This document shows positions 1 through 64,000 of a stretch of 64,000 nucleotides of DNA, piece after piece (position 1 is the stretch's first letter; the number at the start of each line of letters is the position of its first letter). The notes below the pieces were generated by a model that was not told the DNA's origin, searched no databases, and saw only the letters and a program-made list of their open reading frames with translations. Both the position numbers and the translations under genes were made by a program. Source of the stretch: Saprospiraceae bacterium (lineage in GTDB: Bacteria; Bacteroidota; Bacteroidia; Chitinophagales; Saprospiraceae); the NCBI GenBank assembly GCA_029263015.1, contig JAJCYI010000138.1, positions 62,001-126,000 on the forward strand. Direction: 5' to 3'.

Positions 1-112
1 ATATTGAATATCCGGTTTTTTATTGGCAAGGTGACAAACATTACAGGAGATAGGCGTTTAACCTGTTTACTTTTCGCTTATTTTTGATGTTAATATAATT
101 GAATACCTTTTT

Positions 113-2401
113 ATGAAAATACCAGTAATTACAACCCTTCTGGCCTTAGTTTTCACCCCTCTTCAATCCCAAAGTTTTCAAAGGATCAATGCACCGGTCG
201 TCCACGATGGAACAGAAATCCTTAGCCCATGGACCGGTGGAGTCAGTGCTCCGCAATGGTCAAAGGTTGATTTGAACGGTGATGGAAAAATGGACCTCTA
301 TGAATTTGACAGGGATGGATTTATCCATGTGCCATTTTTGAATGTTGGCGATGCTGGAGAAAGCAAATATGTATATGCTCCCCAATTTGCTCCAAATTTT
401 CCCATTGTCTGGAACTATGTTCTGTTAAGGGATTATAATAATGACGGGGCGATGGACTTTTTTGGCCACGCCAATAATGAAGGTATTCCTGGCTTCAAAG
501 TTTTTAATGGTTCCTTTGAAAACAACCAATTGGTGTTTGAGCGGGAAGAATTTCCCCATTGGATATTTGATGTAATTACAATCCCAACTTCGAATGGAGG
601 GTACACGAACCTGCAAGTGGCCAATGTCAATTACCCCGCTATTGATGATATTGACGGGGATGGGGATTTAGATATTTTGGAACTCGACCTGAATTCAGGC
701 TTTCGGATAGTCTATTATAAGAACCTTGCCCTGGAACAAGGGTTCACCACCGATACCCTCATTTTTACACGGGAAGATGATTGCTGGTTGAGGTTGTTCA
801 TTCCAACTTCCACAACCATGTTCAATCTCAGTGGCGACCCAGATACTTGTGCTACCGGGCTTTTTGCCCCAGAAGAAACGGAAAGTGAAAAGAATGGTGG
901 GCTACATGGAGCCAGTACGCTTTGCACTTTCGATGCCGACAACGACGGTGATATGGAGGTGCTGTACGGCGACCTGAACTTTCCCCAAGTCATGTATGCT
1001 TTCAATAATGGGACGCCAGATCAGGGCTGGGCAACTGAGCAGGATGTAACTTTTCCAAGTTACAATGTACCTATTGACATGCCTGATTTTCCAGCAACTT
1101 TTTACCTTGATTTCGACAATGATGGGTTGCGGGACTTGCTGGTTTCACCAAATGAATTTAACGTTAGCCCCGATCAGGAAGTTTGGTTTTATAAAAACAT
1201 CAATTCAAACGAAACACCACAGTTCAATCTCACCTCAAAATTTGCTATCGTTGACAATATGATAGACTTAGGCACAGGTGCACAACCTGCCTTTTTTGAT
1301 TACAATGCTGATGGGTTAATGGATTTTGTAGTTGGGAGTTTTGAGACAAAACAAACCACGGCTACTTCCAGGGAATCGTCTCTCCACCTTTATGAAAATA
1401 CAGGTACCGCTACTGATCCTAAATTTGAGCTGGTGGACGACGATTGGCTCAATTTCCGTCAATTTTCTTTATTGCCCGATCAGAACAAAAGGTTTGCCTT
1501 TGCACCAACATTTGGGGACATCGACCAAGATGGGGATCAAGATTTATTGGTGGGTGAAGAAAAAGGTTTTTTGTTTTTTATTGAAAATATCGCTGCGCCT
1601 AATAATCCACCAGAATGGGGTCCTGTAATTCCGCAATGGAAAGGAATTGACGTCGGGGTTTATTCTACCCCATGTATTTTCGATATAAATAAAGACGGCC
1701 TTGAGGATTTAATAATTGGTGAAAGAAATGGCAATATCAATTTTTTCCCAAACCAAGGCGACCTGGGTAGTCCCGATTTTCATGATGACCCTGACGAGGC
1801 GCCTAATAATAAAAGGCTTGGATTTATTACTACAATTCAACAGGGCACCACTAATGGCTTTTCATCGCCGTTAATTCTTGATTTTATGGACACGGTTTAT
1901 TTGGTTTCTGGATCAGAATCAGGATTTATTGAAGTTTATGAAGTGGATGAAAATAAACTGGAGGAAGGAGATACGTTTAATTTAGTAACCAAACAATTTG
2001 GAGATCTCCGTCTTGGTACTCATTCCCGTATAGCATTTGCCAATGTTAATGACGATGATATTTTGGATGCACTGGTCGGCAACCACCGGGGAGGGCTGGG
2101 TTTGTTTAGTTCTCCATTTAATTTGGGCGGTTCGGTAGATGCGACAGAAGCTATTGTTGATTTGGAGTTTAACGTTTTTCCAAATCCAGCAAATGATTAT
2201 TTGAAAGTTAGTTTTGAAAACGGAATTTTTGGTCAGGCCAGCTATCGCATATACAATACTTTGGGTCAAATAAGTAAGAAAGGATTTTTGTCAAATGGCG
2301 ACGATAAAATTGATATAGCGTTGATAAATACAGGTATTTATTTTATCGAAATAAAAAGGGGTGATAGGGTAGGGGTGCAAAAGGTGTTTATTCAAAAATG
2401 A
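113..2401 (+). CDS. Secreted FG-GAP/VCBS-repeat protein with T9SS sorting domain
   Basis: A 762-aa protein predicted to be exported and attached to or released from the cell surface. Residues 1-20 form a Sec signal peptide ending near QSQS. The body holds about nine Asp-rich calcium-loop motifs of the FG-GAP/VCBS type, for example DLNGDGKMD at residues 53-61, then DIDGDGDLD, DADNDGDME, DIDQDGDQD and DINKDGLED, which suggests a beta-propeller fold. The last ~85 residues (FPNPANDYL ... GIYFIEI ... VFIQK) match the T9SS type A sorting domain. It is followed by an 84-bp palindrome and a paralogue of the same length. What the propeller binds cannot be read from sequence; adhesion or polysaccharide binding is only a guess. 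Confidence 0.9.
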   Translation: MKIPVITTLLALVFTPLQSQSFQRINAPVVHDGTEILSPWTGGVSAPQWSKVDLNGDGKMDLYEFDRDGFIHVPFLNVGDAGESKYVYAPQFAPNFPIVWNYVLLRDYNNDGAMDFFGHANNEGIPGFKVFNGSFENNQLVFEREEFPHWIFDVITIPTSNGGYTNLQVANVNYPAIDDIDGDGDLDILELDLNSGFRIVYYKNLALEQGFTTDTLIFTREDDCWLRLFIPTSTTMFNLSGDPDTCATGLFAPEETESEKNGGLHGASTLCTFDADNDGDMEVLYGDLNFPQVMYAFNNGTPDQGWATEQDVTFPSYNVPIDMPDFPATFYLDFDNDGLRDLLVSPNEFNVSPDQEVWFYKNINSNETPQFNLTSKFAIVDNMIDLGTGAQPAFFDYNADGLMDFVVGSFETKQTTATSRESSLHLYENTGTATDPKFELVDDDWLNFRQFSLLPDQNKRFAFAPTFGDIDQDGDQDLLVGEEKGFLFFIENIAAPNNPPEWGPVIPQWKGIDVGVYSTPCIFDINKDGLEDLIIGERNGNINFFPNQGDLGSPDFHDDPDEAPNNKRLGFITTIQQGTTNGFSSPLILDFMDTVYLVSGSESGFIEVYEVDENKLEEGDTFNLVTKQFGDLRLGTHSRIAFANVNDDDILDALVGNHRGGLGLFSSPFNLGGSVDATEAIVDLEFNVFPNPANDYLKVSFENGIFGQASYRIYNTLGQISKKGFLSNGDDKIDIALINTGIYFIEIKRGDRVGVQKVFIQK

Positions 2402-2411
2402 TTTTTCTCTC

Positions 2412-2495
2412 AGACCTGTCAGGTTGATTTATTTATATATGTTGCAGAAAATTAATTTTCTGCAACATATATAAATTAATCAACCTGACAGGTCT
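2412..2495. repeat. 84-bp near-perfect palindrome
   Basis: Two 42-nt arms match at 41 of 42 positions with no loop, centred between 2453 and 2454. The outer ends read AGACCTGTCAGGTTG and its complement. An element of identical length and near-identical ends lies at 14249-14332 with a different inner sequence, so this is a repeat family and not a simple terminator. It fills most of the gap between the two tandem FG-GAP genes and could also end transcription in both directions (inference). Confidence 0.9.
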
Positions 2496-2518
2496 TTAAA
2501 CTAATTGTAGGCTTCAAT

Positions 2519-4792
2519 ATGAAATACATATTTTCCATTTTTTTCTTGTTTTTTTATTTGGTCAATATTAATGCCCAGACCTTTAATTTTCTAAATGTCC
2601 CGGTTTTTGAAGATGGCAATCAATTGACCAGTGCCTGGGCTGGAGGGATGAATGCCCCCCAGTGGTCATCGATTGATATTAACAATGATGGATTAAAAGA
2701 TTTATATGCTTTTGACCGGCTTGGGAATGTACACCTGGCCTTCATTAATATGGATGGAACGCCTGGCATTATTGATTATAAATATGCCCGGCATTGGGTT
2801 GCAAAATTTCCAGAAGTTCCACATTATGTAATGATGAGGGATTTTAACAGGGATGGTATAGCAGATATGTTTACGAGTGCTTTTACATTGAATATGGGGC
2901 TTTCTGGAATTAAAGTATATACAGGTTTTTTTGAAAATGGATTGTTGAATTTTGATCGGGTTGAATTTCCTGACTATGATTATGACATTATTCCGTTTGT
3001 TCAAAATGGAGAAATAATCAATAAGATAGAAGTATTCAACAATGGTGATTATTCAGCTATTGATGATTTGGACGGTGATGGCGATTTGGATATTTTAACC
3101 ATGAATATTGATGGTTCTAAAACCCTCTATTATAAGAATGTAGCATTGGAAAGTGGGTTCACGGATGATACGCTTTTATATGAATTTGCTGATGATTGTT
3201 GGGGGCGATATGGATTGACCCCATTCTCCCAAAAATTGACCCTGAGTGCAAATGCTGCTGACTGTGCTTTTTTCCAAGCACCCGATGAGGAAACTGACCG
3301 GATCCATGGGGGCACGACGCTGTGTACTTTTGATGCGGATAATGATGGTGATAAAGAATTACTATATGGTGATTTAATTTTCCCTAAAATCATCTTTGCC
3401 ACTAATGGGGGCAATACGAACCAGGCTTGGATGGTAGAACAAGATTCAGCCTTCCCGTCTTTTAATGTGCCAGTGGACATTGTTGATTTCCCAGCTTCTT
3501 ACTATTTGGATGTAAACAATGATGGGATGAAAGACCTGGTTTTTTCTCCTAATTTGCCTTTAGGGACACCTGATGTTGAAACTTCCTGGTTGTATGAGAA
3601 CACCGGATCAGGTCAGGCAGCTGATTTTAATTTTGTAAAAAAGAATTTATTAGCTGATGAAATGCTGGATTTTGGAACAGGCGCCCATCCTGCCTTTGCA
3701 GATGTAAATGGTGATGGCCTGATCGATATAGTGGTTGGTAACAGATCAGAATGGATTAATTCATCTGGTGATGCTAATTATTTTTTGGTGCTGATGCTCA
3801 ACACGGGTACGGCGACTGATCCTGTTTATGAAATAGTGGATAGGGACTGGCTCAATTTAAATAATGATCCAACAGGAACAAGGTCTTTCTCACCAACTTT
3901 TGGGGATATTGATAGTGATGGCGATGAGGATTTATTATTTGGAGACCGTTGGGGTTTTATTCATTTTTTTGAAAATATAGCTGGCCCAAATATGCCAATG
4001 GATTTTGCAGCAATTCAGCATGAGTGGAAAAAAATAAACGTTGGTGCCAATTCAACTCCATTTATTTTCGATGTCAATAAAGATGGATTATCGGATTTAA
4101 TAATTGGTGAGAGAAATGGCACCGTGAATTATTTTCCAAATATTGGAACATTGGGGAATCCTGATTTCCACCCAATTGAAGAAGAGGCGCCAAATAATTT
4201 TCAATTTGGAAAAATAAATACCCAGTTGGGTGGAGCCGTTGGTTATAGCCAGCCAGTAATAGTTTCTTTGGCAGATGCTGATTATTTGTTATCTGGCACG
4301 AACAGAGGTTGGCTCATGTTTTATAAAATAAATCCTGATAGTTTGGATAATGGATCTTTTGAATTGGTGGATGGTCAATTTGGTGATTTGCGGGAAGGGG
4401 TCATTTCGAGGGTTTCGCTGGCCAATATCAATGGCAGTAATTTTTTGGATGCCGTTATTGGAAACGATCGGGGAGGGCTTACTTTGTTTCAATCACCTAT
4501 TACCGTGGATGGCATTGTTGGGACTGGGGAAGAAGTTGAAAAAAACGGAAATACATTTACTATTTATCCTAATCCCGCCAGTGGAATTATTAAAATACAA
4601 TTGGAAAATATAGCGAATCCGGAAAAAGCTGAGTATATTATTTTTAATTCGATGGGGCAACAATTGCTGGTTGGGAAATTGGAAAATGAAAAAATAATAA
4701 TGAACAATATTTTACCGGGAATTTATTATATTCAAATAAATATAGGTGAAATAGTTTTAACGGATCGATTTGTGAAAATTGCCCAAAGGTGA
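2519..4792 (+). CDS. Secreted FG-GAP/VCBS-repeat protein with T9SS sorting domain (paralogue)
   Basis: A 757-aa paralogue of the preceding gene, collinear over its whole length: the same APQWS ... DxNxDGxxD opening, the DDCW block, the TLCTFDADNDGD block and the STPxIFDxNKDGL block. Signal peptide at residues 1-19 (ends NINAQ). Repeated Ca-loop motifs (DINNDGLKD, DLDGDGDLD, DVNGDGLID, DIDSDGDED, DVNKDGLSD) indicate an FG-GAP/VCBS propeller. The C-terminus (YPNPASGIIKI ... GIYYIQI) is a T9SS type A sorting domain. The pair looks like a tandem duplication that has since diverged. Ligand unknown. Confidence 0.9.
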   Translation: MKYIFSIFFLFFYLVNINAQTFNFLNVPVFEDGNQLTSAWAGGMNAPQWSSIDINNDGLKDLYAFDRLGNVHLAFINMDGTPGIIDYKYARHWVAKFPEVPHYVMMRDFNRDGIADMFTSAFTLNMGLSGIKVYTGFFENGLLNFDRVEFPDYDYDIIPFVQNGEIINKIEVFNNGDYSAIDDLDGDGDLDILTMNIDGSKTLYYKNVALESGFTDDTLLYEFADDCWGRYGLTPFSQKLTLSANAADCAFFQAPDEETDRIHGGTTLCTFDADNDGDKELLYGDLIFPKIIFATNGGNTNQAWMVEQDSAFPSFNVPVDIVDFPASYYLDVNNDGMKDLVFSPNLPLGTPDVETSWLYENTGSGQAADFNFVKKNLLADEMLDFGTGAHPAFADVNGDGLIDIVVGNRSEWINSSGDANYFLVLMLNTGTATDPVYEIVDRDWLNLNNDPTGTRSFSPTFGDIDSDGDEDLLFGDRWGFIHFFENIAGPNMPMDFAAIQHEWKKINVGANSTPFIFDVNKDGLSDLIIGERNGTVNYFPNIGTLGNPDFHPIEEEAPNNFQFGKINTQLGGAVGYSQPVIVSLADADYLLSGTNRGWLMFYKINPDSLDNGSFELVDGQFGDLREGVISRVSLANINGSNFLDAVIGNDRGGLTLFQSPITVDGIVGTGEEVEKNGNTFTIYPNPASGIIKIQLENIANPEKAEYIIFNSMGQQLLVGKLENEKIIMNNILPGIYYIQINIGEIVLTDRFVKIAQR

Positions 4793-4800
4793 CACCTTTG
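4784..4800. terminator. Short palindrome at the 3' end of the FG-GAP gene
   Basis: CAAAGGTGACACCTTTG is a 17-nt palindrome around a central A. It overlaps the stop codon region of the upstream gene and is followed by CCTTTT. The same core recurs with longer arms at 40813-40843. Termination is plausible but weak because the T-run is short. Confidence 0.4.
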
Positions 4801-4825
4801 CCTTTTAGTGAATTCGAATGAATAT

Positions 4826-6307
4826 TTATTCAACATAACGCATCAGGTCCTTAAAAAGATTTTCGTTTTGGCTTGGTTGTTTAGCATTGCCATCCACTAA
4901 TTCTCCATTTTTATCAAAAATTAAATACCGAGGCACGGCAAGATTGCTGCCATCGCCATATATGTCAATTAATTCGTCACGCAAAGAAAAATTAGCCAAT
5001 AGGTGATAACCAGTTAGGCCATTTTCAATGATTGTATTCCGCCATTTTTTCCTTCGCTCTTCATTGTCAACAGAAATAAATAAAAGCGCAATATCTTTCC
5101 CTTTTACAAAATCTTCGAGCGGTTTTTTTAAGCGGAATTCAAACAAACATGGATTGCACCATGTGGCCCAAATATCCAGGTAAACTACCTTCCCGGCAAA
5201 TTGCTCCATCAATTCTTCAATACTGTTGATTTCATTTTCCTCACCAATATTGATCATGCCTGCAGGCAGGGCGGTCGTTTCTTTCATAAAACTTTCCTTG
5301 ATTGGAGAAACTGCTTTTTCAAATCGGCTTAAATATGGACTGGTTGGAAAGTCGATTTTATATTTTTCATAAAGGTCAAGTAAAATGACTTCATTATTGC
5401 CCAATAAACCCCGTTGTGAAAAGACCGAAGCCAGTGCATATTTCAATTGTTCACTTTCAAACTCCTCCCACAGTATTCGGTCGTATTCCAGGAATTGTTC
5501 ACCAATCGCCTTGTTGGGGTCCTCATAAAGGGCGTCTCCCAAACCGTCCAATCGGTAGTCGGTTAGGTATGAATCAAGCGCCAAAGTATAATATTCTGAA
5601 ATATTGGCATTGTGCTGTTCAAACAAATCTTGGTCATAAATTTTTGACCAATAAAAGGTCCATTTATCAGTTGACGCCGAGGATTGGGTACTGTTTAATT
5701 CCCGCAACTTATGGCCCGCATTTATTGAAAAGATACTGGTATAATAAAAAGTAATATCCTGCTGTACCGCTGCAATGAACGCTTCTGAAAATTTCTTTTT
5801 CCCTTTTTTTCTTAAAATTTTTATTTCAGCTTCAATGTGGTCAACCATATCAAGGTAATGCTCTTTTGGGGTCATTATTTTTCCATCAAAAGACCTCTCC
5901 GCCAACATGTCGTCATCACTTAAAGTAAGGGGAACGCGTTGTAATTTATTGAGGAATTCATTTTGGGCTGCTTGTGCCCCTTCAAATGAAAGTGATTTTT
6001 TAAAATTTGACAGATCTACTTTGAGAGAATTGGTCCTGCCTGGTTCGATGAAAATCCTTACCTTCTGGCCATCTCCAAAATCAATTTTCATAAAACCAGG
6101 CTCATTGCCTGTTATTTCGATCTGGAATTCCCCTCTTTTATTTGCTATAACTTTTTGAGGTACTGCTGGGAAATATTTTCCTTGAAAAGGCTTTTCAACC
6201 AAAATGAAATCATTTCCTAAACCAGTCACAGAGGCTGAAAAATGCATTTGAGCTGCCGAAGAAATTGCAAACAACAAAAGCATTGGGAAAGGGATGAGTG
6301 ACTTCAT
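4826..6307 (-). CDS. TlpA-like thioredoxin-domain protein, exported
   Basis: The ATG at 6307 is preferred over an upstream in-frame start at 6355 because it opens directly on a signal peptide (MKSLIPFPMLLLFAISSAAQ); the product is then 493 aa. The N-terminal half resembles the DUF4369-like beta-rich region common in Bacteroidota TlpA proteins, followed by a long helical middle. The C-terminal ~140 residues are a thioredoxin fold with the redox motif WATWCNPC and a cis-proline region near LAVPRYLIF. It probably works as a periplasmic thiol-disulfide oxidoreductase. Substrate unknown. It stands alone between convergent and divergent neighbours. Confidence 0.85.
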   Translation of the reverse strand: MKSLIPFPMLLLFAISSAAQMHFSASVTGLGNDFILVEKPFQGKYFPAVPQKVIANKRGEFQIEITGNEPGFMKIDFGDGQKVRIFIEPGRTNSLKVDLSNFKKSLSFEGAQAAQNEFLNKLQRVPLTLSDDDMLAERSFDGKIMTPKEHYLDMVDHIEAEIKILRKKGKKKFSEAFIAAVQQDITFYYTSIFSINAGHKLRELNSTQSSASTDKWTFYWSKIYDQDLFEQHNANISEYYTLALDSYLTDYRLDGLGDALYEDPNKAIGEQFLEYDRILWEEFESEQLKYALASVFSQRGLLGNNEVILLDLYEKYKIDFPTSPYLSRFEKAVSPIKESFMKETTALPAGMINIGEENEINSIEELMEQFAGKVVYLDIWATWCNPCLFEFRLKKPLEDFVKGKDIALLFISVDNEERRKKWRNTIIENGLTGYHLLANFSLRDELIDIYGDGSNLAVPRYLIFDKNGELVDGNAKQPSQNENLFKDLMRYVE

Positions 6308-6484
6308 GTTAAATGTAGGTTGAGATATAAAAGCTTGTTCAGATATTTGGCGCAAAATTGAAGAGAACAGAACAGAAAACGGTAATATCCACAGAAAATT
6401 ATATGCGTGGAGGGCAAAAAGACAAGGGTGTTGGAAAGTAAATTAGTTGGGAAAATATTGCCAGTTTGTTGTTGAAAAGGGGCC

Positions 6485-6608
6485 AGGGGTCAGGTTTGAG
6501 GAGTCAGAGTTTGTAATTCCGTTCCGAATTTAACCTGATTCATAACCCTCTTAACTCATAACTCAAAACCCCTGACTCCTGACTCCTGACTCCTCAAACC
6601 TGACCCCT
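6485..6608. repeat. Inverted repeat with perfect 23-nt arms
   Basis: The arms 6485-6507 and 6586-6608 are exact reverse complements (AGGGGTCAGGTTTGAGGAGT... against its complement), about 78 nt apart. The inner part carries the low-complexity tandem CTGACTC CTGACTC CTGACTC. The right arm ends 7 nt before the ATG of the flavoprotein gene, so a folded transcript would place a long stem next to its start. The rest of the gap 6308-6484 shows no gene. Confidence 0.8.
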
Positions 6609-6615
6609 CTAAAAT

Positions 6616-7854
6616 ATGACGAAGCAAAACAAAAATAATATAATTATCATCGGTGGCGGCGCTGCCGGTTTTTTTGCTGCCATTGCCTGCGCGGAGAAGA
6701 ACTCCAATTGCAGGGTAGTCATCTTGGAAAAAGGAAAAACCGTTTTACAAAAAGTAAAAGTATCTGGTGGTGGCCGCTGCAATGTGACCCATGCCTGCTT
6801 CGACCCACGCGAGTTGGTGAAAAATTATCCGCGGGGCAGTAAAGCCCTGCTGGGACCATTCAACCGATTTGCGCCAGGTGATACGATTGGCTGGTTTCAT
6901 GACCGGGGTGTTGAGCTGAAGATAGAAGAAGATGGACGTATGTTTCCTGAAACTGATGATTCTCAAACCATCGTCGACTGCCTATTTCAAGCTGCAAAAA
7001 GTGCTGGGGTAAAAGTCTTCACGGGTCAAAATGTAGTGAAAATCACCAATGAGGGCGACTGGCAAATAACCACCCAAAAAGGCCCGGATTTCCATTGTCA
7101 AAAATTGATGATTGCAACTGGCAGCAGTCCCCGCATATGGCAAATGCTTGCCGATCTGGGGCATCGGATCATAGAGCCTGTGCCTTCTCTATTCACATTT
7201 AATATTAAAGACCGGAGGATAAAAGGATTACTCGGCATCTCAGTCCCGATGGCAGAAGTTAAAGTGATCGGTGAAAAGTTGAAAGCTGCTGGCCCGTTGT
7301 TGATAACTCATTGGGGCATGAGCGGCCCTGCTATTCTAAAACTTTCTGCATGGGGCGCCCGCCTGTTAAATGCCAGGAAATACAATTTTGAAATATTGGT
7401 AAATTGGTTGGGGTTTGATAGCACGGAGGAAGTCGTTGAGGTTTTGAAAACAACCAAATTGGAACAGGCCAAAAAACTTGTAGTGAATTACAATCCTTTT
7501 GCCCCAATCCCTAAACGACTGTGGGAGAGCCTGTTACAGGCGTCCAATATCGACAATAAGAATCGTTGGGCAGATTTGAACAAAGAGAAAACCAGGAATC
7601 TGGCGCTGGAACTCACAGCTGGGAAGTACCGTGTAAACGGCAAAAGCACTTTCAAAGAGGAGTTCGTCACCGCAGGAGGAGTGGAATTGGATGAAGTTGA
7701 TTTCAAGAAATTTGAAAGCAAGGTTGTTCCAGGGTTATTTCTGGCCGGAGAAATATTAAACATCGACGCCATCACTGGAGGCTTCAATTTTCAGGCAGCT
7801 TGGACAGGGGGGAAGATTGCGGGGGATGCGATGGGGATGGTGAATGGAAAATGA
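6616..7854 (+). CDS. HI0933/BaiN-like FAD-dependent oxidoreductase
   Basis: A 412-aa flavoprotein of the HI0933 family (NAD(P)/FAD-dependent oxidoreductase, YhiN/BaiN type). The dinucleotide-binding loop GGGAAG sits at residues 13-18 after a beta strand of Ile residues. The family signature SGGGRCNVT is at residues 50-58. The C-terminal FAD-contact segment reads GLFLAGEILNIDAITGGFNFQAAWTGG in outline. Length and domain order are normal. The substrate of most members is unknown, so a precise reaction is not assigned. The start follows closely on an inverted repeat. Confidence 0.9.
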   Translation: MTKQNKNNIIIIGGGAAGFFAAIACAEKNSNCRVVILEKGKTVLQKVKVSGGGRCNVTHACFDPRELVKNYPRGSKALLGPFNRFAPGDTIGWFHDRGVELKIEEDGRMFPETDDSQTIVDCLFQAAKSAGVKVFTGQNVVKITNEGDWQITTQKGPDFHCQKLMIATGSSPRIWQMLADLGHRIIEPVPSLFTFNIKDRRIKGLLGISVPMAEVKVIGEKLKAAGPLLITHWGMSGPAILKLSAWGARLLNARKYNFEILVNWLGFDSTEEVVEVLKTTKLEQAKKLVVNYNPFAPIPKRLWESLLQASNIDNKNRWADLNKEKTRNLALELTAGKYRVNGKSTFKEEFVTAGGVELDEVDFKKFESKVVPGLFLAGEILNIDAITGGFNFQAAWTGGKIAGDAMGMVNGK

Positions 7855-7925
7855 ACCATGAGCAACGAACATCAAGAGGAAGTGCAACTCGTTGTTCGTT
7901 ACTCGTTATTCATTTTTCATTACCA

Positions 7926-9788
7926 TTATTCAACAACTACATTATCAACACGATAGGAAGTCGTCAGGCCAGCATTGTTGTCTCCTTCATATTTGAAACC
8001 AATGGCAATTTTGCTGCCCATAAAGCTTGACAGGTCAATATCGCCAGAGGGCACCCAGTCGTGATCGGCATCGTTCTGGTCGGCAAGGGTGGCATTCAAT
8101 GTTGTCCAGGTGGCGACGAGTGGGTCACAGTCGTAATCAGTTGATATCCAGACCGTAAGTGCATTGTGAGTCCAGAAAGCTTTTGCCGTTTCAAACCTGA
8201 GCGTTTTAGGGCCAGTGACGTTGATTAACGGCGTCACGAGCCAGCTTGCCGTCTCAGGAGAGGCATCGTTGAAAGCAGTCGCCTGGACATATACGTTGCT
8301 GTCAAATTCTTTGTAGATCCAATTACGGGTGCCGGTGGCTGCAAGATTGGTCCAGCCATTTTCGACAACTTCATCGTTATCTGCACCGTTTGAAAAATCA
8401 ACATTCAACGCATCTACTTCCAATGGTGGGTTGCCGTTGCTGCAAGGGTCGCCTATTGGTCCTCCGCCATCTCCAAGTTTCAGGTTGTCAATCCTGAATG
8501 ACCCGGTCTGGCCGCTTGTGCCACTTGCGATGTAGCGAAATCCAATAACAATTTTTTGCCCTTGGAGTGCTGAGAGATCTACATCTCCAGAGGGAATCCA
8601 GTCATTGTCAGGGTCATTTTGTCCAGCTAGGGTAGCACCAAGTGGCGACCAAACAGCTTCCAATGGATCACAGTCAAAATCTGTTGATACCCAAGCCGTT
8701 AGTCCATCGTGGGTGTAAAATGCCTGAGCGGTCTCGAACGTTAGTGTTGTTTCTTGCCCCATTTGAATAAATGGCGTGATCAGCCAGGTTTCCATTTCAG
8801 GAGAGCTATCATTAAATGCGGTAGCTTGAACATATACATTTCCTTGGAACTCTTTATACTGCCAGGAGCGGGTACCTTTGGTCGCAACATTGAACCAGCC
8901 ATCTATCACCACCTGGTCGTTATTGGAACCGTTTTGGAAATCTTCATCAATCCCTGTGACGGTTATAGGAGTTACTCCTCCGCATGGATCAGTTGGATCA
9001 ACACCACAACGATCGCCATTCATTTCAAGGTCAGTCAAATCGCGAATAAGGAATTGAAAATCGTCCCGGAATATGCTCAATACACCAACGAACGTCCCTC
9101 CTCCAGAAACGACTTTTGCACCTGCAAAATCAGCGAAACCACTGGTTCTGACAATGACCGTATTGTTGAAGCAGTCAGCCAGATCAATATTTAAGGAATT
9201 TTGATTCGTGGCATCTGCATAAGTGCCAGAGGTATCGACGAATACAACATCATTCAATTGTATGAGTGAGCCTACATCGTTGATGGTCAATTGGTTAATG
9301 GTCATCACCTTAGGCGTTGGGTCTTCTCTTTTCACGCTTTTGAGCAAATGGTCGGTTACTTCCACAATCTCGCCTAGTGAACCGTCAGAAGCTTCATAAC
9401 CACCCAATTGGATCAGGTTGTCATCGTCGCCAATCACCAGACCTTCCAACTTTATATATACCTCACGGCCAACAGGGTAGAGGAAGTACGACTCCGTGAT
9501 GTCAATCAAAACCGTAATACCTGCGGTTTCGTCCTGTAAAACAAAAGAACGGAACCAGTTGCCAGACGCGTCATCGGCTACTACGACACCTTTGAGAACC
9601 AGGCTTTCATCTATCGTCTCAAAATTGCCCATGGTATGCATTGCTTTCAATTCCGCAATGGTTGTGGTAACGGTCAGGCCAGGGTCACTTCCATCCGTTG
9701 GCGGTTGGTCGAAATCTTCCTCAACGCAGGAATTAAAAGAAATGAAAAGAACAAGAACAGGTAAAAATAATTTTGTTAAAAATTTCAT
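7926..9788 (-). CDS. DUF5689 / choice-of-anchor-J lipoprotein
   Basis: The ATG at 9788 gives a 620-aa protein (an in-frame TTG two codons upstream is less likely). Residues 1-21 form a lipoprotein-type signal ending SFNSC, with Cys21 as the likely lipidated residue. Residues ~30-265 resemble DUF5689, an OB-fold-like domain of Bacteroidota surface lipoproteins. Two collinear repeats follow (from about residue 285 and 460), each with NGW, RxWxYKEF, VYVQATAFNDxSPE, WLxTPxI, ISTDYDCDPL-like blocks, typical of the choice-of-anchor-J (cleaved adhesin/MAM-like) fold. It sits 100 nt downstream of a TonB-dependent receptor gene on the same strand and is probably its surface partner. Confidence 0.85.
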   Translation of the reverse strand: MKFLTKLFLPVLVLFISFNSCVEEDFDQPPTDGSDPGLTVTTTIAELKAMHTMGNFETIDESLVLKGVVVADDASGNWFRSFVLQDETAGITVLIDITESYFLYPVGREVYIKLEGLVIGDDDNLIQLGGYEASDGSLGEIVEVTDHLLKSVKREDPTPKVMTINQLTINDVGSLIQLNDVVFVDTSGTYADATNQNSLNIDLADCFNNTVIVRTSGFADFAGAKVVSGGGTFVGVLSIFRDDFQFLIRDLTDLEMNGDRCGVDPTDPCGGVTPITVTGIDEDFQNGSNNDQVVIDGWFNVATKGTRSWQYKEFQGNVYVQATAFNDSSPEMETWLITPFIQMGQETTLTFETAQAFYTHDGLTAWVSTDFDCDPLEAVWSPLGATLAGQNDPDNDWIPSGDVDLSALQGQKIVIGFRYIASGTSGQTGSFRIDNLKLGDGGGPIGDPCSNGNPPLEVDALNVDFSNGADNDEVVENGWTNLAATGTRNWIYKEFDSNVYVQATAFNDASPETASWLVTPLINVTGPKTLRFETAKAFWTHNALTVWISTDYDCDPLVATWTTLNATLADQNDADHDWVPSGDIDLSSFMGSKIAIGFKYEGDNNAGLTTSYRVDNVVVE

Positions 9789-9893
9789 TATCAATCGTTT
9801 ATGTTGTTGTCTGATTAGAAATTAGAAATTGAGAAATTTCTAAAACTGATGATGAGCCAATTGTTAATTTCAGAATTTCTCAATTTCTCAATT

Positions 9894-12746
9894 TTAAAAC
9901 CTCAGCGCGCCAAGAATGAAAAAATTGGCGCCGTAAGCATAAAAATAGCGTGGTGGAAAAGCGTTGATGCCAGTCTTTTCAACATCGGCCCGCTCGAAGC
10001 GGAGTTGTTCATAACCACCTTGAATCAAGTCGGTGTTGTTTAAAAGATTGGTGACTCCTCCCGTAAGTGAAAAGGTCATATCGTGATTGATCTTCCAAGA
10101 TTTATACGCAAAAAGGTCGACAGTGTAAGCGTCTGGCACTTTTTGCTGCTCGGTTATACTTTTGTAAAAAGTTGAATTTTGATCGAGGCCGAAAACAATT
10201 TCTTCTGTCCTTCTTTCTGGACTGAAATCAATGTAGTTCTTGTCAAAATAATTCACAGTCACACCGAGTGACCAGAATTTGGGCGAGCGGTAGTCAAGAC
10301 CAAAACTGAGTGCCGTCTGAGGTGCACTGGGCACATAAAAATTCTTGGTAAAAATGGTTCCCCGGTCCCTGATCACACCATCGTCGTCCTGAATAAAGAT
10401 TCCATTGGGACGGCTGGTGTAAATGTATTCACCAATTGCACCAGCAATGTTGGCACTTAGCGTGGTGGTCAGTTTTATTTGAGCCGCCAATTCCACACCT
10501 GTATGTCGCTCGTCCAAGTTGGTCAAAATGTAGGTACCAAAATTTGAAATGTCACCAGGCAGGAAGAAGCGGTTCAACTTCATCCCGTCATTTATTTTTG
10601 TATAAAAGAAAGTGGCCCTTGCTTTCACGTTTGGTGAACGATGCTGAAAACCAGCTTCCCAAGCTGTAACATTTTCCTCCGTCAGGCCAGGGACAATCTG
10701 ATCCCTGTTTCTTGGCGAAGCATAAGCGATGCGCGGGTCAGGTGCCCGGGTGAGTACAGAGAAGTTGCTGTACAGGTAATTACGGGCATCGAACTTAAAC
10801 GTTACACCACCCTTAGCGGCATAGTTGGCAAATGCCTGCTTCTCCGATTCCCCAAAAGAATTGTCAGGGAATCGGCCATTGCGGAAGTGGCCTTCCCGCC
10901 AGAACTCGGTCGTTGTCATATTGGCTGCCAGGAAAAAATCTACTTTGTTGTAATTGAATTGAGCTTGCAGCCATGGTGAAATCTTCCTGCCGGTGATGTC
11001 GTAGTCCCAACCATGTGTGTCTCCTTCCCGAACGATTGGATCGTTATTTTCCAGATTGTAAAAAGTAGAAACTTCGGGCAGGTTGTCGAAAATAGCGAAG
11101 CGGTCGATGTTGAGATAGTAATCGCCTCCCAACAGGTCGTTCACGGTTTTGAAATAATGCGTTTTTTCCTGTTGGAAGGTAATGCCAGCATTGAGGGTTA
11201 CATGATCGGAGAGGATGCTTTCCATCGTGGAACTGGCATTGAAACGGGTCGCATCTGAACGCTGATCGGATAAAATCACTTGCGACCAATTGCCGGGCGT
11301 TCCTTTATAAGATTGACCATTATTGACATTGCCCCAATAAAGGTCATCCCATTGGATTTGCAATAGGTTTGGATCGTTCAAGAAAGCCTGTTCCACTTCC
11401 CGTCCAATTTCTGTACTTGAAATGGCCGTTTGCATAAATAAGGTTTCATCGTATTGCGTATTGATGTTTACATCATCGGGTATTTCATACGCGTCGCCGG
11501 CAACATTGAACGGCAATTTGCGGTAATAATCTGCACGTGGATCGGGCGCATTGAACCAATCGAGACTGGTTCGCCCGTACCTGCCAGTCTGATAACCTGC
11601 TGATGTTGAGATCGTTGTATTGCCGTTCACTGTCCAATCGTGACGCAGGATGAAAAGCGGTTGGTGTGCATTCACCACCCTTGCATTGCGCTTTTCCCCA
11701 TTTTGGTAACCCCAGTTAGGATTGTAAAAATTGGTACCGGCGAGGTCATTGGCGTATTGGATGGAGCCGCCCTGTGACCCCCTTTTGATCGGCGAACCAA
11801 GTGCAGTGAGGTTGAGCAAGTGGTTGTCATTCACTTGCCTGTCAATAGAAGCGAAATAAGAGAAGGCATCGTAAAATGTTCCCGGAACATACCCTTCTTC
11901 CGCCCAACGCCTTGAGCCAGAAAAAGAAAATGCCCACCCATTTGGTTGCATCCCTGTGGAATAAGTCGCCATCAACCGACCATTATAAGTCCGGTTTGAA
12001 AACATATAGGAAACCCGCTTTTGAATACGCTGTTTGGAAGCCCTGGTGTCAAAAGCAGTATAGCCTCCAATGCCGCCAAATGTATGAGAATTGGCGCTGA
12101 GGTCAATGGCGGATTCCCGGTTGCGGGTCACATCGTTCAGCCCGCCCCACACACTCCAATAGACGGAGCCGTTCTCGATGTTGTTGAATGGCATTCCGTT
12201 GAACATGACGGTGGTCTCTGAACGGAAACCCCGAATATCAAATCCGCCTGAACTGAGATTGTATGCAGCTGCCGCAATGAACGGGTCACGGGCAGCGGAG
12301 AGGATGCCGGAAATGTTCTGGGGACCTAATTCGCTTTCTTCTTCCCCTTCTGAAAGAGTGATGATCGGAATGCGGTCTTCCCCAGTTATCAGATCCCGGG
12401 CTGATAAGTTTTCTGGTTCTTCTGGTGATGTTTCTATTTCTATTTCTGTAAAATAGACCACACCAAGGCTGACTTGGCTTTGCCCTCTGTTCTTCACCGT
12501 TTTTTCAAAAGAATTCACACCAGGTTTTGAAAACGTTAATACAATATTTTCAGCAGAGGAGCTGACCACCAGTTTAAAAAAACCAGTTTCATCAGACCTT
12601 GTTTCAGCATTTGGAGCAGTGATGCTGACCCCCGCGATGGGTGTAAGATTATCGTCCTGCAAGATGCCGCTGATGGATACCGATTGGCCAATTGAAAACT
12701 GAAGGAAAGAACAGAAAAGAAAGAAAGATAGTAAGGATTGTTTCAT
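9894..12746 (-). CDS. TonB-dependent outer-membrane receptor
   Basis: A 950-aa outer-membrane transporter. Signal peptide at 1-20 (ends SIGQ), then a carboxypeptidase-like regulatory domain (residues ~22-105, SISGILQDDNLTPIAGVSI) as in SusC-type proteins, a plug domain (~150-270, with NISGILSAARDPF and GFDIRGFRSE blocks) and a long beta-barrel that ends in a hydrophobic residue after FFILGALRF. It lies upstream of the DUF5689 lipoprotein on the same strand and is divergent from a secreted endonuclease/phosphatase gene. This set recurs in Bacteroidota and fits uptake of a phosphate- or nucleic-acid-derived substrate (inference; no substrate can be read). Confidence 0.9.
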   Translation of the reverse strand: MKQSLLSFFLFCSFLQFSIGQSVSISGILQDDNLTPIAGVSITAPNAETRSDETGFFKLVVSSSAENIVLTFSKPGVNSFEKTVKNRGQSQVSLGVVYFTEIEIETSPEEPENLSARDLITGEDRIPIITLSEGEEESELGPQNISGILSAARDPFIAAAAYNLSSGGFDIRGFRSETTVMFNGMPFNNIENGSVYWSVWGGLNDVTRNRESAIDLSANSHTFGGIGGYTAFDTRASKQRIQKRVSYMFSNRTYNGRLMATYSTGMQPNGWAFSFSGSRRWAEEGYVPGTFYDAFSYFASIDRQVNDNHLLNLTALGSPIKRGSQGGSIQYANDLAGTNFYNPNWGYQNGEKRNARVVNAHQPLFILRHDWTVNGNTTISTSAGYQTGRYGRTSLDWFNAPDPRADYYRKLPFNVAGDAYEIPDDVNINTQYDETLFMQTAISSTEIGREVEQAFLNDPNLLQIQWDDLYWGNVNNGQSYKGTPGNWSQVILSDQRSDATRFNASSTMESILSDHVTLNAGITFQQEKTHYFKTVNDLLGGDYYLNIDRFAIFDNLPEVSTFYNLENNDPIVREGDTHGWDYDITGRKISPWLQAQFNYNKVDFFLAANMTTTEFWREGHFRNGRFPDNSFGESEKQAFANYAAKGGVTFKFDARNYLYSNFSVLTRAPDPRIAYASPRNRDQIVPGLTEENVTAWEAGFQHRSPNVKARATFFYTKINDGMKLNRFFLPGDISNFGTYILTNLDERHTGVELAAQIKLTTTLSANIAGAIGEYIYTSRPNGIFIQDDDGVIRDRGTIFTKNFYVPSAPQTALSFGLDYRSPKFWSLGVTVNYFDKNYIDFSPERRTEEIVFGLDQNSTFYKSITEQQKVPDAYTVDLFAYKSWKINHDMTFSLTGGVTNLLNNTDLIQGGYEQLRFERADVEKTGINAFPPRYFYAYGANFFILGALRF

Positions 12747-12766
12747 ACAATATTAGGTTGTAAATG

Positions 12767-12774
12767 CAAATTTA
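12767..12774 (-). promoter_or_regulatory. Candidate -7 element upstream of the TonB receptor gene
   Basis: The minus strand reads TAAATTTG followed by C, an exact TAnnTTTG match to the Bacteroidota -7 consensus, about 20 nt before the receptor ATG. No clear TTG was seen at -33, so this is a half-match. Confidence 0.4.
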
Positions 12775-13142
12775 GCACGAATGCAGTGACTTATTTTTTT
12801 TATAGGAAATATTAATCGAAGTCATAGCTTGGGCTTCCGTATTTGGTCGCCATTGAGACTGTAACTAAAATTGGTTTGATGGATCGAAATGCATTGGCAA
12901 AAGTACCATTTAGATGTTTATGAGTTTGGCATTCCACAAACAATATTGGGCTTTTTTTGAACCAAAATAGGCACAAATCGAATCATAAGGTACTCTTTCT
13001 TATCTGTCTCTTTTGTGCCTTTTGTGGTTCAATTAAAACGGATATTCAATTATTTTTGACAAACAATTTCCCATGAAAACAAAATGCAATTCCGAACTGT
13101 GAATTTCCAGCCTTACATAACTCCAGTTAGCGGAGCTTCTAT
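12775..13142. other. Divergent intergenic region without a gene
   Basis: No convincing coding sequence. It contains the 16-mer TGCCTTTTGTGGTTCA at 13016-13031, which recurs exactly at 34930-34945 upstream of xylB. Otherwise AT-rich. Confidence 0.5.
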
Positions 13143-13150
13143 TAGCTTTG
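13143..13150 (+). promoter_or_regulatory. Candidate -7 element upstream of the secreted nuclease gene
   Basis: TAGCTTTG matches the Bacteroidota TAnnTTTG -7 consensus and lies 27 nt before the preferred ATG at 13177, which supports that start over the longer reading frame beginning at 13084. A -33 TTG is not evident. Confidence 0.4.
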
Positions 13151-13176
13151 CAACCAACTCAAAGTCAAAGACATTT

Positions 13177-14232
13177 ATGAAGAACATGAAGCAAATTTTG
13201 ATTTTTTCCCTTTCCTTTTCCCTTTTCCAAACCTTATTTGCCCAGGACACCCAGTACAAAGTAGCATGTGTTGGGTATTATAATTTAGAAAACCTCTTCG
13301 ATACCGAGGATGATCCATTGATCAGGGACGAGGAGTTCACCCCAGATGGCAAACGCCATTGGACGGAGGAACTTTACAAAGACAAACAGAAAAACCTCGC
13401 CAAGGTAATTTCTGAAATGGGTACAGACCTGACCCCTGATGGTGTTGCCATTTTGGGCGTCAGTGAAATTGAAAACCGACTGGTACTCGAAGATTTTGTG
13501 AAACAACCTGCCGTTGCTGGCCGCAATTACCAGATTGTACATTACGACTCACCTGACGAAAGAGGCATTGACGTTGGTCTTTTGTATCAACCAAAATATT
13601 TTACGGTAACAGGTAGTAGGGCAATCCCGCTTTTTATTTATAGGGATGATGGGACGCGGAATTTTACTCGTGACGTACTCCACGTTAGGGGTGAAATGGA
13701 AGGAGAAGAACTGCACATTTTGGTAAACCACTGGCCTTCGAGGAGTGGTGGGGAAAAGCGGTCTCGTCCTGGCAGAAATGCTGCTGCACTTCTTTGCAAA
13801 CAGGTGGTAGATTCGTTGCAACAACTTGATCCAAATGTCAAAGTTATCATCATGGGCGACATGAACGATGATCCGGTCAGCCCGAGTATAAAGCAAGTGT
13901 TGGCTTGTAAAAACAAAAAAGAGAATGTAAAAACGGGCGACCTGTACAATCCAATGACCGAGTTCTACAAAAAAGGATTTGGGACCACTGCCTGGCGGGA
14001 TGCCTGGAGCTTGTTCGACCAAGTGATTGTTTCTTCTGGGATCGTGGCAAAAAAACAATCAGGCTATCGATTTTACAAAGCGGTGGTTCACAACAAACCT
14101 TATCTGATCCAAAAAACCGGGAAATACAAAGGATACCCTTTCCGCACTTTCAATTTTGATAATTACATGAGCGGATACAGCGACCACTTACCCGTTTATA
14201 TTTATTTGATAAAAGAGCTGGCGAAGCCGTGA
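13177..14232 (+). CDS. Secreted endonuclease/exonuclease/phosphatase family protein
   Basis: The start at 13177 yields a 351-aa product with a clean signal peptide at 1-23 (MKNMKQILIFSLSFSLFQTL, ending FAQ); the longer frame from 13084 would bury it. EEP-fold motifs are in order: YNLENLFDTEDD (metal site), SEIENR (catalytic Glu), RGIDVGLLY, VNHWPSRSGG, GDMNDDP (Asp/Asn) and SDHLPVYIY (final His). The active site therefore looks intact. EEP enzymes cleave phosphodiester or phosphomonoester bonds; DNase/RNase activity outside the inner membrane is likely but not proven. It is divergent from a TonB receptor/DUF5689 pair, suggesting a shared role in using extracellular nucleic acid or phosphate (inference). 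Confidence 0.88.
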   Translation: MKNMKQILIFSLSFSLFQTLFAQDTQYKVACVGYYNLENLFDTEDDPLIRDEEFTPDGKRHWTEELYKDKQKNLAKVISEMGTDLTPDGVAILGVSEIENRLVLEDFVKQPAVAGRNYQIVHYDSPDERGIDVGLLYQPKYFTVTGSRAIPLFIYRDDGTRNFTRDVLHVRGEMEGEELHILVNHWPSRSGGEKRSRPGRNAAALLCKQVVDSLQQLDPNVKVIIMGDMNDDPVSPSIKQVLACKNKKENVKTGDLYNPMTEFYKKGFGTTAWRDAWSLFDQVIVSSGIVAKKQSGYRFYKAVVHNKPYLIQKTGKYKGYPFRTFNFDNYMSGYSDHLPVYIYLIKELAKP

Positions 14233-14248
14233 TGTGCTTAAGGATCGG

Positions 14249-14332
14249 GACCTGACAGGTTGTTTTTTTAATATATGTCAGGAAGCAATTAATTGCTTCC
14301 TGACATATATTAAAAAAACAACCTGTCAGGTC
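14249..14332. repeat. 84-bp perfect palindrome
   Basis: Two 42-nt arms are exact reverse complements (42 of 42), centred between 14290 and 14291. The ends read GACCTGACAGGTTG, the inner part ATATGTCAGGAAGCAATT. It has the same length and near-identical ends as the element at 2412-2495. It lies between two plus-strand genes and could form a very stable hairpin. Confidence 0.93.
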
Positions 14333-14348
14333 TCCAAGGAACAATTTT

Positions 14349-15644
14349 ATGGCCCTCAATAAAACGCCGCTGGAACTGAATGCTGATTTCAAATACGCCT
14401 TGGATGTATTGGAAAAAACGGATAAGTGCATTTTTATTACAGGAAGGGCAGGCACAGGTAAATCTACTTTGTTGCAATTGTTCCGCAGAACGACCCGCAA
14501 AAAAACCGTCGTTTGCGCACCCACTGGAATAGCCGCATTGAATGTGAAGGGACAGACGATTCATTCCTTGTTCGGTTTCCCTCCCCGGTTTATTTTAGCA
14601 AAAGACATTAAAAAAAGTGGTCGTCGGAAGTGGTTCCAAAAAATCCAAGTATTGGTCATTGACGAGATCAGCATGGTACGGGCCGACCTGCTGGATGCCA
14701 TTGACCGCTCACTCCGAATCAACAGGAACAACCCTTTGCCTTTTGGAGGTGTCCAGATGGTTTTTATCGGTGACCTGTTCCAGTTGCCCCCGATTGTTGC
14801 TTCTGAAGAAGAAAAACGGATTTTTCAAATGGCGTATGGCAGCCCTTATTTTTTCTCTTCAAATGCGTTGCACGACTTTGGTTTGGAAATGTTGGAACTG
14901 CGCAAAGTGTACCGGCAGGAAAATCGGCATTTCCTACGTTTGCTCGATGCCGTGCGGGTGAACCAGGCTGATTGGGAAGACCTGGAAGATTTGAACGTGA
15001 GACATCTTCCCAACTTTGACTTGCAGGGCCACTACATTACTTTATCGCCCCGCAATGCAACAGTTGACAGGATCAATGTACGTGAAATAGCAAATATCTT
15101 AGAACCAGATATTACTTTTTCTGCAAAAATTACCGGGCAGTTTGATCCCCGTCTTTACCCAACACAGCAAGAACTCAAGTTGAAAGTAGGAGCACAAGTG
15201 ATGTTCATAAAAAATGACCCAGACGGTCAGTTTGTCAATGGGACAATTGGTAAAATTGTTGAATTGGATGAAGATTTGATCAAAATTGAATCTGATGAAA
15301 GTGGTTCATCAAAATTAATAGAAGCTGGCCGGATGGACTGGGAAATCATCAAGTACAAACCAAACCAGAGCAAGCCTGACGAGATAGAAAGCGATGTTGT
15401 TGGCACGTTCAATCAATATCCGCTAAAACTTGCCTGGGCAGTCACGGTTCATAAATCGCAAGGGAAAACGTTCGACAAGGTCATTATTGATATGGGGAAA
15501 GGAGCTTTTGAAACAGGCCAAACTTATGTAGCATTGAGTCGTTGTCGTACGCTTGAAGGCATCATTTTGAAACAAAAACTCCAACCGCGGGATATTATGG
15601 TGGATGAACGGATAGTAGAGTTTTATGAACAAAATTTTCTTTGA
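14349..15644 (+). CDS. Pif1/RecD-like ATP-dependent helicase
   Basis: A 431-aa superfamily 1 helicase. Walker A is GRAGTGKST (residues 32-40), followed by motif Ia (APTGIAALNVKGQTIHSLF), Walker B with VLVIDEISM (Asp105, Glu106), motif III GDLFQLPP, and the C-terminal UvrD/RecD-type motifs AWAVTVHKSQGKTFDKV and YVALSRCR. The arrangement is that of bacterial Pif1-like 5'-3' DNA helicases, used in replication-fork and G-quadruplex or recombination work. It lacks the long C-terminal extension some Bacteroidota relatives have. Single gene, preceded by the 84-bp palindrome. Confidence 0.9.
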   Translation: MALNKTPLELNADFKYALDVLEKTDKCIFITGRAGTGKSTLLQLFRRTTRKKTVVCAPTGIAALNVKGQTIHSLFGFPPRFILAKDIKKSGRRKWFQKIQVLVIDEISMVRADLLDAIDRSLRINRNNPLPFGGVQMVFIGDLFQLPPIVASEEEKRIFQMAYGSPYFFSSNALHDFGLEMLELRKVYRQENRHFLRLLDAVRVNQADWEDLEDLNVRHLPNFDLQGHYITLSPRNATVDRINVREIANILEPDITFSAKITGQFDPRLYPTQQELKLKVGAQVMFIKNDPDGQFVNGTIGKIVELDEDLIKIESDESGSSKLIEAGRMDWEIIKYKPNQSKPDEIESDVVGTFNQYPLKLAWAVTVHKSQGKTFDKVIIDMGKGAFETGQTYVALSRCRTLEGIILKQKLQPRDIMVDERIVEFYEQNFL

Positions 15645-15788
15645 CTACCTTTCGTTTATTGGGCTTTAAACAGTAGGCAAAAGAAATTAGACATAAGATA
15701 ATTAGAAATTAGACTCTTAAAAGGCCTGGCAAAGTAGCATTTGATTATCAATGGCTTACGAAATAATTTTTGCTGTAAATTGGCTAAA

Positions 15789-16033
15789 GTCTATTCCTCT
15801 ACTGTACACTTTTATTTTGACCTCGTTAGAGGTCTAATAACTTGCCTGACGGCAGTCAGGTGGGTAGAAAAAATGAACAAAGCAGTTGTCTCGTGCCGTC
15901 AGGTACGTAACGTTACGTACCTGACGGCACGAGATTTATATATTTCTATTATTTAGCTACCTACCTGACTGCCGTCAGGCAAGTCATTTGACCCCTCTGG
16001 GGTCAGTTAAAAAAGTGTACGGTAGAGAAAGTC
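15789..16033. repeat. MITE-like nested inverted-repeat element (~245 bp)
   Basis: The outer arms (about 77 nt each, imperfect) start with CTCTACTGTACACTTTT on the left and end with its near-complement AAAAAGTGTACGGTAGAG on the right. Both arms contain CTTGCCTGACGGCAGTCAGG. Between them lies an inner perfect palindrome at 15889-15934 (TCTCGTGCCGTCAGGTACGT... around AACGTT). No transposase is encoded. Size, terminal inverted repeats and lack of coding capacity fit a miniature inverted-repeat transposable element. The boundaries are approximate. Confidence 0.7.
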
Positions 16034-16085
16034 AATCTCCTTATTGCCATAAGGTTAAAAGGCACTATTAAAAAAAACAAAAAAC

Positions 16086-16478
16086 ATGAATAAGTCAATC
16101 GTAATCATCTTCCTATTAACATTTTTCGCTGTAGATTTTTCGGAGGCAGCTATTGCAACAAGTTCAAAAAACAATGTTGAAGAGATCACTAATACCAGCA
16201 ACATCTCATCTAAAAAGGAAATTAGAAAAGAAAAGCGGTTCAAAAGAATCACCCAAAAAATTGAGAAAAAATTTAAAAAGCTAAAACAAAAACTTGCGGC
16301 AAATTGGGATGCCAAGAATTACCTGGCAGTTTGCCTCATTCTATTGTTGGCATCTGTTCTTTTATTTGCACTGGCAAACATTACGATTGGCCTTTTCACT
16401 TTTGTTGGGTCACTGGCCTTGCTTGGATCAGTTGTGTTTTTTGTACTGTGGCTGTTGGAATACACGGGGAACCTATAA
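16086..16478 (+). CDS. Small exported membrane protein, unknown function
   Basis: A 130-aa protein not recognised as a named family. Residues 1-21 form a signal peptide (ends SEAA), then a Ser/Asn-rich stretch and a strongly basic helix (residues ~40-73, repeats of KRFKRI, KKFKKLKQK), then two hydrophobic segments (~78-100 and ~103-125). The basic segment plus two membrane helices resembles small Bacteroidota membrane proteins. It is single and followed 17 nt later by a strong hairpin terminator. Function unknown. Confidence 0.65.
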   Translation: MNKSIVIIFLLTFFAVDFSEAAIATSSKNNVEEITNTSNISSKKEIRKEKRFKRITQKIEKKFKKLKQKLAANWDAKNYLAVCLILLLASVLLFALANITIGLFTFVGSLALLGSVVFFVLWLLEYTGNL

Positions 16479-16495
16479 TGTCCAAATGCATGTGT

Positions 16496-16540
16496 AAACA
16501 GCAAAGCCCGCAACGGATTCCGTTGCGGGCTTTGCTGTTT
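16496..16540. terminator. Strong bidirectional hairpin terminator
   Basis: Perfect 22-nt arms (AAACAGCAAAGCCCGCAACGGA and its complement) around a single T, ending in TTT. It lies between the plus-strand small membrane protein and the convergent minus-strand respiratory locus and can serve both. Confidence 0.88.
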
Positions 16541-16595
16541 TAAAATGAGATACCTTTCCAAAAGGTGTCATGTTTGGCCAAAATACTCCTTTAGC

Positions 16596-16844
16596 CTAAT
16601 ACAATTCGTCAACATCCTGCTTCCTGTTTTTCCACCAGATAAAACCAATGGTGCCGACCAATAAATAGGGTAGGGCGAGCATGTAAAGAATTCCTGTATT
16701 CAAACCATTCCCAGCAGAACCACCGTTTCTGAGATTACTTTCTGCACCGATCTTGCACATCGGGCATTGTGCAGGGAGTTCGGTTGGCGTTGCAAAGCTC
16801 AAAACGAAAAATAAAGCAAGGATTTTTATAATACGCTTTTTCAT
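16596..16844 (-). CDS. Small CPMC-motif membrane protein of the oxidase locus
   Basis: An 82-aa protein: signal peptide/first membrane segment at 1-25 (ends LPAQ), then CPMCKIGAESN with a CxxC pair directly after the cleavage site, and a single membrane helix (~51-70) before a charged tail. Similar small proteins are found at the end of Bacteroidota oxidase assembly loci. The CxxC facing the periplasm suggests metal or thiol chemistry linked to oxidase assembly (inference). It is the last gene of the minus-strand respiratory string. Confidence 0.65.
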   Translation of the reverse strand: MKKRIIKILALFFVLSFATPTELPAQCPMCKIGAESNLRNGGSAGNGLNTGILYMLALPYLLVGTIGFIWWKNRKQDVDELY

Positions 16845-16947
16845 GCTTTCAAATTTTGGTAAAAATAGGAAATAGTGATTAGTTGATTAGTGAATGGTCA
16901 AAAAATAAGCTTAAAATAAGCTATTTAAACTCCCTAACTCAAAACGC

Positions 16948-17502
16948 TCAACTCCCCGTCACCCAGGGGTAATACGGTCTAATCATCAGGAACAAAACAG
17001 GGCCTGTGACGGCGACGTACAGCCACACCCAATAAACCCACCTGGCCATTTTTTTGTGCCGATCAAATTGGTTGGTGATTGCCCGGATAAAAGTAAACAT
17101 GACAAATGGGAATATGACTGCTGCAAGGATAATGTGGGTGATGAGCAGGAAAAAATAGACATACCTTATTGTACCAACCCCGCCAAATTTTGTATCCTGG
17201 TTGGTCAGGTGGTAAATGACATACCCCAATAAAAATATGGCAGAAGTGACCATGGCAGCGGTCATTGCCTTGCGGTGATTGTCCGCCTGTTTGTTTTTAA
17301 TAAAATAGAGACCAAGCAGGAGAATGACAGCGGTGATGGCGTTCAGCGAAGAGTAAACAGCGGGCAGGAAAGTAAAATCAATGTCTGTTTCGATATTATA
17401 GCGGTGCATAGTGGAGACCAAAAATATCACCACCGCTGTGACGCCCCAAGCTGCCCAGTTCAGTTTCTTTTCCAGTTGATAGTTTGGTTTTTTCTGATTC
17501 AT
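16948..17502 (-). CDS. DUF420 family membrane protein (CtaM-like)
   Basis: A 184-aa protein with five to six membrane helices (starting WAAWGVTAVVIFLVSTM) and conserved His residues at helix ends (STMHRYN, NHRKAM, YHLTNQ, THIILA, RHKKMARW). It matches DUF420, the family of CtaM, which is needed for assembly of haem-copper oxidases in Firmicutes. Its place within the oxidase locus supports an assembly role. The exact reaction is not established for this lineage. Confidence 0.8.
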   Translation of the reverse strand: MNQKKPNYQLEKKLNWAAWGVTAVVIFLVSTMHRYNIETDIDFTFLPAVYSSLNAITAVILLLGLYFIKNKQADNHRKAMTAAMVTSAIFLLGYVIYHLTNQDTKFGGVGTIRYVYFFLLITHIILAAVIFPFVMFTFIRAITNQFDRHKKMARWVYWVWLYVAVTGPVLFLMIRPYYPWVTGS

Positions 17503-17570
17503 TTTAATTGTTATTTGTGCAGGGGCATCAAAAACTCATCACTCATCACTTATCACTCATCATTTCAAAA

Positions 17571-18188
17571 TCACATCCCCCTTCTTGTCTGTTTCGGAAT
17601 CACGATGGCGATTTGCTCTACCAACCTCCCCATTTCTGGGTTGCTGGTGATGTTGTAGTATCGCCTGATAGTCAGACTGGTATCCACCAAGGCGACCCCC
17701 GTTTCAATATTGGGTAGCTGAAAGGCATTAGTTGCGATGCCAGTCCACTCAGATTCGTCAGTTCCCATTAAGAACCATTGGTCGTGATCTAAAATACCAA
17801 GATCTTGTGCTCGGTCAAGCATGCTTTGGGTAGAATCCGATTTTATGAACGAAAGGAATACTACATCCTCTACATTATTGTAACTCTGGTGGACTTTTGC
17901 AATGCGCTCAGTTTGCTGTTTTGCCACTTCCATATCATCTGAAAGAAAGTTGATGACTGTTACCCGGCCATGCAAGGCTTCTGGCGATATAGATATATTG
18001 TTTTGATTGTTCAGGATGAAATGGCCGACCTTACCGTGATCTTTTAATTCTGCGTGAGAAGCTTTGCGGTATTTTGTTCCAGAACTTAAAAAATAAATCG
18101 ATCCCAGTGGAAGAATGAAAAGCATGGCAAAGATCAGTGCAGCCACCAATTTGACATGTTTTTTCTTTTCAGGCTCTTGATTTTCCAT
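17571..18188 (-). CDS. SCO1/SenC-like thioredoxin-fold protein lacking the copper-binding Cys pair
   Basis: The ATG at 18188 (205 aa) is preferred over a GTG two codons upstream. One membrane anchor (residues ~12-36, LVAALIFAMLFILPLGSIYF) is followed by a periplasmic thioredoxin-like domain. In normal SCO proteins the strand after GxxxVxxF carries CxxxC; here the matching stretch reads VINFLSDDMEVAKQQ, with no Cys, and no obvious distal copper-ligand His is seen. It therefore probably cannot bind copper as SCO1 does, though its position between coxD and the DUF420 gene fits oxidase biogenesis. Confidence 0.7.
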   Translation of the reverse strand: MENQEPEKKKHVKLVAALIFAMLFILPLGSIYFLSSGTKYRKASHAELKDHGKVGHFILNNQNNISISPEALHGRVTVINFLSDDMEVAKQQTERIAKVHQSYNNVEDVVFLSFIKSDSTQSMLDRAQDLGILDHDQWFLMGTDESEWTGIATNAFQLPNIETGVALVDTSLTIRRYYNITSNPEMGRLVEQIAIVIPKQTRRGM

Positions 18189-18206
18189 TTTCACTTTTTG
18201 AAATTA

Positions 18207-18253
18207 AGTAACGATGAAACAATAAGTTGACAACTTATTATTTCATCGTTACT
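18207..18253. repeat. Palindromic repeat, AACGATGAAA family
   Basis: 23-nt arms (AGTAACGATGAAACAATAAG...) match their reverse complements with one mismatch around a single A. The same arm sequence bounds the element at 24786-24945, so this is a repeat family inserted into gaps of the respiratory locus. Confidence 0.85.
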
Positions 18254-18276
18254 AAGCACCGTTCCTTATGCCAATC

Positions 18277-18312
18277 AAAAAAGGCGAGCTTCATATGAGG
18301 CTCGCCTTTTTT
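18277..18312 (-). terminator. Terminator after the oxidase subunit IV gene
   Basis: AAAAAAGGCGAGC ... GCTCGCCTTTTTT forms a GC-rich stem with A and T runs on both sides, directly after the stop codon of coxD on the minus strand. It may split the long respiratory transcript here. Confidence 0.82.
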
Positions 18313-18313
18313 A

Positions 18314-18760
18314 TCAGATAAAAACTGTTGAAGTCTCTTCGTCATAATCGAGATAGCCAGTGGCTGGTGGAACTTCTATTTTATCTTTCTCTTCAATTAG
18401 TTGCCGACTCTTATTCCACGAACTTCCTTCTTGGAAAAAGGCGATGATCGCCCATACTAAAAGTAGCATCGGGAGCAGTACGGATGTGCGAAGTGAGCTA
18501 ACTTCAGAGCCGAGGTGCATAAAATTATAAACAATGAACCTCGCTTTATAGATGCTGAAACCAACCATGATTATACCATAGATTGATAGGAGGCCAATGG
18601 TGATCCACGGGGTATCACTCACATGGTTTTTGTGGAAGCTGGGTACGATATGCCCATTGAACAGCAACGCAAGGAATACTTCTGTGATAGTAACGACAGC
18701 CAATATTTTTAGCCCTTTCATCACTAATTTCTTCTGATCTTCGTAACTTAAATGACCCAT
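18314..18760 (-). CDS. coxD: Cytochrome c oxidase subunit IV (prokaryotic type)
   Basis: A 148-aa protein with three membrane helices (residues ~18-36, 51-70, 92-110) and a soluble acidic tail. It matches the small CoxIV/CtaF-type subunit found with aa3/caa3 oxidases of Bacteroidota. It lies 53 nt downstream of the long subunit III gene and is followed by a strong terminator. The subunit is thought to stabilise the oxidase and has no redox centre. Confidence 0.8.
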   Translation of the reverse strand: MGHLSYEDQKKLVMKGLKILAVVTITEVFLALLFNGHIVPSFHKNHVSDTPWITIGLLSIYGIIMVGFSIYKARFIVYNFMHLGSEVSSLRTSVLLPMLLLVWAIIAFFQEGSSWNKSRQLIEEKDKIEVPPATGYLDYDEETSTVFI

Positions 18761-18812
18761 TTTATTGAGATATTATTTTTTGACAAAAGATTTAAAACCA
18801 AACGTATTCTAT

Positions 18813-19673
18813 TTATAAAAGATAGAATACCAGGAAAACAAACACCCAAACCAAATCCACGAAGTGCCAATACAGGCCAATCTTCTCCACCATTTCATAA
18901 CCGTTTTTACGTTTTGTGTAAGTACCGCCTGCCACATTGATCAAAATGATCGATAGGAATAGAACACCCGAAAATACGTGGAAACCATGAAATCCGGTGA
19001 TGGAGAAAAACAAAGCACCGAATGCAGTTGGCCCGAAAGACAAGCGTCCTTCAACTCCACTTTCAGTCCTGTAAGCCCGCTGGATAAATTCATTGGTCTC
19101 ATGATCCTTATGGATGAGGTATCCATCTCCTTCCCTGAAAGCCTCAGCTTCTGTGCCCGCCTCATAAGCGTGCCCGTGTGCATCTTCCAAATAGGTGCCT
19201 GCCTCCAAGTGAGCACTGAAAGGATTGGTGTGGATGGTGGTGTTTTCATGCGCGATCATGGTCGTCCACTCCCAAGCTTGGCAACCGAGGAAAGTCGCCC
19301 CACCAAGTATAGTCAAGAACATCCAAAAAACCACGCCTTTTTTGTTTTCACGATGTCCTTCCTGCACCGCACGTACCATAGTCACAGAACTTATAATCAG
19401 GACGAAGGTCATGAATGTTACGAAGACAAGAGGAGCGCTAACTTCGCTGAAAAAAGGTATTTTTTCAAAAACCACATCTGGGACAGGCCAGACAGGGCTG
19501 CTAAAACGCAAGGCACCATAGGCTATCAGGAATCCTGCGAATGTGAATGCATCCGTCAATAGGAAATACCACATCATCAGTTTCCCATAACTAACATTGA
19601 AGGGGGATTTCCCACCTTCCCAGAGTTGATCATCTGTTTCGTTCGCATGCTCTAAAACTGCATCAGAAGCCAT
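18813..19673 (-). CDS. coxC: Cytochrome c oxidase subunit III (long form)
   Basis: A 286-aa subunit III with membrane helices around LMMWYFLLTDAFTFAGFLIAYGAL, APLVFVTFMTFVLIISSV and a C-terminal set ending YWHFVDLVWVFVFLVFYLL. A ~65-residue soluble insertion rich in His and Glu (residues ~150-215, DAHGHAYEAGTEAEAFREGDG) separates helices and is typical of Bacteroidota. Subunit III carries no metal; it supports subunit I and proton uptake. Second of two adjacent subunit III genes. Confidence 0.88.
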   Translation of the reverse strand: MASDAVLEHANETDDQLWEGGKSPFNVSYGKLMMWYFLLTDAFTFAGFLIAYGALRFSSPVWPVPDVVFEKIPFFSEVSAPLVFVTFMTFVLIISSVTMVRAVQEGHRENKKGVVFWMFLTILGGATFLGCQAWEWTTMIAHENTTIHTNPFSAHLEAGTYLEDAHGHAYEAGTEAEAFREGDGYLIHKDHETNEFIQRAYRTESGVEGRLSFGPTAFGALFFSITGFHGFHVFSGVLFLSIILINVAGGTYTKRKNGYEMVEKIGLYWHFVDLVWVFVFLVFYLL

Positions 19674-19757
19674 AAGAAATATTAAAGGTTGATGGTTGGA
19701 TGGCTAAATGGTTGAATGGCTTAGAAAACCATTTAACCATTTAGCCACTTAGCCATT

Positions 19758-20336
19758 TTATCTATACAAGGTCAAAAAAACAAAAAGATATACCCATAGC
19801 AAATCAACGAAATGCCAATAGGTCAATGATAGTTGAAAACGCAGTTTGCGTTGCTCAGTTGCCATATATTTTAAACTAAAAGCATGGATCATCGCTACCG
19901 CCAATATCGCAATCCCTCCAATCAGATGTGCCGCGTGTATCCAAGAAATCACATAGACAAAATCTCCTGCTGGATGTAAAGTGAAAGGTACACCTGCTTC
20001 TGTAAGTGCTTGCCAGCCATTGAATTGGAAAATAATAAACAGCACTCCCAAAATAAAAGTAGCTATCAACAACCCCTTGTACATTAGCTCATTTCCTTTT
20101 TTGAAAGAAAGAAACGAACCGTGCAGGGTAAGGCTGCTCAATAAGATGATGACAGTACTGTATGCAAAAACAGAAGGCAGCGTAAATTCGAGCCAGTTGC
20201 CAGCTGCTTGTCGCACAATGTAAGCACTGGTCAGGGCAACGAACATCATCGTCAGCGAAGTGCAGCCTACCCACAAAGCGAATTTATGGGGGTGGATTTT
20301 ATTCCGGCTGATACTATTTTCCAATGCCAAATTCAT
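19758..20336 (-). CDS. Cytochrome c oxidase subunit III (short form)
   Basis: A 192-aa, five-helix subunit III-family protein ending YWHFVDLLWVYLFVFLTLYR, the typical subunit III C-terminus. It is shorter than and clearly paralogous to the adjacent 286-aa subunit III. Two tandem subunit III genes of different length are usual in Bacteroidota oxidase loci. Its gap to the next gene (19674-19757) contains a low-complexity inverted repeat (GGTTGAATGGC / ACCATTTAGCC type). Confidence 0.85.
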   Translation of the reverse strand: MNLALENSISRNKIHPHKFALWVGCTSLTMMFVALTSAYIVRQAAGNWLEFTLPSVFAYSTVIILLSSLTLHGSFLSFKKGNELMYKGLLIATFILGVLFIIFQFNGWQALTEAGVPFTLHPAGDFVYVISWIHAAHLIGGIAILAVAMIHAFSLKYMATEQRKLRFQLSLTYWHFVDLLWVYLFVFLTLYR

Positions 20337-20398
20337 AATGTACTTAGGTTTCAGAAATCAGGGGTCAGTTTTAAGAATTCCCTGGAATCTGAGTTTTA

Positions 20399-21301
20399 CT
20401 AAACTTTATCAATCCACAGGGCAATCAAGGCCAGCGGCAAATAAAAAAATGAGCTGAACATCAATTGCCTTGCTGATTTTCGGTCGTCGTTTTTGTGCAG
20501 GTTCCAACCAAACCAAGCATAAACTATTGCAAGGATGGTCAGGAAAACAGCTGATCCAATTCCAGTATATCCTGCATACCAAGGCAGTAAGCCAACTGGT
20601 ACAAGGCAAAGGGCATAAATGAATCCTTGAATCCCAATGGTTTTGTCCCGCTCTCCGTTTTTCTCTGCTACAAATTTGAAACCGGCCTTTCGGTAATCTT
20701 CAAAGCCCAGCCAACTAATAGCTCCAAAATGCGGGAACTGCCAGAAGAACTGCAATGCAAATAGGGCAAAAGCCAATGATGTCAATTCTCCTTGAAACGC
20801 TACACATCCGATCAACATGGGCAATGCGCCAGGAAATGCACCAACTGCAATGGCTGACGGTGAAATCCTTTTCATCGGGGTGTATAAAAAGGCATAGCTC
20901 AATAAGGCCATCATTCCAAAGAAAGATGCCCAAGGATTGAACAAAGCCAAAAGCATTAGGCCAACTATGCCCAACAGCCCAGCTGCCAACACGCCATCGG
21001 AAACAGACATCCTGCCTGCTGCAAGGGGACGGTTGGCGGTGCGTTTCATCAATTTGTCAAAGTCCCTTTCGAGCACTTGGTTCAGTGCATTTGCGGCACC
21101 TGCAACACAAAATCCACCCAAGGCCAAAATTCCTATTGAAGCCCAATTAGTTGTACCAGTTGCAGCGATCAAATAAGCCATCACGGCTGAGAAGACTACG
21201 GTCAGGTTCAATTTGAATTTTACCAGTTCGCCGTAGTCCCGCACTTTTTGCGAAATAAGACTTACAGGCCGAGTGGTAACAGTTTTTGTCCTTGCGTTCA
21301 A
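20399..21301 (-). CDS. ctaB: Protoheme IX farnesyltransferase (heme o synthase)
   Basis: Membrane prenyltransferase that converts protoheme to heme o, precursor of heme a for the oxidase encoded next door. Motifs include the first Asp-rich region NQVLERDFDKLMKRTANRPLAAG and a second Asp-containing loop (SWLGFEDYRKAG). Multiple helices fill the rest. No ATG precedes the conserved start; the TTG at 21301 (300 aa) is chosen. A longer frame begins with a TTG at 21373 overlapping the coxA stop, but those 24 codons look like AT-rich intergenic repeat. Placement inside the cox string supports the function. Confidence 0.85.
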   Translation of the reverse strand: MNARTKTVTTRPVSLISQKVRDYGELVKFKLNLTVVFSAVMAYLIAATGTTNWASIGILALGGFCVAGAANALNQVLERDFDKLMKRTANRPLAAGRMSVSDGVLAAGLLGIVGLMLLALFNPWASFFGMMALLSYAFLYTPMKRISPSAIAVGAFPGALPMLIGCVAFQGELTSLAFALFALQFFWQFPHFGAISWLGFEDYRKAGFKFVAEKNGERDKTIGIQGFIYALCLVPVGLLPWYAGYTGIGSAVFLTILAIVYAWFGWNLHKNDDRKSARQLMFSSFFYLPLALIALWIDKV

Positions 21302-21369
21302 GTTATTATTTGATTTATGATTTATAGTTGTTGAAAAATCAATTATAAATAATAATTCATCACTTAAAG

Positions 21370-23226
21370 TCAATGTCCGTGGTCTCTTTCTCCTTCTTTC
21401 AGCGGTTCTATTTGTGAAATGAACTCTCTCCCGTCTTTTCCATAATCATAAGGCCAACGCTGTACGGTTGGAATTTTTCCCGGCCAGTTTCCATGTCCAG
21501 CTTTAATTGGTGTAGTCCATTCAAGGGTGTTAGCACCCCAAGGGTTTTTGGAGGTTACTTTTTTGCCTTTCCAAATGCTGTAAAAGAAATTGATGACCAT
21601 GATGAGCTGGAAGCCAAAAGTCAGAATGGCAGCAACGGTGATAAACATGTTCATTTCAGAAAAGTGAGAGAAAGTATCAAAGTTGTCGAAACGGTAGTAG
21701 CGGCGTGGTACACCTGCCATGCCGAGGTAATGCATAGGCCAGAAAATGGCATAAGCACCAACGATTGTTCCCCAGAAATGAATCTTTCCAAGAGTTGCAT
21801 TCATATATCGGCCAAACATCTTCGGGAACCAATGATAAACTCCAGCAAACATTCCAAAGAAAGCAGCAATCCCCATAACTATATGGAAGTGGGCTACCAC
21901 AAAGTAAGTGTCGTGCATCTGGATGTCAATGGCAGAGTTGCCAAGAAAGATACCTGTCAAGCCACCAGAAATAAACATTGATACAAAACCAATTGCAAAC
22001 ATGGATGCTGAATTAAAGCGGATGTTGGCTTTGTACATCGTCGAGATCCAGTTGAACACTTTTACCGCCGATGGAACAGCAATAATCAAGGTGAAGATCA
22101 CAAAAAAGTTTGCGATAAATGGGTTGATCCCAGCCATGAACATGTGGTGTGCCCACACGATAAACGAAAGGAATGCAATGGCGAGGATGGAAAAGACCAT
22201 CGCCTTGTAACCAAATATCGGCTTTCGGCAATGCACTGATAGTACCTCCGAGACAAGTCCCATTGCTGGCAAAATAATAATGTATACCTCTGGGTGGCCT
22301 AAGAACCAGAACAAGTGCTGGTAAAGGATCGGGCTACCACCTACGTGATCGAGCGCTTGGCCTCCTATGAATATTTCACTTAAATAAAAGCTGGTGTCCA
22401 AGCTGCGGTCAAACATGAGGAGCAAGAAACCAGAAACCAAAACTGGGAACGAAAGCAGTGCAATGATGGCCGTTACAAAGAATGCCCACACTGTCAATGG
22501 CATCCGCCACATGTTCATTCCTTTAGTTCTAAGGTTGAGTACCGTTGTTACATAGTTTACGCCACCAAGTGCAACTGAAACCACAAAGAACACAAGACTC
22601 AGAATCCAAAGTGTCATACCTGTGCCAGAGCCATCAGAGGCTTGTGGCAAGGCACTCAGGGGAGGGTAGGCTACCCAGCCTCCAGAGAATGGTCCAGTAC
22701 TAAGGAACAGAGAATAAAACATGACGATACTGGACAAGAAAAAGAACCAGTAAGATAGCATGTTCAAGAATGGCGAAGCCATATCCCTCGCACCTAATTG
22801 CAACGGAATGAGCAAGTTACTGAAAGTTCCACTCAAACCTGCGGTCAAAACAAAGAAGACAATGATCGTTCCGTGCATGGTCACCAGAGCGTAAAAAAAC
22901 TCAGGGGCTAAGGTCCCAATGCCTGTATCACCATTTACTTCAATCCACTTGCCTAACAGCGGTCTGAGCCAGGCCATGTTTTCCTCGGGAAAACCAAGTT
23001 GCAGTCTGAAAATGAGGGACATTGCAGCACCAATGATCGCCCAGATCATGCCTGTGATCAAGAACTGACGGGCGATGATCTTGTGATCCATGCTGAAGAT
23101 GTACTTCATTATGAAGTTAGACTGATGCTTGTCGCCATGCTCATGTTCATGGAAATGATCATCATATCCTAACTCCTGAATGAGTTTTTCATCTTGATCG
23201 TGTGCAATGGTGGTTACGTTAGCCAT
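21370..23226 (-). CDS. coxA: Cytochrome c oxidase subunit I
   Basis: A 618-aa catalytic subunit with twelve or more helices. The binuclear-centre motif WFLGHPEVYIIILP supplies the CuB His cross-linked to Tyr, followed by WAHHMFMAG (CuB His pair) and HDTYFVVAHFHIVMG (heme a3 and heme a His ligands). A His-rich N-terminal segment (HFHEHEHGDKH) precedes the first helix (KYIFSMDHKIIARQFLI). All key ligands are present. It follows coxB and precedes ctaB on the same strand. Confidence 0.95.
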   Translation of the reverse strand: MANVTTIAHDQDEKLIQELGYDDHFHEHEHGDKHQSNFIMKYIFSMDHKIIARQFLITGMIWAIIGAAMSLIFRLQLGFPEENMAWLRPLLGKWIEVNGDTGIGTLAPEFFYALVTMHGTIIVFFVLTAGLSGTFSNLLIPLQLGARDMASPFLNMLSYWFFFLSSIVMFYSLFLSTGPFSGGWVAYPPLSALPQASDGSGTGMTLWILSLVFFVVSVALGGVNYVTTVLNLRTKGMNMWRMPLTVWAFFVTAIIALLSFPVLVSGFLLLMFDRSLDTSFYLSEIFIGGQALDHVGGSPILYQHLFWFLGHPEVYIIILPAMGLVSEVLSVHCRKPIFGYKAMVFSILAIAFLSFIVWAHHMFMAGINPFIANFFVIFTLIIAVPSAVKVFNWISTMYKANIRFNSASMFAIGFVSMFISGGLTGIFLGNSAIDIQMHDTYFVVAHFHIVMGIAAFFGMFAGVYHWFPKMFGRYMNATLGKIHFWGTIVGAYAIFWPMHYLGMAGVPRRYYRFDNFDTFSHFSEMNMFITVAAILTFGFQLIMVINFFYSIWKGKKVTSKNPWGANTLEWTTPIKAGHGNWPGKIPTVQRWPYDYGKDGREFISQIEPLKEGERDHGH

Positions 23227-23269
23227 ATCACTTATTTTAAACTAATCTTTTTGTTAAAGCCTCGTTTGG

Positions 23270-24772
23270 TTATTGGGTTAAAATTTGGAATTCGGTCCGG
23301 CGGTTTTTCTGCCTTCCAGCCTCGGTGTCATTAGTGTCGATTGGCTGGGTTTGGCCATATCCTCTTGCGTACATTCTGTCACCAGCTATTCCTTTACTGG
23401 CTAAATTGTCATAGACTGTCTGAGCCCTGGCTTGAGAAAGTGCTTGGTTAGCATCTACTTCACCAGTATTGTCAGTATGTCCAGCAACCTCGATGGTCAT
23501 ATTAGGATATTTGTTCATTGCCGCCACCACATTATCAAGTTCATAGCTTGATAATGAAGTAAGGTTGGCAGAGCCTGTTTCAAAAGCAACATGATCCATG
23601 CGGACAATTTTTTCAGTTGAATTTTCTGAAGCCATAGCTGTTTCAATTGCCGAGTCAAAATCTTGTTTGCGTTGTTTGATTTCTTTGCCAAACAGTTCAT
23701 CTTTTCGTGGGTCATGATCTTTTCCACGGATATTGCTCATGTAAAAAGATTTCTGCTGAGAAAGCCAATCTTCATATTCTTCTTGTGAAACAACTTCGAC
23801 AATCCTTCTCATACTGAAATGCCCTTTACCACATAGTTCGGCACAGGCCAATTCGTAGTCGAAAGATTTCCAAAGAGGCTCGCTGTCAGGATCCGACGGG
23901 TCAGAAAGCTGCTGGTATTCCGGATATTCCTTAAGGTTTTGTCGGTATTCTTCAGTAGTCAATTTTGGTGTGAAAACAAAGTATGTTGGCATACCTGGCA
24001 CTGCATCCATTTTTACACGGAAATGCGGCAGGTCAAAACTATGCAGAACGTCTATTGCAGTGATCCTAACCCGGACTTTAACGCCAACCGGCAAAACGAT
24101 TTTATCAGCATGGACGTCATCTATGTTTTTGTCATCCATCCAATCTTGGCCAAGTGGGTTAACACCGGGGACGATCTTCCTGTAATTGCGGGCACCCAAT
24201 TTCCCATCTGGGCCTGGATAGCGCAAATGCCAGAGGAATTGTTGTCCAATTGCCTCGATCTCAATATGGTCTTCGTCTGGTTCAACGTCAGCCATTACTT
24301 CGTTCCAAGCAACAAGTCCTTGGATCACGAGGAAGCACATGACCACTGCGGGTATTGCTGTCCAGATGATTTCAAGTTTGTTGTCGTGCGAGATGAAAGT
24401 GGCTTTTGCACCTTTCTTTCCTTGGTATTTATAAGCAAACCAAAACAAGGCGATGTGGGTCAATACAAAGACGATCCCAGTGAAAACCAAGGTCGTGTTG
24501 AACAGCCCATCCAAGGTGTCTCCATGCTCAGATGCAGCTTGATGAGGGCCATATCCCAGCATCCAGTTTTTAAAATCCCAAGCTGACCAGAAGCAGTAAA
24601 CGAGGAATACGACCATGAAAACAACCATTAAGATGCCATTGCGCCTATTGGTCTCAAATTGAACTTCTTCCTCCCCACGAATCTTGGCAGCCAATTCAGT
24701 TACTTTACCAATTTGGACAATCACGATACCAATGAGAAGAATGCAACCTATAATTATTAATCCAGTGCTCAT
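23270..24772 (-). CDS. coxB: Cytochrome c oxidase subunit II fused to an OmpA-type peptidoglycan-binding domain
   Basis: A 500-aa fusion. Hydrophobic segments at ~3-22, 46-66, 94-116 and 135-155; the last two are the usual subunit II hairpin. The periplasmic cupredoxin domain has the complete CuA site: His244 (DVLHSFDLPHF) and Cys310, Cys314, His318 and Met321 within CAELCGKGHFSM. A linker (~330-390) follows, then an OmpA C-terminal domain at ~392-500 with VAFETGSANLT, GHTDNTG, LSQARAQTVYDNL and NRRTEF. Asp434 and Arg449 match, by their 15-residue spacing, the residues that hold diaminopimelate in OmpA domains. The topology puts that domain in the periplasm. It probably tethers the oxidase to peptidoglycan (inference). 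Confidence 0.93.
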   Translation of the reverse strand: MSTGLIIIGCILLIGIVIVQIGKVTELAAKIRGEEEVQFETNRRNGILMVVFMVVFLVYCFWSAWDFKNWMLGYGPHQAASEHGDTLDGLFNTTLVFTGIVFVLTHIALFWFAYKYQGKKGAKATFISHDNKLEIIWTAIPAVVMCFLVIQGLVAWNEVMADVEPDEDHIEIEAIGQQFLWHLRYPGPDGKLGARNYRKIVPGVNPLGQDWMDDKNIDDVHADKIVLPVGVKVRVRITAIDVLHSFDLPHFRVKMDAVPGMPTYFVFTPKLTTEEYRQNLKEYPEYQQLSDPSDPDSEPLWKSFDYELACAELCGKGHFSMRRIVEVVSQEEYEDWLSQQKSFYMSNIRGKDHDPRKDELFGKEIKQRKQDFDSAIETAMASENSTEKIVRMDHVAFETGSANLTSLSSYELDNVVAAMNKYPNMTIEVAGHTDNTGEVDANQALSQARAQTVYDNLASKGIAGDRMYARGYGQTQPIDTNDTEAGRQKNRRTEFQILTQ

Positions 24773-24785
24773 TATTAAATTGCTT

Positions 24786-24945
24786 AGGAACGATGAAAAA
24801 ATAAGTTGTTAAGTTTGGGTAAGTTATTTTGGTCTTAGATTTTCTTTAAAAGAAAGAGTATAGTTGATACTATGACTGATTTTAAAGAAAAAAATAAGGG
24901 CAAAAGAATTAGCCAAAGTTGACAAGTTATTATTTCATCGTTCCT
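24786..24945. repeat. 160-bp inverted-repeat element, AACGATGAAA family
   Basis: The outer arms 24786-24809 and 24922-24945 (AGGAACGATGAAAAAATAAG... and its complement) match with two mismatches and are related to the arms at 18207-18253. The interior is AT-rich with a second imperfect inverted repeat (TCTTAGATTTTCTTTAAAAG). No coding. It occupies most of the 243-bp gap between actF and coxB. Confidence 0.75.
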
Positions 24946-25015
24946 TATTAGTTTATTGCTGCTTATTTAAATGAATCAACCAGCAACAGATAATTATCAA
25001 ATTGTTTAATCTGCC

Positions 25016-26320
25016 TTATTCGTAAACTTGTACTTCGTGGTGTACACTTTCCTCCAAATAAGGGTCATTTTCAGCTACCATCGAAGCTTTTTGCAACTGA
25101 CTGAAAATGAAATAAATGAAAGCCCCAAGGAAGCCTATGAAAATTCCTATTTCAATCAAACCTGGAAGACTGAACCCTTCCACAAAAGACGATCCGTGTT
25201 GAACGGCTCCATGAGCCGCAGCCTCAGTACCATGTGAATGGCCGGCAGCTTCTTTGGCAGTAATCAAAGTACCAGGTTTAATCATGTAAAAATAATCTAC
25301 CCAGTGACCGATTAGCACCAATAAGGAAGCGAAAATCAATGTACCATAGCGGCGCTTAGTGGTATTGCGCAACAATATCAGGAATGGAAGTAGGAAATTG
25401 ATGACCAAGTTTCCGTAAAACAATACGGGGTAGTTATCGAGGCGCTCACGGAAGTAAATCGTTTCTTCACCTATGTTAGCATACCAGATCAACATGTATT
25501 GGCTGAACCAGCAGTAGGTCCAAAAAATGGAGAATGCAAACATATATTTGGCCAGGTCGTGCAAATGCTCATTGGTCACATTATCAAAATACCCCTTTAT
25601 TTTTAGATAAATAATAAGGATAAGGGTCAAAGCACAACCTGCCAACCACCAACTGGACATGCAGTACCAAGCAAACAAAGTACTGTACCAGTGAGCATCC
25701 ACAGACATGATCCATTGCCAGATCAACGCTGGACCAGTAAATGCAGCTATTGGAAGAAATATAGCTGCCCACATTCTTGTCTTGCGATGGAATGCAAAAT
25801 TTGAAACCTCTTTGCCCTGTTCGTCTTCTTGTACGGAGAGTTTCCTCATGCGAGTAGCGATGAAAGCCCAGATGCCTCCCAAAATCAATGTTCCCAACAT
25901 ATACCAATTGTTGTTCAAGAAGCTTGATTTACCTTGCAAGATCGTATCGCTTGCTACAGCATCTGCATCGGCCCAGTGGTACAAATGGTGGAAGCCCATA
26001 TAATTGCCAATCCCAAGGATTAGCATTAGGACTATGCCAGGAACGAGGAACAGGGAAATGCTTTCCCATAATCTTTTGAACGTTACATGCCACCCAGAAT
26101 AAGCAGTGATAAATGCGGCCAGCACAAATGTGATCATAAATGCCATTCCTGTGAAGAAAGTGGCATTATGCAAAAAATTGGACCAGAAGCGCTGGTGGAT
26201 GCCAGCATCTGCAATTACAGCAGGTTCGGCAAAGTAGGACATGATTAGGCAGATAAATCCTAAGACCATCATCCCACCCAAAAACGTTCGTTGATTTCTT
26301 TCGAAAGTAAACTGCTTCAT
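25016..26320 (-). CDS. actF: Alternative complex III subunit ActF
   Basis: A 434-aa integral membrane protein with about ten helices, matching the quinol:cytochrome c oxidoreductase membrane subunit ActF (a half-length relative of NrfD/ActC). Typical features are the NNNWYMLGTLILGG segment, WQWIMSVDAHWYSTLFAWY and the FSIFWTYCWFSQYMLIWYANI block. ACIII oxidises menaquinol and passes electrons to cytochrome c or directly to the oxidase. It lies between actE and coxB. Confidence 0.9.
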   Translation of the reverse strand: MKQFTFERNQRTFLGGMMVLGFICLIMSYFAEPAVIADAGIHQRFWSNFLHNATFFTGMAFMITFVLAAFITAYSGWHVTFKRLWESISLFLVPGIVLMLILGIGNYMGFHHLYHWADADAVASDTILQGKSSFLNNNWYMLGTLILGGIWAFIATRMRKLSVQEDEQGKEVSNFAFHRKTRMWAAIFLPIAAFTGPALIWQWIMSVDAHWYSTLFAWYCMSSWWLAGCALTLILIIYLKIKGYFDNVTNEHLHDLAKYMFAFSIFWTYCWFSQYMLIWYANIGEETIYFRERLDNYPVLFYGNLVINFLLPFLILLRNTTKRRYGTLIFASLLVLIGHWVDYFYMIKPGTLITAKEAAGHSHGTEAAAHGAVQHGSSFVEGFSLPGLIEIGIFIGFLGAFIYFIFSQLQKASMVAENDPYLEESVHHEVQVYE

Positions 26321-26422
26321 TGTGCAGATTTTTTTCCGGATTCAACCGGCAGTTTAATTTTGTGAATGATTGCTTTTTATGTTCTAAACAATTAGCAATC
26401 AATAGTTTATCTTTTCAAAACA

Positions 26423-27322
26423 TTAATGGCCGTGGCCAGCATCAGTATCTTCTTCATGGCCTTCTTCCTCCGTTCCTTCTTCTCCATGGTCGTCTTCTTC
26501 GGGTTCAGAGGTAGTTGCTGCTGCTTTCACAGAATCACCAGGAACGCCAAATTCAGGGTTCAAGCTGTTGGCTTCACTACTGTAATCGGCTTTTTTCTCT
26601 TTGGCCTGCATCATTCGGATATAGTGTATTACTTGCCAGCGCTCTTCATAGGAAAGTTTATCGGCATGGGAGCCCATCATGTTTATCCCGAACATGATTG
26701 CATGATAATAGCGGCCATTGCTGGAATTAATAAAACCATCCAGCATGAAATTGGCTGGTTGAGCGGGGTATTTTCCACCAGGATCGCGTACCAGGTATCC
26801 ATCGCCATCGCCTTTATCGCCGTGGCAAGAGCCACAATAGATGGTATATAATTCTTGCCCCCTTGCAATACCATCCTTAGTAATTGGAAAGGGATTGAAT
26901 TTTATCTGCTGAATGGCCAGGTTTCGACCATCTTCCGTATCAGGAAAATAATAGGGGACTGATCCATTTGGTGCATAACTGATGCCACCATGATCTTTCA
27001 TTTTGTTGATCGTGTAAGCTACCGCTTCCTCAGCGGAAGTGAATACTTCATCACTAATGCCAATGCCTGAGTAACCACGTGCTATAGTGCCAGCAACGGG
27101 CAATCTAGGTTGGGCGAGTTCCCAACGGCTGGCCACACTTACTTCCTCAAAAGAATTTAAGGAATAGTCTGTGTAAACATTCGCTTCATAAGCTATCGAA
27201 TGCGCCATATCTGGAATGAATTCACTACCAGTCTGCTCACCTCCTGACTGCTGGCACGAATATGAACCGACCACGGTACACAAGACAGTTGTTCCTATTA
27301 AAAAATGTTGAATGATTTTCAT
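26423..27322 (-). CDS. actE: Alternative complex III subunit ActE, mono-heme cytochrome c lipoprotein
   Basis: A 299-aa lipoprotein: signal ending GSYSC (Cys23), then a class I cytochrome c domain with the single heme motif CGSCHG and a likely axial Met in FGINMMGSHAD. The C-terminal tail is an acidic and His-rich stretch (GEEDDHGEEGTEEEGH-like), about 35 residues, of unknown use. ActE is the mobile or terminal electron donor of ACIII. In operon order it follows actD. Confidence 0.9.
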   Translation of the reverse strand: MKIIQHFLIGTTVLCTVVGSYSCQQSGGEQTGSEFIPDMAHSIAYEANVYTDYSLNSFEEVSVASRWELAQPRLPVAGTIARGYSGIGISDEVFTSAEEAVAYTINKMKDHGGISYAPNGSVPYYFPDTEDGRNLAIQQIKFNPFPITKDGIARGQELYTIYCGSCHGDKGDGDGYLVRDPGGKYPAQPANFMLDGFINSSNGRYYHAIMFGINMMGSHADKLSYEERWQVIHYIRMMQAKEKKADYSSEANSLNPEFGVPGDSVKAAATTSEPEEDDHGEEGTEEEGHEEDTDAGHGH

Positions 27323-27434
27323 TATGAAAAACTATTTCAAGAACCTCGACAAATAACAAGGAATTTAAACCCCCTAGTTATTTGCGATTTTTATAATTAT
27401 TTCATTAGAACCTTTACAGGCTCTCGAAACTATT

Positions 27435-27965
27435 TTAAATACGTTTGGTATGTATTTCTTCTGCCCCTGTCTCATCGAAAAAACCTTTAAGTCCGTCCAC
27501 GCCATCATCACTCATATCATTGGTTTGAAATGCGATGCAAAACTTGTCATCAGTAATGCGGTCATGGAGTACTGGGTTGTCAACTCCGAATCCCATACCA
27601 CATATGATATAGAAAACCACGGTCATTCCAATACCACAGAAAAGAACGGTCATTTCAAATGTAACGGGAATGAATGCAGGGATTGCCCAATATGGCTTAC
27701 CTCCAAAGATGGTTGGCCAGTCGGATGTGAAGATCCAAGTCATACCGAGGAAGCCTACCAGACAGCCGAGCAAACCAAAAATAAAACCGACGATGTGCAG
27801 GCGGCTTTCATCCATTCCCAACAACTTGTCGAGGCCGTGAATCGGAAATGGTGAATAAACGTCCATGATGTCGAGGTGCTTGGCGTTTGCCTTCTTAATG
27901 GCATTCATCATGATAACCTCGTCATCGTAAAGTCCAAATAATACGTCTTTATACTTGGCGCTCAT
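27435..27965 (-). CDS. actD: Alternative complex III subunit ActD (DUF3341)
   Basis: A 176-aa protein of the DUF3341 family with two membrane helices (residues ~58-80 and ~100-123) and soluble ends. It opens with FGLYDDEVIMMNAIKKA and carries the YSPFPIHGLDKLLG block typical of ActD. It is a structural subunit of ACIII without cofactor, placed between actC and actE. Confidence 0.9.
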   Translation of the reverse strand: MSAKYKDVLFGLYDDEVIMMNAIKKANAKHLDIMDVYSPFPIHGLDKLLGMDESRLHIVGFIFGLLGCLVGFLGMTWIFTSDWPTIFGGKPYWAIPAFIPVTFEMTVLFCGIGMTVVFYIICGMGFGVDNPVLHDRITDDKFCIAFQTNDMSDDGVDGLKGFFDETGAEEIHTKRI

Positions 27966-28049
27966 ATTTTATTGATTGCGTCCCAGAAATCCTTTCTGGG
28001 AAAAGTTATTTATCAAATAGTTTATATCCTACAATTCACGCTTCAGTGC

Positions 28050-29459
28050 TCAGTGAGCTTCAGCATGATCGGGCTTATGATCTTCCGTAGCATTAGGTCC
28101 AAGGTATTGGTCGCCATACTGTTTAAGGATGGCTTTCACTTCTGCTATAGCAACCACAGGGGCAACCCTTGTGAATGCCAAGAAGAGCATGAAGAACAAT
28201 CCAAGCGTACCAATGAAAATGCCTATTTCTACCCAACTTGGCCAATAGTAACTCCAGCTGGAAGGGAGGAAATCTTTTGCCAATGTGGTAGCGATGATTA
28301 CAAAGCGCTCGAACCACATGCCTATATTCACGAAAATGGATATGAAAAACGTCCACCATACACTCCTGCGGATTTTCTTTGACCAGTAAACCTGTGGAGC
28401 GAGGAGGTTACAGCTCATCATGCCTATATATGCCCAGTAATATGGGCCAGCCGCACGGTTCAGGAAGGCAAACTGTTCATACACATAACCAGAATACCAA
28501 GAAATGAAAAGCTCGATCAAATATGCTGAACCAACCATTGTACCTGTTACCAGGATCACTTTGTTCATGCTTTCAAGATGGCTCAAAGTGATATATTGCT
28601 GAAGGTTTAAGCATTTCCTAGTAATTATCATCAACGTTTGCACCATGGCAAATCCAGAGAATATCGCTCCTGCAACAAAGTAAGGAGGAAAGATGGTCGT
28701 GTGCCAGCCAGGGACAATTGAAGTGGCAAAGTCAAATGATACAATGGTGTGAACCGAAAGCACCAAAGGAGTCGCAATACCAGCCAAAATCAAAGAAAGG
28801 TATTCCCAGCGCTGCCAATGCTTGGCTTTACCAGTCCAACCCATGGCAAAGAAGGAATATATTTTCTTTCGGACACCTTTAGCCCGGTCACGAACCGAAG
28901 CAAAATCAGGTACCAAGCCTGTGTACCAAAACAATAATGATATGGTAAAATAGGTCGAGATTGCAAACAAATCCCAAAGCAATGGAGAGTCAAAGTTGAC
29001 CCACAACGGCCCCCGTGTATTGGGGTAAGGGAACATGAAAAAGTCAAGCCAAGGACGGCCAGTATGTGTTGCGGGAAACAAGCCCGCACACATTACCGCA
29101 AAGATGGTCATCGCCTCGGCAGAACGGTTGACCCCTGTCCTCCAGCGTTGGCGGAACAACAAAAGGATCGCCGAAATAAGCGTACCTGCGTGACCGATTC
29201 CGATCCACCATACAAAATTGGTAATGTCGTAACCCCAACCAACTGTACGGTTCAGGTTCCATGTGCCGATGCCAAAATAAAACGTCCAGCACAACGCGAA
29301 CATACCATATGCAAATAATGAAATTGAAATCACGATAGCTACCATCCACATTGTGTTGGGGGCTTTCTCAGTAGGCCCTACAAGGTCTTCCGTAATGTCG
29401 TGATAACTTTTATGCCCTTCTATTAAGGGTTCACGTATTCTAGAAACTGGTGCACTCAT
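28050..29459 (-). CDS. actC: Alternative complex III subunit ActC (NrfD-like quinol-binding subunit)
   Basis: A 469-aa NrfD/PsrC-family membrane protein with ten helices, including WWIGIGHAGTLISAILLLFRQRWR, FAVMCAGLFPATHTGRPW and VHTIVSFDFATSIVPGWHTTIFPPYFVAGAIFSG. In ACIII this subunit forms the quinol-oxidation site next to the iron-sulfur protein ActB. It is encoded between actB and actD. No oddities. Confidence 0.92.
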   Translation of the reverse strand: MSAPVSRIREPLIEGHKSYHDITEDLVGPTEKAPNTMWMVAIVISISLFAYGMFALCWTFYFGIGTWNLNRTVGWGYDITNFVWWIGIGHAGTLISAILLLFRQRWRTGVNRSAEAMTIFAVMCAGLFPATHTGRPWLDFFMFPYPNTRGPLWVNFDSPLLWDLFAISTYFTISLLFWYTGLVPDFASVRDRAKGVRKKIYSFFAMGWTGKAKHWQRWEYLSLILAGIATPLVLSVHTIVSFDFATSIVPGWHTTIFPPYFVAGAIFSGFAMVQTLMIITRKCLNLQQYITLSHLESMNKVILVTGTMVGSAYLIELFISWYSGYVYEQFAFLNRAAGPYYWAYIGMMSCNLLAPQVYWSKKIRRSVWWTFFISIFVNIGMWFERFVIIATTLAKDFLPSSWSYYWPSWVEIGIFIGTLGLFFMLFLAFTRVAPVVAIAEVKAILKQYGDQYLGPNATEDHKPDHAEAH

Positions 29460-29500
29460 GTTTTGAGAGTTTGCAGTTTTTTTAGGAATGAGGGAATAAT

Positions 29501-29630
29501 AAAATGTACAATTGGGCTTAGTTATTTTTTCTTCTAAGGAATCTTAAAAACCAGTGCATAGCCCACAGCTACAGACTTATTTCTATTGTTTCTTAGAAGG
29601 AAAAAGGACAGGCCAAATTGTATATTTTAT
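29501..29630. repeat. Imperfect inverted-repeat element between actB and actC
   Basis: Left end AAAATGTACAATTGGGC and right end GGCCAAATTGTATATTTT pair with a few mismatches, continuing into TTTTTTCTTCTAAGGA against TTCTTAGAAGGAAAAA, around a ~50-nt core. The rest of the 299-bp gap 29460-29758 shows no gene. Confidence 0.6.
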
Positions 29631-29758
29631 AGTTCACTTATTCCTTTATTGCTTTTAGCTAATAGCTTTTGGTCTTTGCCTAAGTACTAAAGCAGAAAGC
29701 AGACTTTTATTAAATCCTATTAACTGAAAGCCAATGGCCCACAGCTAACAGCTAAATA

Positions 29759-32700
29759 TTAACTCAATGCGTCGTCCCTGTTCACCACTTTCACGGTGTA
29801 CTGTACTGATGGACGAATATTTATTTCTTCCAATACTATATAATTGAGTGGATCGTGGAATTTCTTGTCAATTTCAGATCCTTTCATGTTGGTATCACCA
29901 AATGTAATCGCTCCAGTTGGACAAGCAGTCTGGCAAGCAGATTTTACTTCACCATCACGGAGGGCACGGCCTTCACTTTTTGCTGTTAGTTTACCTTCCT
30001 GGATACGTTGTACACAGAAACTGCATTTTTCCATTACGCCACGTACCCGAACGGTTACGTCTGGGTTCAAGACCATCCTCGTCAAGTTGTCTCCGCCAAA
30101 TGGCACTTCCTCACCGTTCAGAGGCACTTCATTTACAGGGAAAAGGTCAGCAGTATTATAATCCAACCAATTGAAACGGCGGACTTTGTAAGGGCAGTTG
30201 TTAGCGCAATACCGTGTGCCGATACAGCGGTTATAGGCCATTTGGTTCAATCCTTCTGAACTGTGGTTGGTCGCAGAAACCGGACAAACGTTTTCACAAG
30301 GAGCATTGTCACAATGTTGGCACATCATAGGTTGATAGACCACATTTGGATTCTCATAATCGCCATAAAAATAGCGGTCAATGCGCAACCATGTCATTTC
30401 GTGGTGACGGTACACCTCGTGCTTACCAACTACTGGGACATTATTTTCGGCAACACAAGCCACTTGACAAGCTCCACAGCCAGTACACGCGTTCAAGTCA
30501 ACATGCAATCCCCAATGGTGGCCTTGTGAGTATTTTTCCTTGACGAATTCATCATAAGGATAAATAGTTTGCTGGTTGAGATGTTCGTGGTGGTGACGGC
30601 GTACTTCCAATCCTTTTCGTTGGCCATCAGTGCCGTCATTATGCATGAAGTGCTCAAGGTTGTTGAGGTTGGACCGCTCAATGATAGACCGTTCCGTCAA
30701 TGCTCCTTGAAAACCTTTGCCTAATGTCATCAAGGCAACTTCATCAACGTTCAAAGTTTCATCAGAGCCATCCACTTTTCCAGTCACACCCATGGTGTGG
30801 TGGTACTGTACACAAGCAAATTCGTCGTCAGGCTCAACATTTGTATTTACACCATTTACCGTATTATAATATTGAACATTGCCCTCCGCATCCCTTGACA
30901 TCCAAGGGTACACATTCCTACCAATCCCAATTCCACAATCTCCAGAAACTGTACGGCCATAGCCCAAGGCAATTGAAACGGTTTCTTTCTTCTGTCCAAA
31001 TTGACGGACACAAGAAACTACTTGACCTTTATCACCGATTGTCAACTCTACCTTATCTGCTTGTTTGTAATATTCATTTTCATTCAAACCTGCAAATTGA
31101 CCAGTAGCGTTGAATCGCCGGTCGCCATCAAATTCGATTGGAATAGAAAGGTAGTTGTCCCAAACACAGCGGGTAATTGGGTCGGGCATCTCCTGTAGCC
31201 AAGGATTGTCAGCATATTGGCCGTCTCCGATATTCACCGTTTCAAAAAATGAAACTTCAAGTCCGCTCTGGGGTTTGGAAACTTTTGAAGCAGCGCTTGA
31301 AACGTCTCCGTTGAACCCGTTATCGACAATACCAAGATCAGATGTTTCAAATACACCATCGTGCAAAGTGCTGTCCCAAAAAGCCCGGAAAGTTGCATAG
31401 TTGCTTTGGTGCGAGAACATATTGGCCTGCCAATTGGCATTCAGATATTCGTAATATACTTGTGCTGCACCAGGGTTGATACTTGTGCTTCCAGCCCAGC
31501 GAAGAATAGTTTCTTCTGCTTGGCGGGTATTGAAAAGTGGGGATATAGTAGGTTGTATTAAGGTGTAAACCCCACGTTTTGCTTCTGCGTCGCCCCAACT
31601 TTCCAAATAGTGATGGGTAGGAGCGACATATTTACAAAGGGCAGAAGTTTCGTTGGGGGCATAAGCCAAGGATACTGAATTTTGTACTTTTTCAAGTGCA
31701 GCTACAAAAGCTTCTGCATCTGGAATATCATAAGCTGGGTTAGCGCCTCCCAATACAATCAAGGTGCTGACACTTCCGCTGTTCATTTCACCGATCAGGT
31801 CAGCCACGTCACGGTCGATACCTTGGCGCTGCATCGATGCATTCGTAAAACTAAGGGTACTGCCGTAGTTGTTGAGCATGTTGTTGATGGCATTCACCAA
31901 GGTCTGCTCGCCAGTATTATTACTACCGGCAACAATCAGGGATTTGCCGCGGTTGGCCCAAAGCTCATCCGCTACCTTACCAAGTGCTGCTGATGCTTCA
32001 CATTTGCCACCGCCAACAGTCTGGCCACCTGCTTTGCTGGCAACCGCATTGTATAACGCCACGATAGCCTGACCCATTTCTGATGGCTTCACCAAAATAC
32101 GGTTATCCGCATTTGAGCCAGTCAGTGACATGGTGCTCTCCACTTGGATGTGGCGAGACATGTTAGGATTTTTTACATCTTTTATCTTGCGGTTATCAGT
32201 ATATTGACGGGCATATTCAATTGGAGAAATCCAGGTGCCGAGGAAATCTGCACCAAAGCTGACAATCACATCGGCTTTGTCAAAACTGTAGTTGGGAATC
32301 ACTTTTTGGCCGAAACAAGCCTCGTTTGCCTGCAACATCGCAGAGGATGAAACCGCATCGTAAGTTACAACCTTTGTTCTTGGATATTTTGCCAGAAACT
32401 CGCCCAAAACCTTTTTTGCTGTTGGGCTAATAATGGTGTTGGTCACGATCCGAACACTTCCTTCCCCCAATGCCGCACTGATTTCTTTATCAATAGTATC
32501 CCAAGAAATAGTTTCCCAGTTACCGCCAGCATTTTTTAAAGGCGACTGGTAGCGGTTGGTGTCATAAAGGCTCAATACGCTGGCCTGTGCCCTGGCGCTT
32601 GTGCCCCCTTTAGTCATGCTGGAAAGCGTATTACCTTCTATCTTTATCGGACGTCCTTCTCTTGTTTTAACTAAAACTGGGCAGTAATCGCCTCCATTAA

Positions 32701-32998
32701 CAAAAGAAGAAGCATAATAAGAAGCCACGCCAGGAACTATTTCATCAGGCTTGGTTACGTAAGGGATAGCCTTTTTGACAGGAATATCGCAACTGGCAGC
32801 AACTGTCGCAGCACTAACACTGAAACCCAAAAACTTCAAAAAATCACGACGGTTGGATTTTACTTCAAGCGTTTCATCTCTTTCGAGCAAGCTTTTTTCG
32901 TCAGCAAATTCCTTTTCAATGGATTCTAGGAGATGTGGATCCTTTTCCAAGTGTTCCACCCCGATCCATACTTCCTTATTTTGATCTTGATTTTTCAT
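29759..32998 (-). CDS. actB: Alternative complex III subunit ActB (molybdopterin-like plus 4Fe-4S ferredoxin domains)
   Basis: A 1079-aa protein. A ~48-residue N-terminal extension precedes the twin-arginine motif NRRDFLKFLG (Arg50-Arg51), the 'TAT-variant' layout of Bacteroidota. Residues ~70-740 resemble a molybdopterin oxidoreductase large subunit, a domain known not to hold the cofactor in ACIII. The C-terminal ~280 residues are a four-cluster ferredoxin: CTGCGACQVAC, CQHCDNAPCENVCP, CIGTRYCANNCP, CSFCVQ and CQTACP. It relays electrons from quinol to the heme subunits on the periplasmic side. It follows actA. Confidence 0.93.
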   Translation of the reverse strand: MKNQDQNKEVWIGVEHLEKDPHLLESIEKEFADEKSLLERDETLEVKSNRRDFLKFLGFSVSAATVAASCDIPVKKAIPYVTKPDEIVPGVASYYASSFVNGGDYCPVLVKTREGRPIKIEGNTLSSMTKGGTSARAQASVLSLYDTNRYQSPLKNAGGNWETISWDTIDKEISAALGEGSVRIVTNTIISPTAKKVLGEFLAKYPRTKVVTYDAVSSSAMLQANEACFGQKVIPNYSFDKADVIVSFGADFLGTWISPIEYARQYTDNRKIKDVKNPNMSRHIQVESTMSLTGSNADNRILVKPSEMGQAIVALYNAVASKAGGQTVGGGKCEASAALGKVADELWANRGKSLIVAGSNNTGEQTLVNAINNMLNNYGSTLSFTNASMQRQGIDRDVADLIGEMNSGSVSTLIVLGGANPAYDIPDAEAFVAALEKVQNSVSLAYAPNETSALCKYVAPTHHYLESWGDAEAKRGVYTLIQPTISPLFNTRQAEETILRWAGSTSINPGAAQVYYEYLNANWQANMFSHQSNYATFRAFWDSTLHDGVFETSDLGIVDNGFNGDVSSAASKVSKPQSGLEVSFFETVNIGDGQYADNPWLQEMPDPITRCVWDNYLSIPIEFDGDRRFNATGQFAGLNENEYYKQADKVELTIGDKGQVVSCVRQFGQKKETVSIALGYGRTVSGDCGIGIGRNVYPWMSRDAEGNVQYYNTVNGVNTNVEPDDEFACVQYHHTMGVTGKVDGSDETLNVDEVALMTLGKGFQGALTERSIIERSNLNNLEHFMHNDGTDGQRKGLEVRRHHHEHLNQQTIYPYDEFVKEKYSQGHHWGLHVDLNACTGCGACQVACVAENNVPVVGKHEVYRHHEMTWLRIDRYFYGDYENPNVVYQPMMCQHCDNAPCENVCPVSATNHSSEGLNQMAYNRCIGTRYCANNCPYKVRRFNWLDYNTADLFPVNEVPLNGEEVPFGGDNLTRMVLNPDVTVRVRGVMEKCSFCVQRIQEGKLTAKSEGRALRDGEVKSACQTACPTGAITFGDTNMKGSEIDKKFHDPLNYIVLEEINIRPSVQYTVKVVNRDDALS

Positions 32999-33073
32999 CT
33001 TATATATTAATGTGACGCTTTGATTGTTGATTTATGATTGATGAGTTATCAATTATCAATTATCAATCATAAA

Positions 33074-34501
33074 TTAATAATGGCATTTCTGGCACTCTGT
33101 CCCGCCAATGTCTTCAACGGTTACTTTATCCCTTTCCAGGTCTTTGATTTCCTGGTGGTAATTTTCATAATAGTTGTCGTAATAGCCGTTGCTGGCAAAT
33201 TTGACTTCAGTTTGGCGGTGGCAGCTGATGCACCATCCCATTGAGAGGGGAGAGTACTGCTTCATTACAGCCATCTGTTCAACTTTACCGTGGCACTGTT
33301 GGCACTCAATTTTACCGACGGACACGTGTTGTGAGTGGTTGAAATATACATGGTCAGGTAGGTTGTGGATACGTACCCATTCGATTGGACCAGCTATGTT
33401 TTCATCACCTTCTTCAGGATCGGTCAATGCATCGACGATACCATCCCATTGTTCCTCAATCAGGTTCTCGCCTTCGTCGTCCAACAATCCTTTGTCTTGG
33501 ACATATTGGTCAGCAATCCATTTGGTGTATATCTTTTTGATATCCTCCTCGGCCAGTTGGTCGTAATCTTCTATATACTTGTCAGTACTAGGGTCAAAAC
33601 CAATTGAAGCATATATTTTGGTCAATTCCTTGGTGCCCCATCTTGAGCCATTCTTAATGGCTTTGTGGCAGTTCATGCAGGTACTTGCTCCTGGGATGAT
33701 GGCATGTTTGGAGCGGCGGGCGCCATCGTGGCAGTAGTTACAATCAATTTTTTGCTCACATGCATGGATGATGTGGGAGAAATTGATCGGTTGTTCTGGT
33801 TGGTAACCTTGTTGGCGACCAAGATTGATCGAATTGTTTACGGTAATATAGCCTCCGGCAACAATCACCAAGAAAATTGCAAAACTGACTACACTTTTGC
33901 CAGTGAGTATTTCTGCTAAGGTCTTGCGCTGAGGAGTGATGCCCGTCTCTTTTATTTCCTCCATATGGTTAAGATTGGAAATAATGCGGGCAAGTATCAC
34001 AGCAAGCAAAGCCAAAACAACAAATAGAAAACCGTACAATAAACGGTTGCTGTCTTCAGCTTCTGTAGGAACCTCGCATTCGGAAGCCGCAAGGTCGTCC
34101 TTTGAGCCTCCACCACCACCTCCAGCAACTTGGAAATCAATATAACCGAGAATATTGGCAATGTCCTCGTCCGTAAGGTTAGGGAAACTGGTCATGACCC
34201 CTGGTTTCCACTCGTTCCACAATTCTGTGGCCCGTGGATTACCGTCGGCGATCATGCCCTGCGAATTCCTAATCCATTGGTACAGGTCTTCTTCAGAATC
34301 CCAGTTGTCTTGGGTCCCTCCAAGTGGTGGGCCAGTGAGCTTGCTCTTCATGTCCTTGTTGTGGCAAGCCGCACAGTTGTTCTTGAAGAGGGTTTTCCCA
34401 GCGTCGATATTAACCTCTTGACCAAAGGTGGAGAATGTAAGAAAGGAAAGCGCTAATACTAAAAGCTTGTAAGTCAGTCTTTTAAATGCCATGTTTAGCA
34501 T
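33074..34501 (-). CDS. actA: Alternative complex III subunit ActA, multiheme cytochrome c
   Basis: A 475-aa cytochrome c. Two in-frame ATGs (34501 and 34492) precede a signal peptide ending STFGQ; either is possible. Six CxxCH motifs are seen: CAACH in an N-terminal class I cytochrome domain (~residues 30-125), then after a membrane helix (LLYGFLFVVLALLAVILARI) and a second helix, CNYCH, CMNCH, CQQCH, CISCH and CQKCH. The last five form the usual pentaheme ActA; the first is a fused mono-heme domain. First gene of the respiratory operon, with a good promoter match upstream. Confidence 0.93.
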   Translation of the reverse strand: MLNMAFKRLTYKLLVLALSFLTFSTFGQEVNIDAGKTLFKNNCAACHNKDMKSKLTGPPLGGTQDNWDSEEDLYQWIRNSQGMIADGNPRATELWNEWKPGVMTSFPNLTDEDIANILGYIDFQVAGGGGGGSKDDLAASECEVPTEAEDSNRLLYGFLFVVLALLAVILARIISNLNHMEEIKETGITPQRKTLAEILTGKSVVSFAIFLVIVAGGYITVNNSINLGRQQGYQPEQPINFSHIIHACEQKIDCNYCHDGARRSKHAIIPGASTCMNCHKAIKNGSRWGTKELTKIYASIGFDPSTDKYIEDYDQLAEEDIKKIYTKWIADQYVQDKGLLDDEGENLIEEQWDGIVDALTDPEEGDENIAGPIEWVRIHNLPDHVYFNHSQHVSVGKIECQQCHGKVEQMAVMKQYSPLSMGWCISCHRQTEVKFASNGYYDNYYENYHQEIKDLERDKVTVEDIGGTECQKCHY

Positions 34502-34554
34502 AATTGATTTTTCTGAAAAATGAAGGAAAAATGACTCCTCCCATCAAATCGGCG

Positions 34555-34586
34555 CAAAGATATAATTCCAGCTATTTTTTTAACAA
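34555..34586 (-). promoter_or_regulatory. Promoter of the ACIII-oxidase operon
   Basis: The minus strand carries TTG (complement of 34584-34586), a 21-nt spacer and TATCTTTG (complement of 34555-34562), an exact TTG/TAnnTTTG match to the Bacteroidota primary sigma consensus. Transcription would start near 34549, leaving about 48 nt before the actA ATG. Confidence 0.7.
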
Positions 34587-35007
34587 GAAATTAAGGAAGG
34601 AAGAGGTATTTAGATAAAATCTAAATACCAAAAAGGAAAGGATCGCCCTGCAAAGTCAAGTATGGTATGAAGGTGTCGATTGTTTTATCAATTTGTACAT
34701 TAATATAATTGGTGCTGAAAACTTATATTTTTGCGCAAATTGATAAAGGTCTTTCCCATAAAACCACAATAGCAACAACGGGAATCATAAAGAACAACTA
34801 ACTTGAGGTACGATGAGTGAATAACGAATCCCGAAATTCGCTATTCACGGAGTTCGCCAAAATGAATTCAGCGTAACTTGAATCACTAGTAGATCTTTAA
34901 TTTTGGCTTCTTCTTTTGTGTCTATCTGATGCCTTTTGTGGTTCAGCAGAAATGGCAGGCTTCAAAAAAAACATCACTTTTGTAGCGATAATTACCAACA
35001 CCCAAAT
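34587..35007. other. Intergenic region between actA and xylB
   Basis: No coding sequence seen. It holds a hairpin at 34817-34848 (GTGAATAACGAAT pairing with ATTCGCTATTCAC, one mismatch) and the 16-mer TGCCTTTTGTGGTTCA at 34930-34945 that is also found at 13016-13031. No good TTG/TAnnTTTG promoter for xylB was found. Confidence 0.55.
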
Positions 35008-36495
35008 ATGTACCTGTTAGGTTACGATATTGGTTCATCTTCGATAAAAGCTGCTTTGGTCAATTGTAAAACCAAGGAAACAGTTGCCGTGGTGCAATCA
35101 CCAAAATCGGAAATGGAAATCCATGCACCTCAACATGGTTGGGCAGAACAGGATCCAGAGACTTGGTGGGACAACATTTGTTTGGCTACACGCTCTCTAT
35201 TGGAAAAAACAGCTGTTGACCCTGCTGACATTAAAGGAATAGGTATTTCTTACCAAATGCACGGGCTTGTTTTGGTCGATAAATACAAGCGTCCACTTCG
35301 GCCAGCCATCATTTGGTGTGATAGTCGGGCCGTAGAAATTGGGAGTCGTGCATTTCAAGAAATTGGCGAAAAAAAATGTTTGTCCCATTTGCTGAACTCA
35401 CCTGGAAATTTTACAGCATCAAAATTAAAATGGGTAGAGGAAAATGAACCTGCTGTTTATGGAATGGCTCATAAAATGATGCTCCCTGGCGACTTTATTG
35501 CCATGAAGTTGACCGATGAAATATCAACTACTCCGAGTGGCCTTTCTGAAGCCATGTTATGGGATTTCCAAGAAAATAAACCTGCCGACCTTGTTCTTGA
35601 CTATTTTGAAATTGAAAAAAACCTCTTGCCAGAAATTAACCCAACCTGTTCCATTCAAGGCTATTTGTCGCAAGCCGCAGCTGAGGCGACGGGGCTTGCG
35701 AAAGGAATTCCAGTTGCATATCGTACTGGAGATCAACCAAATAATGCGCTGTCACTCAATGTGTTGGAGCCAGGTGAAGTGGCAGCCACGGGAGGAACGT
35801 CAGGCGTTGTGTATGGAGTAGTTGACCGCCCCGTGTTTGATTCGAATTCGCGGGTGAATGGTTTTGCGCATGTCAATCACAGTGCGGAAACGACCCGTAT
35901 CGGGATGCTGCTTTGCATCAATGGTGCTGGAAGTCAATATGCCTGGGTGAAGCATCAGCTAGGGCAAACCGGAGTTTCATATGCTGAAATGGAGAAGTTG
36001 GCAGAAGTTATTCCAATCGGTTGTGATCGTCTTCATATTTTGCCGTTTGGAAATGGGGCAGAGCGGATGTTGGGTAATATTAATGTGGGAGCAAAAATCA
36101 ATAACCTGCATTTTAACCGCCATTCTAAAGCGCATATTTACCGAGCGGCATTGGAAGGAATTGCATTTTCCTTTGTTTATGGGATGGGAATTTTGAAAAA
36201 CATGGGACTTAATGTGCAGGTCATGCGTGCAGGAAACGACAACCTTTTCCAATCAAAAATTTTTTCATCCACGATTTCGAATTTGATGCAAAGTCGCATA
36301 GAGTTGATTGAAACCACTGGCGCCGTGGGCGCTGCTAAAGCCGCAGGGGTTGCTACTGGGATATACAGTTCGCTTAGTGAAGCGATGGAGGGCAATGACC
36401 TGGTCATGGTTTATGAACCTCAACAGAGGGAATCTGCTTATGATGATGCTTATGGGATGTGGGAAAAGGAATTGGAAAAAGAGATAAGTAAATAA
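35008..36495 (+). CDS. xylB: Xylulokinase
   Basis: The ATG at 35008 gives a 495-aa FGGY-family kinase beginning at [17 protein letters not shown], the N-terminal phosphate-binding strand; the longer frame from 34936 adds only unconserved sequence. Further motifs are [13 protein letters not shown], the substrate-site region [10 protein letters not shown] and IIWCDSRA, and the ATP-binding GGTSGVVYG and [15 protein letters not shown] blocks. The enzyme phosphorylates D-xylulose to xylulose 5-phosphate. xylA follows 20 nt later, supporting xylose rather than another sugar. Confidence 0.93.
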
Positions 36496-36515
36496 TAGAT
36501 AATCAATGGTTAATA

Positions 36516-37874
36516 ATGAAAAACAAGACTCGTAAGAACACTGACTTTGCCATCGTGACTGGTGATAAAGAATACTTTAAAGGCATCGGTAAAATCCAAT
36601 ATGAAGGTCGGGAATCCGATAATCCATTCGCTTTTAAATGGTATGACGAAAACCGGAAAGTTGGCCGCAAGACCATGAAGCAGCATTTCAAATTTGCTGT
36701 CGCATACTGGCATACATTCTGTGGAACGGGTGGCGATCCATTTGGCCCAGGCACTAAAAATTTCCCGTGGGATGCAGCATCGGACCCACTTGTGAGGGCC
36801 AGGGCGAAGATGGACGCTGCTTTTGAGTTCATGACCAAAATGGGCATTTCCTATTATTGTTTTCACGACACTGATTTGGTGGACGAGGGTAAAAACCTGA
36901 AGGAATCTGCCAAGCGCTTAGAAGCGATAACCGATTATGCGATACTCAAACAAAAAGTCTCCGGCGTGAAACTGCTATGGGGCACGGCTAATCTTTTTTC
37001 CCATCCCCGATATATGAATGGCGCTGCGACCAATCCTGACTTCGAAGTGGTAGCATATGCTGGAGCGCAAGTGAAAAATGCGCTCGATGCCACCATCAAA
37101 TTGAAAGGAGAAAACTATGTATTTTGGGGCGGAAGGGAAGGTTATATGTCGCTGCTGAACACCAATATGAAACGGGAGCTGGCCCACCTTGCCCGGTTTC
37201 TTCACATGGCGAAAGATTACGCTCGTATGCAAGGCTTTAAAGGCACGTTTTTTATTGAACCAAAACCGATGGAACCAAGTAAGCACCAATATGATTTTGA
37301 CGCGGCGACCTGCATCAATTTCATGCGGGAATATGACCTGATGGATGATTTCAAACTAAATATTGAGGTCAATCACGCTACTTTGGCGCAACACACCATG
37401 CAGCACGAGCTGCAGGTGGCGGCAGATGCTGGGTTACTTGGCAGCATGGATGCCAATCGCGGCGATTATCAAAATGGATGGGACACCGATCAGTTTCCGA
37501 ATAATGTATATGAACTCACCGAAGCGATGTTGGTCTTGCTGGAAAGTGGCGGGCTAAAAGGTGGCGGTATCAATTTCGACGCAAAAACCCGTAGAAATTC
37601 TACCGATTTGGAAGACATTTTTTATGCACACATCGGGGGTATGGATTGCTTTGCCAGAGCACTTTTGGCGGCAGATAATATTCTGAAAAATTCGGAGTAT
37701 AAACAACTCCGTAAGCAGCGCTACACTTCATTTGACAAGGGCAAAGGAAAAGATTTTGAAAATGGAAAATTGAAACTGATTAACCTTGCTAAATTGGCCG
37801 AAAAAAATGGGGAACCTTTGCAATACAGTGGTCGCCAGGAGTATTTTGAAAATATTATTAATCAATTCGTTTGA
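36516..37874 (+). CDS. xylA: Xylose isomerase
   Basis: A 452-aa class II xylose isomerase that turns D-xylose into D-xylulose. The catalytic pair is His117 and Asp120 in CFHDTD; the metal ligands fall in [46 protein letters not shown] and [13 protein letters not shown]. The [13 protein letters not shown] signature is also present. It is in an operon with xylB. Confidence 0.96.
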
Positions 37875-37901
37875 GTATAACTCGAATGAAATCAAGTGTT
37901 T

Positions 37902-38390
37902 ATGACAATGAAATCAAAGTTTGACATTAATACAATGCTGATGGTATTCGGTTTTGTAGTGTTGTTGATTGGATTTTTTCTATCACCAAAAAGTATCATT
38001 GGTTTCCATTTTTACGAAACAGATCTGATGTTTAGTAAAACGCTATTGCTGCGGACGGTGGGGTTAATGTCAGTCTTGAATGGCCTGATTTTTAAATTTA
38101 TTGAAGCTGGAGCATACAAGATCAATATCAGGTGGAAAAACCTAAGCATCGTTTTATTTTTCCTTTCCATTGTAATCATTGGAATGTTCAATTTATTGGA
38201 ATGGACCATTACTGCGGACAAACAAGTAACAGAATCTGTAAAAGATTTAGGAAGTAGTTCATTTTTGTTCGTATTGGCAGAATCAATGATACTTGCGGGG
38301 ATGGCTACTTTGATGATTAGTTTATTGATGCCTCTGCTTATTTGGACGTTTGGGTTTGTGAAAAACAGAAAAAGTCAAGGCTGTAATTGA
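37902..38390 (+). CDS. Four-helix membrane protein, unknown function
   Basis: The ATG at 37902 gives 162 aa (a GTG two codons upstream is less likely). Four hydrophobic segments: ~12-29 (MLMVFGFVVLLIGFFLSP), ~45-66, ~82-100 and ~128-152. No family recognised. It follows xylA by 27 nt on the same strand and may be co-transcribed, but nothing in it suggests sugar transport. A strong terminator lies 120 nt downstream. Confidence 0.6.
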   Translation: MTMKSKFDINTMLMVFGFVVLLIGFFLSPKSIIGFHFYETDLMFSKTLLLRTVGLMSVLNGLIFKFIEAGAYKINIRWKNLSIVLFFLSIVIIGMFNLLEWTITADKQVTESVKDLGSSSFLFVLAESMILAGMATLMISLLMPLLIWTFGFVKNRKSQGCN

Positions 38391-38512
38391 CCGAGTGGAT
38401 TGATGTCCACATTTTGAAAATCCTTGTTTCCATGCCTTAAATTTATTTAGGAAAGATGTCTATTATTTTTCCACCCTCTGTAGGATAATTCCTTTCTTTG
38501 CGGGATGATTAA

Positions 38513-38567
38513 AAAAGGCGCTAAGAACACCTGATTGCAACCAATGATCGTGTTCTTAGCGCCTTTT
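38513..38567 (+). terminator. Terminator of the xyl operon
   Basis: Perfect 18-nt arms (AAAAGGCGCTAAGAACAC and its complement) with a 19-nt loop, ending in TTTT. Confidence 0.85.
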
Positions 38568-38584
38568 GTTTTCGGTAGAATAAT

Positions 38585-38744
38585 AGACTTGTTCATAAAT
38601 AAGGTTTTGAATATGAAAAAATCTTTTTCCGCCTGCCGGCCTATTTTTTCTCGCCCATAACTTAGGCTATGCGCTCAAAAAAATAAACCAACAGACAAAA
38701 AAATCTAATTTTCATATCCTAAAATCTAATTTACGAACAAGTCT
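38585..38744. repeat. MITE-like element of 160 bp with terminal inverted repeats
   Basis: The left end AGACTTGTTCATAAAT and right end ATTTACGAACAAGTCT are near-perfect inverted repeats, extending imperfectly for ~40 nt (GAATATGAAAA against TTTTCATATCC). AATAAT flanks both sides, a possible target-site duplication. The interior (~80 nt) is non-coding. It lies just upstream of the transketolase ATG and could supply promoter sequence. Confidence 0.65.
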
Positions 38745-38759
38745 AATAATAAAACAAAC

Positions 38760-40802
38760 ATGCATACCGTACCTGCAACTGACGTCTCCTTAAAAGCAGC
38801 CGACAACATTCGCATCCTTGCGGCGGCTATGGTCGAGAAAGCCAATTCTGGCCATCCCGGTGGCCCCATGGGAGGGGCAGATTTTATCCATATCCTTTAT
38901 TCTGAATTTCTGAATTACGATCCCAGCGATATGAGCTGGCCATTGCGCGATAGGTTCTACCTTGATGCTGGGCACATGTCATCCATGTTGTATGCAGAGC
39001 AAGCACTTTTGGGCAATTACTCCATGGAAGACATCAAGAATTTCCGTCAATGGGGTAGTCCGACACCTGGCCATCCAGAGCTTGACATCGATCGGGGCAT
39101 TGAAAACACTTCGGGGCCACTCGGTCAGGGGCATACATTTGGTATTGGATCGGCAATTGCTGAAAGATTTTTGGCGGATAGGTTTGGGGAAGTGGTAGCC
39201 CATAAAACATTTCTTTACATATCTGATGGAGGGGTGCAGGAGGAAATATCGCAGGCCGCAGGTCGAATTGCCGGACATCTTGGCCTGGGCAACATTGTTA
39301 TGTTTTACGATGCCAATGATATTCAATTGTCAACAGAAGTGGATGATGTAACCAGTGAGGATACGGCTATGAAATACCGTGCTTGGGGCTGGCAGGTGCT
39401 CACCATTCCTGGAAATGACCAGAACGCGATTCGCCGAGCCATGAAGGAATGTTTGGCAGAAACAGATCGACCCTCTTTGATTATTGGAAAAACATTGATG
39501 GGGAAAGGTACGCGGACGGAAGATGGGTCGTTGTTCGAGGGGGAAGTTTCTCTGCACGGGCAGCCATTGAGCAAAGCAGGTGGTTCATTTGATTCAACGA
39601 TAAAAGGTTTAGGAGGCGACCCAAAAGCTCCGTTCCATGTTTTTCAAGAAGTAGCAGAACGTTACACCCATTTGGTGGAAGAAAAAGAGGCTGCTGCCAA
39701 AAAACGAAAAAACAATTACAAACGCTGGGCAAAAGAACATCCTGAGAAGGCCGCCAAATACAAGTTCTTTCTTTCTGGAAAATTGGCTGAAATTGATTGG
39801 AAAGCCATTGAGCCAAAATTCAATAGCGCCACCCGCAATTCTTCGAGCAACGTGCTGGCACATCTCGCCGATAAAGTCGAAAACATGATCGTGGCTTCAG
39901 CGGACCTGAGCAATAGCGACAAGACAGACGGCTTTTTGAAAAAGACGACTGCTTTCTCCCACCACAATTTTTCTGGTGCTTTTTTGCAGGCTGGTGTGTC
40001 AGAGTTAACGATGGCTGCCCTCGCCATCGGCATGTCGTTGCATGGTGGTGTTGTTCCAGCGTGTGCAACATTTTTTGCATTTTCTGATTATATGAAACCC
40101 GCGATCAGAATGGCTTCGCTGATGGAAGTGCCCGTAATCTTTCTTTGGACGCACGACGCATTTAGGGTAGGTGAGGACGGCCCGACTCATCAACCTGTTG
40201 AGCAGGAAGCACAACTCCGGTTAATGGAAAAGTTGCAAAACCACTCTCACCGGAATTCGTTCCTGGCTCTTCGCCCTTCCGATGCTTGGGAAACGGTTGC
40301 TGCATGGAAACTGGCTTTGGAAAACAAACAAACTCCAACTGGTCTCATACTTTCCCGCCAAAACGTAACTGATTTGCCCGGTGATCGACAAAATGATGCA
40401 TTCACTGCTGAAAAAGGAGCGTATATAGTGCAAGACTGCGAAGGGAAACCAGACATTGTTTTGGTGGCCAATGGTTCGGAAGTGAGTACCTTGATTGCTG
40501 GGGCTAAAAAATTAGGAAGTGATAAAAGATTGAATGTCAGGGTGGTATCAGCTCCTTCAGAAGGTCTGTTCCGTAATCAATCGAAAAAGTATCAGAAGAG
40601 TGTCATTCCAGGGAATGTTCCAATTTTTGGTCTTACTGCTGGTCTGTCTGTGACGTTGGAAGGGCTGGTTGGTCCTCGGGGACAGGTATGGGGGCTGAAC
40701 CATTTTGGGTACTCTGCTCCGTACACGGTGCTAGACGAGAAGTTTGGGTTTACAGGGGAGCATGTTTTTAATGAAGTTTGTAAAATGCTGAAGTTGGGTT
40801 GA
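38760..40802 (+). CDS. tkt: Transketolase
   Basis: A 680-aa thiamine diphosphate enzyme of the pentose phosphate pathway that moves two-carbon units between sugar phosphates. N-terminal motifs: ANSGHPGGPMG (His32), the GPLGQGHTFGIGSA block, and the TPP/Mg region ISDGGVQEEISQAAGRIAGHLGLGNIVMFYDAND. Pyrimidine domain: the FSGAFLQAGVSELTMAALAIGMSLHGG block, and WTHDAFRVGEDGPTHQPVEQ with the catalytic His residues. It sits directly after xylB-xylA, completing the route for xylulose 5-phosphate. Confidence 0.95.
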   Translation: MHTVPATDVSLKAADNIRILAAAMVEKANSGHPGGPMGGADFIHILYSEFLNYDPSDMSWPLRDRFYLDAGHMSSMLYAEQALLGNYSMEDIKNFRQWGSPTPGHPELDIDRGIENTSGPLGQGHTFGIGSAIAERFLADRFGEVVAHKTFLYISDGGVQEEISQAAGRIAGHLGLGNIVMFYDANDIQLSTEVDDVTSEDTAMKYRAWGWQVLTIPGNDQNAIRRAMKECLAETDRPSLIIGKTLMGKGTRTEDGSLFEGEVSLHGQPLSKAGGSFDSTIKGLGGDPKAPFHVFQEVAERYTHLVEEKEAAAKKRKNNYKRWAKEHPEKAAKYKFFLSGKLAEIDWKAIEPKFNSATRNSSSNVLAHLADKVENMIVASADLSNSDKTDGFLKKTTAFSHHNFSGAFLQAGVSELTMAALAIGMSLHGGVVPACATFFAFSDYMKPAIRMASLMEVPVIFLWTHDAFRVGEDGPTHQPVEQEAQLRLMEKLQNHSHRNSFLALRPSDAWETVAAWKLALENKQTPTGLILSRQNVTDLPGDRQNDAFTAEKGAYIVQDCEGKPDIVLVANGSEVSTLIAGAKKLGSDKRLNVRVVSAPSEGLFRNQSKKYQKSVIPGNVPIFGLTAGLSVTLEGLVGPRGQVWGLNHFGYSAPYTVLDEKFGFTGEHVFNEVCKMLKLG

Positions 40803-40812
40803 TATTATGGTA

Positions 40813-40843
40813 GAGGTGACACCTTTGCGAAAGGTGTCACCTC
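40813..40843 (+). terminator. Terminator after transketolase
   Basis: GAGGTGACACCTTT and its perfect complement separated by 3 nt, followed by TTGTTGTT. Shares its core with the palindrome at 4784-4800. A smaller hairpin (CCAGAAGTT C AACTTCTGG, 40887-40905) follows before the convergent NYN gene. Confidence 0.7.
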
Positions 40844-40920
40844 TTGTTGTTAGTAACCGAAAGTTACACTTCTACTACTCCAAAATCCAGAAGTTCAACT
40901 TCTGGTTACGCCTCCTTTTG

Positions 40921-41628
40921 TTATTTCAAAGCAAAACTATACTCCACTGTTATTGGGAAGAAATAATCACTTTCGTTGCTAAGGATTTGAGCAGTTGTTT
41001 CAGGGAAAGCAGCTATTTCGACCCTGATCCCATCGTGTTTAAGGTGTCTAACAAGTTCCACATAATCAGCATCACCAGAAAGGATAATGACCGTGTCCAC
41101 TTTTGAAGCGACTTGCACTGCCTTGATACTCAGAGGGATATCAGCTGATTTGTAACAGGGGACCACTGAGCCATGAAACATTTTTTGCAGCCTTTCGGCC
41201 AGTTTGTTTGAAATGCTTTTTCCCTCGCGGAAATAAATCAGCCTCGACAAAGCCCTATTCTGCAAAAGTGCAGGCACGAGTTTGTCAAAATTAATCATGG
41301 ACGAAGATTTTCCTGAAACAGTATGCAAACTCATTTCAATGTTGTTGCCATCTATTAGTATAGCGACGGACTGGTCGAGCTTGATTGCCAATTTTTCTTC
41401 AGCTGGCTGGAGGGCAATTTCTTTTTTCGTTTCTGGCTGTGAAGGGAGAGGGGAGGGTTTAGGGGCTTGCCTTTTTGGTACAGGTTTCCGATTGCTGGAT
41501 CGGGAAGTTTTGTCCTGCTTACCAGATTTTGAAGAACTAATTTTATTTCTACTGGAAACCTTTTTAGGAGTCCTTATAACGGGCTTTTTTTCCGTATTCT
41601 TTCTGGTCGTGGTTCTTGATTTTGCCAT
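40921..41628 (-). CDS. NYN-domain protein (LabA/DUF88 type) with basic N-terminal tail
   Basis: The ATG at 41628 is chosen (235 aa); the frame from 41670 adds 14 unconserved residues. Residues 1-~85 are a Lys/Ser/Pro-rich disordered tail. The rest is a PIN-like NYN domain with AILIDGNNIEMSL (first acidic site) and VIILSGDADYVELVRHLKHDG (second), which in the LabA/LimD group coordinate a metal for RNA cleavage. Nuclease activity on RNA is likely but the target is unknown. It is convergent with transketolase, 13 nt downstream of the AraC-type regulator gene. Confidence 0.82.
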   Translation of the reverse strand: MAKSRTTTRKNTEKKPVIRTPKKVSSRNKISSSKSGKQDKTSRSSNRKPVPKRQAPKPSPLPSQPETKKEIALQPAEEKLAIKLDQSVAILIDGNNIEMSLHTVSGKSSSMINFDKLVPALLQNRALSRLIYFREGKSISNKLAERLQKMFHGSVVPCYKSADIPLSIKAVQVASKVDTVIILSGDADYVELVRHLKHDGIRVEIAAFPETTAQILSNESDYFFPITVEYSFALK

Positions 41629-41641
41629 TTGGCAAATGTAA

Positions 41642-42484
41642 TCAATAAATATCCAATGTTCTAGATTCAAACGATTGCCTGAGCATCTCGATCAAACGGT
41701 TTTCCTGTCGGAAAAACTTGCCTGGAGGCAATCCCGTGAATGAACGGAAATTATGGACCAAATGGGATTGGTCAAAAAAACCTTGCGAATAAGTGAGTTC
41801 GGTGAGAGACGGCGAAGGATCTTGTTGGTGGCTGTAGATGAGACTGTTGAACCGCAGGATATTGCACATTATTTTTGGGCTTAGGCCGACATGTTCTTGA
41901 AATTTTTTCTCCAAATTGCTTTTGCTCACGCAAAGGGTTTCCAGTAATTCAGTTATTTTCAGGTTGCCCAAATTTTTTACCATAATTGAAACTGCCTGCT
42001 TAACCAAAGCGTCAGGCGACCGTAATTTTGGGATTTTTTTTATGAAATGCTCTTCCAGTATTTCGATCCGTTCTTCAAATAAACTAGCTTCCCACAATTT
42101 ATACTTTAAGGTGCCTAATAATAGGTGGAGGGGCTGTCCATGAACAAGGAAGGGTGGACTATGATCCGTCATGCTGACCTGGAAAAATGGCGCCATACCG
42201 TAAGGCTTGAACCGAACCCCCAACAACCTGACAGGGCTTTCTTGTGTAATAAGTACACTGGATTTGCCCTGGTGCATCATACTAAAACGACCTATTGTAG
42301 TCCGTTCATTTGGCTGGTGGCACATTGCCCTATCGTAGTCAGGACCAAAGTTGAAAACCAATGAAACCGAACCATCAGGAAGGCATAGTTCGTTTTTAAG
42401 CGATGAATCTGAAATAAGAATCCAATAACATTCTATATATTCCCTCAAAGGTAAAGAGGGAATTATCTCCTCATATTGCGACAT
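41642..42484 (-). CDS. AraC-family transcriptional regulator
   Basis: A 280-aa regulator. Residues ~1-140 are a beta-rich N-terminal sensing domain of the type seen in many Bacteroidota AraC proteins (opening LPLREYIECYWIL, with LPDGSVSLVFNFG). The C-terminal ~110 residues are the double helix-turn-helix: KITELLETLCVSKSNLEKKFQEHVGLSPK followed by LTELTYSQGFFDQSHLVHNFRSFTGLPPGKF. The inducer and targets are unknown. It is probably co-transcribed with the NYN gene. Its location near the xyl/tkt genes is suggestive but it faces away from them. Confidence 0.87.
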   Translation of the reverse strand: MSQYEEIIPSLPLREYIECYWILISDSSLKNELCLPDGSVSLVFNFGPDYDRAMCHQPNERTTIGRFSMMHQGKSSVLITQESPVRLLGVRFKPYGMAPFFQVSMTDHSPPFLVHGQPLHLLLGTLKYKLWEASLFEERIEILEEHFIKKIPKLRSPDALVKQAVSIMVKNLGNLKITELLETLCVSKSNLEKKFQEHVGLSPKIMCNILRFNSLIYSHQQDPSPSLTELTYSQGFFDQSHLVHNFRSFTGLPPGKFFRQENRLIEMLRQSFESRTLDIY

Positions 42485-43661
42485 TACAAAATCGGGATTT
42501 TCACTAGAAACCCCACGGCTCGAACCGCAGATTTACCTGCTTTCCGCCACAATAAATTGTAAAAAAGAAGAATTGTCGAATTTTTAACAAAATCTATATT
42601 TTTCTAAACCAATTTTGTCAGTTAGGCGCATATGTTAAGAATATTCAAATCAATATTTATTAATTCCTCTTTTTTACAATTTTGGCTTATTGCATAACGA
42701 CACCTTTGCGATTACATTACCCAATGATTTTGAAAATTACTGTTGAGAGTTTTTTTCATACTAATTTATTATTTGTGTGTTGTCGCTTTAGGCGGCAACC
42801 ATTTCGACTGTTGTTAGCAGAATGAATTGGAGTAAGTTGGCTATTTTACTGAAAGCTTAATTGCCAACAAACCCTTTGTTTCTGCCTTTAAAAATTACAA
42901 GGGCTGGAATCCGCAGATGCGTTAGTAGTCTCATACTTACGACCTGCACATCCAGCTGTAAATTTAGGAATCACCCGTACCTGCCTTCGTGTGCAGCTTG
43001 TCTATTTATTGATTGTCGTTACACTTATTGCTTAACATTGGATTCTATTATCCTGTGTTAGTGAGCTATGAAAACCTCTGGCCAAATATGGAGTATGGCT
43101 TTCACCATGCTGCGTATGGCAATCCACATATAGGATTGGTTATCCGGCTGCCGAATGAGTTAGGTTAAAGGTGTTTGACTTTTGGTGTGTATTCAAAATT
43201 TCATTTTGAACGATTTGCTCATAAGGGCATAAATCGTTGATTTTGAAATGAATAAAACGAAAGTCAAAATTCTCCTTTGAAAACTAAATACTAACTCGTT
43301 AGAAATCACTCGGCTCGACTTACAGATTAACTATTCGGAGGTCCTTAACCTATCTTTTATTCCGGATTGCTCGGCTGGAGTTTAGTTTGCCATTCCTTTA
43401 ATATAGCGGCAAATGACTTTTGCCTATCTTCTTTTAAACCACAATTTCACTGATCGGAAATCTCGGTGCTGGGACGCAAGACGTCCTTAAGGGCATGTGG
43501 GGGCTTTACGTTTTTTGGGAGAAATGCTATTTTCTTTCAAACTCTAGTCCTGTTCATACTCGTTTGCGCTCGGCGAAGTTGTGTCTTATTTTCACATAAC
43601 TGGACGCCTCTTTTTACAAAAGAACCTAGTTTTGAGTAAAACAAATAGTCAGTGAAAGAAT
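42485..43661. other. 1.18-kb region without a recognisable gene
   Basis: No frame of convincing length or codon pattern on either strand; the longest open stretch is 66 codons without a good start. Features seen: CGGCTCGA-containing segments at ~42517 and ~43312, a GACGCAAGACGTCC hairpin-like motif near 43473, and an 8-bp stem AACGATTT/AAATCGTT near 43215-43240. It could hold a structured RNA, a decayed gene or only regulatory DNA. Confidence 0.5.
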
Positions 43662-44774
43662 TTATTGGATTACAATAAGTTCCTGCCAGACTTCATGTCC
43701 GTTGGTAAGCTCCAAACGATATATTCCAGTATTCAATCCTTTGACATCAACTGTCTCTTTTGGATTTATGGTCTTTCTCTTCAAAATCAATTGCCCTGTT
43801 GGACTGTACAAAGCGAAGGTGCTTGTTTCATTAAAATCTTTGTGGAAAGAAAGGATTAACTCGCCATTTGTTACTGGATTGGGATAAAGTTGAAATGGCT
43901 TGATATCGCGGTTATTGAAATCAACGCTCAATGCATCAGAATATTCATATGACCCATCAAAGTCTATTTGTTTAAGACGGTAATAGTTGGTGCCATATAG
44001 TGGACGTTCGTCAATAAACTTGTATGAATTTATTACAACTGAAGTCCCAGATCCTTCAACGAAATAAAGTGTTTCCCAGGTTTTCATAGCCCTGCTTCGT
44101 TGAATTTCAAAACCCTTGTTGTCAACCTCCGATGCAGTTTGCCAGATTAATTTAACTTGGGCATCTATTAGTTTACTTTCAAAACTTATCAATTCTATTG
44201 GGAGAGGAGATTCTGTGCCACTTCCGGTAAGTTTAAAATTCAGATCGTGGCCGGAAAAACTAATCCAGCCTACACCTGGTAAATGGTAATACCGGTGACC
44301 GCTATTGTATGAACCGGATAAATCAAAATGATTCCTAAATTGGCCTCCGCCAGTTTCCAATCCCTCCAAGGTGAAGAAGTAAGTTTCGTTTTTAGTTAGT
44401 GAAACAGCAGGATTTAAGGTGAAAGTTAATTCCTGTGCCCCTCCTCCCCCACCACAAGTAAATGATATTGTCCGAGTAGTTATGGTCGATCCCACTATTG
44501 GATTTCCAGTACCTATTCTGATAACCAAATCGCCAGCCGAACAATCAAAAGTGGCAGCTTCGATTATTATGGATGTTAATATACCATCATTACACGCGAC
44601 AAACGATTGACTTTCTCCCTCGAAATCGGAAGTATTCACATCCCAGACAACATTGCCGGTCAATATTCCATTTCTATGTTCAATGGGACAGTCTTGTGCT
44701 TCTGTAAAACCAGGCTTAATTAGCAGGAAAGTCAACGCAAATAATTGAATTATGAAAGGTAATTGCTTTTTCAT
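43662..44774 (-). CDS. Secreted protein with T9SS sorting domain
   Basis: The ATG at 44774 (370 aa) begins the signal peptide (MKKQLPFIIQLFALTFLLI, ending TEAQ); the upstream frame to 44831 is unconserved. An N-terminal beta-rich region (~25-190) has a GGGGGAQ loop and a few Cys, followed by a fibronectin-like module common before sorting domains (LPIELISFESKL...VKLIWQTASEVDNKGFEIQRS...YRLKQIDFDGSYEYS). The C-terminal ~75 residues (FQLYPNPVTNGELIL ... GIYRLELTNG) are a T9SS type A sorting domain. Function unknown. Confidence 0.85.
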   Translation of the reverse strand: MKKQLPFIIQLFALTFLLIKPGFTEAQDCPIEHRNGILTGNVVWDVNTSDFEGESQSFVACNDGILTSIIIEAATFDCSAGDLVIRIGTGNPIVGSTITTRTISFTCGGGGGAQELTFTLNPAVSLTKNETYFFTLEGLETGGGQFRNHFDLSGSYNSGHRYYHLPGVGWISFSGHDLNFKLTGSGTESPLPIELISFESKLIDAQVKLIWQTASEVDNKGFEIQRSRAMKTWETLYFVEGSGTSVVINSYKFIDERPLYGTNYYRLKQIDFDGSYEYSDALSVDFNNRDIKPFQLYPNPVTNGELILSFHKDFNETSTFALYSPTGQLILKRKTINPKETVDVKGLNTGIYRLELTNGHEVWQELIVIQ

Positions 44775-45217
44775 CAATTTAAGTTTATGGCGGGAGGGAA
44801 ACGTAAATACTTGGTGGGCATATCGGGTCAACCGATTTGCATGTGCGCTGTTCAGAGTGGTCGGCGAATAACAGCTTATTGTTTGATCGCTACTTTATTG
44901 AAATGAGCGTATTGTTTTTTAATATATATCGCAGGAATATTGGAAAAAGGCAGGATTTCTGAGGTTTTTTGATGCACAAAATGATATGCAATTGATACTT
45001 ATTTCAAATATCCTTCCAGATATTTCAAATGTCTATTTACTTCCTTTGAATTGGAGCGAAAATTGTCCAAGTAAAAAAATAAAAATCTAATTACTTGATT
45101 ATCAATAGTATAAAATACAATGCTTGATTAATATGTCCGGTAAGCACTCTGTAAGAAATCAAGCGAATATTAACTTGTCAGACATGGCTTGACCAACTAC
45201 AAAGACCTGCTGCTGCT
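44775..45217. other. Intergenic region without a gene
   Basis: 443 bp, AT-rich, no coding sequence, terminator-grade hairpin or recognised repeat seen. Confidence 0.5.
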
Positions 45218-46075
45218 TCAATCAAAGTATTCCAGTTCAACATAAAATTTTGGATCACGGGCGCCAAGGAATTTGGCGACAGAAGGCGAGAGTACAATAA
45301 TAATATCATCTCCATAAGCTCGGTCGGGAATCAAGGCGATCACTTTCGCATAAATATGCTTATTGCGCATAGGGTTCTTAATATGGACAACTGAACCGAC
45401 AGGTGCATATCTGTGCAGGCAATAAAAGTCTGATTTGCCAGTTTTTTCACGCTGCCAATAAGCTGCCCCATTTTGGAAAGAAGGCTCATCATAACTTTTG
45501 TAGTAACCAAATTCTCTTTGTAAACTAAGCATTTTTGCAGCAAGCGGACTAGAATTAGACAGCTGTAATGAGTCTGAAATACCCTCCAAGCTCAAATACC
45601 CAACGTGTAATTGCATTCCAGAAAACATCATTGTATTCTCCAGGTTGTTCCATTTTTGAAGTGTATCGAGGTGGACATTGAAAAAATGTTTTGCAATGTG
45701 ATAAAAAGTATCTCCCCGCCTCACCACATATCGAACGGGAATGTACCCAACATTTGGATCGTCAATTCTCCGAGTTTTTAAAATACTGGAATCAGGTATC
45801 GGAATATTAATAATAGTGCCTGGCGCATATCCGATCTCTGGGTCAAGGTGCGTATTGTAGGACAATAGCCCATTTATTTTTAGTCCGTAAAAGCGGGCCA
45901 ATGAGTACAGCGTTTGTCCCTCGACCATTTGGTGCTCAAATATCTTGTTTCCAAAATCATCAACATGTAGGAAAATGGTATCTTTCGCCGTCAGATAGCT
46001 GAGGCTATCACCTGTGCAGTAGGAGAATACAGGTAAGGAGATAATGAAAAGCAGGGAGGATAATGTTATTTTCAT
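45218..46075 (-). CDS. Exported double-LysM protein with C-terminal RlpA-like domain
   Basis: A 285-aa protein with a signal peptide at 1-~20. Two LysM modules bind peptidoglycan: residues ~50-92 (HQMVEGQTLYSLARFYGLKINGLLSYN) and ~113-158 (YVVRRGDTFYHIAKHFFNVHLDTLQKWN). The C-terminal ~85 residues (FYCLHRYAPVGSVVHIKNPMRNKHIYAKVIALIPDRAYGDDIIIVLSPSVAKFLG) look like an RlpA/double-psi beta-barrel fold, as in septal ring lytic transglycosylases. The catalytic Asp of active RlpA is not clearly placed, so a structural role is possible. Single gene. Confidence 0.8.
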   Translation of the reverse strand: MKITLSSLLFIISLPVFSYCTGDSLSYLTAKDTIFLHVDDFGNKIFEHQMVEGQTLYSLARFYGLKINGLLSYNTHLDPEIGYAPGTIINIPIPDSSILKTRRIDDPNVGYIPVRYVVRRGDTFYHIAKHFFNVHLDTLQKWNNLENTMMFSGMQLHVGYLSLEGISDSLQLSNSSPLAAKMLSLQREFGYYKSYDEPSFQNGAAYWQREKTGKSDFYCLHRYAPVGSVVHIKNPMRNKHIYAKVIALIPDRAYGDDIIIVLSPSVAKFLGARDPKFYVELEYFD

Positions 46076-46111
46076 TTACTCAAAGGTTGGGATTATAGAT
46101 TTCCATAGCCA

Positions 46112-46119
46112 CAAATGTA
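46112..46119 (-). promoter_or_regulatory. Candidate -7 element upstream of the LysM gene
   Basis: The minus strand reads TACATTTG, an exact TAnnTTTG match, about 37 nt before the ATG. No -33 TTG at the right spacing. Confidence 0.35.
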
Positions 46120-46238
46120 AAGGTACTGTTCTTTTTTTAGGTTCCATATAATAAATAAAGGCTTTGATGACTATCTATAACAAACTTAAAGCCAATGCTT
46201 TACAAATCTACAAATTCACTAATTTTTGAGTATAGTCT

Positions 46239-47006
46239 ATGGTTAATAATTCAGGCGCATTAGGTGTGATTCCTGCTAGGTTTGCTTCCACGCGGTTTCC
46301 TGGGAAACCATTGGTGGAGATAAATGGTAAATCGATGATCCAGCGGGTTTATGAACAAGCAACAAAATGCATTTTACTTGATAATGTGTTGGTTGCCACC
46401 GATGACAAACTTATTTTCGATCATGTGGCAAAGTTTGGGGGTAAGGCGATTATGACTTCTGAATTCCATAAATCTGGTACCGATCGCTGTGCTGAGGTTA
46501 TTGGATTTGCAGAATATTCTGACTACGATCTTGTAATTAATATTCAGGGAGATGAGCCATTCATTCAGCCAAAACAAATTGCTCAAGTCATTACATTCTT
46601 AATTAATAATGAGAATTTTAAACTAGCAACTTTGGCGAAAAAGATCGATGTGGAAGAAGATTTGTCCGACCCAAATAAAGTTAAAGTTGTTTTTGATAAA
46701 AATGGTAAGGCACTCTATTTTAGCCGGTCACCAATTCCTTATATTAAAGATATAGCGCAGTCAGGTTTCCTTAATGAAGTAGATGCTTTCAAGCATATCG
46801 GTATTTATGGATTCAGGAGGGAAGCCTTGAGGGAAATATCCAAGTTGCCCCAAAGCCCTCTCGAAAAAACGGAGAGGTTGGAACAGCTGAGGTGGCTGGA
46901 AAATGGTTTTTCCATTGGAGTACAAACCACTGAATTTGAGTCGATTGGTATTGATACGCCAGAGGATTTATTGAAATTAAGAAATTGGGGAATTAGAAAT
47001 TTATGA
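46239..47006 (+). CDS. kdsB: 3-deoxy-manno-octulosonate cytidylyltransferase
   Basis: A 255-aa CMP-KDO synthetase that activates KDO for lipopolysaccharide inner-core synthesis. Motifs: [17 protein letters not shown] (nucleotide binding), [29 protein letters not shown] (metal-binding Asp), [21 protein letters not shown] and [12 protein letters not shown]. Full length. It is the last intact host gene before the prophage; a NUDIX gene fragment follows 70 nt later on the same strand. Confidence 0.95.
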
Positions 47007-47076
47007 TATAATGATATTCAGCCAATTTCTCAATCTCCAATTTCTCAATTTCCAATTTCCAATTTCCAATTTCAAA

Positions 47077-47214
47077 ATGAAGTACTGTAGTAAATGTGGT
47101 TCAGCTAAAATATTAGAAGAAATTCCAACTGGTGACAATCGGCTTCGGAAAGTTTGTGCCAAATGTGACACCATTCACTACCGCAATCCAAAAATAATTA
47201 CAGGTTGTGTAATT
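47077..47214 (+). pseudogene. NUDIX hydrolase gene, 5' fragment cut by the prophage
   Basis: The ATG at 47077 starts [20 protein letters not shown], with the zinc-ribbon pairs CSKC and CAKC and the family block [12 protein letters not shown]. Full NUDIX proteins of this type continue with the hydrolase domain and NUDIX box; here the similarity stops after about 46 residues at ~47210 and the frame then runs through unrelated sequence to a stop at 47289. Upstream lies a low-complexity stretch of CAATTTC repeats (47015-47073). The break coincides with the start of phage DNA, so the gene was most likely split by insertion. Confidence 0.75.
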
Positions 47215-47233
47215 CGTAAAACGAAATATACAC
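47207..47233. other. Imperfect palindrome at the prophage left end
   Basis: GTGTAATTCGT and ACGAAATATACAC face each other across AAA. It starts within a few bases of the point where NUDIX similarity ends and begins just after a TG, as at the ends of transposable phages. A recombinase binding site is plausible. Confidence 0.4.
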
Positions 47234-47244
47234 AAATATCAAAC

Positions 47245-47286
47245 AAAAAAGAGACACCTTGGCTACACCAAAATGTCTCTTTTTTT
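47245..47286. terminator. Terminator at the end of the phage late operon
   Basis: AAAAAAGAGACA and TGTCTCTTTTTTT flank a 17-nt loop. A-run and T-run on the two sides allow termination in either direction, here mainly for the minus-strand late genes. Confidence 0.85.
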
Positions 47287-47308
47287 TGATTCTAAAACAT
47301 ACCTATGG

Positions 47309-47917
47309 TCATCGCCGCAAAACAATCACTGTCCTGTCCGATGCCTTGCCTCTGTAGGCCGAATTTGCAAACGACATTTCTACCGTCTCGTTCACCCCGG
47401 CGACCTTGTACAGGCGCAACTGCCAACGCTGGGTGTGGATTGCTTTAATACTCCAGGCACGGCCTCCTTTTTCTTTTGCCCGCAAAAGAATGGGGCTGGT
47501 TGGGTGCGGGGAGATGGTGACGCCGTTCACCGTCCTCACCCCGTTTTGGATTTCGATAAATTTCCAATCGCCCGTGAGGGCAACGAGCAGTTTGGCGTTC
47601 AGCAGCGAGTCATAGTTCACGCCAAGGCTGTCGAGGACGTATTTTTTCGCACGATCAATGTCACGCCGGGCACCCTGTGCGGACTTCTCCAAATTGTCGG
47701 CAGAAATTGCATTTGAGACATTGCTGTTCACTAGCAGATTGGCGAACTCGGCCAAGGTGCTGTACTTATTTGTCTGAGAAAGGATGCGACCTTGGTCGTC
47801 AAGCTGCGTGGTTGTTTCGACAAAGGTGCTGTCGTTCAGCTTGGAGATGGTCGTTGTCTCTTGTGCAGATAATGCACAAGTAAAACAAAGCGAGATTATT
47901 AATGAGAGATATTTCAT
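47309..47917 (-). CDS. Small exported phage-encoded protein, unknown function
   Basis: A 202-aa protein with a clear Sec signal peptide (MKYLSLIISLCFTCALSAQ). The mature part has a helical segment (EFANLLVNSNVSNAISADNLEKSAQGARRDIDR) and a C-terminal beta-rich region ending TVIVLRR. No family recognised. It is the last gene of the prophage late cluster on the minus strand, 15 nt after the fibre-like gene. The exported state is odd for a virion protein; a lysogenic-conversion or envelope role is possible (inference). Confidence 0.65.
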   Translation of the reverse strand: MKYLSLIISLCFTCALSAQETTTISKLNDSTFVETTTQLDDQGRILSQTNKYSTLAEFANLLVNSNVSNAISADNLEKSAQGARRDIDRAKKYVLDSLGVNYDSLLNAKLLVALTGDWKFIEIQNGVRTVNGVTISPHPTSPILLRAKEKGGRAWSIKAIHTQRWQLRLYKVAGVNETVEMSFANSAYRGKASDRTVIVLRR

Positions 47918-47932
47918 ATTATGATTATTTGA

Positions 47933-50173
47933 TTACTTAATTGTTTGCAGGACGATTTTCACACGCCCACGGTTGTTCGTGCTGCCCAGTGAGGCTGGCC
48001 GCCAGATGACGACCTCTATTTCTTCGTCCGTCACGTCTGCCCTTACGTCCAGTACTTTCAACTGGACGTTTGTTGAATTGATGGTACCTGTCGGAAAGAC
48101 AGACCCCGTGCCAATAATAAAATCCTCCTCACCGACACCGTATGTGATCCCGAGCGTGGAGAGGGGTATGGAAAATACGTTGTTTCCAGAGCCGGTATCA
48201 TAAAAAGCTACATCGAAATAGTAAGATATAGTGTAGATGTCCGCACCAGATGTTTTTACGTTCGAGAAATAACCTCCGTCGGAAGTTGTATTTATCAGCG
48301 TATCAACGTTGGAGGAAACGGTCATGGCCACACCCCACGGTGACGAAACGAAATCCATATCTGCCACCGCCTGTCCACCCGTCCGGTATTTGATTGTGCC
48401 ACCGTCCGAGACGAGGAATTTGTCGGTGTCGGTCGTGGCTGCGTTGACGGTGTTGGATTTGACTTCGCCGTCCACGAGGAGGCCATTGGTGGGGGCAACG
48501 GTCGAAACCACAGCCGATCCGACCGAAACGCCGCCCGTGAAAGTACCTACGTTCACGCCCGTGATGCCGCCGAAGACATTAGTCCCGGCCTTCATATGAT
48601 GCTCCACGATGCCTCCCTCTGCATTTTGGCCGATGCCAGCGGCTGCGGGGGTGACGGAATAGAGGTCGGAGCCGGAGAGGTTGATGTAAGTTGTCGAGCC
48701 GCCGAACTGGATCTGGCCGCTGGTGCGGATGTTTCCGGTCACATCGAGCTTTTCTGCGGGTGCCGTCTTTGCAATGCCGACATTATTAGCGAAATAATTA
48801 TTCCCGCTAGCGGAATATAGCCCGTAATTAGTCGTGCCGCCGCTCGCCGAAAATCTTCCTCCCATTACAGTCTGGCCGGACTTCCCTATCCCAACCGCCT
48901 CCATGCCGTAAACACTGCCAAACGGTGTCTCTAAGACAGCCGCAGAAATATCCGCTTTTGAAAAGCTCCCCCACATTGACCCTTTGTAATCAGTACAGCC
49001 GCTTTGTCCTTCAGAAAGGAAATAACCACCGTAATTAAAATTTGAGGAGCCAACGCCCATGGGCTCATTAGCAGATGATGATCCGTACAGGCCCGCCGAT
49101 GATCTGCCGCCTGACGTGTATGATGGTCCAACTCCTATTGCTCCAATACCCCCAAAGGCTGCGAATGATTTTAATCTGGTAACTGACCCGTCTGGGTTCT
49201 TTGCGACAGCTATAAGTCCAAATTTTTCATTTGCTGAATTTGAACTCATGACGTTTTGGTTATTTGTAGGATTGTCATAGACCTCGTAAAGATTGCCGAA
49301 TGCGCTGCCGTTTTTCCCAAAGAGACCGTAGCCCCTAATTAAGTGATTTGCGCTTGGGGCGCCGCCCAGCCCGATGGTCGTCCCATCATCTCGTAATTTA
49401 CTATCTACCAACCCTGTGCTTGATGACCATTTCGGCAGATAGTTAGTCGTTCCGGTCCCTGTTACGGCATTCGAAGAAATCACTCCAGCGGATATGGTAA
49501 TATTAGCCCCAGCTGACACCTCTCCCGGCACCCCCGTGGCATCGAATCCCCGCAGGGTATTGGCCGTCCCGTGCGCCAATTTCGCATCCGATATGGCGTT
49601 GTCCTCTATCTGCACCGTGGCGGCAGTCCCTGTGGCATTGTCGAGGTTGTTGAGGCTCGAAAGGTCAACGACCTTCGCCGCTTCCGCATCGCTGGAAAGC
49701 GAAAGTTGCAGGTTGGTGCCGACAAGGCTGGTGGTGTCGAGCGTCTGTATTTCGTTTGTGGTGCTGCCATCCACCTCTGCCGTCAGGGGGGTATATGAGA
49801 GATCGCTCAAAGCAATGGACCCGTCCAATATCTTTGCAGAATTAATGGCGCCGTTATCAACTGTCCAAGTAGCTCCTGTTCCGGTCACAACAACGTCCCC
49901 CTTGTCTCCGTCAGCTATCCCGCCGGCACCAGCCAATGCCCGTAGTACCGCAATCGAATCAATTAGCCCAAGGACATCCCCCTGCCCTAGAGCGACTGAC
50001 AGGTGACGATAGCTGTCGAGCCACGCAGCAAACTGCGCCTTTGTAGGCTTTCTGCCCTTCTGGAACCAGCTTTTCAGCGTGGTAACAGGCGTAGTATCGC
50101 CCACCATCACATCCCCCGACGCCATCGCCGGAATGGAAAAAAGAAGGAAAACGAGAAATATCAAGTGTTTCAT
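47933..50173 (-). CDS. Fibre-like phage protein with signal peptide
   Basis: A 746-aa protein. Residues 1-18 look like a Sec signal peptide (FLVFLLFSIPAMA), then a segment typical of Bacteroidota phage fibres (LKSWFQKGRKPTKAQFAAWLDSYRH). The rest is Gly/Ser/Thr/Asn-rich, with repeated short beta motifs and a NNVGIAKTAPAEKLDVTGNI stretch as seen before chaperone-type fibre ends and in host secreted proteins. No C-terminal peptidase S74 domain was found. By position it should be a tail fibre or receptor-binding protein. The signal peptide is unusual. Confidence 0.65.
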   Translation of the reverse strand: MKHLIFLVFLLFSIPAMASGDVMVGDTTPVTTLKSWFQKGRKPTKAQFAAWLDSYRHLSVALGQGDVLGLIDSIAVLRALAGAGGIADGDKGDVVVTGTGATWTVDNGAINSAKILDGSIALSDLSYTPLTAEVDGSTTNEIQTLDTTSLVGTNLQLSLSSDAEAAKVVDLSSLNNLDNATGTAATVQIEDNAISDAKLAHGTANTLRGFDATGVPGEVSAGANITISAGVISSNAVTGTGTTNYLPKWSSSTGLVDSKLRDDGTTIGLGGAPSANHLIRGYGLFGKNGSAFGNLYEVYDNPTNNQNVMSSNSANEKFGLIAVAKNPDGSVTRLKSFAAFGGIGAIGVGPSYTSGGRSSAGLYGSSSANEPMGVGSSNFNYGGYFLSEGQSGCTDYKGSMWGSFSKADISAAVLETPFGSVYGMEAVGIGKSGQTVMGGRFSASGGTTNYGLYSASGNNYFANNVGIAKTAPAEKLDVTGNIRTSGQIQFGGSTTYINLSGSDLYSVTPAAAGIGQNAEGGIVEHHMKAGTNVFGGITGVNVGTFTGGVSVGSAVVSTVAPTNGLLVDGEVKSNTVNAATTDTDKFLVSDGGTIKYRTGGQAVADMDFVSSPWGVAMTVSSNVDTLINTTSDGGYFSNVKTSGADIYTISYYFDVAFYDTGSGNNVFSIPLSTLGITYGVGEEDFIIGTGSVFPTGTINSTNVQLKVLDVRADVTDEEIEVVIWRPASLGSTNNRGRVKIVLQTIK

Positions 50174-50236
50174 AATTTATTTTTAAAATGCTTTTAAATT
50201 CGTTTTAGAACCATTTTGTTGATGTCAACAAAATGG

Positions 50237-51082
50237 TCAAACAATGCGTTGTACGGCAGTCAGCCCAGTGATAGCGCTGCTCAAGTCGATCGTCCCGTTT
50301 GTGCCGTCAGCAATCGCCCAATCCTTCCATTCGTAGATGCCAAGTCCACTACTGAATTTTGTACTGAAAAAACCCGTCCCGGCCTTGAACCATAACATAG
50401 ACCCTATCGGATGCACGGAATTTCTCGAATACCGCTCCTGCATCTTTTCGGTATAAGGATCGAATTTCAAGTACAATCCCGACGCCGTCGTGGTCCACTC
50501 TCCATCTTTCGTCAGGTAAACAGGGCTGCCGGATGTCGGCAAATGGGTGGTATATGCATTCGCAAAGACCAGCTCTCCGTCATGCAGGGCTACCCCAATA
50601 TCAAGGCCGCCGCCATTTGGTGCAAACCCTGCCAAAACTATCCACTGACCGCTTGCGCCAAAACTACTGCCATGAGCGGCTATATAACTAAGGCCCGCCT
50701 GCATTGCACTCAATCTATTGATCCTTTTAAATGACGAAAAAGCAAACTGCCCGGTCCCGGTCCCAAACGCAATATGGCGACTAATCACACGGTCAACCAA
50801 CGTGCCGTCCTGGTTGGCCTTTTGTGTCTTTGTCTCAACGACCACGCAAGTGCCCTGCACCGTGCCGCCAACAAACTTGTACAGCTCGCCATTGTATATT
50901 ACCCAGCCGTTTGCGGCGACATTGCCCGACACTTCGACGCCCGAAACAATGCAATGCCCCGTATAGGCAACCTGTGCGACGCCAAGAATGGCATCAAGGA
51001 GCGCCTGCTGACTGAATCCAAGTATCGAGTCAGCCTCCAATGGGAACCCCGCAGGGCTTGTGTCGTAATCAATTCTATTCAT
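50237..51082 (-). CDS. Tail collar/fibre protein
   Basis: A 281-aa protein opening with a region found in Bacteroidota phages (YDTSPAGFPLEADSILGFSQQALLDAI). The C-terminus reads PIGSMLWFKAG ... WKDWAIADGTNGTIDLSSAI, which resembles the phage tail-collar domain (GWALCDGTNGTPDL), although it ends early. It overlaps the upstream gene by one base. Probably part of the distal tail or receptor-binding complex. Confidence 0.65.
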   Translation of the reverse strand: MNRIDYDTSPAGFPLEADSILGFSQQALLDAILGVAQVAYTGHCIVSGVEVSGNVAANGWVIYNGELYKFVGGTVQGTCVVVETKTQKANQDGTLVDRVISRHIAFGTGTGQFAFSSFKRINRLSAMQAGLSYIAAHGSSFGASGQWIVLAGFAPNGGGLDIGVALHDGELVFANAYTTHLPTSGSPVYLTKDGEWTTTASGLYLKFDPYTEKMQERYSRNSVHPIGSMLWFKAGTGFFSTKFSSGLGIYEWKDWAIADGTNGTIDLSSAITGLTAVQRIV

Positions 51083-51573
51083 TATCCATCATCTGTTTGT
51101 GATTGCCCAGGCTCAGAACAGATCGAACCGTCTGGGTTCTTGTAAACAATTTTATAGGTTGTCCCTGCCAATTTGAACTGCTCCAGAAACGCCACGATCT
51201 CCGCATTTCGGCCTTTTAGTTCACAGGGGCAGGTCACTTTGAACCCATAGTCCGTACTGCTCAAAAAGACAGGCAAGTAAACAGGGTTGCCATACGATTG
51301 CCCCCATATCAGCACAGGTGAAACATTCACATAATTCGTAATGTCAAAACGCCGCTCATCCACATCAAAAAGCTCGTTCAGCCAGTGTTTCAGAACCCTC
51401 ACCTGCGGCGTTATTTTCAAATTCCTCTCCTCGGTATTTTTCCAGACCAAAAAGGCTGTATGCAAGGACTTGATCGGCGACAACAAAGCATGAACCCAAG
51501 CCCGTATGGTCACTTTTCGGATCGGCGACAAAAGCCGCTCCTCCACAAACTTCGTCCAATTGATACCGTACAT
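51082..51573 (-). CDS. Baseplate/tail protein, gpI-like by position
   Basis: A 163-aa protein with no strong motif: an N-terminal basic helical region (WTKFVEERLLSPIRKVTIRAWVHALLSPI) and a C-terminal half with LKHWLNELFDVDERRFDI. In contractile phages the gene between gpJ and the fibre is gpI, and the size fits. Function is assigned by synteny only. Single-base overlap with the next gene. Confidence 0.5.
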   Translation of the reverse strand: MYGINWTKFVEERLLSPIRKVTIRAWVHALLSPIKSLHTAFLVWKNTEERNLKITPQVRVLKHWLNELFDVDERRFDITNYVNVSPVLIWGQSYGNPVYLPVFLSSTDYGFKVTCPCELKGRNAEIVAFLEQFKLAGTTYKIVYKNPDGSICSEPGQSQTDDG

Positions 51574-51600
51574 TATTGCTCGTTATTCATTGTTCATTGT

Positions 51601-52443
51601 TCAAAGGCTGTCTTTACTGATGTAGGTTATTAACAGGTCAGTCAATTCGTCCACAAAGCGCAGGTAGCCAGCGAATGGCAAATACTGCACATCAATTTCC
51701 GTTGTAACCACTGCATCAAACTTGCCTGCCTGGCATGATCGGATCACAGGCACGTACACCCCATCGACCGCTTGCAGCGCATCCGTCAGGTGCGCTTTGA
51801 CAAACATGCCATTGAAAGGCAATGCCCGCAGGAAAGCCTTTACGGCAGTTGCCACCACATCCGCCGCCGTGCCGTCGATGCGGTCGCCGGATGAAGTCAG
51901 CACGAGCGGGTCATAGTACAGGTCGAGCGTCAGCTTGAACTGGTCGCCCGCCGCATTCACCACTTCCAGTCCAACACCAGCGTCCTTGATCTCGTCGAAA
52001 TAGCTCACCAGGCTCGCATATTCTGCACTGGCCAATACCGCCAGATCGCCGCTCACTTCCTTTGCCACTTTCACCTTCACCGTACCGCTGCCGGATGTCG
52101 CTGCGGCCTGCGCCACGATCTTCTGTGCATCAATCTGCACCTGCGTCAGGGCGCTATTATCATAAGTGTCGCTACCAGTTACCAGGTTGCTCCCATACTG
52201 GAACACCAGCGCTTTTTGCTGGTACCATTGCAGGGTGTGAGGCCGCAATGCCGTCACCTGCGCAATCAAATCCACCTTAAAAGCGTCGAAGATCACCTCC
52301 AACGCCCACACCGCCGAAGCGATCACCCTCGTCCACAGACGCCAAATGGCCGTTGCGCTCGTAGAAGTTGCGCCCGCCAAAGTTGCATCGCCCTGCACAT
52401 TGGCGATCATTTCGTCCTGTATTTCAATGGTCGTTCTTGCCAT
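51601..52443 (-). CDS. Baseplate J-like protein
   Basis: The ATG at 52443 (280 aa) is chosen over a TTG two codons upstream. It begins ARTTIEIQDEMIANVQ and keeps the baseplate gpJ-like features IWRLWTRVIASAVWALEVIFDAFK and the HTLQWYQQKALVFQYG block. gpJ forms the wedge of the baseplate together with the gp25-like protein encoded two genes upstream. Spacing of 2 nt to the LysM-like gene shows tight co-transcription. Confidence 0.75.
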   Translation of the reverse strand: MARTTIEIQDEMIANVQGDATLAGATSTSATAIWRLWTRVIASAVWALEVIFDAFKVDLIAQVTALRPHTLQWYQQKALVFQYGSNLVTGSDTYDNSALTQVQIDAQKIVAQAAATSGSGTVKVKVAKEVSGDLAVLASAEYASLVSYFDEIKDAGVGLEVVNAAGDQFKLTLDLYYDPLVLTSSGDRIDGTAADVVATAVKAFLRALPFNGMFVKAHLTDALQAVDGVYVPVIRSCQAGKFDAVVTTEIDVQYLPFAGYLRFVDELTDLLITYISKDSL

Positions 52444-52445
52444 AA

Positions 52446-52721
52446 TCAAGATACTATAAAATCAGTCTCGACACCCCAAGAACCAATCCCCTCCAAACTT
52501 TCATCGTAGTTTGTAGCAGGTATGATTCCCTCATCTTTCAGCACTTTCACCGCCCTTTTGTCCACCACATCCGGCAGTTCCAACTCGGTGCCGGGCGACA
52601 CATCGGCAGTCATATCAAGCGAATTCAAAGCCGCCAAAGTAGCCACCCCACTCTCGTTACCGAGATGTTGTATAGCTGCATCTAATAGCGTTTGCCCAAC
52701 TTGGATTACCACTTTATTCAT
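52446..52721 (-). CDS. LysM-like tail protein (gpX-like)
   Basis: A 91-aa protein with a LysM-type fold (VIQVGQTLLDAAIQHLGNESGVATLAALNSLDMTADVSPGTELELP), matching small tail protein X, which caps or links tube and baseplate. It overlaps the gp25-like gene by 8 nt. Confidence 0.7.
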   Translation of the reverse strand: MNKVVIQVGQTLLDAAIQHLGNESGVATLAALNSLDMTADVSPGTELELPDVVDKRAVKVLKDEGIIPATNYDESLEGIGSWGVETDFIVS

Positions 52722-53019
52722 CGTAAACCGCTTCTGTGTTTATATCAGTAATTTTTGAATTCTTGGCAGTTGATGTTATTTTTTTCAATACCATTCCGTC
52801 TGCTTCAAACTGTCTCTTGATCACGCCATTTAAATCGCCAAATTCATCATCTAAAATCCAATCATTCAAGCCCACTCCTACCGTAGGAAACTCCCTGACC
52901 TCGCCTTTCGCCGTCAGCAACAAAAGCCGCTGGTGCTGCCTTGTGCTTTCGCCGTGCACCAGGTCGCCCCCCACAAATTGCAGATCAAAATTTTCATCAA
53001 GCAGGATGTCATTGGGCAT
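52714..53019 (-). CDS. Baseplate wedge protein, gp25/gpW-like
   Basis: A 101-aa protein with the gp25-like layout: DILLDENFDLQFVGGDLVHGESTRQHQRLLLLTAKGE ... FPTVGVGLNDWI, then an alpha/beta end. gp25-family proteins start sheath polymerisation at the baseplate. It overlaps the gpX-like gene by 8 nt. Confidence 0.8.
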   Translation of the reverse strand: MPNDILLDENFDLQFVGGDLVHGESTRQHQRLLLLTAKGEVREFPTVGVGLNDWILDDEFGDLNGVIKRQFEADGMVLKKITSTAKNSKITDINTEAVYDE

Positions 53020-53021
53020 TT

Positions 53022-53519
53022 TTAACCAGTTTTTAAAAGGTCGTTAAACCTCGTTTCCAAGGCCGTAAAAACAGCCACGTTTATCGGTGGTGAACTTGGC
53101 GAACCAGGAGCAGCGCAGGTCACGGTCAAAAGCTTGATGGCTGCGATCAGTTCCCCTACCAGCCCCGCCAATGTCTCTGTGTTTTTTTTCATCACAAAAC
53201 CATTGGCCGTCTGCCGGAACAACGTACCACCTGTCGCCTGTCTGATTATATCAAACTCACCGATCATCAGGCACACATATTCTGTCGTGCCCCGCAAGCT
53301 ACCCACCACGATCCAGCTACCGACTTTTGGCAGCATATAGCTCTCCGATCCGTTGAGCAGTTGCGGTTGCAGCCTGATCTCAGAATACTCGTTCCCCACC
53401 GCATCCGTCGCATTGCACCAGGGCCCGTCGTCAAGCACATAAGTTACCTTTGCCAGCACCATTGTTTCCGGCATCCTATCCTTCACATATTCATCCAATG
53501 CTTGTTTCAGTTCTGTCAT
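53022..53519 (-). CDS. Baseplate assembly/spike protein (gpV-like)
   Basis: A 165-aa protein with an OB-fold-like N-terminal part (VTYVLDDGPWCNATDAVGNEYSEIRLQPQLLNGSESYMLPKVGSWIVVGSL) and a C-terminal helix. By position between gpD and gp25 it should be the central spike or baseplate assembly protein. The sequence match to spike families is modest. Confidence 0.6.
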   Translation of the reverse strand: MTELKQALDEYVKDRMPETMVLAKVTYVLDDGPWCNATDAVGNEYSEIRLQPQLLNGSESYMLPKVGSWIVVGSLRGTTEYVCLMIGEFDIIRQATGGTLFRQTANGFVMKKNTETLAGLVGELIAAIKLLTVTCAAPGSPSSPPINVAVFTALETRFNDLLKTG

Positions 53520-53557
53520 AAATTATCAATCATAAATCATTGATAAACAATCAACAA

Positions 53558-54529
53558 TCATCCAACCTTCAGCCCCGGTGTCACCTTGCGACGGCCTCCG
53601 CCCCCGCCATAGCTCACCGTTGTTTTTTCAATCAGATAATCACCCGACCTTTCGGGAAAATTGGGGTCAGTTATCTTTGCAATATTACCCGTCCTGCACA
53701 CGGGCAAAAGGAAGGTTTTAAAATGCCCCTTGTACCCTGAAAACCGATACTTTTTAATTTCCTCCTTCGCTACATTTTCCAACTCAGTTTTATTCGCCAG
53801 GTCGTAAAAAAACAGCGCCCTTTGCTCGCCGTCCGCATCGCCCACTTCTATCTCTGTCAGGGTATTGTCCGGCAGCACGTTCACCGCCTTTATCTTGATC
53901 CTCACGTCCTTCTCGTCCATCCATTCGAGGTCGTGGTCGATCACGTTCACGCCCATTTCGTACTTCACCGTCACCCCGTCGTCATCGGATGAAAGGCCGA
54001 CAAACAGCTTTTTAAAGCTTTTAAAATACATCGTCAGCCCATACTTGCTTTTTAGTTTTTGCAGCGCTTTCGCTGCCGAAACATTCCGGAAATAAAACTT
54101 GCTAAAATTGATCGTGGGCGGCTCTCCCTCCAAACTGATGCCCGTACCAGCAAGGATAAAGTCCAACAGCGCCCGCAACGTCACTTTGCCAAATGCCTTT
54201 TGCAGGTTTTTCCTCTTCAGTAAAAACACCCCGTCCTCGCACGCTATTTCAAGGGGGGTATTCGGGCGGATTTTGCGCACATATCCGTGGAATTCTTCAC
54301 GCAGTCCGCCGTCATACCCCAGTTTTATTACCACCTCATCGCCCACTTTGAACGTCCTCGCCAACTCCACTACGGTAATGAATTCCCCCTCTCTTTCGAG
54401 GCGGGCAGTGGTGGGCATTTTGATCGTGGCCACATCTTCCAGCCGACGCATGTCGCTCTCGATCTCCACACTGTTCACCCTCGTGAACTTCTTTCCCCCA
54501 ATCGTTATTTCTGCACCGAGTACAAACAT
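53558..54529 (-). CDS. Tail hub protein, gpD/gp27-like
   Basis: A 323-aa late control protein D-like hub. It has an N-terminal beta domain (TIGGKKFTRVNSVEIESDMRRLEDVATI), VGDEVVIKLGYDGGLREEFHGYV, a FYFRNVSAAKALQKLKSKYGLTMYF segment and a final GDYLIEKTTVSYGGGGGRRKVTPGLKVG. The hub links spike, tube and baseplate. The gap to the next gene carries low-complexity TGATTG/ATCAAT repeats. Confidence 0.78.
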   Translation of the reverse strand: MFVLGAEITIGGKKFTRVNSVEIESDMRRLEDVATIKMPTTARLEREGEFITVVELARTFKVGDEVVIKLGYDGGLREEFHGYVRKIRPNTPLEIACEDGVFLLKRKNLQKAFGKVTLRALLDFILAGTGISLEGEPPTINFSKFYFRNVSAAKALQKLKSKYGLTMYFKSFKKLFVGLSSDDDGVTVKYEMGVNVIDHDLEWMDEKDVRIKIKAVNVLPDNTLTEIEVGDADGEQRALFFYDLANKTELENVAKEEIKKYRFSGYKGHFKTFLLPVCRTGNIAKITDPNFPERSGDYLIEKTTVSYGGGGGRRKVTPGLKVG

Positions 54530-54575
54530 TTTTAGTCATTTAGCCCCCTCTTTCGGAGGGGATCGGGGGAGGCGT

Positions 54576-54601
54576 AAAAACTGGGGGGATAAAACCCCCA
54601 G
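54576..54601 (-). terminator. Terminator-like hairpin in the tail operon
   Basis: On the minus strand CTGGGGG TTTTAT CCCCCCAG is followed by TTTTT. Adjacent CCCCTCTTTCGGAGGGG (54544-54560) is another hairpin of a C-rich intergenic repeat type. Together they may attenuate between the DUF6046 and hub genes. Confidence 0.55.
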
Positions 54602-54673
54602 CAATCATTGAATTGTATGAACAAACACTCACCCTATTCAATAACTTATAACTTATCAATCTTCACTCATCAA

Positions 54674-55279
54674 TCACCCAATTTCAATTACAAAATCCTC
54701 GTCGCTCACGCACTGCAGTTCATACGCCTGGGCATGTTGCACCCCGATCATTTCAGGGATCGTCACCCGCTCGATCACGAGGCTATAAATACCGAGCAGG
54801 TTGGTCAATGCACTCTCCACTTTCAGGCGCTCATCTTTCAGGTAAAGGTCATGGATGCTCTTCACAATATCTTCTGGGTACACCTTTGTGCTTTCGTAGT
54901 TCAGGGCAATGCCACGGATCGTCACCTGGTAATCGTCCACCGCCACCAGTTCCTTCACATTGCCTTTCCGCTTACTGCCCACCAAGGCCGTTTTTACGAT
55001 CCTTTTCACCCCCACGATGGACACGCTCGGCTCGTTCGGCAGCAGCACCCCGCCCAACTTCATGGGCATGAATAGTTGTTGTCCGGCAGGAGTGAACGCC
55101 TTCACCACATTGCGCATGTTCACAAATTCCGTCCCCTCTTCGTCGGTGATTTCCGGCTGCTCAAACTCACCTGCCTCGGTGACACTTGGCAGCTTCACCT
55201 GCGAAGAATCGAAAGGCTTGCCCCTGCCTATGCCAAAGGCTTGCTCGAACAGGTTTCTTATGTCAAAATTTGTAATCAT
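54674..55279 (-). CDS. DUF6046-like phage tail protein
   Basis: A 201-aa protein that resembles DUF6046, a family found in Bacteroidota contractile prophages between tape measure and hub. Notable stretches are VSIVGVKRIVKTALVGSKRKGNVKELVAVDDYQVTIRGIALNYESTKVYPEDIVKSI and a final VQHAQAYELQCVSDEDFVIEIG. By synteny it probably takes the role of gp53/gpU-type tube-baseplate adaptor. Function unproven. Confidence 0.65.
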   Translation of the reverse strand: MITNFDIRNLFEQAFGIGRGKPFDSSQVKLPSVTEAGEFEQPEITDEEGTEFVNMRNVVKAFTPAGQQLFMPMKLGGVLLPNEPSVSIVGVKRIVKTALVGSKRKGNVKELVAVDDYQVTIRGIALNYESTKVYPEDIVKSIHDLYLKDERLKVESALTNLLGIYSLVIERVTIPEMIGVQHAQAYELQCVSDEDFVIEIG

Positions 55280-55312
55280 AAAAGTCCCACTTCGGGGGAT
55301 TTAGGGGGCTGC

Positions 55313-56902
55313 CTACTGCACCTGATTGGAACTGTTCAGTGCCTGCACAAGCTCCCTTTCTATTATACCCCTCATTTCGCTTGCCCCTTCCTTCACCGTA
55401 GCTGGTTGGATCGTCATGGCCTGCACCAGACTACCGAGGTTGATCGTTATATTTTTAGACCCGCCACCAGTGATGCCACGGATGCCGTCCGTTAAATCAA
55501 GCCCACCGCCGCCGTTGGTGTCATTATCACCGCCACCGCCACCGCCACCAAAAACGGTCGGAAAATGTTTGGCAAGAGGGTTTGACAATACGCCCATCAT
55601 GCTACGGAGCGAGCGGAACGGATTACCCACGCCGATGGCAAAGCCTTTGTTCCACGCCTTGCCAAGCCTCACAGCATTGTCGGCAATATCAATTTTAAAT
55701 GCGCTCATGGCATCGGCAAAACCCTCTCTTACCATGGACCAGTTTTTACTGAACAGACCCAGAAGCATTTTTCCCAACCCTTTTAAAGGTGCCACTACTT
55801 TTTCCACGATGATCAGGCCAAACTCTTTCAATACTTCAAATGTCCCCATGACCCGCCCCCTGAACACATCAAACTTGTTCCATGCAAAGACGATCACCCC
55901 CACTAACGCACCAATAGCTGTTACCGCCAATCCAATAGGGTTGGCAGCCAAAGCAATATTGAACAGCCATTGGGCAGCAGCCGCTCCTGCCAGCCCAGAT
56001 ACCAACAATCCTATTAATTTGATATTTTTCCCAACCCATTTAATGGAAGGTATCAAGTAATCTTTCAAAAAAGGGATCACCGCAGGGAGCAGTTCTTTTC
56101 CTACCGTATTTTTTAAATCGAATATAGCCGTTTGAAAACGCCCAAAATTGGCGGTACTTGAGTTGACCGCCTCCGCCACACCACCACCAAAAGTGCGGTG
56201 CAGCTCTGCCGCAAATTTGGGCAGGAAATCCTCGCTTATCACCTCGCCACGTTCCAGCATCTTGTTGAGGCCAGCAGTCGTCACGCCCATCGCCCTCGCC
56301 GCTATGGCAAAAGCACCTGGAAGGCGCTCGCCCAACTGTCCACGGAGTTCCTCGGCCTGCACCGTGCCCTTACTGGCGATCTGGGACAATGCCAGGAAAG
56401 CCCCGTTTGCCTGTTCGCCACTGAGCCGCATCACTGCCGATGCCTCACCGACTGCATGGAATATATCCCTCGTCTGTTTGGAATTTATATTGGTGCCGAT
56501 CAGGCCGCCCTGCAAACGCCGGAAACCCTCGAACGAGGTCTTTACAGAAATACCAAGCGCATCCGATTCCTTTCGTATAAATGCCAGGTTCACCGCCCCT
56601 TCTTTTGCATCGAGGAACTGGATCGCCTGTTCAAAACCCTCTACCTGTGCGGATGTATTGAGGCTGGTGAGCGTTGCCGCCCCGACGCCAAGCGCCGTCA
56701 CCCATCCCATCACCGAGCTGCGCATCCCGTTGAAGGAGCGGGAACCACGTCGGCCAGTGCGCTCCATCGTGCCGCCCATACGGTTGATGTCGCCATTGGT
56801 ACGGTTCACCGAGTTGTCGAGCTTGTCGGTCATCTGCGTGGCACGGTTCAGGGCGTTTCGCCCCGTCAGCTTGAACAATATGGAATAAACAAAACCTGAC
56901 AT
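55313..56902 (-). CDS. Tail tape measure protein
   Basis: A 529-aa protein with the tape measure domain: KESDALGISVKTSFEGFRRLQGGLIGTN, QANGAFLALSQIASKGTVQAEELRGQLGERLPGAFAIAARAMGV, then hydrophobic helices (LIGLLVSGLAGAAAAQWLFNIALAANPIGLAVTAIGALVGVIVFAW) that would cross the host membrane during DNA ejection. At ~1.5 Angstrom per residue it sets a tail of roughly 80 nm. It follows the frameshifted chaperone gene, the classic order. Confidence 0.9.
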   Translation of the reverse strand: MSGFVYSILFKLTGRNALNRATQMTDKLDNSVNRTNGDINRMGGTMERTGRRGSRSFNGMRSSVMGWVTALGVGAATLTSLNTSAQVEGFEQAIQFLDAKEGAVNLAFIRKESDALGISVKTSFEGFRRLQGGLIGTNINSKQTRDIFHAVGEASAVMRLSGEQANGAFLALSQIASKGTVQAEELRGQLGERLPGAFAIAARAMGVTTAGLNKMLERGEVISEDFLPKFAAELHRTFGGGVAEAVNSSTANFGRFQTAIFDLKNTVGKELLPAVIPFLKDYLIPSIKWVGKNIKLIGLLVSGLAGAAAAQWLFNIALAANPIGLAVTAIGALVGVIVFAWNKFDVFRGRVMGTFEVLKEFGLIIVEKVVAPLKGLGKMLLGLFSKNWSMVREGFADAMSAFKIDIADNAVRLGKAWNKGFAIGVGNPFRSLRSMMGVLSNPLAKHFPTVFGGGGGGGDNDTNGGGGLDLTDGIRGITGGGSKNITINLGSLVQAMTIQPATVKEGASEMRGIIERELVQALNSSNQVQ

Positions 56903-56941
56903 ATTGAAGGATAAAAATTTTCAATTTTCAATTTTCAATTC

Positions 56942-57426
56942 TCAATTAACCCTCCCTTCTTTTGCTTCCATCTGCCTGATCTTATGGACATAGTAGATTT
57001 TTTCTGCCCACACATCGTCACACAACTGGGAAGGGTCGCAATGGAGGTAAAACTGTATCAGCGCATCGCCAAAAGCGACGGGGTTCTCTTCGTTATCGTC
57101 GAAGAACCCCGGTATCAGTTTTTTATTTCGGCCTTTTTAGTGCCGATGATATTGTCAAGCTCGTCGGCCAGCCCCATCAGGTACCCTACATCCTCATTGC
57201 TTTTCAGGTCACAGCCCGGGGAACTGTCCACCAGGCAATTGGCCACGAGTACGTCCACCATGGCGAGCGGGTTGCTGCGGGCTTTGCTCATGGCCAGCCC
57301 GATCACTTTACGGGTCGGTTTTTTAAAAAAGCCCCATTCCCCGTCCTCAAATTCAATGAGCCTGCCAGTCGGATATTTTTTGCGGAGCGCTTCGATTACC
57401 TTTTCACTTTCATCAACCTTGTTCAT
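56942..57426 (-). CDS. Tail assembly chaperone, G-T frameshift product
   Basis: Predicted 161-aa fusion made by a -1 ribosomal frameshift at 57118-57124. Residues 1-103 equal the G product; the ribosome then enters the -1 frame at CTG (57118) and reads 58 more codons to a TGA at 56942-56944. The extension runs LIPGFFDDNEENPVAF ... DDVWAEKIYYVHKIRQMEAKE, which has the look of a T-domain (tape-measure binding). No ATG opens this frame by itself. It ends 40 nt before the tape measure ATG, just where G-T proteins are expected. Confidence 0.85.
57079..57124 (-). promoter_or_regulatory. Programmed -1 frameshift signal (slippery site and stem-loop)
   Basis: On the minus strand A AAA AAC (57124-57118) is in the zero frame and directly followed by the TGA stop. 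After a 6-nt spacer (TGATAC) comes a stem CGGGGTTCT ... TCG pairing with CGAAGAGAACCCCG (57111-57079, with a 2-nt bulge). Heptamer, spacing and stem all fit the standard -1 signal. Confidence 0.87.
57115..57426 (-). CDS. Tail assembly chaperone, short (G) product
   Basis: A 103-aa protein made when no frameshift occurs. It opens NKVDESEKVIEALRKKYPTGRLIEFEDGEWGFFKKPTRKV and ends at a TGA directly after AAAAAAC. It binds the tape measure protein with its longer form during tail assembly in other phages. Located between the tail tube and tape measure genes. Confidence 0.8.
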   Translation of the reverse strand: MNKVDESEKVIEALRKKYPTGRLIEFEDGEWGFFKKPTRKVIGLAMSKARSNPLAMVDVLVANCLVDSSPGCDLKSNEDVGYLMGLADELDNIIGTKKAEIKN

Positions 57427-57455
57427 TATTAAATAGCTTTTAATGAGTGTTTAAA

Positions 57456-57491
57456 AAAGAAAAAGCCGATCCGATCAATGCCGGATCGGCT
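57456..57491 (-). terminator. Hairpin terminator after the tail tube gene
   Basis: On the minus strand AGCCGATCCG GCATTGAT CGGATCGGCT is followed by TTTTCTTTTTT. It would reduce transcription from the abundant sheath/tube genes into the chaperone and tape measure genes. Confidence 0.85.
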
Positions 57492-57558
57492 GCACATTCA
57501 AGTTATAATCCCTTTGAACTTTGAATTTATTTCAACACCCCTTTTGGGGGCTGGGGGC

Positions 57559-57966
57559 TTACACGTTTTCCAGCACATCCAATGCGATGAAAGGCAGTTC
57601 GATGACCATCTGCATGTCGCCCTGGTCCATACCTTTCTCGTACTCCGTAATTTTAGATGTCTGGATAATATCCGTCACTGCAGTGAGGCCATCGCCATAA
57701 GTGTTCACGATGTCAAACCGTACATCCGTGATATTGCTGCCGGGCGACGCCGCCCGCACAGATTTTAGCAATGCCTGGTACTCGGATTGCAGTATCTTCA
57801 AAGTGCCCTCGATCCGCTCATTGCCCTGTTGTATGCCCAGCCCTTTACTGCCCCGTCCATACACCACTTCCCCCTCGCTGGTCCGTTTCCATTTCAGCCC
57901 TTGCAGGCCAACGAGGTCACGTCCAAGCAGGCGTACCCTAATATCTTTATATGCAAATTCAGCCAT
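57559..57966 (-). CDS. Tail tube protein
   Basis: A 135-aa protein of the contractile tail tube type (FAYKDIRVRLLGRDLVGLQGLKWKRTSEGEVVYGRGSKGLGIQQGNERIEGTLKIL). The sandwich-like pattern and position right after the sheath gene support this. It polymerises inside the sheath. Strong terminator downstream. Confidence 0.85.
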   Translation of the reverse strand: MAEFAYKDIRVRLLGRDLVGLQGLKWKRTSEGEVVYGRGSKGLGIQQGNERIEGTLKILQSEYQALLKSVRAASPGSNITDVRFDIVNTYGDGLTAVTDIIQTSKITEYEKGMDQGDMQMVIELPFIALDVLENV

Positions 57967-58025
57967 TGTTTGTATGATTGATGATTGGTGATTTATGATT
58001 TATAGACCACGGATCATGAATTTTC

Positions 58026-59225
58026 TTATGCGTTGGCGGGGTTATCATACCCCAAAACGATCTTGAACTCGTTTGCATAGGCATCCGGCACGATCCGCAG
58101 CTCCACGCATACCTGCCCGGTCGTCAGCACATTCTGCGTCGGGTCGATCTGTACGCTCAGGCCACTGATCTCGTCATTGGCCGTGAGGCTGTTGTCGATT
58201 GCCCTTTGGATGATCTGCTGGTAAAACTTTGCGGCGTTGGTGCTCATCTGCCCAGTGGTGGCATCCAGTTGGATGTCGTCGAGGATTTCGTTCAGGTAGG
58301 TATCGTACACCAGGCGTTCCGCCTTCTGGATGATCCGAACCCTTGCCAAGCGGTCGAAATCGTCCGTCCTTGCAGTGGCCGTCCAGCCGTTCGTAAAGAA
58401 ATACCCGCTCTTGTTCACGTAGTTCGTGAAGGTGATCCAGCCCTTTGTCTCGATGCTCTTCACCGCTGCATTGCTCTCCGTCAGGTCGATCTTGGTGGTG
58501 TTCAGGTAAATACTGGTAGCCACCAAAGTCCCATCCTTCACCCTGCCAGGCTCTTTGTCCACAGCGATCTGTGACAGCCTGCCCATGAGCAGCCCGATGG
58601 CGCAGCCCGTGCCCGATTCGGTGTCACCGATCAAGCCCGCTACCCATTTGTCCGTCCTTGCGGAAATATCCACCAGGCCAGTTTCATCGTCGGTGTAGTG
58701 GTGTCCGGGGATGATACAGGCAAACGGTTTGTGCTGGCTGCGGAATTCCTCCACCAATGCCTGCGCATTGGTCATGGCCGTAACCACGTCCAAATCCACT
58801 TTGTTGGCGGTCGTGTTCGGGGCATAAGCCCCTGCGAACGAACGGACAGCCGACAAAATCCTGATCTTGCCCAATGAGGCATCCACCAGCTTCACCGCAT
58901 AGTTCGCTTGTGCCTTGTCGAAGAGGTCGGCCAATACCACCGTCTGGGCGGTGAACATGATCCACAGCTTAGTGCCGCTCACTGCCCCTGCATAAAAGTT
59001 CTTGAGCACCTTGTAGCACTTCACCGAATTGGTGGTGTCAAAAGCTGCATTAATACCCAAATCCTCGGCAGCCTGTAAGCTGCTGATCTCTTTTGGCGTC
59101 AGCAATGCCAAGCTCGCCGGAGCAACATCGCTTTGCAAAATGATGCCCAAAAGGCCATCCTCGGCGGGGGCAATCTGCCCCAAAGCGCCATTCTGGATAT
59201 TGATATTTACAGTACGGTTTGCCAT
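58026..59225 (-). CDS. Tail sheath protein (DUF2586-like)
   Basis: A 399-aa sheath-type protein similar to DUF2586, the sheath family of Bacteroidota phages. Features: APAEDGLLGIILQS, a middle domain with ILSAVRSFAGAYAPNTTANKVDLDVVTAM and PGHHYTDDETGLVDISARTDKWVAGLIGDTESGTGCAIGLLMGRLSQI, and a C-terminal polymerisation part (NKSGYFFTNGWTATARTDDFDRLARVRIIQKAERLVYDTYLNEILDDI). A contractile sheath makes this a myovirus-type phage. Confidence 0.87.
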   Translation of the reverse strand: MANRTVNINIQNGALGQIAPAEDGLLGIILQSDVAPASLALLTPKEISSLQAAEDLGINAAFDTTNSVKCYKVLKNFYAGAVSGTKLWIMFTAQTVVLADLFDKAQANYAVKLVDASLGKIRILSAVRSFAGAYAPNTTANKVDLDVVTAMTNAQALVEEFRSQHKPFACIIPGHHYTDDETGLVDISARTDKWVAGLIGDTESGTGCAIGLLMGRLSQIAVDKEPGRVKDGTLVATSIYLNTTKIDLTESNAAVKSIETKGWITFTNYVNKSGYFFTNGWTATARTDDFDRLARVRIIQKAERLVYDTYLNEILDDIQLDATTGQMSTNAAKFYQQIIQRAIDNSLTANDEISGLSVQIDPTQNVLTTGQVCVELRIVPDAYANEFKIVLGYDNPANA

Positions 59226-59254
59226 TGCTCTGCTTTAAAGATTTCTGGTATTTG

Positions 59255-59327
59255 ATGCACAGGTCGGACTTGAACCGACGACCTCAAGGTTATGAGCCTT
59301 GCGAGCTACCAACTGCTCCACCGTGCA
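59255..59327 (-). tRNA. tRNA-Met (CAT anticodon), phage-encoded
   Basis: A full cloverleaf on the minus strand: acceptor TGCACGG/CTGTGCA, D-stem GAGC/GCTC with AGTTGGTA loop, anticodon stem CAAGG/CCTTG with loop CTCATAA, variable AGGTC, T-stem GTCGG/CCGAC with loop TTCAAGT. CCA is not encoded. The paired 1-72 position and the anticodon stem point to an elongator Met or a tRNA-Ile2 (lysidine) type, not an initiator. It lies 30 nt upstream of the tail sheath ATG, on the same strand as the late genes. Confidence 0.92.
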
Positions 59328-59333
59328 TTGTCA

Positions 59334-59378
59334 AGTTTTAGGTACTACGTAGGTACTACCTACGTAGTACCTAAAACT
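59334..59378. repeat. 45-bp perfect palindrome beside the tRNA
   Basis: 22-nt arms (AGTTTTAGGTACTACGTAGG...) are exact complements around a central C. It lies between the 114-aa gene and the tRNA, 6 nt before the tRNA 5' end. No T-run follows, so an RNA-processing or protein-binding site is as likely as a terminator. Confidence 0.85.
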
Positions 59379-59383
59379 GTTTT

Positions 59384-59728
59384 TCAATCAACCTGCACCG
59401 CCGCAGCGATCCCGACGAACCCAGAGCCGTCGAAGATGAACGTCTGCGTTTTGGTCTTCGAGATCACACCCGCCAATACGGGCCCGGTGATGCCCGTCCC
59501 AAAAGTCACATTCCTTGCAGTTCCGTCGCTCAAGGCTTTCACGACGAGGATCGCCCCCGTGTTCAGGTTTGCGTTCAGCGTCAGGTTAAGGGTGGCCGCA
59601 GCGCCCAGTGTGCCGAGGTCAACGATTGTCAGGTTATTTGCGATGGTGGCCGCTGCCACGCCTGCCGCAGGGGTGACGCTCTGGCTATCTGCCACGCCGA
59701 AAGGAAAATTTATTACTTCTGGTGTCAT
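59384..59728 (-). CDS. Small beta-rich phage protein, unknown
   Basis: A 114-aa protein rich in Ala, Thr, Val and Gly with alternating pattern (ATIANNLTIVDLGTLGAAATLNLTLNANLNTGAILVVKAL) and an end FIFDGSGFVGIAAAVQVD. Not recognised by family. Location between head and tail genes suggests a head decoration, fibre or connector role (inference only). Confidence 0.55.
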   Translation of the reverse strand: MTPEVINFPFGVADSQSVTPAAGVAAATIANNLTIVDLGTLGAAATLNLTLNANLNTGAILVVKALSDGTARNVTFGTGITGPVLAGVISKTKTQTFIFDGSGFVGIAAAVQVD

Positions 59729-59883
59729 TTCAATTTGTGATTCTTAATTGATGATTGATGACTTATATCAATTATCAATTATCAATTATTTTCAGGCTTA
59801 CCTCGCCATCCCCACCTCAAAAGGGACAGGGATGACCCCGCCAGGCGGGAAAGAGGTAGCGCCGGTTGATGGCTCGTTAGGTG

Positions 59884-60384
59884 TTATGCGTGTGTTCCGC
59901 CCCCTACCGATCTGCTACGCAGGTTGGGGAAAATCGAATTGAAAAACCGTTCGATTATTTCGTACCACTTATTGTCTTTTTGCGTCGGCGTCAGATTTGT
60001 TATGATCTTCAATATCGCCAACAATGCAAGAACGGCCTCCGCTGAATTCTGCGTGATCCAAGCCCATACCAAAGCAAAAGTATTGGGAGGGGCTTTATCG
60101 TCAGTTGGTGCTGGATCATCATTAGGTGGATCGGGGTCTTCTTCGCCCGTCACCTGTGCGATCTGCCTGGTGCCAGTCCATTCGCCGCCAGGGTACTTTT
60201 GGGTAGTGATGGTATTGCCTTTCACTGTTACAGGTATGTCCGCTTGCGGCAATGGGGTTTGTTGATCCAGTTCAAAAGTTGGTTGACCGCCATCTGCCTG
60301 CCCGTTCAGGGGCGTAGGAATGGTGATCGCTGCCAGCACTACAAAGAGCACTGCTATCATGGTTTTAAAAAAGATTTTTCTCAT
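59884..60384 (-). CDS. Exported/membrane phage protein, holin-like
   Basis: The ATG at 60384 (166 aa) is preferred over a TTG three codons upstream. A signal peptide or first membrane helix (TMIAVLFVVLAAITIPTPLNG) is followed by a Pro/Asp-rich periplasmic stretch (EEDPDPPNDDPAPTDDKAPP), then a second hydrophobic helix (SAEAVLALLAILKIITNL) and a basic tail. Two membrane spans and position among late genes would suit a holin or spanin-like function, but no motif proves it. Confidence 0.55.
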   Translation of the reverse strand: MRKIFFKTMIAVLFVVLAAITIPTPLNGQADGGQPTFELDQQTPLPQADIPVTVKGNTITTQKYPGGEWTGTRQIAQVTGEEDPDPPNDDPAPTDDKAPPNTFALVWAWITQNSAEAVLALLAILKIITNLTPTQKDNKWYEIIERFFNSIFPNLRSRSVGGGTHA

Positions 60385-60492
60385 TTCCGGCAAATTTTAA
60401 TGAGTGAATAATGGTAATGGTTCTCTTGGGTTTCGGTACAGGTAATAGGAGGCTGGAAAGGCACTCGGCGTTTCCAGCGCCTCCCTTTATTA

Positions 60493-60855
60493 TTATTCTT
60501 CGCCCGTTGGCGGAACACCCTCACCTGCATTGACCGCTGGTGTCCCGGCATTGGCTTGTGCTGCTTTCTTTGGTGCTGCCTTCTTCTTTGGTGGTGCTGC
60601 TTTCTTTGGTGGTGCTACTTTCTTTGGTGGTTTCTTAGGAACTCCGCTCCCAGTGGGATCAGTGGAATCTGCGGGTTTGCTTTTAGGGGTGCGCTTGACA
60701 GGTTTCACCATTTCCTGATTACCTCCGGCAAAGTTCAAAGCGTCGCCACTCTTTGTGAATGGCTGCTCACTGCCTTGCTCATTTGTACCAATGAATATTT
60801 GGTCAACTTCGGGGTGTGCGTCAAAAACACCATCCCATTTTCCGGCCTTTTTCAT
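60493..60855 (-). CDS. Lys/Pro/Ala-rich histone-H1-like phage protein
   Basis: The ATG at 60855 (120 aa) is preferred: the longer frame starts with a TTG inside a hairpin. Residues 1-~45 are ordinary (MKKAGKWDGVFDAHPEVDQIF), then follows a disordered basic stretch of PPKK, APPKK, APKKA repeats, like histone H1 tails, and a short Glu-rich end. It is encoded just after the capsid gene, so it may bind packaged DNA or the head. No family recognised. Confidence 0.6.
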   Translation of the reverse strand: MKKAGKWDGVFDAHPEVDQIFIGTNEQGSEQPFTKSGDALNFAGGNQEMVKPVKRTPKSKPADSTDPTGSGVPKKPPKKVAPPKKAAPPKKKAAPKKAAQANAGTPAVNAGEGVPPTGEE

Positions 60856-60872
60856 AAATAATTTATAGTTGT

Positions 60873-60905
60873 ATTTAGGAGGCAATTTATCATTGCCTCC
60901 TAAAT
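60873..60905 (-). terminator. Stem-loop between capsid and following gene
   Basis: Perfect 14-nt arms (ATTTAGGAGGCAAT and its complement) with a 5-nt loop, right after the capsid gene. No T-run, so an attenuator or mRNA-stabilising stem is more likely than a classic terminator. Confidence 0.65.
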
Positions 60906-60929
60906 TTGGTCAATCAATCAAGTCCCTCA

Positions 60930-61838
60930 TCAGGCATCAGCCACCAAGGATGCAACACCTTTCAGGTCTTTCCTGCGGGCACGCCCGCCAGAAAATGAAA
61001 TGGTAGAATGCACATCGCCATAATAGACTGGGCTGCCTTTTTCATCGAAGAGCTCAATGTCGCCCATCGCCCGCTCCACTGCATTGCGTTGCCAGAACAA
61101 ACTGGCCACATTGTCAGTGGTTGCACTGGTTGCAGTTGGGTGTTTCACGGCATCGGCATTGTCCTGCACGATCACCTTGCTCCGCTTCATCAGCTTCCAG
61201 CCGTACAGTTCGCCGACTACACCGTTCGCCACATCAATACTGTCCTTGAAGGCATACCGTTGCGCTTCGGTCAGGCTGTCCATCAGTTGGCCGTACATAT
61301 TGCTCTCGATGAGGGCAAAACGGTCATCCTCCGGCACATCCTCAGCATCGAAAAACGCCTGCATCAACTGAAAATCCTTCACTGCCACATTCTTGCGAGT
61401 ACCAGTAGCACCAGGTGCTGTACCAGTATGCGTGGGTGTGCCTGTGGTTTTCTTGATATGCGCAGCGTCCATGTTTTGCGCCCAACGGTACAACATCATT
61501 TTGGCCGCCCACTCCCGGCTATTTGCAAAATCCTCCCGGATCATGCTTTGCAGTTTGTCGTAAGACAGCCACTTCGCATCGGAGCGGGTCAAAAGCCTTG
61601 GATTGGTGGTGAACTCATCCAACTGGTAGAGCACAGTATCGTCGATCCTTTTCACCGCTGGTGCGGGCAAAGTGCTCCTGTTGATGACCACATCACTCGC
61701 TCCACCAGATTGCGGGATGTAGATTATTTTTCCATCCACCACATGCTCATCAGCATTTACGGAATGGTTCAAAAAGGCATTGGAAGCAAATAATTGCTCG
61801 ATCACTTCGTTCCGCCATACTGATTTTTGTACAGACAT
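60930..61838 (-). CDS. Major capsid protein
   Basis: A 302-aa capsid protein. N-terminus SVQKSVWRNEVIEQLFASNAFLNHSVNADEHVVDGKIIYIPQSGGA, middle QSMIREDFANSREWAAKMMLYRWAQNM and ALIESNMYGQLMDSL, and C-terminal LFWQRNAVERAMGDIELFDEKGSPVYYGDVHSTISFSGGR, all in line with HK97-fold coat proteins of Bacteroidota phages. It directly follows the protease/scaffold gene, as expected. Confidence 0.85.
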   Translation of the reverse strand: MSVQKSVWRNEVIEQLFASNAFLNHSVNADEHVVDGKIIYIPQSGGASDVVINRSTLPAPAVKRIDDTVLYQLDEFTTNPRLLTRSDAKWLSYDKLQSMIREDFANSREWAAKMMLYRWAQNMDAAHIKKTTGTPTHTGTAPGATGTRKNVAVKDFQLMQAFFDAEDVPEDDRFALIESNMYGQLMDSLTEAQRYAFKDSIDVANGVVGELYGWKLMKRSKVIVQDNADAVKHPTATSATTDNVASLFWQRNAVERAMGDIELFDEKGSPVYYGDVHSTISFSGGRARRKDLKGVASLVADA

Positions 61839-61924
61839 TTTTCCGTTATTTGATTAAAACAAACAGTTCCTTCACTACATCAACCGACCATGTAAACCCG
61901 TTTTAAAAGAGGTTTAAAACCTTT

Positions 61925-62440
61925 TTAAGCCTCCGCTATTTCATCCTCCCATTTGTCCCCATACTCAGCCCGTCCAAGGGCATTGTACGCAGCGAGGTCG
62001 TTGGCCTTCAATGCCTTGAGGGTTTCGCCCTCGGTCTTATAAAGCTGACCAAAAGTTTTCCCGCTGTGCGTGGCACTGATGGCAAGCTTGCTACCATCTT
62101 TTTTAGTAAAATCCGCCAGCTTCACCACCTTCGCCGTCATCGTGGACAGCAAGGATTTGCCAGTATCGAAGTTGTCGGCAAACACCGTTGCGAGGTGTGG
62201 GCGCTGTGTGTTGGTGATGCGGCCATCTTTAACGGCTGCATCAAGCAGGGTTTTCGCTTTTTCAATTTCAACCTCTTTTTCTTTCGCCTCAAAAACTTCC
62301 ACCTTGGCTTCAAGGTTATTGATTTTCGCCGCTTGAGCCGTACTTCTTTTCCGTTGCTCAAACATGGCGTTACGGATGTCAAGCACATTTGCATTTGCGT
62401 TAAGACCAAGGTCTTGGGCTATGATTTTCAATTCTTCCAT
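61925..62440 (-). other. Possible internal start for a separate scaffold protein
   Basis: ATG at 62440 inside the protease gene would give a 171-aa scaffold (MEELKIIAQDLGLNANANVLDIR-like start). The upstream DNA (AATCAACAATCCAACAATAAA type) looks like an intergenic repeat read through in frame. Nested scaffolds are known in other phages, such as lambda Nu3. Not proven here. Confidence 0.4.
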
Positions 62441-62962
62441 TTTATTGTTGGATTGTTGATTTTTGATTTTCGGCAGCACCCCGCCACTATCGGAAAGGTT
62501 CACCATGTTATTGTCAGCGTCGTAAAGTACCACGGCGTTTTTGTTTGCCGGAACATCCACAATGCTGATCTCACGCAATTCCCATTTGGTGACCGATGGC
62601 CTTGTCTGTCCTTTCGCCATATCCTCTGGGGCGTCGGAGGTGGCCATGATCCTGATGCCAACGGAAGCGGCACGGAGCACGTTCCGCTCATACTTCCCTG
62701 CGATGGTCTTTGCAAAATCCTCATCCTCCACATCAAACATTGGGATCCCATGGATTTCGCCGCCCTTCACTTTCAAGTCTTTCCAGAAGCCGATCGGGAG
62801 CATTTCCGACTTATCGCCCCGCCAAGGCTGGGCGTGATTGTAGAGCATGATCGGGTTGGCCTCGAACTGCTTCCGGTTCATCCAGCCGCTTGTCAGAACC
62901 CTGAACCCATACGTATTAACAGATTCATCGTGTACCCTGATCTTGTTACCCTCTTTTGGCAT
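61925..62962 (-). CDS. Prohead protease fused to scaffold-like domain
   Basis: A 345-aa protein. Residues 1-~155 are an HK97-type prohead serine protease with the catalytic His in MLYNHAQPW and Ser in RAASVGIRI, plus ISIVDVPANKNAVV. A short Asn/Gln/Lys linker (PKIKNQQSNNK, 165-174) leads into a coiled-coil, Lys/Glu-rich scaffold-like half (175-345). An internal ATG (Met175, 62440) could give a free scaffold. The gene is divergent from the terminase genes. Confidence 0.85.
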   Translation of the reverse strand: MPKEGNKIRVHDESVNTYGFRVLTSGWMNRKQFEANPIMLYNHAQPWRGDKSEMLPIGFWKDLKVKGGEIHGIPMFDVEDEDFAKTIAGKYERNVLRAASVGIRIMATSDAPEDMAKGQTRPSVTKWELREISIVDVPANKNAVVLYDADNNMVNLSDSGGVLPKIKNQQSNNKMEELKIIAQDLGLNANANVLDIRNAMFEQRKRSTAQAAKINNLEAKVEVFEAKEKEVEIEKAKTLLDAAVKDGRITNTQRPHLATVFADNFDTGKSLLSTMTAKVVKLADFTKKDGSKLAISATHSGKTFGQLYKTEGETLKALKANDLAAYNALGRAEYGDKWEDEIAEA

Positions 62963-63133
62963 TCCTTGGAATATTGTGTTTCAAGTAATTAGAGGCAAAT
63001 AACCAATATAATTCAATGCTAAAATTATTTTGGTGCTATCACTGACCTGTTTGGTTTATGATAGAAACAAAAAGATTTATTTACTACTAAAAGGTGCAAT
63101 TTTGGGCTGTTCTCGTAAATCAAATACGTGTAA

Positions 63134-63586
63134 ATGAACATCAAGCAGAAAAAAGAACTGGCCAAACTGCTCTACGTGAGCGGTGCGTGCAAAACCCAGA
63201 AGGAGCTGGCGGAGCGGGTGGACGTGTCGCCCATCACCATGAGCAAATGGGTAAGGGCCGGCAATTGGGAGGAACAGAAGCGCAGCCTAATCACCATCAG
63301 GAACGAGCAACTCGGCAGGCTGTACCGACTGCTCGAATGGTACACCAACGGCCTGGAAGGCCAAATGGAGGCACAGGAAGAAGGTGCAAAGCCCCATCTC
63401 AATACCAAGGACACCGATGTTATCATCAAACTGACCGGGGCGATCAAAAACCTTGAAATAGAACTCAGTGTGGCCGAGGTGGTGGACGTGTTTATGAAAT
63501 ACAACAAATACATCCGAAAAACAGCCCCCGAAAGGATCAAAGAGGAGGCAGACCTTCAGGACGGATTCGTAAAAACGCTATTATAA
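63134..63586 (+). CDS. Terminase small subunit
   Basis: A 150-aa protein with an N-terminal helix-turn-helix (LAKLLYVSGACKTQKELAERVDVSPITMSKWVRAGNWEEQKRSL) of the phage terminase small-subunit type, then an oligomerisation region (TKDTDVIIKLTGAIKNLEIELSVAEVVDVFMKYNKYI). It recognises phage DNA for packaging. The large subunit follows 6 nt later. Transcribed away from the head and tail genes, sharing a 171-bp divergent promoter region with the protease gene. Confidence 0.85.
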   Translation: MNIKQKKELAKLLYVSGACKTQKELAERVDVSPITMSKWVRAGNWEEQKRSLITIRNEQLGRLYRLLEWYTNGLEGQMEAQEEGAKPHLNTKDTDVIIKLTGAIKNLEIELSVAEVVDVFMKYNKYIRKTAPERIKEEADLQDGFVKTLL

Positions 63587-63592
63587 TAAGGT

Positions 63593-64000
63593 ATGGGTAT
63601 ATTTACCGACAGGCAGGCAATCAAGAAGTGGGACGAATACGTCAAGAATATCCGTCGGGAAACCCCTGTGCCAGTAGAGACCGAGGCAGAGAAGACCAAA
63701 CGCATCGCTCGACTCAAAAAAGACTTTGCCGGATTCTGTCAATACTATTTCCCGAACTACACCACCGCCCCGTTTGCCAAGTGGCAGCTAAGGAACGCCC
63801 AACTGCTCATCAAAAACGACGAGTATTACATGACCGAGGCAGTGTTCCGTGAAGGTGCAAAGTCGGTGAGATATGGCCTCTTCCTGCCCATTTACCTGAT
63901 GTTCACGGGAGAGTTGGACAACATGCTGCTGGTATCCTACTCCAAGGACAACGCCGTGCAGCTCCTTACCCCGCTGCGCCTCAACCTCGAACACAACCAG
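63593..64000 (+). CDS. Terminase large subunit (partial, runs off window)
   Basis: The ATG at 63593 opens a frame that stays open for 136 codons to the window edge. It begins MGIFTDRQAIKKWDEYVKNI and carries FAGFCQYYFPNYTTAPFAKWQ and the terminase Walker A-like motif FREGAKSVRYG, then LLVSYSKDNAVQLL. This is the ATPase part that drives DNA packaging; the nuclease half is outside the window. Confidence 0.87.
   Translation, partial: MGIFTDRQAIKKWDEYVKNIRRETPVPVETEAEKTKRIARLKKDFAGFCQYYFPNYTTAPFAKWQLRNAQLLIKNDEYYMTEAVFREGAKSVRYGLFLPIYLMFTGELDNMLLVSYSKDNAVQLLTPLRLNLEHNQ

Follow-up and report, generated by a model that had tools for sequence, protein, structure and literature searches.

The window analysed here, a stretch of 64,000 nucleotides from a Saprospiraceae bacterium (assembly GCA_029263015.1, contig JAJCYI010000138.1, positions 62,001 to 126,000), contains a gene for subunit II of cytochrome c oxidase (coxB) that ends in an OmpA C-terminal domain. 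The gene belongs to an alternative complex III (ACIII)-aa3 operon, which runs on the minus strand in the order actA-actB-actC-actD-actE-actF-coxB-coxA-ctaB, two subunit-III-like genes, a small subunit and sco, with coxB adjoining coxA and the genes of the electron-donor complex (act) upstream. The names actA to actF, ctaB, coxC, coxD and sco are those that we assume from gene order and family, and the order resembles that of the ACIII-aa3 genes of F. johnsoniae; the ActE product we take, by eye, to be a lipoprotein. The product of the actF-like gene has no Pfam match. The features, in window coordinates, are as follows.

33074..34501, minus strand: actA, multiheme cytochrome c with six CxxCH motifs by eye (motif count)
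29759..32998, minus strand: actB, Fe-S/molybdopterin-like ACIII subunit (operon order, cysteine motifs by eye)
28050-29459, minus strand: actC (operon order, synteny)
27435-27965, minus strand: actD (operon order, synteny)
26423..27322, minus strand: actE, monoheme cytochrome c lipoprotein, without an OmpA domain in the window (Pfam Cytochrom_C)
25016..26320, minus strand: actF-like ACIII membrane subunit (operon position; between actE and coxB in relatives too)
23270..24772, minus strand: coxB-OmpA fusion gene for a 500-aa subunit II of cytochrome c oxidase that ends in an OmpA domain (Pfam, alignment, model)
24326..24547, minus strand: COX2 transmembrane hairpin, residues 76-149 (Pfam PF02790)
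23738..24292, minus strand: periplasmic CuA domain, residues 161-345, with H244, C310, E312, C314, H318 and M321 (Pfam, alignment)
23600..23737, minus strand: linker, residues 346-391, predicted to be helical at 362-381 (identity, model)
23273..23599, minus strand: OmpA C-terminal, putative peptidoglycan-binding domain, residues 392-500 (Pfam, alignment, model)
21370..23226, minus strand: coxA, subunit I (Pfam COX1, 4.1e-141)
17571..21373, minus strand: ctaB-like gene, two subunit-III-like genes, small coxD-like gene and sco-like gene (family and order, synteny)

A palindromic dispersed repeat (ACGATGAAATAATAAsTTGTCAAC and its inverse) occurs at 18208-18252, 24790-24813 and 24918-24941, that is, beside sco and in the gap between actF and coxB. 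It has eight matches genome-wide with at most two mismatches, the reversed control giving none, and may be a small element of mobile or regulatory type.

The coxB gene (24772..23270, minus strand) is a single open frame of 500 codons, and the plus strand in the same frame holds many stops; the preliminary description of this DNA had placed the gene correctly at 23270-24772, leaving its strand unstated. Pfam recognises COX2_TM at residues 76-149 (2.2e-10) and COX2 at 170-260 (1.9e-12), both above their cut-offs, followed by OmpA at 396-490 (6.6e-20), the last with 71.7 bits against a gathering score of 27.2 and with profile positions 2-98 of 98 covered; the NCBIfam CoxB model TIGR02866 scores 126.8 bits, under its cut-off of 147.7. 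The motifs GHTDNTG, LSQARA and NRRTEF stand in one frame with the CuA part, which bears out the original claim of a complete CuA site joined in frame to a full OmpA C-terminal domain: H244, C310, C314, H318 and M321 are all present and do not vary among the 65 fused proteins aligned, and E312, between the two CuA cysteines, is at least 90% conserved in the same alignment. A frameshift or stop at the junction, named at the outset as a way in which the fusion might prove false, is ruled out, as is a chimeric assembly, since independent assemblies from many genera encode the fusion in one frame.

Searches against solved structures match the first part of the product to Paracoccus subunit II and its last 110 residues to OmpA-type domains, including the Acinetobacter OmpA chain 3td3; the caa3 oxidase structure 2yev is matched as well. 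The AlphaFold2 model (mean pLDDT 89) has a well-formed OmpA region (pLDDT 88-95) behind a helical linker, adds two N-terminal helices (2-32 and 34-66) before the COX2 hairpin, and returns OmpA-type structures among its structural matches (ranks 47, 49 and 50). All predicted long helices end by residue 159, ahead of CuA. Because CuA is periplasmic and no transmembrane helix is predicted after it, the OmpA domain is predicted to lie in the periplasm, its sidedness following from homology to subunit II, and the modelled chain combines a membrane part and an OmpA domain as MotB-like wall-anchored complexes do.

Within this domain D434, N442, L445, S446, R449 and A450 are shared by all 66 intact CoxB-OmpA domains, and an alignment of 65 fused proteins, that of the window included, has G437 and R492 invariant in addition to these six. 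The Asp and Arg of the pocket recur in 21/21 ActE-OmpA domains and in 19/19 other OmpA domains read; the three counts (66, 21 and 19) cover intact matches over 60 bits, with decayed tails and one of the two OmpA frames of locus L217 outside them. Asp434 and Arg449, a pair whose spacing had been pointed out, lie 15 residues apart and would be the equivalents of the diaminopimelate (DAP)-binding pair D271/R286 of Acinetobacter OmpA. Mean pairwise identity is 62% in CuA, 53% in residues 1-160, 50% in the OmpA part and 32% in the linker (346-388), the least conserved stretch of the fused protein. The OmpA part evolves faster than the oxidase core, its dN exceeding that of the core in nine of ten close pairs; dN/dS for the OmpA part is 0.06-0.23 in the four of these ten pairs where it could be computed, with dS at 1.3-2.3 and so near saturation.

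A search of subunit II homologues in Bacteroidota, proposed earlier as a check, found the fusion in 67 of the 91 family genomes with a listed oxidase gene, the remaining 24 being without it. The family sample comprised 100 genomes from 99 genera, all with a match to the query; the 91 were counted by hand among the matches listed, and the best E-values of the other nine (1e-22 to 1e-28, with matches listed for only some of them) fall in the range of matches to other OmpA proteins. The 67 fused genomes encode the protein in one frame in 65 cases, in two frames in G043 and over two contigs in G088. Eighteen of the 91 have no intact OmpA on either CoxB or ActE (actE being off the contig in G027). 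Neither protein carries it in the only same-genus genome seen (G061, locus L111), and no clear relic of OmpA was detected behind coxB there, tblastn giving three short matches (E 0.15 to 2.6). Named relatives, the best 80 of 216, comprise 12 within the group (L001-L012, mostly Saprospiraceae MAGs), where the domain is intact in ten and decayed in two, and 68 further matches, largely Chitinophagaceae, of which none shows OmpA on CoxB (in L015 the gene runs off the contig); ActE is likewise without it in all 62 of these in which actE came into view.

Further afield, at least seven non-family genomes carry the fusion in an order sample of 198 genomes (161 outside the family by hand count). In the class (295) and phylum (296) samples no match from outside the order spans the OmpA region to its end among the matches listed, and diverged fusions may have escaped among those beyond. 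Seventeen long CoxB frames from other families of the class (L171-L187) were rejected as fusions: the CoxB match stops just short of the frame end, leaving no more than a short tail, and a C-terminal OmpA is absent from all of them; G500, G473 and G556 were rejected as well, reaching query positions 403-420 only through in-frame stops. Read directly, these three genomes together with G535 and G248 have OmpA on CoxB in none of five, and the G248 frame first listed as 973 codons proved to be one of 360.

The domain is not always maintained where it is present. In three loci (L011, L012 and L134) a tail is kept from which the pocket motifs are gone, Pfam finding no OmpA in those of L012 and L134, so the domain can drift; many close relatives are without it, so it is dispensable for respiration. 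In the L011 MAG, actF and coxB seem to form one 998-codon frame (4417-7413), which may be a real fusion or a missing stop.

A second carrier was found in the partner complex. OmpA is present on ActE, the monoheme lipoprotein of ACIII, in 21 ORFs of relatives. It lies at the ActE C-terminus in six family genomes (L115, L121, L125, L126, L127 and L133), in 12 of the 18 loci examined in a second family of the order (f12), where loci were chosen mostly for a match of this kind, in L201 (f22), where no CoxB lies within the stretch read, and in L211 and L212 (f85, outside the order). In two more f12 loci (L202 and L203) actE is followed immediately by a distinct OmpA frame, through a gene split or a sequencing error, and one further f12 locus has an OmpA fragment near actF. 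The ActE linker of f85 holds a TSP3-like stretch (21.6 bits, under the Pfam cut-off of 25), a sequence feature that points to a separate fusion there. The model of an ActE-OmpA protein has a mean pLDDT of 72 and is poor outside the OmpA domain, and its heme part was left out of account. In L133 the coxB tail is a low-complexity stretch rich in His, Gly and Thr.

In no locus were both proteins found to carry the domain, among 155 with both genes seen. The 83 order loci in which both are complete (95 minus 12 where a gene touched a contig end or was out of view) divide into 33 with CoxB-OmpA, 18 with ActE-OmpA, none with both and 32 with neither, a split that does not give frequencies, unfused loci having been fetched on purpose, and in which L202 and L203 were scored as neither. 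Fisher p values for the exclusivity were set aside on account of this biased sampling. In 29 fused family loci (L082-L110) actE lay outside the stretch read. Few evolutionary events underlie this exclusivity: on the trees ActE-OmpA needs 7 to 9 changes. The preliminary description mentioned neither ActE as a second carrier nor the large number of relatives that have no such domain.

On the CoxB tree CoxB-OmpA requires 22 changes (with L136 scored as lacking the domain) and ActE-OmpA nine; a quickly built tree from five further proteins of the operon (101 rows) gives 17 and seven, and counts of this kind cannot separate gain from loss. The L136 contig stops inside coxB, the other half of which, with OmpA, is on G088:C184 (L270), and it was scored as fused on the five-protein tree. 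There, five of the six family ActE-OmpA rows fall outside a 46-row group (SH-aLRT 100) that contains every family CoxB-OmpA row of this tree (30), together with 12 rows lacking the domain, three decayed ones and L127. This placement is compatible with a switch of carrier from ActE to CoxB, without proving its direction; L115 stands among the fused rows on the CoxB tree and outside them on the five-protein tree. The tree of the domain itself (113 columns) is poorly resolved, and AU tests run without L176, L201 and L209 did not reject a single clade of all CoxB-OmpA domains (p 0.588), nor one of all ActE-OmpA domains and split ORFs (p 0.787).

In three loci from three families (L152 in f19, L153 in f8 and L169 in f18) the OmpA parts are 72-77% identical and the oxidase cores 43-54%, giving the three largest excesses of OmpA over core identity among 2,016 pairs. 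The OmpA part of these loci has therefore been transferred or replaced separately from the oxidase, and the comparison suggests lateral exchange of the tail alone. The Pfam OmpA family is matched 40 times in the window genome (G000), which gives domain shuffling a large stock to draw on.

A membrane pyrophosphatase of the genome that holds L153 (G150; L267, 4808-7516, minus strand) also ends in a copy of the L153 module, with 72% identity. Such pyrophosphatases, with frames of 902-957 aa, occur in at least four genomes of the order, the others being G122 (L269, 6331-9087, minus strand), G149 (L291) and G154 (L295, 1493-4366, minus strand), and their OmpA parts in L269, L291 and L295 are related to the L153 module. 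A pyrophosphatase match was obtained in 178 of the 198 order genomes at the cut-off used; three rows span OmpA by alignment, and the fourth (G154) came from reading 11 further long or typical frames. Since it was found only by reading, alignment extent alone undercounts these fusions, of which there may be more. OmpA is found on CoxB as well in G150 and G122, and on ActE in G149; in G154 CoxB is unfused, and no OmpA match lies near it on its contig. The same module ends a separate 444-codon frame without a heme motif in L268. In other genomes of the order (L296-L300 and L305) the pyrophosphatase tails are rich in Cys, Met and His instead of OmpA, and are possibly metal-binding.

The CoxB tail belongs to the same domain family (OmpA_C-like) as MotB/PomB, TssL, YfiB/Pal and OmpA. 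MotB/PomB and TssL are inner-membrane complexes fixed to the wall by an OmpA-type domain. The wall-anchored systems of this kind serve motors, secretion machines or the outer membrane, and we know of none that is a redox or respiratory enzyme. In caa3 oxidases (2yev) subunit II also bears an extra C-terminal periplasmic domain, but this is a cytochrome c, a heme electron carrier, rather than OmpA. Closer in kind is Gloeobacter PsaB, from what we take to be the Gloeobacter PSI structure (PDB 7f4v_aB), in which the core subunit of a plasma-membrane bioenergetic complex ends in an OmpA-like stretch (755-866 of 872; 8.1e-14), although this complex is a photosynthetic reaction centre in a cyanobacterium and not an oxidase. 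That stretch has reportedly been suggested to bind peptidoglycan. In the main text of the Gloeobacter PSI paper the words peptidoglycan and OmpA are absent (PMC9000952). Fusion of OmpA to membrane pyrophosphatase is already in print for Paucibacter and other Burkholderiales (PMC11210485), giving an inner-membrane ion pump with a C-terminal OmpA like that of CoxB, but one that consists of a single protein, whereas the carrier here is a multi-subunit respiratory complex; peptidoglycan goes unmentioned in the main text of that paper.

For the complex itself the nearest system is the ACIII-aa3 supercomplex of F. johnsoniae (PMC8552683; structure 6BTM is named there), a complex of the same kind by description, and the available part of that text mentions no OmpA domain on its ActE or CoxB. 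Its ACIII and aa3 are described as tightly associated, and its ActE as having a lipid anchor and as helping growth while being dispensable for electron flow to aa3 (PMC8552683, in part). The same article was rejected as a source for OmpA on an oxidase, its 11 "OmpA" mentions, in the part seen, referring to a promoter. By analogy with this system and from the operon, ACIII and the oxidase would be associated in the present organism too. No OmpA domain fused to a terminal oxidase or to ACIII was found in the open-access literature (titles and the starts of abstracts), in line with the original remark that no well-described oxidase has this design; the architecture is nevertheless common in the family and the principle has precedents. 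What is new here is that a familiar anchor domain is borne by another class of machine, and there by either of two carriers, OmpA-anchoring itself being known.

We consider it probable that the OmpA domain is an exchangeable peptidoglycan anchor of the ACIII-aa3 supercomplex. A variable linker, helical in part, would suspend the domain in the periplasm behind CuA, and its Asp434/Arg449 pocket would bind meso-DAP stems of the wall in the manner of OmpA, Pal and MotB. This grip would fix the electron-transfer unit laterally, set the distance between inner membrane and wall, or both, and may bring a physiological benefit. The selected trait would be one anchor per supercomplex, whichever subunit bears it, and the finding of the anchor on either complex fits such selection; in most of the family it would sit on subunit II, whereas ActE would bear it in some branches, few in number, and in many genomes of the order's second family. 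A tie of the ACIII-oxidase complex to the wall, as first proposed, is thus the best-supported reading, given the invariant pocket, the periplasmic topology and the presence of OmpA on ActE elsewhere, although wall binding as such is something that we infer.

The same domain might instead leave the wall untouched and serve as a protein-protein docking or assembly module, joining ACIII to aa3 or positioning the mobile heme domain of ActA. That each partner complex has one subunit able to carry it (CoxB or ActE), and that no locus of the 155 has it on both, would suit such a role. We regard docking as unlikely: it leaves the invariant pocket of 66/66 and 21/21 intact domains unexplained, the rest of the domain is only moderately conserved (50% mean identity vs 62% for CuA), and the same kind of module sits on the pyrophosphatase and on the 444-codon frame of L268, which have no known ACIII partner.

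Two further explanations grant less to respiration. CoxB and ActE might be structural tethers from inner membrane to wall that keep the width of the periplasm, respiration gaining nothing, and a changeable carrier, the absence of any anchor from some genomes, OmpA tails on the H+-pyrophosphatase and the wide use of the domain in the window genome implied by its 40 matches would all agree with this. Against it, the other membrane-enzyme carriers (ActE and the H+-pyrophosphatase) are both energy-transducing, a weak point, as sampling was near those genes and among the paralogues of one module; we judge a purely structural tether to be quite unlikely. It is highly improbable, in our estimation, that the tails are functionless products of recurrent read-through fusion with abundant OmpA genes, tolerated where they arise. 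Patchy presence, many changes on the trees, the decayed tails of L011, L012 and L134, the large genomic pool of OmpA domains and evolution faster than that of the oxidase core are what hitch-hiking of this sort might produce, but the fusion is kept in 67 of 91 family genomes, the pocket is invariant in intact domains, dN/dS is well under 1 where computable, and ActE serves as an alternative carrier.

Respiratory enzymes are usually treated as diffusing freely in the membrane, and the fusion bears on the question of what fixes or clusters them in bacteria. Returning to the anchor reading, we suggest tentatively, and with rather less confidence than we place in the anchor itself, at somewhat short of an even chance, that the ACIII-aa3 complex of the order may be an immobile, wall-fixed unit for which one anchor is selected and the carrier is exchangeable, and that wall-anchoring of energy-transducing enzymes by OmpA domains may be a recurrent and largely unrecognised arrangement (oxidase, ACIII, H+-pyrophosphatase and, independently, Gloeobacter PSI). 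The anchor may also bear on the role of ActE, which in F. johnsoniae helps growth although electron transfer does not need it (PMC8552683, in part). Genomes with the anchor on subunit II, and relatives with it on ActE or with none, offer a natural comparison for tethering, which could address mobility, electron transfer and the spacing of the envelope.
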